Positions 1 to 26,591 of a DNA stretch of 26,591 bases are shown here, one piece after another (position 1 is the stretch's first letter; every line of letters starts with the position of its first letter). Source of the stretch: a virus. The notes beneath the pieces were generated by a model. It saw only the letters and a program-made list of their open reading frames with translations. It ran no database searches and was not told where the DNA came from. The DNA is taken from IMG/VR virus record IMGVR_UViG_3300023257_000098, positions 1 through 26,591 of that record, one strand, 5' to 3'. The translations under genes and the position numbers were made by a program.

Positions 1-1
1 T

Positions 2-94
2 GCCAATACAAAGAGTATGCATAACCGAGCAATCAAGCAGAAGATATATGACCTGCTAAAGAAGATAATTAAACTTGTAGGGCAGTTGGAGTGA
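2..94 (+). CDS. C-terminal end of a gene starting upstream of the window
   Basis: The frame is open from the window edge and stops at 92-94. The visible tail is about 30 residues, Lys/Ile/Leu-rich and predicted helical. An in-frame ATG at 17 could give a 25-residue peptide, but no clear Shine-Dalgarno precedes it, so a cut larger gene is more likely. The stop overlaps the GTG of the next small ORF, the tight packing seen throughout this region. Function cannot be told from the fragment. Confidence 0.45.
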   Translation, partial: ANTKSMHNRAIKQKIYDLLKKIIKLVGQLE

Positions 95-159
95 GAGCAT
101 ACTTTTTATTCACAATAATGGCAGGGTTGATGGCGGTATTTATAATAGGAAGAATATAG
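91..159 (+). CDS. tiny single-span membrane peptide (22 aa)
   Basis: A GTG start overlaps the preceding stop (GTGA). The peptide is almost wholly hydrophobic after Arg2 and ends with Gly-Arg-Ile, so it could form one transmembrane helix. The next gene starts 9 nt downstream. Position next to a coiled-coil/TM protein fits a lysis accessory peptide, but at this length it could be spurious. The start choice rests on the coupling overlap alone. Confidence 0.3.
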   Translation: MRAYFLFTIMAGLMAVFIIGRI

Positions 160-167
160 AGGTTATT

Positions 168-437
168 ATGGAACAGGAAGAAAGAGACAGATTGACAGTA
201 ATCGAAACTGAAACAAAAATACGATGGGATAATCATGACAAGCGTTCAGAGGAAATATGGAAAGAAGTAAAAGGTAGCATTAAGGCTATCTTCATTAAAC
301 TTGATAATCTACAATGCCAAACTCACGCAGAGAAACATAGGGGGCATAATAAACAGATTACTTGGCTATGGCGACTTGGGTCAGCGATGGTGATTGCAAT
401 AATAAGCAGGGCAATTTGGATAATAGCAACTAAATGA
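168..437 (+). CDS. XhlA-like coiled-coil protein with C-terminal membrane anchor
   Basis: The 89-residue product has a charged helical N-terminal two thirds (residues 1-65, coiled-coil-like, rich in Glu/Lys/Arg) and one hydrophobic segment at about residues 69-86 with a short basic tail. This is the layout of XhlA/hemolysin-type holin-accessory proteins that sit on the inner membrane in phage lysis modules. An AGAGG box lies about 7 nt before the ATG. The stop overlaps the next ORF (ATGA). The assignment is by layout and neighbourhood, not by a diagnostic motif. Confidence 0.55.
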   Translation: MEQEERDRLTVIETETKIRWDNHDKRSEEIWKEVKGSIKAIFIKLDNLQCQTHAEKHRGHNKQITWLWRLGSAMVIAIISRAIWIIATK

Positions 438-535
438 AAGCAGAAGATTGCGTTTTAACTATGTGTGCTAATAGAAATAAGAAATGCAAAAGATGCAATT
501 TTTATAACAAGTTTAAACTAAAGGTATTAAAATGA
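434..535 (+). CDS. small Cys-containing protein (33 aa), unknown
   Basis: Starts in an ATGA overlap with the previous gene and ends in an ATGA overlap with the next. It contains four Cys (positions 6, 11, 18, 21), including a CKRC pair, in a Lys/Asn-rich chain, which could bind a metal. Translation is probably coupled. No function is recognised. The double overlap is the main support. Confidence 0.4.
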   Translation: MKAEDCVLTMCANRNKKCKRCNFYNKFKLKVLK

Positions 536-699
536 CTAATCGTAAATACAGAAGAAACTCTGACAGGGCACTTGCTCACGCAATGGAACATCTTGAGAAC
601 GCTAAACAGAACATTAGCCTTGCAGAGAACATTATCCGCAAAGCACAAGAAGATAGCAAAAAAACCAAGAGGAAAAATGATGAGAATAATAATAAGTAG
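532..699 (+). CDS. small helical charged protein (55 aa), unknown
   Basis: Starts in the ATGA overlap with the preceding ORF. Residues 10-45 form one amphipathic helix rich in Ala, Asn, Lys and Glu, and the tail is very basic/Asn-rich. Its last 20 nt overlap the start of the outer-membrane barrel gene and contain that gene's Shine-Dalgarno, which suggests translational coupling. No family recognised. Confidence 0.45.
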   Translation: MTNRKYRRNSDRALAHAMEHLENAKQNISLAENIIRKAQEDSKKTKRKNDENNNK

Positions 700-1309
700 T
701 ATTTTGATTTTAGCTTTTGTAGGCATAGCGCATGCTGACAGCATAAACGCTAAGGTAGGGTATGCTGACTATCTGGTAGAAGGGCTTGATAGTTCTCCCA
801 GGGTAGAGTTGGGATATGAATTTAATCCAATAATTAAAATACCTTTTCTTCCGTTCTCGCCAAATCCAGAAGATAACTATCTAAGACCTAAAATCGGTAT
901 AGAGTTAGGTGTAGGCGCAACATCTTCTAACGCGCACGATACTCAGGTAGAAACCCCCTATCAGGGAAAGTCAATGGGAAGGCTTAATCTGCTTGATTAT
1001 TTCGTAACGCTTAAATGGTACTTCACCGAAACCGTACACGCTGGATTTGGAATAGATTATTTAGACCCCTATTTTAAGCCTAACTATTCAGCCGAGGCAG
1101 ATTGGGATGATGAGATAGGAACACATATTCAATTTGGCTGGGAGTTTATGAAGGACTGGACACTCATAAATAAATGGGGATGGGGCGATCTTGACGTAGA
1201 AAGCGGTAAAGACCCAGAGTGGGCCTATGGGTATAAATTCACCAATGGGATATTAGAAGCCCAGAGCAATCAGCACTACTGGTCGCTCATGATAGAAAAG
1301 AAATTCTAA
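680..1309 (+). CDS. outer-membrane beta-barrel protein with signal peptide
   Basis: The product (209 aa) starts with a Sec signal peptide: basic residue, hydrophobic core, cleavage after Ala19 in an A-H-A motif. The mature chain has alternating polar/aromatic strands, many Trp/Tyr/Phe, and a C-terminal Phe in a final strand (SLMIEKKF), as in BAM-assembled outer-membrane barrels. Size fits an 8-stranded OmpW/PagL-like barrel, but I see no clear PagL His-Ser catalytic signature. The frame is open upstream to a TTG at 572, but a start at 680 (or ATG 677) is placed by AAGAGGA at 667-673 and by the signal peptide. A phage barrel could alter host receptors or lipid A, or act in lysis; which one is not shown. 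Confidence 0.8.
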   Translation: MRIIISSILILAFVGIAHADSINAKVGYADYLVEGLDSSPRVELGYEFNPIIKIPFLPFSPNPEDNYLRPKIGIELGVGATSSNAHDTQVETPYQGKSMGRLNLLDYFVTLKWYFTETVHAGFGIDYLDPYFKPNYSAEADWDDEIGTHIQFGWEFMKDWTLINKWGWGDLDVESGKDPEWAYGYKFTNGILEAQSNQHYWSLMIEKKF

Positions 1310-1425
1310 TGGCAGATAAAGCTAAAAATCTATTGAAATCATTGTTTGAATTGCTGAATGGTAAGGATAAGGACGGCAAGAAGAAAGACCGCCGGATAAT
1401 GATTAAAAAGACTATAAGGTGGTGA
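1309..1425 (+). CDS. small basic protein (38 aa), unknown
   Basis: The ATG shares its A with the barrel gene's stop (TAATG), so translation is probably coupled. The chain has a short hydrophobic helix (residues 7-17) followed by a strongly basic Lys/Arg/Asp tail. The next ATG lies 1 nt beyond its stop. No family recognised; support is packing only. Confidence 0.4.
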   Translation: MADKAKNLLKSLFELLNGKDKDGKKKDRRIMIKKTIRW

Positions 1426-1426
1426 T

Positions 1427-1612
1427 ATGGAAAATTATTGTAAAAATTGTAAGCATTTAAACCCTCCGAAATCAATGTTTCTTGGGTTGGGTTATTTTTG
1501 GGGAGAATGTAAAAAGAAACATAAGAATTGGAAATGGGACGAAGATGTTGGTTGCCCTGACTTTAAGCGTAGTGGATGGAGAACCTTTCGGAATGGAGTG
1601 ATGCAGGAATGA
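1427..1612 (+). CDS. small Cys-rich zinc-ribbon-like protein (61 aa)
   Basis: Four Cys in the pattern CKNC (residues 5-8), C28 and C43 suggest a small metal-binding fold, with aromatic residues between. GGTG before the ATG is a weak ribosome site, so coupling to the ORF ending at 1425 is likely. Its stop overlaps the next gene's ATG (ATGA). Similar short Cys-rich proteins are common among uncharacterised phage genes. Confidence 0.5.
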   Translation: MENYCKNCKHLNPPKSMFLGLGYFWGECKKKHKNWKWDEDVGCPDFKRSGWRTFRNGVMQE

Positions 1613-1821
1613 AAAACGCTGACTCTGTATTTAAGTATATTGTTTTGATACTAATGACATTGGGGCTATTGTTCTATTTCGTATATAGCGTAACTAAGGG
1701 TAAAATATTAAACTTACCTGATGTATTGATAGCGATATATATGATTGTGTTCCAGTATTTCTTTAGACGGGCTCCAAAAAAGGAGGCTAATAATGGAGAT
1801 GAAACAGTGGCTAAAGGGTAA
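1609..1821 (+). CDS. two-span membrane protein, holin candidate (70 aa)
   Basis: Two hydrophobic segments (about residues 9-28 and 36-53) are separated by a short basic turn and followed by a charged cytoplasmic-type tail, the layout of small class II-like phage holins that make lesions in the inner membrane. The frame is open to 1576, but ATG 1609 is preferred: it overlaps the previous stop and GGAGTG lies just upstream. The end overlaps the next gene by 29 nt. Holin identity is inferred from topology and neighbours. Confidence 0.5.
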   Translation: MKNADSVFKYIVLILMTLGLLFYFVYSVTKGKILNLPDVLIAIYMIVFQYFFRRAPKKEANNGDETVAKG

Positions 1822-2071
1822 CATTGCTTCGACTGTAATAAGAATAGCTGCAAGCAAGGTAAATATGTTTGAAGAAGGTAAGAAAGCAGACGCCTTAATG
1901 GATAAGCAATTAGGCAAAAAAGCAAGCGAAAAGATACAAAGGGGTACGATCGTAAGTCTTTTGCTGCAATTTATCCGAGGCTTATATGCAGAAAACCCGG
2001 ATGCGTTCGCTGCTGTATTGAGGATAGAAGCAGACAATATTAAGAAAAGTAAAAAAAAGAAAGGAAAATAA
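1793..2071 (+). CDS. small basic helical protein (92 aa), unknown
   Basis: The start is set by a strong AAGGAGG box at 1779-1785; ATG 1799 is an in-frame alternative. The protein is helical, with an amphipathic stretch (residues 45-65) and a C-terminal run of lysines. It overlaps the putative holin gene by 29 nt in another frame. It could be a small virion or lysis accessory protein; no motif decides. Confidence 0.5.
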   Translation: MEMKQWLKGNIASTVIRIAASKVNMFEEGKKADALMDKQLGKKASEKIQRGTIVSLLLQFIRGLYAENPDAFAAVLRIEADNIKKSKKKKGK

Positions 2072-2072
2072 T

Positions 2073-2357
2073 ATGAACTGGTTTAAAAGATTATGGAATA
2101 AGTTTCTGAGGATATTCAAGAGCTTCATAGATGCGGCATTGCCTATTCTGATACAGATTTTGATAGCGGAGTTTAAGGACTTTGTGCTTAACGTAGTAGG
2201 CACTCTCCAGAAAACAGACCTGAGTAATGAGGAAAAGCGTAGCCAAGCATTTGTGGATATAAAAGCAGAGGCGATCAGAAGGGGCAAGTACATTCCAGAC
2301 AGCATAATTGATATATTAATCAATCTTGCGCTGAACTATATAAAGAATAACCTTTAA
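2073..2357 (+). CDS. LLH-holin-like small protein (94 aa)
   Basis: The N-terminal part (residues 1-45) is amphipathic to hydrophobic. The second half (EEKRSQAF..., then IIDILINLALNYI) resembles the C-terminal cytoplasmic part of phage LLH-type holins (holin superfamily 6), where a charged helix with an EKR segment is followed by a hydrophobic helix. A Shine-Dalgarno-like AAAGGAAA lies upstream. The hydrophobic segment around residues 21-42 is interrupted by charges, so a canonical TM span is not clear. It could instead be a structural accessory protein. Confidence 0.4.
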   Translation: MNWFKRLWNKFLRIFKSFIDAALPILIQILIAEFKDFVLNVVGTLQKTDLSNEEKRSQAFVDIKAEAIRRGKYIPDSIIDILINLALNYIKNNL

Positions 2358-2370
2358 GGAGAATCTTGAC

Positions 2371-3051
2371 ATGACATTATCTCAACTTCGACAAACGGGT
2401 CGCGCTCTGATACCAGGAGCAAAAGTATCTGTGGTCAAAAACGCATCTTTTAACCTGATACTCAATGAAGGTGTAAAGGATATAGCTGCTTATACAGTAT
2501 GTTTAAAGGCTAATAAGAAATTCAAGATAACGGCTGATAAGTACGAATACAGCTTATCTTCTTTTATAGGGGATTATGTTGCAGTCGATTCTCCGGGTTT
2601 GTGGTGGTATAATGGCTCAAAGTGGAAACAACTCTATCCACGTACTCTTAAATGGTTTGATATAAACCGTCCTAACTGGAGAGATTTAGGCTCTGGCGAT
2701 CCGCTCTACTATTCAATAGACTCGGATATTGTAACCCTATCGCCTACACCAGACACGACACTTGCCAGTGGTTTGTGGCTTTATTACGGGTCTGCTCCTG
2801 TTTCGATGTCAAAGGACTCGGACTATCCTTTTTCGGGAAGTAAAACTGAACTGACGCATTTGTCGATATTTGATTATTCGATAATAGCCTTTGCCAGATG
2901 GAGAATACTACCTATGCTGTCTAATGATGCTAATGCGGATAAACTGTACCAGGAGTATAAATTAGAGCGTGAGGAGAAACTGAATATGTTAAAACGCAGG
3001 AAAGATATAGCCAATTCAGCGGAGATGCGTCTAAGGGGGCCTCGCATATGA
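2371..3051 (+). CDS. phage head-tail adaptor protein (SU10-adaptor-like)
   Basis: This 226-residue protein matches the layout of podoviral/SU10-type adaptor proteins that dock under the portal ring. It has an N-terminal helical region with a hydrophobic helix (FNLILNEGVKDI), a central beta part rich in aromatic residues with WWYNGSKWKQL and a Y-Y-S-I strand, and a C-terminal long charged helix. AAGGAG lies 9 nt before the ATG. The gene ends in an ATGA overlap with the nozzle-like gene, the usual adaptor-nozzle order in short-tailed phages. No portal or coat gene is in view to confirm. Confidence 0.65.
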   Translation: MTLSQLRQTGRALIPGAKVSVVKNASFNLILNEGVKDIAAYTVCLKANKKFKITADKYEYSLSSFIGDYVAVDSPGLWWYNGSKWKQLYPRTLKWFDINRPNWRDLGSGDPLYYSIDSDIVTLSPTPDTTLASGLWLYYGSAPVSMSKDSDYPFSGSKTELTHLSIFDYSIIAFARWRILPMLSNDANADKLYQEYKLEREEKLNMLKRRKDIANSAEMRLRGPRI

Positions 3052-5498
3052 GGAAGCGTATATTTATAGGACTATTATTGATGGCGGTTGCATTGCCTGT
3101 TTATGCACAGGATAAGTTCTTTGTCTTACAGGACTTCAGTAAAGGCCAGAATAGTCATATAAGCCCGCTAAACACTCCTGACAACCAAGCAGTAGAGGCC
3201 CAGAATGTACGCGTAAACAAGCGTTATGGGGCCATAGGCAAGCGCGAACCACTGATTACGGCCTGGGACACGGGTTCAGCCACAAACAACTCTCTACACC
3301 GTTATTACAAGAGCGACGGCACCTTTAAAACGATCATAGCCACCGGTACGACCTTAGATATAGGAAACTCCACAGATACCGGCACAACGAACATAGATAC
3401 AGCCCTGACAGATGGCAAGAGGTGGACATTTGTTACCTTTAAAGACAACGCTATAGGAATGAATGGATTTGACAATCCTGTAAAATATGATGGCGAAACC
3501 GTTACCACGGCCAACACAGACGGCGCGAGAACGGTAGGAGAGCTTTGTGCTGATTTAGGCGCGCCTTTCGCGGAACTCAACACCGGCACTGACCTAACCG
3601 CGGCAAAGTGGTATCAGTATAAAATGATGTATTTAGTAAGCGCTGTAGGGTACTATTCCAACGCTCGCAGTAACCCTATCCTAACGGGTGCTGAGGTATA
3701 CAATATAAGCCTCACAGACATCCCTATAGGCCCTTTAGGGACTACGGCAAGGTATGTATACAGAAACGTAGGAAGTGCATCTAAGGCCGCATGCAAGTCT
3801 AATACAACCTATTACCTTGCGAGTACGCTTGCAGACAACACCACAACGACTTTAAACGACACAGTATCAGATTCTACTCTGGCAGGGAATACAGCGTGGT
3901 CAACTGCGGCTAAATTCAATGCCTCCCCGCCCAAAGGTAAATATTGTAACATAAATAAGGATCGGCTATGGATTGGCGGGAATACTACATATAACTCAAG
4001 GCTTTATTTTTCTGATGACAGTAACCCGGAATATTTCGATCCTGACTCGTTTGAGAGAATAAGGCCGAATGACGGAGATGAGATAACATTCCTAGAGACA
4101 TTTATGGGGACGCTTACCATAGGAAAAAATAATAGCATCCAAAAATATTACACAGACGGTTCATTCACGACAGACTGGTATGTAAGTGATCCGTTCTCGT
4201 TTGTAGGCTGTCCGGCACCTTATTCAGCAGACACATCACCGATAGGGATAATTTATCTATCCAGAGACGGCCTGTATACCTTTGACGGGGTACGATCTAA
4301 GCTCATATCAGACGCAGTAACCCCAGAGATAAGAGACATATCCAAAACAAATATAGCCAAATGCGCAGGTATATATTTTAATAACGAATATAGACTAGCA
4401 TATAATTCTTATGAGTCAGGGGTGACCAACAACAACAGAGTGCTATTGTACAACCTGATCAGAGATTCATATGTGCTAGACACAATAAACGTAAACTGTT
4501 GGACGGCTTTCAACGCTAGCACGGACACGGGAGTTATATATTTAGGATCGTCTCTCGCAAACGGTTTGGTACAGGGCGCATCATACCTAGAACCGTTGTT
4601 AAATATTCGGTATGAAAGCGAGTTTGATTCGGGAACGTATGACGACACCAGGGTATATGGAACTGATAGTTATCCTATAATAGAGATAGGGTGGGATTGC
4701 ACGATAGACACCTGGCTGACAGAATTACAGACTAAAGATGCCAATATAGACACGCTAGACGAGATATTGACTTATCTGCCTGATGCAAAAATAGACAGGC
4801 CGGACAAGGATGGAACGTGGACAAGCGAAGTTTATAATATTGATGCAGCAGCACTAGACAAATTATACTGGAATGAATCTCTTGGAGCGTACGGCGACAT
4901 AACCTTCCAGGTAAGATTAGATTCCGACTCTGATATGACAGGCATAACATGGAACACAGCGGTTACAAACCAGAACGGCGCAGATTTATCTAGTATCACA
5001 GCAAATGACTATATCCAATTTAGGGCAAATTTCACTACTACCGACGAGGAATATTCGCCTACACTATACTCAGCAGACGGATATGTTTTTAGGATGATAT
5101 ACGATAAAGTAGGTTCCACCAAAGAGACATCCGTAGTAAGCAAATGGAAAACCGGATGGGTAGATTTTGATGTGGAAGGATACAAGAAATTAATTAAGAG
5201 AATCAAGGTATTCTATACCGGCACATCCGGAACCTTAACATTCAATATAAAAGCAGACGACGGAGACATAGATAGAGATATAGAAATAGATTTATCTGTT
5301 GATGCTGATTCTGACACCGAGGACGACTATACAGGCGACGAGAATCTAAAGATATATACATACCTGCCCCCGATAAACGAGGAGGAGGCCCCATCCTTGG
5401 TAAGCCAACTATTCCGTTTTGAACTTACTGAAACTGGGATTGTTGGATGGGAAATTCAGAAAATAGAAATACTATACGAAGTACAGGAGTTATATTAA
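3048..5498 (+). CDS. tail nozzle / stabilisation-like protein with N-terminal signal peptide
   Basis: After residue 25 the 816-aa chain has the opening of podoviral nozzle/stabilisation proteins (KGQNSHISPLNTPDNQAVEA then N-V-R-V and R-Y-G-A-I-G-K-R). A beta-propeller-like body with repeated aromatic strands follows (for example YLSRDGLYTFDGVRSKLI), as in T7 gp12/P22 gp10-type proteins that extend the tail tube. The first 20 residues form a textbook Sec signal peptide (MRKR, hydrophobic core, V-Y-A cleavage motif), which is odd for a virion protein assembled in the cytoplasm. ATGA overlap with the adaptor gene fixes the start. Function is inferred from order and fold-like sequence. Confidence 0.65.
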   Translation: MRKRIFIGLLLMAVALPVYAQDKFFVLQDFSKGQNSHISPLNTPDNQAVEAQNVRVNKRYGAIGKREPLITAWDTGSATNNSLHRYYKSDGTFKTIIATGTTLDIGNSTDTGTTNIDTALTDGKRWTFVTFKDNAIGMNGFDNPVKYDGETVTTANTDGARTVGELCADLGAPFAELNTGTDLTAAKWYQYKMMYLVSAVGYYSNARSNPILTGAEVYNISLTDIPIGPLGTTARYVYRNVGSASKAACKSNTTYYLASTLADNTTTTLNDTVSDSTLAGNTAWSTAAKFNASPPKGKYCNINKDRLWIGGNTTYNSRLYFSDDSNPEYFDPDSFERIRPNDGDEITFLETFMGTLTIGKNNSIQKYYTDGSFTTDWYVSDPFSFVGCPAPYSADTSPIGIIYLSRDGLYTFDGVRSKLISDAVTPEIRDISKTNIAKCAGIYFNNEYRLAYNSYESGVTNNNRVLLYNLIRDSYVLDTINVNCWTAFNASTDTGVIYLGSSLANGLVQGASYLEPLLNIRYESEFDSGTYDDTRVYGTDSYPIIEIGWDCTIDTWLTELQTKDANIDTLDEILTYLPDAKIDRPDKDGTWTSEVYNIDAAALDKLYWNESLGAYGDITFQVRLDSDSDMTGITWNTAVTNQNGADLSSITANDYIQFRANFTTTDEEYSPTLYSADGYVFRMIYDKVGSTKETSVVSKWKTGWVDFDVEGYKKLIKRIKVFYTGTSGTLTFNIKADDGDIDRDIEIDLSVDADSDTEDDYTGDENLKIYTYLPPINEEEAPSLVSQLFRFELTETGIVGWEIQKIEILYEVQELY

Positions 5499-5499
5499 G

Positions 5500-8400
5500 A
5501 TGATGAAATCAATAGCAATATTATTATCTATTATTTTATGCACATCAGCCTATGCAGGGGACTACCTTACCGGCTTTGACACCGATAAAGACCTGCCCAT
5601 TCTTAACGAACATCTTAGGAAGATAGACCAGGCCCTATTATATGGTAGAGGTAGATCATCATCCACTGATGATACTTTAGGGTATTTGGACGAAACCCTA
5701 GAAGATTTAGCACTGACTTCCATTCGAGGGTGGGGGCAAGATATGACGTTTAGTGCTACTGATAATGACACGGCAGCTTGGACGTCTGGGACGATTACTA
5801 TGTCCGACGGTACAAATACTTACAGCATCAGCGCAGGTAACACCGGGGATATGACGGCACTAACATATATTTATTTAGACACGGGCACTTCTTCAACCAT
5901 ATTGCAAACGACTACAACTGCGTCAACAAGCGTAGGCGGTGATAAGATTCTAATAGGAGTAGCAGAAGATGTATCAGATGTCACGAAGTACGCTACATAT
6001 CAAGTTTTTGGTGGAGCGGGTGGAGTAGGTGGAACGCTTATAGGGGCTGATAACATAGCAACTAATACGCTCACGGCTAACGAAATTGCAGCAAATACTA
6101 TAACCGCTGCTGAAATAGCAGCCAGTACGATTACGACTGACTTGATCGCAGCTAATACAATAGTAGCGGGCGATATATCTGCCGGAACTATTACTGGTAC
6201 GGAAATCACAGGTACTACATTGTCCGCTATATATGCTGATCTAGGAATTATAACTGCAGGTTCTGTAACAGGCATTACGGGCGATTTGGGTGGTTGGAAT
6301 ATGGTGTCAGGATATCTATACAGCCTTCAAAGCGGAACGCCTACTTCTGTACCTAATGATGGACTGGTACTAACTTCAGGTGATGCGTCCGTTACTTGCT
6401 ATGAGGACTCTGCTAAAAGGTTAGAGTTAGGCTACCTCTCTGCCGGGGTGTATGGTCTAAGAATATACGATACAGGTGGAAGCAATGTTGTTTATGAGGT
6501 GTCAGACACGCAACAAGTAATAGGCGGATGGACTTTTTCCGATACGAGTCTAAGCGCAGGCACAGACGACGACTATATAGGATTGATTCCTGGTGTAGGC
6601 ATACAAATGGGTGATTCTACCTTTGCTGATGCAGAATTTAGCGTGACTAATGCCGGGGTTCTTAAAGCAGTATCAGGAACAATAGGCGGATGGACTTTAG
6701 GATCATCAACATTATCGTCTACAAACCTTACTATAGATAGTGGTAATGAGTTGATCAAGAGTAATAATTTTGTGACAGGAGCATTAGGAAAAGGTTGGCA
6801 GATAGATAACAATTGGGCTGAATTCCAGAATGTATATGCTAGAGGAATATTGAGATCTACCGTGTTTGAATATGAAACTATATCAGCAGTTGGTGGTACC
6901 GTACTGGTATCGCATGATGCAGATAAGCTCAATGCAGACATGGGCGCTAATGATACAGATACGGCAATGGTAACAGAGGGAAATGTTACATTCGCAGTAG
7001 GGGATTTTTTAAGAATGAAAGCTCTCACATCCACTGGAGTGGACGACGAATGGATGGAGGTTGCAACTGCCACTGATGCAGAGAATTATGTTGTTATAAG
7101 AGATAAGGCAGGAAGTTATGCAGATGGCTCAAATCCAGAATGGACTACAGGAGCAGCTATAGTAAACTTTGGACAGAACCTAGACGGTGGTATTTTAATG
7201 ACGGCCTCTGAAACTAACTCTCCGTTTATAGATGTATATACAATAGATGCTACCCCTTGGGATAGTGGAATAACAACTCGTATGAGGATGGGTAATCTTA
7301 ATGGTTTCTTAGGGTATTCAACAGATTTATACGGGATAGCGATAGGCGAATCTGACGCATACTTAAAATATGACCCCACAAATGGATTACGGATTAAAGG
7401 TACTATAATAGTAGAGAGTGGCTCAACAGGTATGGTAACAACATTCGCACAAGATGCAGTTCCTACATCATTGCATATAGGCGATATGTGGATAGACACA
7501 AATGATGGGAACAAACTTTATAGAGCTACATCCGCAGGTGATGACCAAATAGGCGGTGGTGAATGGATAGAGGTTCAGGACGATGCGATAGCAACGGCGC
7601 AAACCACAGCAGATGTTAAATCAAAAGTATTCAGGCAGAGTGCTGTGCCTACGGCTGTTTCAGTAGGTGATTTGTTTATAGACACAGATGACTATAAATT
7701 ATATAGGGCAACCAATATAGGTGACGACGCAATTACCGCAGGTGAATGGGAACTCTATGACGCTGCACAAGCAACAGGTTGGTCTTCTAGCTCTGATTCG
7801 ACTAAAATAGACGGTGGAGATATATACACTAATTCAGTTGTGGTGGCGGGGTTGGCCTCTGCTGTAACAGATAGAATGTTTGATACGAGCGCATATTCAA
7901 ATAATATACAAGCTTGGGCTCATGCTTCTGACGTTACTCTTATAGACGGTGGAGATATCTATACCAATACAGTCACGGCTACTCAAATAAATGTGTCTCA
8001 ACTAGATGCTCTTACAGTTAATACGGGTTCACTTAATGTTGATGAATATATAAAAAGTGGTCAGACTGCCTATAATACGGGTAGTGGTTATTGGTTGGAA
8101 TATAACTCTGGAACACCTAGATTTTCTATTGGCAATGGTAGTACAAATTCACTTACTTGGAATGGCACAGCACTTACAGTTAGAGGAACATTAAATGCAG
8201 ATGATTTGACAGCCGGTACTATATCAGTATCTAGATTTACCGACGCAAGTATTACTGCTGTTAAAATGGCAGCAGGTACACTTGACCAAATAGTATTTTC
8301 AGACGATGCAGAAGTTGCATTTGATACTGGGAATACTGCTGATAGCGATATTTCTTTTAATCGTTTTTATAAGTCAAATGCTTATCAAAATTATATGAAA

Positions 8401-8637
8401 GTAGACTGTCAGGCTAAAAATAGTGCCCCTGGTGGTATCAGTATGAGGTGGTATTGTGGTAGTGCAAATTCAAGTAGCCAAACATTAAATCAAACATATG
8501 CTACTTTTTCAAAATCGGTAGATATTTCTGGATTGGCGGTAGATACTTGGTATTATTATGGTTGGAATACACCATCTGCTGGTCAGAATACAACCACAAC
8601 ACAAAAGCAAGCGGGCGTAGTTGTAACTTATTCTTGA
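5500..8637 (+). CDS. large tail fibre / tail-tip protein with modular repeats
   Basis: The 1045-aa product begins with a signal-peptide-like stretch (cleavage motif A-Y-A at 17-19). Residues 189-238 hold five decapeptide repeats of the NTITAAEIAA type, common in phage fibre shafts. GGW modules occur near residues 264, 342 and 396. Two tandem modules start near 649 and 711 (AVPT...GD.WIDT...KLYRAT...GDD...GEW), and a paired IDGGDIYTN motif follows. Fibre-like composition (Thr, Ser, Gly, Asp) runs throughout. It probably mediates host binding or forms the tail tip. AGGAG upstream sits 11 nt from ATG 5500 and 14 nt from ATG 5503. The C-terminal beta domain shows no recognised enzyme motif. Confidence 0.75.
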   Translation: MMKSIAILLSIILCTSAYAGDYLTGFDTDKDLPILNEHLRKIDQALLYGRGRSSSTDDTLGYLDETLEDLALTSIRGWGQDMTFSATDNDTAAWTSGTITMSDGTNTYSISAGNTGDMTALTYIYLDTGTSSTILQTTTTASTSVGGDKILIGVAEDVSDVTKYATYQVFGGAGGVGGTLIGADNIATNTLTANEIAANTITAAEIAASTITTDLIAANTIVAGDISAGTITGTEITGTTLSAIYADLGIITAGSVTGITGDLGGWNMVSGYLYSLQSGTPTSVPNDGLVLTSGDASVTCYEDSAKRLELGYLSAGVYGLRIYDTGGSNVVYEVSDTQQVIGGWTFSDTSLSAGTDDDYIGLIPGVGIQMGDSTFADAEFSVTNAGVLKAVSGTIGGWTLGSSTLSSTNLTIDSGNELIKSNNFVTGALGKGWQIDNNWAEFQNVYARGILRSTVFEYETISAVGGTVLVSHDADKLNADMGANDTDTAMVTEGNVTFAVGDFLRMKALTSTGVDDEWMEVATATDAENYVVIRDKAGSYADGSNPEWTTGAAIVNFGQNLDGGILMTASETNSPFIDVYTIDATPWDSGITTRMRMGNLNGFLGYSTDLYGIAIGESDAYLKYDPTNGLRIKGTIIVESGSTGMVTTFAQDAVPTSLHIGDMWIDTNDGNKLYRATSAGDDQIGGGEWIEVQDDAIATAQTTADVKSKVFRQSAVPTAVSVGDLFIDTDDYKLYRATNIGDDAITAGEWELYDAAQATGWSSSSDSTKIDGGDIYTNSVVVAGLASAVTDRMFDTSAYSNNIQAWAHASDVTLIDGGDIYTNTVTATQINVSQLDALTVNTGSLNVDEYIKSGQTAYNTGSGYWLEYNSGTPRFSIGNGSTNSLTWNGTALTVRGTLNADDLTAGTISVSRFTDASITAVKMAAGTLDQIVFSDDAEVAFDTGNTADSDISFNRFYKSNAYQNYMKVDCQAKNSAPGGISMRWYCGSANSSSQTLNQTYATFSKSVDISGLAVDTWYYYGWNTPSAGQNTTTTQKQAGVVVTYS
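6064..6213 (+). repeat. five tandem 30-nt units encoding a fibre-shaft decapeptide
   Basis: Five consecutive 10-residue units follow the pattern [N/S/G]-T-[I/L]-[T/V]-x-x-x-I-x-[A/G] inside the fibre gene. The units diverge at nucleotide level, so this is an old protein repeat rather than a recent expansion. Similar repeats form beta-helical or stalk parts of phage tail fibres. Confidence 0.75.
7444..7770 (+). repeat. two tandem fibre modules with the GD-WIDT-KLYRAT-GDD-GEW pattern
   Basis: Module 1 starts at 7444 (F-A-Q-D-A-V-P-T) and module 2 at 7630 (F-R-Q-S-A-V-P-T), 186 nt apart. Both carry I/V-G-D, IDT, KLYRAT, GDD and GEW in the same order. This is an internal duplication in the fibre protein, of the kind seen in phage tail-tip proteins. 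Confidence 0.7.
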
Positions 8638-8671
8638 TAGTAATATAATTAAACAAAAAAAAGGAGCTATA

Positions 8672-10081
8672 ATGAAAAGATTATGGATAGTGTTAATGAT
8701 TTTAAAGTTTTGTTTTAAGGCGATTAAGAGTAAGGTGAAAACTAAGATGATAACCACAGCTATCAAACAACTGAAGATTTTCAATTCTGTTGTCCTGCTT
8801 ATTCTTAATAGAGCCAATAGGATATTTAATACCTTTATGGTGAACTCTCTCTTTTTTTGTAAGGTATCTATCAAGATGTTTCTCCATTACAAGACGATGT
8901 TCAGCAACATAACCGCTTCCATTACAGAAAGGATGCTCAGACATTTTAATAAATACATATCCATTTTGGATAATGTGTCCACCTTTCCGACTCCGAATTT
9001 TCTTGCCTTTACGAGAAAGACTCATTTTCAATTTAGTTGCTTGAGAATGTTTTTTGCCAATATGAGCAATACCAAATTTTGTGCGTATTTTTTTAGACCA
9101 TTTTTTACCTTTGTTCCAAGCAATTTGTCCTTTTTTAAAAGGCATAACATCCTCCAAATTAAAAAGGCGACTTTCAGTCAGCTAAAGAAAAAACGGTTGT
9201 TTTTTCAAGACCTACTCATCGCCCATTTTAAACATAAAAAATCCGTAATTTCTTTAGCTACTATAATTATAGCATTATCTATATCGTTGTGTCAAGTAAA
9301 TAATGGATACTGTGTCGAAAACTGGCGAAATGGTGACGGTGCTGAAACTGTTTTAGGCTCAATAAATCCGGGTACAATAGATAGTGCTATATACGATAAT
9401 ATCGTAGCCCCATTAGATAACTTTTTAGCAGATGGCAGGTTTGGATGTAAACTTGCTTACAGTTCAGCCTCTGAATTAACCGTAGGTATAGGCTCAGTAG
9501 TATGCTCTAATACCTCTGGCTCGATAAGGTTAATGGCAAGAAACTCATCCGCCACTACGGTAGATTGGGATGATATTGATACAGGTTCTGAGGCGGCAAG
9601 CACTACATATTATGTGTACGCAGTTATGAGTGCGGTATCAGATACTACCTTTACTATTAAGGTATCAGAAAGCTCGTCACTTCCGTCGGGAGTTACTTAT
9701 TATTTAAGATTAGGGTATTTTACTAATGATTCAGATAGCAATATAACAAGCATAGTAGATGATAGGGATTCCGTTATACCTTCAGGTGTAATAGTAATGT
9801 GGTCAGGCACGACTAGCGATATTCCTACAGGGTGGGTGCTGTGTGATGGAGATAACGGAACGCCTGATTTAACCGATAGATTTGTCATCGGCGCGGGTAA
9901 CTTAGCTACTCCAGGGGCGTCAGGCGGTGGTACTATCGGAGGAACGGAGAGTTCTTTAACCTGTACTGCTACTGCTGCTACAGGAGCAGAACTTAGGGGC
10001 GATCCAGGCTATCATCCAATATTTACAGTAAGCAATGTAATTAACCCTTACTATGCATTAGCGTATATACAAAAGCTATAA
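8672..10081 (+). CDS. collar-domain tail-tip protein; 5' end invaded by antisense HNH gene
   Basis: The last 100 residues match the phage tail-collar/receptor-binding tip pattern: IPSGVIVMWSG, IPTGWVLCDG, GTPDLTDRF, a Gly-rich turn, and final YYALAYIQKL. The middle is beta-rich fibre sequence (about residues 215-365). Residues 187-215 look like a signal peptide (KHKKS then a long hydrophobic core), yet no ATG precedes them. The only good start is ATG 8672 with AAGGAG, giving MKRLWIVLM followed by 170 residues that are simply the reverse strand of the HNH gene and its leader. The real translated product is therefore uncertain: a 469-aa protein with a junk insert, or weak initiation near 9190-9290. 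Confidence 0.6.
   Translation: MKRLWIVLMILKFCFKAIKSKVKTKMITTAIKQLKIFNSVVLLILNRANRIFNTFMVNSLFFCKVSIKMFLHYKTMFSNITASITERMLRHFNKYISILDNVSTFPTPNFLAFTRKTHFQFSCLRMFFANMSNTKFCAYFFRPFFTFVPSNLSFFKRHNILQIKKATFSQLKKKRLFFQDLLIAHFKHKKSVISLATIIIALSISLCQVNNGYCVENWRNGDGAETVLGSINPGTIDSAIYDNIVAPLDNFLADGRFGCKLAYSSASELTVGIGSVVCSNTSGSIRLMARNSSATTVDWDDIDTGSEAASTTYYVYAVMSAVSDTTFTIKVSESSSLPSGVTYYLRLGYFTNDSDSNITSIVDDRDSVIPSGVIVMWSGTTSDIPTGWVLCDGDNGTPDLTDRFVIGAGNLATPGASGGGTIGGTESSLTCTATAATGAELRGDPGYHPIFTVSNVINPYYALAYIQKL
8702..9145 (-). CDS. HNH homing endonuclease (copy 1), antisense in a tail gene
   Basis: The 147-aa product starts FKKGQIAWNKGKKWS, followed by a basic DNA-contact region (residues 10-56). An HNH core runs from 83 to 123 (EHRLVMEKHLDRYL, HH at 102-103, then DNRIENL). 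This is the NUMOD-HNH layout of free-standing phage homing endonucleases, which cut DNA to spread their own gene. ATG 9145 is preferred over an upstream TTG at 9157 because GGAGG (minus strand, 9151-9155) lies 5 nt before it. It is the only minus-strand gene in the window and has its own promoter and structured leader. It is related to copy 2 at 20674-21147. Confidence 0.85.
   Translation of the reverse strand: MPFKKGQIAWNKGKKWSKKIRTKFGIAHIGKKHSQATKLKMSLSRKGKKIRSRKGGHIIQNGYVFIKMSEHPFCNGSGYVAEHRLVMEKHLDRYLTKKERVHHKGIKYPIGSIKNKQDNRIENLQLFDSCGYHLSFHLTLNRLKTKL
9161..9259 (-). ncRNA. structured leader RNA of HNH copy 1 (interleaved helices A and B)
   Basis: Reading the minus strand, helix A pairs 9259-9243 with 9196-9180 (17-nt arms, 11 perfect pairs, a two-base mismatch, then 4 pairs). 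Helix B pairs 9224-9219 (gggcga) inside A's loop with 9170-9165 (tcgcct, one G-U) beyond A's 3' arm. The order A5'-B5'-A3'-B3' is that of an H-type pseudoknot, or of two alternative folds. Five T follow B, then GGAGG and the HNH ATG. The expected transcription start coincides with the first base of helix A. The same design precedes HNH copy 2. Confidence 0.6.
9266..9295 (-). promoter_or_regulatory. sigma70 promoter for HNH copy 1
   Basis: On the minus strand TTGACA (9295-9290) and TATAAT (9271-9266) are both perfect consensus, with an 18-bp spacer. TG one base upstream of the -10 makes an extended -10 (TGCTATAAT). The predicted start is near 9259. On the plus strand these bases encode the hydrophobic core of the tail-tip protein's signal-like segment. 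Confidence 0.75.
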
Positions 10082-10096
10082 AAAAAGGAGAATAAT

Positions 10097-10789
10097 ATGG
10101 CTATAAGTGTAAATTTACCAGATTTTAAAACAGACCCTTATTTTAAGAAATCGCAAGACCTGTCATATACTACAGGCAAGGGAATATTGGGAGGTGAATT
10201 GCCTGAGTTTTATCAAGGCATGGGGCAGACAAATTCTAAACAATTCCAGGATATGCTTGCCTTAGTAAACAGAGATACTGCCACTGCGGTAAACGAGAAC
10301 TTAGTCCGTAGGAATATCAAGGGTGGAGTAGGTCTATCGGCTATCGCTAAAGCAACCGCAGACGCTACTACCAATCTATCCTGGACAGACTACCAAAAAG
10401 CCGCAGGAGAAAAACAGTCCTTACTCGGCACAGGGTTAGACACTATCTCTGGTGTTAGAGGCGCAGGGTTACAATATGCAGGACAAGAGAATCAGTATGG
10501 TATGCAGGGTGCAGGACTTCAATTACAAGCTGACCAATTTAATGAGAATTTAAGATTAAAAGAACAGGAAAGAGAAGATGCTAAGAAAGCCAGTAAGAAT
10601 GCTATGTGGGGAAAAATATTAGAGTCTGGAATCGGGGCTCTTGGCACGATCGGTGGAGCTATGATAGGTGGGCCTGCAGGCGCTATGGTAGGTGGAACAT
10701 TAGGTTCTGCCGCAGGTAAAGCAGCGAGTGGCGCAACAACCAGGTCAACGCCTAAACAATATGCGTGGGGTGGAGGATTTCCTCGCTAA
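10097..10789 (+). CDS. internal virion / ejection protein with glycine-zipper membrane segment
   Basis: The 230-aa protein is helical and Gln/Ala-rich in its centre (residues 45-170), with YAGQENQYGMQGAGLQLQAD. It ends with a Gly/Ala zipper at about residues 180-210 (IGALGTIGGAMIGGPAGAMV), able to insert into membranes. This resembles the smallest ejection proteins of podoviruses (T7 gp14, P22 gp7/gp20 type), which form a channel for DNA entry. It is first of three genes upstream of the giant lysozyme protein, matching the small-medium-large ejection-gene order. AAAGGAG lies 6 nt before the ATG. Confidence 0.65.
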   Translation: MAISVNLPDFKTDPYFKKSQDLSYTTGKGILGGELPEFYQGMGQTNSKQFQDMLALVNRDTATAVNENLVRRNIKGGVGLSAIAKATADATTNLSWTDYQKAAGEKQSLLGTGLDTISGVRGAGLQYAGQENQYGMQGAGLQLQADQFNENLRLKEQEREDAKKASKNAMWGKILESGIGALGTIGGAMIGGPAGAMVGGTLGSAAGKAASGATTRSTPKQYAWGGGFPR

Positions 10790-10800
10790 AGGAGAAAACT

Positions 10801-11556
10801 ATGAGCGAAAGAACACTCAGTATACTGGCAGGTATCGCAGGAGGAATTGACAAGGCAGTAACAAACCTCGTGAATATCTCTCAGGCTAAAGAAAAACTCC
10901 GTAGAGAAGATGAGGAGTTTCAGCTCAACAAAAAGGTCAAGGACGCACAGCTCAAGAAGTTAGAGTTTGAAACAAGCCCGGAGGCGATGCAACGCGAAAG
11001 GGAAGAATTTAAACAAGCCACACAGTTACACGATATGAATATGAAAGTCAAAAAAAGCCAGGTAGGTAATGCGGAATTAAACGAGCAGAAAAAGAAAATG
11101 GAGTTAGAGAAAAGCATAGACATCTATCGAGCAGGCGAACTTAATACACTGCAAAGCGAAGGGTACACAGAACCAGAGGCAAGAAACATAATGGCAGGAG
11201 CAGGCACTACAGCCAGTGTAGGTGGCCAAAGAGTAGGAGTAGCTTCTCCTGAATTTGTAGAGCAATATTCTGAATATGATAGAGGTGATGCAAGAGACCC
11301 ATTCCTTGCACAGTTGAGTAGGCAAGCTCAAGATAAAACAGGAAAAACAGCAACAGAGGCAAAAAAACTGCATTATAAGGAAAAAACTTCGACTACAAAA
11401 TTATCTGATGAAGAATTTTTAGCAAGTTTATCTGATGGGGATTCGGAAGAAATATCATCAGAGCCATCTCCTTATGAAGAATACCCCAACGCGTTTTTAG
11501 AGGATGGTGTATGGAAGGTTATGCAAAACGGTAAAAAGTATCGGATTGAAGAATGA
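10801..11556 (+). CDS. coiled-coil ejection/internal virion protein
   Basis: The frame is open from 10765, but ATG 10801 has AAAGGAG 6 nt upstream and lies beyond the previous stop. The 251-aa chain is charged and helical, with a coiled-coil-like stretch at residues 25-110 (many Lys/Glu/Gln), a short hydrophobic N-terminus (SILAGIAGGI) and an acidic C-terminal region. It sits between the glycine-zipper protein and the giant lysozyme protein, in an ATGA overlap with the latter, so a middle ejection-protein role (T7 gp15-like by position) is inferred. No specific domain recognised. Confidence 0.55.
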   Translation: MSERTLSILAGIAGGIDKAVTNLVNISQAKEKLRREDEEFQLNKKVKDAQLKKLEFETSPEAMQREREEFKQATQLHDMNMKVKKSQVGNAELNEQKKKMELEKSIDIYRAGELNTLQSEGYTEPEARNIMAGAGTTASVGGQRVGVASPEFVEQYSEYDRGDARDPFLAQLSRQAQDKTGKTATEAKKLHYKEKTSTTKLSDEEFLASLSDGDSEEISSEPSPYEEYPNAFLEDGVWKVMQNGKKYRIEE

Positions 11557-14500
11557 CAAGATTAGTTCTGGATAACCAGCCAATAGCTCCCAGGAAACTA
11601 AACCTGATAGAAGAGGAGTTCTATCAAGAAGATCCTCCTTATGACCGTGTTTTAAGGTATGAAGGTGGTATAAATAGAAGAGAAGTAGGCGGTGGTGGTA
11701 TTTCCAATAAAGGTATTACTAAAGATATTTATGACTCCTATCTTAGAAGAAAAAATCTTCCTAACCAAAGCGTAGAACAAATAACTGTTGATGAAGCAAA
11801 AGATATATATAAAAACGAATTTTTTCAAATTCCTAAAATACATACTTTGCCTAAGAAAACAGGAGAACTTTTATTTGATTACGGTGTAATGTCAAATCCG
11901 AAGAGAGCCATTAAAACGCTTCAAGAAGTAGTTGGAACAAAGTCAGATGGCATGATAGGAAACAAAACGCGTAGAAAAACAGGTGAATATATTAACCAGC
12001 ATGGAGAAAATAAGTTATTAGATAATATTTTAAAAAATCGTGAAGCACATCACGCAAAGTTGATTAAAGATAATCCTGATAAGTATAAAGAATTTGAGCG
12101 AGGGTGGCAGAACAGGATTGATGATTTAAGAGAAAGTTTTGATATAAGTTCTCTTAATCCATTTAAAGTAAGTGAAGCATACGCAGGACAAGGCCCAAGA
12201 TTGGTTTTAGATGAACCTACTGGCCCAAGATTAGTATTAGATGAGCCTGGAAAATCTGTTGCACAAGAGGGCAGAGAAATGGCCACCGAAGCAGGTAAGG
12301 CTTCTCTTAGAGGCTTTGAGGGGTTGTTTGCAGGTTTGGGGGCCGCTACATACTGGATGGGTGAGAATATAGCAGAAGGCATACCATCAGACGTGGCAAA
12401 AGCCCTTACTCCGGGGGTGCAGTTGCTTCCTAAAGGTAGTCCTGAATGGCAGAAAAATATCCAAGAAAAAGTAGGTAATAAGATAGCCAAATGGGGGAAA
12501 AATGCTTATTCATTTTGGCGCGAAGAATCTCAAAGAGGCATTGAGGCTCCAGATATAGAAACATTTAAAGGTAGTTTTATACAAAATCCTTCATGGACAA
12601 GGGCGGTTGCTGTTGTTGCAGAGGCAATTCCATCACTTGCAGGTGCTACAGTAATAGGTATTGCTACTGGAAATCCTTTAGCTGGTGCAGCCACATTAGG
12701 CTTGATAGAAGGTTCTGGGCAGTATGTGGAAGCAAGACAAGCAGGTAAAGACGTTGTTCCTGCTAATGTAATGGGTGGTTTATCTGTTGTAGGAACAACC
12801 ATATTAGAGGTTCTGCCTTTAACTCGTTTCGTTAAAGGTGGCGGTGGTAAATTAGGCAAAGATATGTTCTTAGGGGCTATCCAGGAGGGCGGAGAAGAAG
12901 TTTTACAGGCATTATGGCAGAACCTTATAGCAAGAATAGGATATGATAAAACAAGAAATTTAACGGAAGGTATGATAGAAGGCTTTATCGGTGGGGCAGG
13001 TTCTGGTGGTGTTTTAGGTGGACTCACTTCAGGTAGAGGTATAAAGACAGATGGATTAATAAGAGATGCTCTCGATAAAGGTGTTTCTCCACAAGATATA
13101 AATGCTATGCAGGAAGCTGTAAAAAATCAGATAGTAAATAATGCTGACGAGATAGAGAGCAAACTGGAAAAATCCGCTATAGATGAGTCAGGAAAGTATG
13201 AAGAATGGCTCAAGTCTCAAGTTGCTCATCGGCCTGAACTGGATGTTCCTTTACACCCGGCTCCTAAGACATCGGTAGATAAAGGAGTAGAGCAGAGATT
13301 ATTTGATACACCTGTAGAGAAACCTGTAGCAAAGCCTACGGTGCCTAAAAAGAAACAAACACTTATATCAGCAATAAAGGAACGTGGCGGATTAGGCACA
13401 GAACAGATTAAAAAAGATTACAAGTGGAATGAAGATATTAAGCAAAGTAAGATTCCAATAGGTGTATTTAAAAAAGGTGCTTCTGAATTAGACGATATGG
13501 CAGACCAGCTTCAAAATCAAGGATTACTGAAAGTCCCAGAAGATATGAACCCTGGCGATTATTTGATGCAACAACTTAAAGATGAGCAATTAAGAAATGC
13601 TGATTTGTTTGCACAAGATTTAGAGAGCCAATATGACACAGAATACGAACAATACCTAAAAGAGCAAGAGGAGGCAGGATATGGACAAGATGAGATTAAG
13701 CAAGCTGAAAGAGAGCTTGAGGCCGATCTTGAAGAAGAAGTTAAAGGCGAAGTTGATACGGAAGAAATACCTGACTGGGTAACGGAAGACTTTGGTGTTG
13801 AACCTGGAAGCCAAGAAGAAAAAGACTATGAGGCAAGACGAGATGTAGCATACAGAAAAGAACTAGAGATAAAAAAAGAGTATAATAAAACCCACGCAAA
13901 TCCTACAGAAGAAGGGTTTCAGCAATGGGCAGAAACAAACTATCCTGATTTATATGAACCTAAACCTTTCGAGCAGACAAAAGAAGGTAAAGAAAAGAAT
14001 AAGAAATATTTAGACACTTTAAAGAAACAAGAGAAACCAGAACACCCCCTATTAGCAGAGTTACGCAAAACTACCTTACCTGAATATAACACCAATAAAT
14101 CTATTGTAGAAGCAGACGCATTTGTAGATGAAATCCGAGAGCTTAACCCTAAAAAAGAAGATGACCAAGTATGGATTAAGCACGGTAGTAAATACGAAGT
14201 AACAGTATCTTATCCTCATTCTTTAGGTGAAATGGGTAACGCAACTACATTTAATTATGACGAGAAACCCACAGTAGAAGATATTAAAAGAGATATAATT
14301 GAGGAATACCAAAGATTTAAAAAAGAAGTAAACGAAGAAACGGTAAGAGGTGTTGTAGCTAAGTCAGGCAGAGATGAAAACATTGAGAAAAAGATAGACG
14401 ATGTAATAGCAAAGAAGAAAAAACCAGACACCTCAATACAGGAAGGTAAAATAGATAGTGAAAGACTTTATCTTCTCAAACAAGATGCTGAATTATACCC

Positions 14501-17500
14501 TAAAGTGGAACAGTTCATAGAATCAATGGATAGAAGCGATTTAACCAAATCCCAACTCACCGACATCTGGAATAAGGCACAGGAGAAAAAAACTGAGCCA
14601 ACTCAAGATAAAAGAAAAATGCAATTAGAACTTGTAGCTGAAGCAAGACAGGCAGTTCAAGACTTTAAAGACGGTAAGGATATTACCGATAGACAAAGAA
14701 AACTTATAGAAGGATTATCTAAGCCTGATAAGTTAGTATCTCCGGGTACTGCTGAAGCAGAAACTATGAAAAGGAAATTAGGGATATCTGATAAGAAACT
14801 CCCAGAACATCTACAAAAGATAGCAGATAAAGAAAAAGGCATAGAAGATGTAACACCCAAAGGCTTTGGGCCAGGCGGCACAGCAGGTAGTTCTGCAGCA
14901 GCGAAAGTCACAGGATATGGTGGCATTATAGAATCCTCTGAAAAATCCACAAAAGAAAAAGTAGCTAAAACGGATTACGCTAAAGTAAACGAAGAAATCC
15001 CCTCAAGGGAAGAAACTAATATCATAAAGGAAGCTCTTAAAATAGTAGCGCCTGCGAGAGTATCACCTATTACTAAAAAAGGTGCTTTGATACTCCGTAA
15101 AAACATAGCCACATTAGCACATAATGACGCAATGGCGCAAGAGGCAACACAAAAAGCGCATAGGGCTTTCCAGTGGATGAACAAAGAAGATAGCCATAAG
15201 TTTATAGATGATGTGGAAAGTGGTCGTTCTACAAAGTCGGCATTACAGCCTTTTGCGGATATGCTACGAGGGCTGTTAGATGGCAGGCGAAAAAACATAC
15301 AAGACTTAGGCAAGGGGCAATTAGAGGGGTATTATGAAAACTACTTTCCACATATATGGAAAGACCCAAAAAAAGCTAAAAATATAATCTCTCAAATTAT
15401 GGGAAGGAAACGATTGGAAGGAACTAAGTCGTTTCTTAAAAAGCGTATTATTGTATCTGTCAAAGACGGATTAGAAAGAGGCTTAGAGTTAGTAAGCGAT
15501 AATCCTGTTGACCTTGTGCTATTAAAGATACACGAAATGGATAGATATATAATGGCGCAGAACATTATCCGTGACTCCAAAGAACAAGGCTTAGCAAAGT
15601 TTGTATATTCAAGAGGTAAAAGCCCTGAAGGATATGCAAGAGTCAATGACAACGCCTTTACTGTGTTTATGCCTCCAGAGATGACTAAAAAAGAGGCGTT
15701 TGACAGTATATTGGTAGAACAGTTGACAGATATAGCAAAGACTCTCGGAATAGATACAAAAAGGTTCGTAAGCATAGGTGGTAAGCGTTGGGGGTATGCT
15801 CAAGATATAGGCAAAGGTAAAGTCAGAACAAGATGGGCAGGCCCAGAGAGTGTATTAGCCCACGAGATAGGTCATGTATTGGGGTATCAGTATGATGTAT
15901 ATAATACTATCGGCAGACGCAAAGAGGGCGAAACTAAGGTTCACCTAAAAGGCAAGAAAGCAGGCGAGCAGTATTTCAAGCCCGCAAAAGAAGCTATTGA
16001 ATATCGTAGAGACATAGATAAACAATGGAGAGATTTAGCAGACGCAAGGTTCAAAGGTTCAAAGACTTCTAACTCATATAAAAATTATGTCCGCAACTCA
16101 AAAGAAAAAGAGGCTGTACTGGTAGAGGCCTTAATCCACGCACCTAAAGAGTTCCAGAGCGTAGCCCCTGATTTGTATAAATATTTCGTGAAATTTATCA
16201 ACAGCCACGCAGAGTTAAGGCCGTTACTTGACATAGAACCGTCATTAGTTTTAGGCGAGGCAGATGCAAAGATAAAGATACCTGGGTTTACTACGTTAGG
16301 TCATTATTATATGCCAGAGGATCTGGCAAGGTTGATAAATAATCACCTATCTCCAGGGTTGCGAAACGCTGACAATAAGCTCGTATCAGGTTCTTACAAT
16401 GTATTACGAGGAATGGGAAATATCTTGAATCAGGTTAATCTTTCCCTGAGTGCTTTCCACGCGTTAAATGTTACAACCGATATATGGGCTTCTACAACCG
16501 GGTTAGCGATTAAGAAGTTTTTCACAAGAGGCCAAAGAGTGCAAGGAATGATAGATGTTTTAAAAGTGCCTATTGCGCCTATTTTAAGTGTATGGGAAGG
16601 CACAAGGATCAAAAAAGCATACAGACAGCAAATGGACTCTATCAAATCCCCTAAAGTAAAAGAGATGGTAAGGACAGTAGTAGAAGCAGGCGGTAGAGAT
16701 AGAATGGACGTTTACTACTACAACGCTCAGATTAAGGCACTTGAGCAGACATTTAGAGATGTTTTAAAAGGATCTGGTGTTGAAAAAATGAAAGGTGTGG
16801 CGAAGATTCCTTTTAATGTGTTCGGAGCTACACTTGAAACACTTGCTAAACCCTTAATGCAATGGTATGTCCCTACTGGTAAATTAGGGTTATTTTCTAA
16901 ACTTGCTCAATATGAAATGGAGCGCGCGGAGTCAGGAGAGATAACTGATGAACAATTAAAAGGCCAGTTAGCGTCTGTGTGGGATAGCGTAGATAATAGA
17001 ATGGGTCAGTTGATATACGATAATCTATTTTGGAATAAAACTCTAAAAGATACTCTTATGCTTGCTATTCGTTCGGTAGGGTGGAACTTAGGTTCCTGGC
17101 GCGAATATGGCGGTGGGGCTGTTGATGTTGTAAATACTGCAGAAAGACTAAGAAGCGGCGATAAATTACTAAGCCATAAAATGAGTTATGTATTAGGTGC
17201 AAGTATAATATATTCTATATTAGGTGCTGTAATTCAGTATGTGTTGACAGGCAAGCCCCCCGAAGAGCCTAAAGACTATTTCTTTCCTAAAACAGGCAGA
17301 ATTAAGTCTGATGGCTCGCCTGAGAGGTTATCTTTGCCTACCTATGCTAAAGATGTGTACGCTTATTCGCAAAGACCATTACAGACAGTACGGAACAAGG
17401 CTCACCCCTTAATAGGGCTTTTAAATGAGCAGTTGCAAAATAAAGACTTCTTTAATGTTGAGGTATCAGATTTTAAAGACCCCTTAGTAGACCAGATATA

Positions 17501-18032
17501 CGATAGAGCAAAACATATAGTAAACTACTCTAAGCCGTTCTCGTTTAAGAACTATGAGAAAATGGAAAAAACGGGTGAAGGCAAAAAGGTAACTGCTTTT
17601 GTGTCTATCACAGGTATTACGTCAGCGCCATCGTATGTTACACGAAGTGCAGCACAAAAGTTAATGTATAGATATATGATAGACCGCATTCCTAATGTAT
17701 CAAAAACCAAAGAAGATTTTGAAAAGTCAGCATATAGAAAACAATTTAAAAGTAGAATCCGAAAAGGTGAACCTGTAGATTACAAAGAAGCTGCACAATA
17801 TTTAGGAGTTAAATCATTTAAGCGTACTATAAAAGAAGCCCAGTTACCACCGTTTGCTGAATCGTACAAAAGGCTCTCTTTAAAAGAAGCTCTTAATGTT
17901 TTTGCAATCGCAACCCGTAAAGAAAAACAAGAAACAAAAAATATCTTAATAAGCAAGTTTCGGAGAGCCTACAAAGATAATAAAGTTACACCGTATATGA
18001 TGTCAATGTTTAGAGAACTACTCCAAAAATAG
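11553..18032 (+). CDS. giant ejection protein: GH108 lysozyme, HEIGH metallopeptidase, membrane segments
   Basis: This 2159-aa protein is a polyvalent virion protein. Residues 30-60 carry the GH108 lysozyme head (RYEGGI, catalytic Glu37, GITKDIYD). Residues 105-190 carry the companion peptidoglycan-binding part (LLFDYGV, AIKTLQ, DGMIG, W..R), so it should cut the cell wall during genome entry. RLVLD occurs at 3-7, 216-220 and 226-230. Hydrophobic segments lie near 350-385 and 475-495, and a long charged helical part spans about 590-1180. A zinc-peptidase motif HEIGH is at 1437-1441. A late membrane span is near 1877-1900. ATGA couples it to the previous gene. I infer ejection into the envelope; the peptidase substrate is unknown. 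Confidence 0.75.
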   Translation: MTRLVLDNQPIAPRKLNLIEEEFYQEDPPYDRVLRYEGGINRREVGGGGISNKGITKDIYDSYLRRKNLPNQSVEQITVDEAKDIYKNEFFQIPKIHTLPKKTGELLFDYGVMSNPKRAIKTLQEVVGTKSDGMIGNKTRRKTGEYINQHGENKLLDNILKNREAHHAKLIKDNPDKYKEFERGWQNRIDDLRESFDISSLNPFKVSEAYAGQGPRLVLDEPTGPRLVLDEPGKSVAQEGREMATEAGKASLRGFEGLFAGLGAATYWMGENIAEGIPSDVAKALTPGVQLLPKGSPEWQKNIQEKVGNKIAKWGKNAYSFWREESQRGIEAPDIETFKGSFIQNPSWTRAVAVVAEAIPSLAGATVIGIATGNPLAGAATLGLIEGSGQYVEARQAGKDVVPANVMGGLSVVGTTILEVLPLTRFVKGGGGKLGKDMFLGAIQEGGEEVLQALWQNLIARIGYDKTRNLTEGMIEGFIGGAGSGGVLGGLTSGRGIKTDGLIRDALDKGVSPQDINAMQEAVKNQIVNNADEIESKLEKSAIDESGKYEEWLKSQVAHRPELDVPLHPAPKTSVDKGVEQRLFDTPVEKPVAKPTVPKKKQTLISAIKERGGLGTEQIKKDYKWNEDIKQSKIPIGVFKKGASELDDMADQLQNQGLLKVPEDMNPGDYLMQQLKDEQLRNADLFAQDLESQYDTEYEQYLKEQEEAGYGQDEIKQAERELEADLEEEVKGEVDTEEIPDWVTEDFGVEPGSQEEKDYEARRDVAYRKELEIKKEYNKTHANPTEEGFQQWAETNYPDLYEPKPFEQTKEGKEKNKKYLDTLKKQEKPEHPLLAELRKTTLPEYNTNKSIVEADAFVDEIRELNPKKEDDQVWIKHGSKYEVTVSYPHSLGEMGNATTFNYDEKPTVEDIKRDIIEEYQRFKKEVNEETVRGVVAKSGRDENIEKKIDDVIAKKKKPDTSIQEGKIDSERLYLLKQDAELYPKVEQFIESMDRSDLTKSQLTDIWNKAQEKKTEPTQDKRKMQLELVAEARQAVQDFKDGKDITDRQRKLIEGLSKPDKLVSPGTAEAETMKRKLGISDKKLPEHLQKIADKEKGIEDVTPKGFGPGGTAGSSAAAKVTGYGGIIESSEKSTKEKVAKTDYAKVNEEIPSREETNIIKEALKIVAPARVSPITKKGALILRKNIATLAHNDAMAQEATQKAHRAFQWMNKEDSHKFIDDVESGRSTKSALQPFADMLRGLLDGRRKNIQDLGKGQLEGYYENYFPHIWKDPKKAKNIISQIMGRKRLEGTKSFLKKRIIVSVKDGLERGLELVSDNPVDLVLLKIHEMDRYIMAQNIIRDSKEQGLAKFVYSRGKSPEGYARVNDNAFTVFMPPEMTKKEAFDSILVEQLTDIAKTLGIDTKRFVSIGGKRWGYAQDIGKGKVRTRWAGPESVLAHEIGHVLGYQYDVYNTIGRRKEGETKVHLKGKKAGEQYFKPAKEAIEYRRDIDKQWRDLADARFKGSKTSNSYKNYVRNSKEKEAVLVEALIHAPKEFQSVAPDLYKYFVKFINSHAELRPLLDIEPSLVLGEADAKIKIPGFTTLGHYYMPEDLARLINNHLSPGLRNADNKLVSGSYNVLRGMGNILNQVNLSLSAFHALNVTTDIWASTTGLAIKKFFTRGQRVQGMIDVLKVPIAPILSVWEGTRIKKAYRQQMDSIKSPKVKEMVRTVVEAGGRDRMDVYYYNAQIKALEQTFRDVLKGSGVEKMKGVAKIPFNVFGATLETLAKPLMQWYVPTGKLGLFSKLAQYEMERAESGEITDEQLKGQLASVWDSVDNRMGQLIYDNLFWNKTLKDTLMLAIRSVGWNLGSWREYGGGAVDVVNTAERLRSGDKLLSHKMSYVLGASIIYSILGAVIQYVLTGKPPEEPKDYFFPKTGRIKSDGSPERLSLPTYAKDVYAYSQRPLQTVRNKAHPLIGLLNEQLQNKDFFNVEVSDFKDPLVDQIYDRAKHIVNYSKPFSFKNYEKMEKTGEGKKVTAFVSITGITSAPSYVTRSAAQKLMYRYMIDRIPNVSKTKEDFEKSAYRKQFKSRIRKGEPVDYKEAAQYLGVKSFKRTIKEAQLPPFAESYKRLSLKEALNVFAIATRKEKQETKNILISKFRRAYKDNKVTPYMMSMFRELLQK

Positions 18033-18049
18033 AACCTCGACGAGAAAAC

Positions 18050-18090
18050 AGCCAGTTTGCGTAAAAAGCAAGCTGGTTATTTTTTTATTT
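18050..18090 (+). terminator. intrinsic terminator closing the virion gene block
   Basis: An 11-bp stem (18050-18060 with 18068-18078, two G-U pairs) with loop GTAAAAA is followed by a T-rich tail (18080-18090). It sits 18 nt after the giant gene's stop and before the next promoter, separating late from early transcription. A CTCGACGAG palindrome lies just upstream (18036-18044). Confidence 0.8.
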
Positions 18091-18108
18091 AAAATAGCAA
18101 AATAGTTG

Positions 18109-18136
18109 TTGACAAGCTCTGAAAATATGATATACT
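18109..18136 (+). promoter_or_regulatory. strong sigma70-type promoter of the early region
   Basis: TTGACA (18109-18114), a 16-bp spacer and TATACT (18131-18136) with extended -10 TGA. Transcription would start near 18143 and first reach an Arc-like regulator gene with AAAGGAG. The stretch 18033-18182 holds only this promoter, the terminator and a short AT-rich leader. Confidence 0.8.
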
Positions 18137-18182
18137 TTAGGCGTAAGAGATATAAAACGATAACAAACAGAAAGGAGAAAAA

Positions 18183-18326
18183 ATGCTAACATCGTATTTA
18201 GTAAGAATGCCCGAAAGAATTAAGCAGTGGCTTAACAAAAAAAAGTATGATAACGGATCTTCCATTAACTGGCAGATCAATAAACTGTTAGAAGCGCAGA
18301 TGCAAAAAGAAAGCAGGAAGAAATGA
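18183..18326 (+). CDS. Arc-like ribbon-helix-helix DNA-binding regulator (47 aa)
   Basis: The sequence follows the Arc/MetJ pattern: a short beta strand (SYLVRMP), helix 1 (RIKQWLNKKKY), the turn NGSSIN, then helix 2 (WQINKLLEAQ). Such proteins dimerise through the strand, which inserts in the DNA major groove. AAAGGAG lies 6 nt before the ATG. As the first gene after the early promoter it probably controls phage transcription, possibly its own promoter. It is short but complete for this family (Arc is about 53 aa). Confidence 0.75.
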   Translation: MLTSYLVRMPERIKQWLNKKKYDNGSSINWQINKLLEAQMQKESRKK

Positions 18327-18394
18327 ACATCAAGATGGTAATGGTATTTATCGCAGTAGTGATTAAAAGTATTTTTACAAGGAGGGAGTTATGA
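18323..18394 (+). CDS. tiny hydrophobic peptide (23 aa), doubtful
   Basis: ATGA overlaps at both ends with its neighbours. The peptide is hydrophobic in the middle (MVMVFIAVVI) with basic ends. It includes the Shine-Dalgarno of the next gene (AAGGAGGGAG). It could be a coupling ORF, a membrane peptide or spurious. Confidence 0.3.
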   Translation: MNIKMVMVFIAVVIKSIFTRREL

Positions 18395-18909
18395 GTTATA
18401 CAAAAGGGAAGTTAAAAGTAGATAAGTGGGGAAATGTTACAACGCCCAAAGGAAAGTTGCTCTTAACTGGGGTATCGTTAACATCAGGTAATCATATAAG
18501 ACAAAAAGAAGCTGATGATAATATTAAAAGAATAGTAAAGTGTTGGAATAATTATGACAAGATAGATTTGTTATTACAGCAACTTACTCCTCAAGGTTCT
18601 GAATTTGCTAATGAGCCAGAGCGGTGCTTTGAATATGCAAAAGGGCAAATAGATGAAGGACATCAAGCAAAGAAAGATGTAGTAAAAGCGAGAAGAAAGA
18701 TTGATGGGTTGGTTGAGGCTTGTAAGTGGTCAAGAACCTATTTAAAGAAGTATAAGAAAATGGGTGAACTTCGTGCAGATGGTATATTAACATTACAATA
18801 TTGTGAAGATGCTATAGCAAAGGCAGATGAATTGCAAATCTCAGAGGCTGACCAAGCAGCGTTAGATGATTTTAACGAAAGCGATATAAGAGGAGATGTT
18901 GGATTATGA
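18391..18909 (+). CDS. conserved-type phage early protein (172 aa), unknown
   Basis: The N-terminal part has the short beta strands and the NIKRIVKCWNNYD segment seen in many uncharacterised phage early proteins (the ANA-R-I-V-x-C-W-N pattern). A helical charged region follows (residues 85-150), with an acidic C-terminus. A very strong AAGGAGGGAG lies just before the ATG. It sits between the regulator and the recombination genes. No catalytic motif seen. Confidence 0.6.
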   Translation: MSYTKGKLKVDKWGNVTTPKGKLLLTGVSLTSGNHIRQKEADDNIKRIVKCWNNYDKIDLLLQQLTPQGSEFANEPERCFEYAKGQIDEGHQAKKDVVKARRKIDGLVEACKWSRTYLKKYKKMGELRADGILTLQYCEDAIAKADELQISEADQAALDDFNESDIRGDVGL

Positions 18910-19115
18910 AACTAAGCATTAAAGAGTTAGAGGAATTAATTGAAGAAGTAGATACAGAAACAAGATATGGAGTAGAAACAGTTAATTATAAAGCAATAGC
19001 TTTAGCCATAGCAAAGGCAAACGAAATCTTGGGCAAGATCGGTAGCATAAAGGCAGAAAAGATATTGGACTATGACAAAATTATTGAGCCAGAAGATGCT
19101 CAATGCAACCTGTAA
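18906..19115 (+). CDS. small acidic helical protein (69 aa), unknown
   Basis: Starts in an ATGA overlap with the previous gene, and GAGGAG upstream supports initiation. The chain is acidic (ELEELIEEVDTETR) and helical. It lies just upstream of the ERF gene, whose AAAGGAG falls across and just past its stop. No family recognised. Confidence 0.55.
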   Translation: MKLSIKELEELIEEVDTETRYGVETVNYKAIALAIAKANEILGKIGSIKAEKILDYDKIIEPEDAQCNL

Positions 19116-19125
19116 AGGAGATGTG

Positions 19126-20007
19126 ATGAAGAAACAAGAGATAATAAAAGTAGAAAAACCAGAGATAGTACCAATTCCGAATGGTAGCGTAGATGACTTA
19201 ATAAGCAAGGCGATCGCAGGAAAGGCAGACCTCGCGCAACTTGAGAAACTGCTTGCATTAAAAGAGAGATTTGAGGCTAACGAAGCAAAGAAGGTGTTTG
19301 CTTCCTCTTTTGCTATCGTACAGGCTAATATAGCATCTGTCGCTAAGACAAAAAGCAATCCACAGACTCACAGCAAATATGCAGGATTAGATGGTATCAT
19401 AGAAAGCGCAAAACCTATCTACACTAAAGAGGGGTTTTCTATAATATTCTATGAAGGGCAATCTACTGCGGAGGGTTGTATCAGGATTTGTTCTGATGTG
19501 TTGCATACCGCAGGCCATAAAGAAACATACTATTATGATGTTCCTTTAGATGGGGTAGGCATCAAAGGTAATGCTAATATGACCAAAATACACGGTAAGG
19601 CCTCATCTACCTCTTATGGGCGTAGATACTTAATGTGTATGATTTGGAACATACCAACAGGTGATGACGATGACGGTAATGCTGCAGGAAAGCCAGCAGT
19701 GAGTCAACCGCAGGCAAAGAGTGCTACAATACCCCAGAATAAGCCAGAAACAGGGCAAGGTGGCACGCAAGGTGAAAAACCAATGCCTACTGCACCTACG
19801 CAAGAACAGACTGATATGATGGTTACAATCTCAGAGCAGTTTAAGGCATCAACAACCCAGATAGGGATAGATTTCATAGCCAAGGAATATCGGATTAAAA
19901 TATCCGCGCTTCCTGAGAGCTGTAAGCAATGGCTAAGGGATCGTTGTGTAGTAGCACAGACCAGAATAGAGAAGGAAACAATGGATAAGCTCAATGAACA
20001 AGCCTAG
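19126..20007 (+). CDS. erf: ERF-family single-strand annealing recombinase
   Basis: The 293-aa protein shows ERF hallmarks: an N-terminal helical part (residues 34-75), HSKYAGLDGII near 82, and KIHGKASSTSYGRRYLMCMI followed by NIP-TGDDDDGN (154-185). The C-terminal third is a Pro/Gln-rich linker and a small helical tail. ERF proteins anneal complementary single strands during phage recombination. The frame is open to 19072, but ATG 19126 with AAAGGAGATG is the better start. The gene ends 14 nt inside the exonuclease gene, a usual annealase-exonuclease pairing. Confidence 0.85.
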   Translation: MKKQEIIKVEKPEIVPIPNGSVDDLISKAIAGKADLAQLEKLLALKERFEANEAKKVFASSFAIVQANIASVAKTKSNPQTHSKYAGLDGIIESAKPIYTKEGFSIIFYEGQSTAEGCIRICSDVLHTAGHKETYYYDVPLDGVGIKGNANMTKIHGKASSTSYGRRYLMCMIWNIPTGDDDDGNAAGKPAVSQPQAKSATIPQNKPETGQGGTQGEKPMPTAPTQEQTDMMVTISEQFKASTTQIGIDFIAKEYRIKISALPESCKQWLRDRCVVAQTRIEKETMDKLNEQA

Positions 20008-20545
20008 AGTCACGAATATATTAAAAACGGCGGGGTTAATCAATTTCGATATGGTACCAAAGGACATACTCGAAAGGGCCTGCGCCTTCGGTTCTGCTGT
20101 ACACCTTGCTACTCAATTAGATGATTTGGGCACGCTGGATATAAATTCAGTAGATAGCTCTATAATGGGTTACTTAGAATCTTGGCGTAAATTCTGTAAA
20201 GACTATGACCTAAGTTTTACTAAAGATGAGATAGAGCATCGCTACACATCTAAACGAGGATTCACTGGTATGCCAGATAGAATATCAAAAGCAAAAGGAT
20301 TGCTCTTAGACATCAAAACAGGTTCTGGCGTCTATCATTCTGTTGATATCCAAACGGCAGCGTACCAGATACTAGCAGAAGAAAATGGAATAAAAATAAA
20401 AAAACGTATGTGTGTCCAGTTGATGGAAAATCGCTACAAAATCTATCCGCTTACAGAAACTTCGGATAAGAGTGTGTTCCTAAGTTGTTTGAACATATAT
20501 AATTTCAAGAAAAGGCACAATATGCTTGACAAGAGAGTGACATAA
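19994..20545 (+). CDS. PD-(D/E)XK recombination exonuclease
   Basis: The motifs of the RecB/YqaJ-like nuclease fold appear in order: GSAVH (33-37), GMPDRI with Asp95, LLLDIKTG with Asp106 and Lys108, then the HSVDIQTAAYQ helix with Gln120. At 183 aa it is a compact version. It should resect DNA ends to make single strands for the upstream ERF protein, with which it overlaps by 14 nt. The last 20 nt overlap the promoter of HNH copy 2. The end of this gene may have been altered by that insertion, since residues after about 160 look unlike a domain. Confidence 0.8.
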   Translation: MNKPRVTNILKTAGLINFDMVPKDILERACAFGSAVHLATQLDDLGTLDINSVDSSIMGYLESWRKFCKDYDLSFTKDEIEHRYTSKRGFTGMPDRISKAKGLLLDIKTGSGVYHSVDIQTAAYQILAEENGIKIKKRMCVQLMENRYKIYPLTETSDKSVFLSCLNIYNFKKRHNMLDKRVT

Positions 20546-20554
20546 TGGTATACT
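20526..20554 (+). promoter_or_regulatory. sigma70-type promoter for HNH copy 2
   Basis: TTGACA (20526-20531), a 17-bp spacer, and TATACT (20549-20554) with extended -10 TGG. It overlaps the end of the exonuclease gene. The stretch ATAATGnTATAnT is shared with the promoter of HNH copy 1. The predicted start is near 20561, the 5' base of a long helix. Confidence 0.75.
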
Positions 20555-20559
20555 CTAGA

Positions 20560-20661
20560 CAGATTGAGGAAGGCGGTATTTTTATGACTATAACAATGAC
20601 AGCTGTAGGGTTGGAAAAGCTAACCGCTTATCCTCAATCTGCCCGAAAGCTGTCATTTTTT
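20560..20661 (+). ncRNA. structured leader RNA of HNH copy 2 (interleaved helices A and B)
   Basis: Helix A pairs 20560-20577 with 20623-20641 (18 pairs, one bulged A at 20630, one G-U). Helix B pairs 20595-20604 (aatgacagct), inside A's loop, with 20648-20657 (agctgtcatt), 10 perfect pairs. A T-run (20656-20661) follows and then GGGAGG. The order A5'-B5'-A3'-B3' gives an H-type pseudoknot or a switch between A and a terminator-like B. Distance from helix A start to the SD is about 104 nt, as in the copy 1 leader. Loop stretches ATTTTTATG, GTAGG, TTGnAAAA, AACCG and GAAAG recur in both. Confidence 0.65.
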
Positions 20662-20673
20662 ATGGGAGGCTCT

Positions 20674-21147
20674 ATGAGGATAAGTAAAGAAGGAAAACCT
20701 TTTGGTTTCCAGAAAGGACATAAGCCCTTTAGCTTGCAGAGTTGCTTTAAAGAGGGTCACACTCCTTGGAATAAAGGGGAAAAAGGATTGCAAGAATCCT
20801 GGAACAAGGGAAAGAAGTTTCCTGAATATTCTGGGAAAAATAATCCTAATTGGAAAGGAGGCAGAATAGTTTTTGGATATGTTAAAGTCTATCGTCCTAA
20901 ACATCCACGAGCTATGAATGGAAGTTATGTTTATGAGCATATACTTATAATAGAAGAATGCCTTGGTAGATATATGAAACCAAAAGAAACAATACACCAT
21001 ATCAATAATAACAAATCTGATAATAGATTAGAAAACTTAATGGTGTTTATTAGTCAATCTATTCACGTAAAATTTCACAAACTACCCAATTCCGTCAAAC
21101 CAATAGAAATTGTATTTGATGGTCGAAAAAAGGAGATAATAAAATGA
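20674..21147 (+). CDS. HNH homing endonuclease (copy 2)
   Basis: The 157-aa product has FxKGH/WNKG repeats in the basic N-terminal region (residues 13-47) and GKNNPNWKGG. Its HNH core is EHILIIEECLGRYM, HH at 108-109, and DNRLENL at 116-122, parallel to copy 1. The frame is open upstream to 20545, but ATG 20674 has GGGAGG 4 nt upstream, and the upstream stretch is the structured leader. Its 3' end carries the AAGGAG of the next gene and stops in ATGA overlap with it. The cassette therefore sits cleanly between the exonuclease gene and the following early gene. Confidence 0.85.
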   Translation: MRISKEGKPFGFQKGHKPFSLQSCFKEGHTPWNKGEKGLQESWNKGKKFPEYSGKNNPNWKGGRIVFGYVKVYRPKHPRAMNGSYVYEHILIIEECLGRYMKPKETIHHINNNKSDNRLENLMVFISQSIHVKFHKLPNSVKPIEIVFDGRKKEIIK

Positions 21148-21812
21148 GCGAAATACAGTTGAAGGCGATAAACACAGATGTGGTAGACATAGCGGTACAA
21201 GAGTCAGATAACGTCTCTCGCGAGATAGAGACTATTGTGGTGAAGGATCAACTATCGTATGAGAGAATAGCCAATATCCGTAAGGTATCTAACAATAAGG
21301 CAAAGGAACTAGACGCGCAGCGAAAGGAAATAACGGTGCCTTTAGATGAAGCAAAGAAGAGGATTATGACCCTGTTCAAAAAGCCTGTTGGCATCTATCG
21401 GAATATATTAAGTATTTGCGATAAGAAAATGATAACCTACACCGAAATCCAAGAAAAAAAGCGCAAAGAGGAACAGGACAAACTCGATCGTTTAGCAGAA
21501 AAAAAACGCTTAGAGGCAGAGGCTAAGGCTGAGAAAGCCCGGGAAGAAGGCAAAGAGGACAAAGCCGAGAGATACGAGGAAAAGGCAGCAGAGGTGATGG
21601 CTCCTATCGCAGCACCCAGAGTAGAGAAAGCAGAAGGTGTCAGCTATATAGAACGTTGGAATGGAGAAGTAATAGATAAATCAATCCTGCCGCGTGAGTA
21701 TATGATACCTGACCAGAGCAAAATTAATAAAGTCATATCCGCAACTAAGGGTACACTTCCCATACCAGGGGTTAAAATAAACAAAACCAGAACCGTAAGT
21801 ACAAGAGCATAG
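21144..21812 (+). CDS. coiled-coil early protein near the recombination genes (222 aa)
   Basis: A long charged coiled coil (residues 95-155, Lys/Glu/Ala) separates an N-terminal helical domain from a C-terminal segment with the pattern W-x-G-E, DKSILPREYMIPDQSKI and IPGVKI. That C-terminal pattern recurs in uncharacterised phage proteins placed beside annealase and SSB genes. A role in recombination or single-strand DNA handling is inferred from position only. AAGGAG upstream lies inside the HNH copy 2 coding end. Confidence 0.6.
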   Translation: MSEIQLKAINTDVVDIAVQESDNVSREIETIVVKDQLSYERIANIRKVSNNKAKELDAQRKEITVPLDEAKKRIMTLFKKPVGIYRNILSICDKKMITYTEIQEKKRKEEQDKLDRLAEKKRLEAEAKAEKAREEGKEDKAERYEEKAAEVMAPIAAPRVEKAEGVSYIERWNGEVIDKSILPREYMIPDQSKINKVISATKGTLPIPGVKINKTRTVSTRA

Positions 21813-21825
21813 AAAGGATTACGAT

Positions 21826-22149
21826 ATGAACCATATAGGCATTAGTGGCAACTTAACAAAAGATGTAGAATTAAGATATATCCCAAATGGGACAGCAGTT
21901 GCTTCATTCAGCATAGCGGTCAATGAGAAGTATAATGATAAGGATATAGTGCATTTCTTTGAGGTTACTGTTTGGGGCAAGACGGCTGAGAACTGCACTG
22001 AATATATTGGTAAAGGCTCAAAGGTTCTCATAGAGGGTTCGCTTAAACAGGAGTCTTGGGAAAAAGATGGACAGAAGCATTACAGAGTTAAAATAAACGC
22101 GCACAGGGTAGAGTTCATAGGTAAGCCTAAAGAACAAGCACTAAAGTAG
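21826..22149 (+). CDS. ssb: single-stranded DNA-binding protein (OB fold)
   Basis: The 107 aa match the OB core of bacterial-type SSB: MNHIGISGNLTKDVELRYIP, then SFSIAVNE, VTVWGKTAENC, Y-I-G-K-G-S, and V-L-I-E-G-S-L. It coats single-stranded DNA in replication and recombination. The chain ends right after the OB fold (FIGKPKEQALK) and lacks the acidic DDDIPF-type tail by which bacterial SSBs recruit partners. AAAGGATTA precedes the ATG. Confidence 0.9.
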   Translation: MNHIGISGNLTKDVELRYIPNGTAVASFSIAVNEKYNDKDIVHFFEVTVWGKTAENCTEYIGKGSKVLIEGSLKQESWEKDGQKHYRVKINAHRVEFIGKPKEQALK

Positions 22150-22185
22150 GCAGAGGCAGGCGTGGATCAAACCATACCATTTTAA

Positions 22186-22236
22186 GGGATGCCCCATAAG
22201 GCCGGGTTTACTCCGAAGGTTGCCCGGCCCCATCCC
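22186..22236 (+). other. GC-rich nested stem-loop before a GTG-started gene
   Basis: An inner stem ggccggg/cccggcc (22200-22206 with 22223-22229) and an outer stem gggatg/catccc (22186-22191 with 22231-22236) are nested around a 16-nt loop. It ends shortly before AAGGAGG of the gene at 22251. There is no T-run, so it is not a terminator. It is clearly richer in GC than its surroundings. No gene was seen in 22150-22250. Confidence 0.5.
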
Positions 22237-22250
22237 CGGAAGGAGGTAAC

Positions 22251-22436
22251 GTGAAACCGAAAATAAAATATTTTGTAATATACGAAGTCCACTGGCAGAG
22301 AGGAGAGCCAACCCCTCTACGGGCGATAGGATTTTTAACAAAAAAATCTGCGCTAAGATGGTTGGTTGACTTTAAGCACGGGATAGGTAATTATTATTTC
22401 ATGAAAGCAGGAGAACTAACTGTGGTGGTAAAATGA
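22251..22436 (+). CDS. small early protein (61 aa), unknown
   Basis: A GTG start is set by a very strong AAGGAGG 4 nt upstream (22240-22246). The protein has a beta-helix-beta feel (YFVIYEVHW, then KKSALRWLVDF, then GELTVVVK) with several aromatic residues. It ends in an ATGA overlap with the NinB-like gene. No family recognised. The GC-rich hairpin just upstream could influence its translation. Confidence 0.6.
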   Translation: MKPKIKYFVIYEVHWQRGEPTPLRAIGFLTKKSALRWLVDFKHGIGNYYFMKAGELTVVVK

Positions 22437-22828
22437 AACCTATCTTCCGTGGCACAATAAGCCACAACAAGCTTGTAATGGGTGTTGATTTCACAGACCA
22501 TCTATTCACGCTTGAGGGCTGTGACATTGACCTGACAGTAGAGAAGCATAAGAAACAAAGAAGTAACAATCAGAACGCATATTTTCATTGTGTAATCGTA
22601 AAAGGCATATCAGATAAGACAGGCTACACAAAAGAAGAAACAAAAGAAATACTTAGAATGCTGTTTATCTCTTATGAGCTAAAAGTGGGTGATAAGATTA
22701 TTAAGGTAGGGCGATCAACAGCCTCACTCACTACCTCTGAATTTGAGGAACTGAACTCTGAATGCAGGGAATGGGCAAGCCAAACACTTGACCTATATCT
22801 GTGCGAACCGAATGAGGTTGAACAATAA
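22433..22828 (+). CDS. ninB: NinB-like recombination protein
   Basis: The 131 aa contain KKQRSNNQNAYFHCVIVKGI (39-58), like the R-S-x-x-Q-N-A-x-x-H/W motif of NinB/YbcN single-strand DNA-binding recombination proteins. The later STASLTTSEFEEL and WASQTLDLYLCEPNE also fit that group of phage proteins. It is probably an accessory to ERF, the exonuclease and SSB nearby. It starts in an ATGA overlap with the previous ORF. The exact subfamily is uncertain. Confidence 0.65.
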   Translation: MKPIFRGTISHNKLVMGVDFTDHLFTLEGCDIDLTVEKHKKQRSNNQNAYFHCVIVKGISDKTGYTKEETKEILRMLFISYELKVGDKIIKVGRSTASLTTSEFEELNSECREWASQTLDLYLCEPNEVEQ

Positions 22829-22841
22829 AAAAGGAGGCACT

Positions 22842-23042
22842 ATGAGCAATTTATCACAAGTAGCAAGGATAATAAAGTACCTAGGATCGGGTAAGGGACT
22901 GACAGGCCTGCAGGCGCTAAAGATGTTTGGATGTTTTAGGCTCGCGTCCAGGATATATGATATCCGGCAGGCAGGTTACACAGTAGAGAGTTATAGAGTA
23001 AAACAGAATGGCAAAACTTTCTGCAAATATTTTATTAAATAA
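22842..23042 (+). CDS. small helix-turn-helix protein (HTH_39-like, 66 aa)
   Basis: The pattern ARIIKYLGSGKGLTGLQALK, then FGCFRLASRIYDIRQAGYTV, is that of the small winged HTH domain often found in phages (the ...eAl..fg..RLaaRI.dLR..Gy.. consensus). A short strand-turn-strand wing follows. AAGGAGG sits 6 nt before ATG 22842; the open frame above 22842 is not needed. It is followed at once by the third promoter, which it could regulate. Confidence 0.7.
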   Translation: MSNLSQVARIIKYLGSGKGLTGLQALKMFGCFRLASRIYDIRQAGYTVESYRVKQNGKTFCKYFIK

Positions 23043-23045
23043 AGC

Positions 23046-23074
23046 TTGACAAGATCAAGGAAATTTGATATAAT
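23046..23074 (+). promoter_or_regulatory. perfect sigma70 promoter with extended -10
   Basis: TTGACA (23046-23051), a 17-bp spacer and TATAAT (23069-23074) with TGA forming an extended -10. Both hexamers are exact consensus. The start would be near 23081. It shares TTGACAAG with the promoters at 18109 and 20526. It drives a structured leader and then the replication genes. Confidence 0.85.
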
Positions 23075-23089
23075 CAGTTAACAATCAAA

Positions 23090-23213
23090 TGCGAGGATAT
23101 AAAAATGAAAGAGAAACTAAATAAAACTAACCAAGCTCGACGAGAAGTCGGGCTATTTTTATGCCCGGGGTTGTCCTCGCAGACACAAAAAGGTAATCTC
23201 TTTTCCCTGGGCA
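23090..23213 (+). promoter_or_regulatory. structured leader with interleaved helices and internal terminator
   Basis: Helix A: tgcgagga 23090-23097 with tcctcgca 23174-23181. Helix B: tgcccgggg 23162-23170 with ccctgggca 23205-23213 (one G-U). B's 5' arm lies inside A's loop and its 3' arm beyond A, an interleaved order. A terminator hairpin (23134-23154) sits inside A's loop, and its 3' arm can instead pair with gcccg at 23163-23167. This is what an attenuator would need. AGGAGG (23224-23229) and the next gene follow. Confidence 0.5.
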
Positions 23214-23239
23214 ACTTTTATTCAGGAGGCACAAAATGA
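23105..23239 (+). CDS. possible leader ORF (44 aa) spanning the attenuator
   Basis: ATG 23105 is 24 nt after the predicted transcription start. GAGGA at 23093-23097 lies 7 nt upstream. The frame runs through the terminator and helix B and ends in an ATGA overlap with the next gene. The product resembles no protein I know. Translation through the hairpin could itself decide termination. It may also be a chance ORF. Confidence 0.3.
   Translation: MKEKLNKTNQARREVGLFLCPGLSSQTQKGNLFSLGNFYSGGTK
23134..23160 (+). terminator. early intrinsic terminator about 75 nt after the promoter
   Basis: An 8-bp stem agctcgac/gtcgggct (one G-U) with loop GAGAA is followed by ATTTTT. It lies within the first 80 nt of the transcript, so it would release a short RNA unless bypassed. 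Its 5' arm holds the CTCGACGAG palindrome also found at 18036. Confidence 0.65.
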
Positions 23240-23382
23240 TTAGCACTATATTAATGAAATGCCTTTTGGTGGTTTATGTAATTATCGGCGTGGTATGTTT
23301 AGCTGAACATAATTATCCAAAGGCACTGTATTGGGCAAGCGCAGGAATGATCACCTTGTCGGTGCTGTGGGGTATGAAATGA
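23236..23382 (+). CDS. small two-span membrane protein (48 aa)
   Basis: Hydrophobic segments at about residues 4-22 and 30-46 flank a short polar turn (AEHNYPKA). A strong AGGAGG lies 6 nt upstream. It overlaps the leader ORF stop (ATGA) and the next ORF's ATG. Lying in the early operon, it may act on the host membrane (exclusion or lysis timing) rather than in replication, but nothing proves this. Confidence 0.5.
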   Translation: MISTILMKCLLVVYVIIGVVCLAEHNYPKALYWASAGMITLSVLWGMK

Positions 23383-23489
23383 ACCTAACTGCCGCGCGTA
23401 AGATAGTAGCAAAAAAACTTAACATAGGCCGCAGGATTTGGCTGATGAGCGACAAGCAGATATGGGCGATTTATTATAGGAGAAAATGA
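23379..23489 (+). CDS. small basic protein (36 aa), unknown
   Basis: Starts in an ATGA overlap and ends in TGATG with the replication initiator gene. It is basic (ARKIVAKKLNIGRRIW, then YYRRK), and a short helix could bind nucleic acid. Its end contains AGGAG, the next gene's ribosome site, so coupling is probable. Confidence 0.45.
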   Translation: MNLTAARKIVAKKLNIGRRIWLMSDKQIWAIYYRRK

Positions 23490-24151
23490 TGGCAAGAAAA
23501 CGAATGATTGATCCTGAATTTTGGAGTGATGAAGAAATAGCAACGCTATCATTCCCCGCTAGGCTATTTTATATAGGGCTATGGAACTTTGCTGATGATG
23601 AAGGTAAAGGAAAAGGCCACAGTAAGCTCTTAAAAGCGCAGATATTTCCGTATGATGACAAAATAAATATAGATATGCTTAAAAAAGAGGTATCTATAAA
23701 GGTTGAGTGGTATAAAGTTAATAATCAACAATACTACTATTTACCTAACTTCTTGAAACATCAGAGGATAGATAGGCCTACAGCATCAAAACTACCAGAT
23801 AATCAACACCTCGCAGAGCACTCGTCGAGCCCTCGTGGAGATGTCCTGCCTAATATAATAGAAGTTAAGTTAAGTAAAGATAAGGTAAGCGGAAATGACC
23901 AGCCTAAAACGGCACGACTATCTGATATTGAATTTATTAAAAGCCTAAAATCTAGCCCTGCCTATAAAGGCATAGATATAGATCGCGAACTATCCAAGAT
24001 GGATGTGTGGATAACTAACAACCCAGGTAGGCAAAAAACTCGTAAATTTGTAACAAACTGGCTAAATAAAATAGATGCTCCTTTAGAAGTAAAAAAGCAA
24101 CCTACACTTAGGAGCGACAAACCATATGTCAAGCCGGAGTACAGAAAATGA
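23489..24151 (+). CDS. phage replication initiation / replisome organiser-like protein
   Basis: The opening MARKRMIDPEFWSDEEIATL, then FPARLFYIGLWNFADDEG, then YLPNFLKHQRIDRPTASKLP, is typical of phage replication initiators whose N-terminal winged-helix domain binds the origin. The C-terminal part is helical and basic (KTRKFVTNWLNKI). It is followed by a short coiled-coil ORF and a DnaB-like helicase, so it probably loads that helicase. ATG 23489 is chosen over ATG 23486 because AGGAG lies 6 nt upstream of it. An origin may lie in or near this gene, but I see no clear iterons. Confidence 0.7.
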   Translation: MARKRMIDPEFWSDEEIATLSFPARLFYIGLWNFADDEGKGKGHSKLLKAQIFPYDDKINIDMLKKEVSIKVEWYKVNNQQYYYLPNFLKHQRIDRPTASKLPDNQHLAEHSSSPRGDVLPNIIEVKLSKDKVSGNDQPKTARLSDIEFIKSLKSSPAYKGIDIDRELSKMDVWITNNPGRQKTRKFVTNWLNKIDAPLEVKKQPTLRSDKPYVKPEYRK

Positions 24152-24483
24152 CCTTTAAAGGTAAATCAATAAAGGAAATTCAGACCATATTAGACAGAAT
24201 GAAAGCGGCTCGTAAGAGGATAAGAGACTTTGAACTAGAGCTAGCGCTTGCCATAGAGATCTATACTGAACTCATAACAGCTACAAATCAAGCACTATTT
24301 CAGCTTAGAAGGGAGAAAGCACCTAATGAAGTATACGAAAGATATTGCGCCAGAGCAGTTAAAGCTAAGGCCGCTTTGGCAAATATTCGACGAATTGGAC
24401 AAGAATATAATACAGCGCGGAACGGAACCGAAGTACAAGATTGGTTTAGGAGACTTAGACGAGATCTTGTGGGGACTGCATAA
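24148..24483 (+). CDS. coiled-coil protein overlapping the helicase gene; helicase-loader candidate
   Basis: Starts in an ATGA overlap with the initiator gene. The 111 aa are highly charged and helical (residues 1-90), with Lys/Arg-rich ends. The last 158 nt are also coding for the helicase in another frame. A small protein between initiator and helicase could be a loader, but no ATPase or other motif is present. The overlapping C-terminal part may not be functional. Confidence 0.5.
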   Translation: MTFKGKSIKEIQTILDRMKAARKRIRDFELELALAIEIYTELITATNQALFQLRREKAPNEVYERYCARAVKAKAALANIRRIGQEYNTARNGTEVQDWFRRLRRDLVGTA

Positions 24484-25198
24484 GCAGGAAGTTTTGACTA
24501 TTGGGGCCAGAACCTCACATGGAAAATCAGCACTTGTTACTCACTTGTTATGCCAAATGGCTAGCAACGACCTAACAATCATAGATTTTACCATTGAAAT
24601 GACAGAGGAACAGATGTGCGAAAGAATGATTACTCATATATGCGAGATAGATAACATTAAACTCCGGCAGGGGCATGCTCTATCTGAATATAATGAGAAG
24701 AAAAAGTTATTTAGATCTTGGGCTATAGAAAAGAATGTACTCTTAACTAATAAATACGGAAGAACCTTTGACGATTTATTAAGAGTGTGTGATCTCATAA
24801 AACCTGATTTTGTAATAGTGGATTATATCCAAATGGTGAAAGCAGATGGAATGGATAAGAAAGCCGCCATAGAAGATTATCTAATTAGAATAGGTGAGCT
24901 TGCAAAAGATATGAATTTTGGGGTAATAAATATATCACAGTTAAATAGAGGCAGTGCATCAGAGGATAAATCAAGGCCTCATATACATCACCTGAAGTGG
25001 AGTGGCGTGTTAGAGGAATTTTCAGATTCGGTTATACTGCTTAGCTGGGATAGTGATGCAAATGAATATACAATCTATGTTGAAAAACAACGGCATGGCG
25101 AAGTCGGAAAAATACAAGTCAAGTTTATGCCAGAGTATAATAAGTTTAGGGAATTTACGCTAAAAGAAAAAGACGAAATGAGGGAGAACAAAAGATGA
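24326..25198 (+). CDS. DnaB-like replicative helicase, RecA-type domain only
   Basis: The 290 aa contain Walker A GARTSHGKSA (60-69), Walker B FVIVDYIQM (162-170), sensor motif SQLNR (204-208) and a late EKQRHGEVGKIQVKF with arginine-finger-type residues. IGLGDLDEILWGL (39-51) is the usual lead-in of the DnaB C-terminal domain. The N-terminal scaffold domain of bacterial DnaB is missing. ATG 24326 follows GGGAGA at 24310-24315 and keeps the lead-in; later starts would cut Walker A. It unwinds DNA at the phage fork. It overlaps the previous ORF by 158 nt and the next in ATGA. Confidence 0.85.
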   Translation: MKYTKDIAPEQLKLRPLWQIFDELDKNIIQRGTEPKYKIGLGDLDEILWGLHKQEVLTIGARTSHGKSALVTHLLCQMASNDLTIIDFTIEMTEEQMCERMITHICEIDNIKLRQGHALSEYNEKKKLFRSWAIEKNVLLTNKYGRTFDDLLRVCDLIKPDFVIVDYIQMVKADGMDKKAAIEDYLIRIGELAKDMNFGVINISQLNRGSASEDKSRPHIHHLKWSGVLEEFSDSVILLSWDSDANEYTIYVEKQRHGEVGKIQVKFMPEYNKFREFTLKEKDEMRENKR

Positions 25199-25266
25199 AG
25201 CCTGTTCATATTAAAGAAATCTTAAAGAAGATAATAGCAGATTTGGAGAAGAATGAAAAAGCCTAA
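25195..25266 (+). CDS. tiny charged helical peptide (23 aa), doubtful
   Basis: ATGA overlap with the helicase stop, and its end overlaps the next gene by 14 nt. The peptide is helical and charged (HIKEILKKIIADLEKNE). It may serve translational coupling or be a chance ORF. GGGAG precedes the ATG. Confidence 0.35.
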   Translation: MKPVHIKEILKKIIADLEKNEKA

Positions 25267-25642
25267 AATCCGTAAAGATTTTCGACCTACAATTAAAGAG
25301 CTTGATAAATTATGGGCTAAAGCAGTCAAATTGAGAGCCGGTATGCAATCTGAATATAAGCACATAGAAGGCTCTTGTTTACACGCACACCATATTATTG
25401 GCAAAAGCACGCATTCTTTACGGTGGAACTTAGATTGCGGAGTTTGTATTACAGGCGGTCAGCACTTCTTCGTAGCGCACAACACAGGCAGGTCAGCCAA
25501 ATTTAAACAGTGGGCATTAGATAAACGAGGCATAACCGAGGAACAACTACTATTAACTTCAAGGAACAGGGTCGATTTATTCGCTATGCAACTCTATTTA
25601 GAACAGCAGATCGAAAGATACGAAAAAGAATTGGAGGAGTGA
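25253..25642 (+). CDS. HNH / NinG-like recombination endonuclease
   Basis: The 129 aa hold an HNH-type core: LHAHHIIGKSTHSLRWNLD (43-61), then a Cys/Gly strand and QHFFVAHN (70-77). The R-W-N-L-D and late H-x-x-x-x-H residues fit the HNH fold used by NinG/Rap-type phage recombination nucleases. The C-terminal 45 residues are helical. It differs from the two mobile HNH genes: it has no WNKG repeats and no structured leader, and it lies in the replication operon. It is likely a resident recombination nuclease. GGAG lies 5 nt before the ATG. Confidence 0.65.
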   Translation: MKKPKIRKDFRPTIKELDKLWAKAVKLRAGMQSEYKHIEGSCLHAHHIIGKSTHSLRWNLDCGVCITGGQHFFVAHNTGRSAKFKQWALDKRGITEEQLLLTSRNRVDLFAMQLYLEQQIERYEKELEE

Positions 25643-25794
25643 TGGATAAGCCGAAGAAATGTAAAATATGCGGACATAACAAAGATAATCATTACTTAGA
25701 CCACAATAATAAAATTATAACCTATAAAGATGATGTTGGAAAGAAACAATGCTCTTGTAGGGAATGTGAAGAATGGGAGGCTATGTATGAATAA
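25642..25794 (+). CDS. small zinc-ribbon protein (50 aa)
   Basis: CKIC (7-10) with His12 and His17, and CSCREC (37-42), supply enough ligands for one zinc site. The rest is charged. TTGGAGGAG upstream is a strong ribosome site, and the ATG overlaps the previous stop (TGATG). Its partner or target is unknown. The last 8 nt overlap the next gene. Confidence 0.55.
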   Translation: MDKPKKCKICGHNKDNHYLDHNNKIITYKDDVGKKQCSCRECEEWEAMYE

Positions 25795-26044
25795 ACGAGA
25801 GGTGTTAGAAGATATAGTGTTGTGGCACAAAGATAACGAATTAAAGAAACCACTGTTGACAGACCCAGATAAGTTAGACCAAGCCCTCATAGCCTTAGAT
25901 AAGTTAGAGAAAGAGAAGATGTTAGAGATGGTTGGTGAAGAGAAAAATGCTTCAAATAGAAGTAGAGATGTTATGCACCATACAGATGGCTACAACCAAG
26001 CCAAAGCTGAAATCAGAAAGAAGATAAACCTACAAAGGAGTTGA
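25787..26044 (+). CDS. helical early protein (85 aa), unknown
   Basis: ATG 25787 is preferred because GGGAGG lies 6 nt upstream; the frame above it is open but unneeded. The protein is charged and helical (MNKREVLEDIVLWHKDNELK, then a Lys/Leu-rich helix). It lies between the zinc-ribbon and methyltransferase genes. No motif is recognised. Confidence 0.55.
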   Translation: MNKREVLEDIVLWHKDNELKKPLLTDPDKLDQALIALDKLEKEKMLEMVGEEKNASNRSRDVMHHTDGYNQAKAEIRKKINLQRS

Positions 26045-26045
26045 G

Positions 26046-26591
26046 ATGAAATATCAGATAATATATGCAGACCCCCCTTGGAATCTGAAATACATAAAAG
26101 AAACTAAGGCAGGGATAAACACTTATGATGTCCCATACAAAACAATGTCTATCAATGATATTTGTTCTTTGCCAATAAAAGATATTTCTCACGAAGATTC
26201 AATACTATTTTTATGGGTAACAGATAATTTTGTAGATAAAATACAAACAGTTATGAATTTGTGGGGTTTTAGGTATATAACAGTAGGATTTGTATGGAAC
26301 AAGGTAGCAAAAACAACTAATGGCGTAAATGCAACTCTTAGTAAATATACAAGAAAATCGTGTGAGTTTTGTTACATAGGAACAAAGGGAAAGTATCTTG
26401 TTCAGAATAGTTGCAAAGCAGACCAATACATAGGTATTCCGAAAGAAAGACACAGTAAAAAACCTGAGTGCATTAAGGACAGAATTGTTACCTTAGTCGG
26501 AGACCTACCACGAATAGAATTATTCGCCAGAGAAAAGACTCCAGGTTGGGATATATGGGGTAACGAAGTTGAAAGTGATATAGACTTAAAC
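26046..26591 (+). CDS. MT-A70-type DNA N6-adenine methyltransferase, 3' end cut
   Basis: The first 182 residues are visible. The catalytic motif DPPW is at 9-12 (YADPPWNL), followed by TYDVPYKTMSINDICSLPI, LFLWVTDNF, and later GIPKERHSKKPECIKDRI and RIELFAREKTPGWDIWGNEV, the full order of MT-A70 enzymes. It transfers methyl from S-adenosylmethionine to adenine N6, probably protecting phage DNA from restriction or marking it. AAAGGAG lies 6 nt before the ATG. The reading frame is still open at the window end, although nearly all of the fold is present. Confidence 0.9.
   Translation, partial: MKYQIIYADPPWNLKYIKETKAGINTYDVPYKTMSINDICSLPIKDISHEDSILFLWVTDNFVDKIQTVMNLWGFRYITVGFVWNKVAKTTNGVNATLSKYTRKSCEFCYIGTKGKYLVQNSCKADQYIGIPKERHSKKPECIKDRIVTLVGDLPRIELFAREKTPGWDIWGNEVESDIDLN

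Follow-up and report, generated by a model that had tools for sequence, protein, structure and literature searches.

Why do two small nuclease genes of one phage begin with the same kind of folded leader, and what might that RNA do for them? Homing endonucleases rank with the commonest selfish genes that phages carry; to our knowledge, the control of free-standing ones is known for a few T4-like cases only. The window analysed here, a viral contig of 26,591 nucleotides (IMG/VR record IMGVR_UViG_3300023257_000098), carries two such genes. A sequence-only reading had described before each of them a promoter, a pseudoknot-like RNA and a Shine–Dalgarno (SD) sequence, and both leaders (copy 1 and copy 2) were confirmed as described by direct reading of the sequence.

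Copy 2 lies on the plus strand (whole unit 20526-21147). Its sigma-70-like promoter (TTGACA-17-TATACT, 11/12 matches in a consensus scan; 20526-20554) is followed by the 5' part of helix A (20560-20576), consisting of a strand at 20560-20570, the first base of which is the predicted +1, and a CGG extension at 20574-20576. The U-rich loop L1 (TATTTTTATGACTATAAC, 20577-20594) is conserved in the alignment, although its conservation is somewhat overstated because part of it served as a search pattern. The 5' strand of helix B, the pseudoknot helix (AATGACAGCT, 20595-20604), and a GTAGG element conserved in the alignment (20605-20609) come next. The 3' part of helix A (20624-20641) comprises a CCG extension (20624-20626) and the strand at 20631-20641, and is joined through a conserved CYGAA (20643-20647) to the 3' strand of helix B (AGCTGTCATT, 20648-20657). 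A terminator-like U-run (20656-20661) is placed directly 3' of helix B, the SD sequence GGGAGG is at 20664-20669, and the ATG at 20674 opens a 157-residue HNH_3 homing endonuclease (20674-21147; Pfam HNH_3, E = 5.7e-9).

Copy 1 is on the minus strand (whole unit 9295-8702). The promoter (TTGACA-18-TATAAT, 12/12 matches; 9266-9295), also sigma-70-like, precedes the 5' part of helix A (9243-9259; strand 9259-9249, ACGG extension 9246-9243), the 5' strand of helix B (GGGCGAT, 9218-9224), the 3' part of helix A (9180-9196; CCGT 9196-9193, strand 9190-9180) and the 3' strand of helix B (GTCGCCT, 9165-9171), which runs into a U-run at 9165-9161. The SD sequence (9155-9151) and the ATG (9145) follow. 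The gene encodes a homing endonuclease of the NUMOD3/HNH_3 type with 147 residues (8702-9145), which matches NUMOD3 with 20.7 bits (cut-off 20.4) and HNH_3 with 15.5 bits (E = 0.013), under the Pfam cut-off. In the consensus scan the promoters of both copies were the best sites of their regions. The order of parts is the same in the two copies: promoter, helix A, U-rich loop, B5', GTAGG, a short variable stretch, AACCG, A3', CYGAA, B3', U-run, SD sequence and the ATG of a small HNH protein.

An ATG in the loop was correctly noted to stand exactly 90 nt before the HNH start codon in both copies (20584/20674 and 9235/9145), and its frame in copy 1 does stop after seven codons. An upstream ORF or leader peptide was rejected, as the frames differ and the loop ATG is missing in two relatives described below (ATTG in L169, ATA in L310); it is the RNA and not a peptide that is conserved, as had been proposed.

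The promoter and leader of copy 1 are antisense to the 5' part of a tail-fibre ORF (window positions 9160-10081), the frame of which continues into the leader, where it resembles a signal peptide (KKSVISLATIIIALSISLCQVNNGYC) and lacks a clear ATG. Several ORFs of virion or membrane type (572-1309, 3048-5498 and 5500-8637) have signal-peptide-like starts (MRKRIFIGLLLMAVALPVYAQ, MMKSIAILLSIILCTSAYA); similar starts also occur in L322:6007-7646.

For relatives, IMG/VR was scanned with patterns taken from the conserved loop pieces, and the matches were filtered on the presence of helices A and B. Many pattern matches were due to chance and were discarded by the helix test; 16 distinct leaders were retained, the window's two included. 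A covariance model built on these 16, which contained helix A and not helix B, added six leaders that the patterns had missed (L322:3073, L322:4139, L367:1876, L421, L435 and L438). The family thus comprises 22 distinct leaders in 14 viral records, two from the window and 20 further. All 22 score at least 88.9 bits with the covariance model, and the sole other match in 19 whole records scores 18.2 bits. Several records hold more than one copy: the window and G004 two each, G005 and G013 three each (one of those in G013 being identical to copy 1) and G014 four. Since most leaders were found via loop patterns, the conservation of the loops is overstated; pairing was absent from the patterns but was used to filter their matches. 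The six leaders found by the model alone vary in their loops, with GTAAA, TTAGG, GTAGA or GTATG for GTAGG and UGG/UCA for CGG/CCG. All leaders come from viral contigs of metagenomes. The phage of L003 has lambda-like tail proteins, and the window phage looks different.

At the gathering threshold of Rfam 15, no family matched a leader in the window or in 20 leader-bearing loci, and permissive Rfam scans of two leaders gave chance-level matches only. Chance-level pieces or nothing were returned by blastn for four leaders against 50,697 phage records, a collection searched by blastn only, and for one leader against plasmids. One scan of GTDB genomes gave two matches, both without the helices. 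No description of such a leader family was found in the open-access literature, subscription papers being outside the scope. The sequence-only reading had named three outcomes that would speak against it, namely a lack of further homologues upstream of HNH genes, loss of helix A or B in such homologues, or a known Rfam family. Many further homologues upstream of HNH genes were found, all of them keep both helices and no Rfam family matches. We read the leader RNA as a new family that is probably portable and cis-acting.

The order A5'-B5'-A3'-B3' is kept in all 22 leaders, so that the fold is a pseudoknot. The covariation suggested by the two window copies was borne out: both helices covary across the 22 leaders, the mean pairwise identity of which is about 58%, and do so better than in every shuffle. 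In helix A, 96.7% of cells are paired and each of the 15 pairs shows compensatory changes; none of 500 shuffles was as good, and the covariation score was 0.907 compared with 0.292 in shuffles and less than 0.2 when slid. Helix B was assessed in a fixed register, starting exactly one base after CYGAA and ending one or two bases before GTAGG. In its first six pairs, pairing is seen in all 132 cells, whereas 2000 shuffles gave a mean of 98.5 and a maximum of 111. Among the first three leaders known, six pairs were changed on both sides (2.6 expected). The foot of helix B is GGC/GCC in most leaders.

A clear -35/-10 pair with a spacing of 16-18 nt was found in 21 of the 22 leaders; the promoter of L327 is weaker (TTGCTA-17-TAAACT by eye, where the script picked a poorer site). 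Helix A begins 6-7 nt after the -10 element, in agreement with the earlier placing of the predicted start at its first base, and from this +1 the leader extends for about 105 nt. After the six-pair core of helix B, U stands at positions 2-5 in 18-21 of the 22 leaders. An A/T-rich stretch lies 3' of the U-run, followed by the SD sequence at about +11 to +14 from the B core, and the distance from B to SD is nearly constant across leaders. As in an intrinsic terminator, a GC-rich stem (the foot of B) has a U-run immediately 3'. The short loop of an intrinsic terminator (3-8 nt) is absent; about 55 nt, containing the A3' strand, separate the arms of B, and a simple terminator scan of the two window leaders did not report helix B with its U-run. 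Neither helix includes the SD sequence, which is 3' of B and the U-run and is not sequestered in the T4 manner; the promoter is upstream of the whole leader structure, unlike in hairpins of the T4 type that sequester the ribosome-binding site (RBS). No alternative partner for B3' (antiterminator) common to the family was found among the 22 leaders, and any switch would therefore use a ligand, a protein, kinetics or tertiary structure.

The leader is always in the same sense as the downstream ORF and just upstream of it. As the earlier reading had it, the place is that before a nuclease gene: a homing endonuclease, in one case truncated, follows 20 of the 22 leaders. Of the 22 ORFs, 18 gave a Pfam or PHROGs match, including a truncated HNH that scored below the cut-off, and two more were assigned by similarity, the ORFs of L409 and L312 having no Pfam match yet aligning with other leader-borne nucleases. 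These are small free-standing phage ORFs with HNH, GIY-YIG or NUMOD domains, as expected of homing endonucleases, and they belong to several unrelated types. HNH_3 and/or NUMOD3 predominate and NUMOD4-HNH_3 is present in L311 only; classic HNH follows the leader in L169, L363 and L367:1876 and as a 70-residue remnant in L355, a SegE-like GIY-YIG nuclease in L362 and phrog_3377 in L003. The leader is therefore not tied to HNH genes alone. HNH relatives from the protein search are mostly without a leader (L125 and L142 have a promoter near the start codon and no leader), so that HNH genes do not carry it in general. No homing endonuclease ORF follows the leader of L310. In L438 (1501-1950) both helices are intact, but the ORF immediately behind the leader is HTH_36/RepA_N-like and not a homing endonuclease; this arrangement is possibly an exaptation or the relic of a lost nuclease.

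The two parts had been taken for one fixed mobile unit, which they are not: nucleases are exchanged behind a leader that remains in place. No correlation was seen between leader identity and nuclease similarity (Spearman -0.04, 231 pairs). The clearest example is a shared locus after a PD-(D/E)XK exonuclease gene, which is occupied in L367 and L377 as well as in the window. There the leaders of the window and L367 show 95.0% identity over 101 nt, compared with 68% for the promoter segment and 60% for the upstream exonuclease DNA; the nuclease DNA is 47% identical, which is the level of the shuffled control, and unalignable. The two nuclease proteins share 44% identity over 73 residues only, in the HNH part. 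This profile delimits a conserved block that starts at +1 and ends near the U-run. Over 14.6 kb, contig 3300024048_000068 matches the window with 99.99% identity, but it is strongly diverged around copy 2. Comparison of window positions 38-14625 with L046 and of 20360-20666 with L367 indicates a mosaic of modules.

The leader's placement before the ORF, its fixed spacing and its persistence when nucleases are exchanged speak for a control part that acts in cis. The GC pairs of B set directly against the U-run suggest transcription attenuation; the near-constant spacing from B to the nearby SD sequence also fits translational control. The leader most likely functions, we infer, as a pseudoknotted transcription attenuator or expression gate. 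In its specific form, a portable cis-acting RNA that uses a pseudoknotted terminator or strong pause to set how much of a phage homing endonuclease is expressed, we consider this proposal to be evenly balanced between right and wrong. Helix A would form first during transcription, and B3' would then pair with B5', located in the loop of A, at the moment when the U-run is transcribed, giving with it the putative terminator or pause. Little full-length mRNA would be produced unless the fold were delayed or disfavoured, for example by a ligand, a protein or the infection state; steric block of 30S loading beside the SD sequence may contribute, and nuclease output would be low or conditional. The covarying helices, the +1 at helix A and the existence of nuclease relatives without a leader favour this explanation. 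Against it stand the two leaders without a homing endonuclease behind them (L310 and L438) and, for the attenuator in particular, the hairpin loop of about 55 nt in B, which is unlike textbook terminators. A bolder version is put forward only tentatively: phage populations might maintain a pseudoknot terminator, or an RNA switch that senses a signal, specifically for selfish DNA; any incoming homing endonuclease could sit behind it, its expression then being tied to the infection state.

A gate acting on translation only, in which 30S loading is prevented by the pseudoknot a few nucleotides upstream of the SD sequence and the U-run serves as spacer or S1-binding site, would agree with the near-constant separation of helix B and the SD sequence and with seg43 of Aeromonas phage 25, where a stable hairpin is just upstream of an unsequestered RBS (PMC2988022). 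Such a gate is rather unlikely, as it leaves the GC pairs directly against the U-run in nearly all leaders unexplained. The burial of the 5' end in helix A from the predicted +1, 6-7 nt after the -10 element, could instead make a short nuclease mRNA long-lived, as a stabiliser or exonuclease-resistant element; a plain hairpin would suffice for this and the conserved loops and pseudoknot would be superfluous, which makes it improbable. We think just as little of a trans-acting small RNA that ends at the U-run, read-through then giving the nuclease, and that acts on host or phage or binds the nuclease like a type III antitoxin RNA. The leader is compact, has its own promoter and a terminator-like end, is present in L310 and L438 although no homing endonuclease follows it there, and is retained at nuclease exchange, but it is nearly always immediately 5' of a same-sense nuclease start codon, has no tandem repeats of the type III kind and would hardly be one partner for HNH, GIY-YIG and other folds alike.

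The many conserved unpaired positions around the pseudoknot might point to a new self-cleaving ribozyme, but no known ribozyme family is matched and, with a leader that begins at the predicted +1, there would be almost nothing for 5' cleavage to release; this is very improbable. Neither the ribozyme nor the nuclease-cofactor reading has support beyond the conserved fold, and a cofactor role for nucleases of unrelated folds is unlikely. Functionless DNA recently spread by homing would account for the several copies per phage and the mosaic loci; compensatory changes in both helices at a mean leader identity of about 58% already disfavour it, and it is barely credible.

The leader can be compared with several known systems. 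In T4-like phages, RNA structures that hide the RBS restrain homing endonuclease expression (PMC2988022). The T4-type hairpins (I-TevI, I-TevII, I-TevIII, segB and Aeh1 mobE) resemble the leader as RNA structures 5' of a phage homing endonuclease that are thought to restrain expression (PMC2988022), but they are gene-specific and hide the RBS only in read-through transcripts, whereas the leader is one conserved pseudoknotted family that starts at the +1 of the gene's own promoter, leaves the SD sequence unpaired and is common to unrelated nucleases. The seg43 structure likewise ends just before the unsequestered homing-endonuclease RBS (PMC2988022), but is a single hairpin for one gene, and no pseudoknot or family is described there. 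These T4-like and Aeromonas cases are the nearest precedents, of another family and geometry. Pseudoknotted riboswitches and attenuators share the 5' position, conserved loops, pseudoknot and terminator-like U-run; for the leader no ligand is known, no antiterminator pairing is common, the output is a selfish nuclease and two mutually exclusive pairings common to the family were not found among the 22 leaders. Type III toxin–antitoxin loci also run from promoter through pseudoknot RNA and terminator-like U-run to a nuclease gene, which there encodes an endoribonuclease; the leader is a single unit and not a tandem repeat, and its genes encode DNA homing endonucleases of several folds. HEARO, or the omega RNA of IscB-type elements, also adjoins an HNH gene, but the leader, with its roughly 105 nt upstream of small HNH/NUMOD or GIY-YIG proteins, has no Rfam match.

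A structured RNA that is found with unrelated endonucleases and survives their replacement would represent a general control element for selfish DNA, and the covariation supplies precise compensatory mutants. If helix B and the U-run do terminate transcription, the terminator geometry would be unusual.

The C-terminal part of the L003 nuclease (L003:11153-11743, FTYKDIMTATKLKYDTVKKRVHYLL) resembles that of the neighbouring ORF L003:12948-14081 (FTYKDLMESLDWKYDKVKKWTITLL), which gives the impression that the nuclease gained a domain from its host phage. The presumed viral contig of L362 (L362:2413-12202, IMGVR_UViG_3300022555_003201) encodes about 22-25 tRNAs as well as a class A RNase P RNA (3617-3905, 134 bits), and its ORF at 6222-7583 looks like a CCA-adding enzyme; the tRNA array also contains several additional ORFs of GIY-YIG- or HNH-like type, without the leader.
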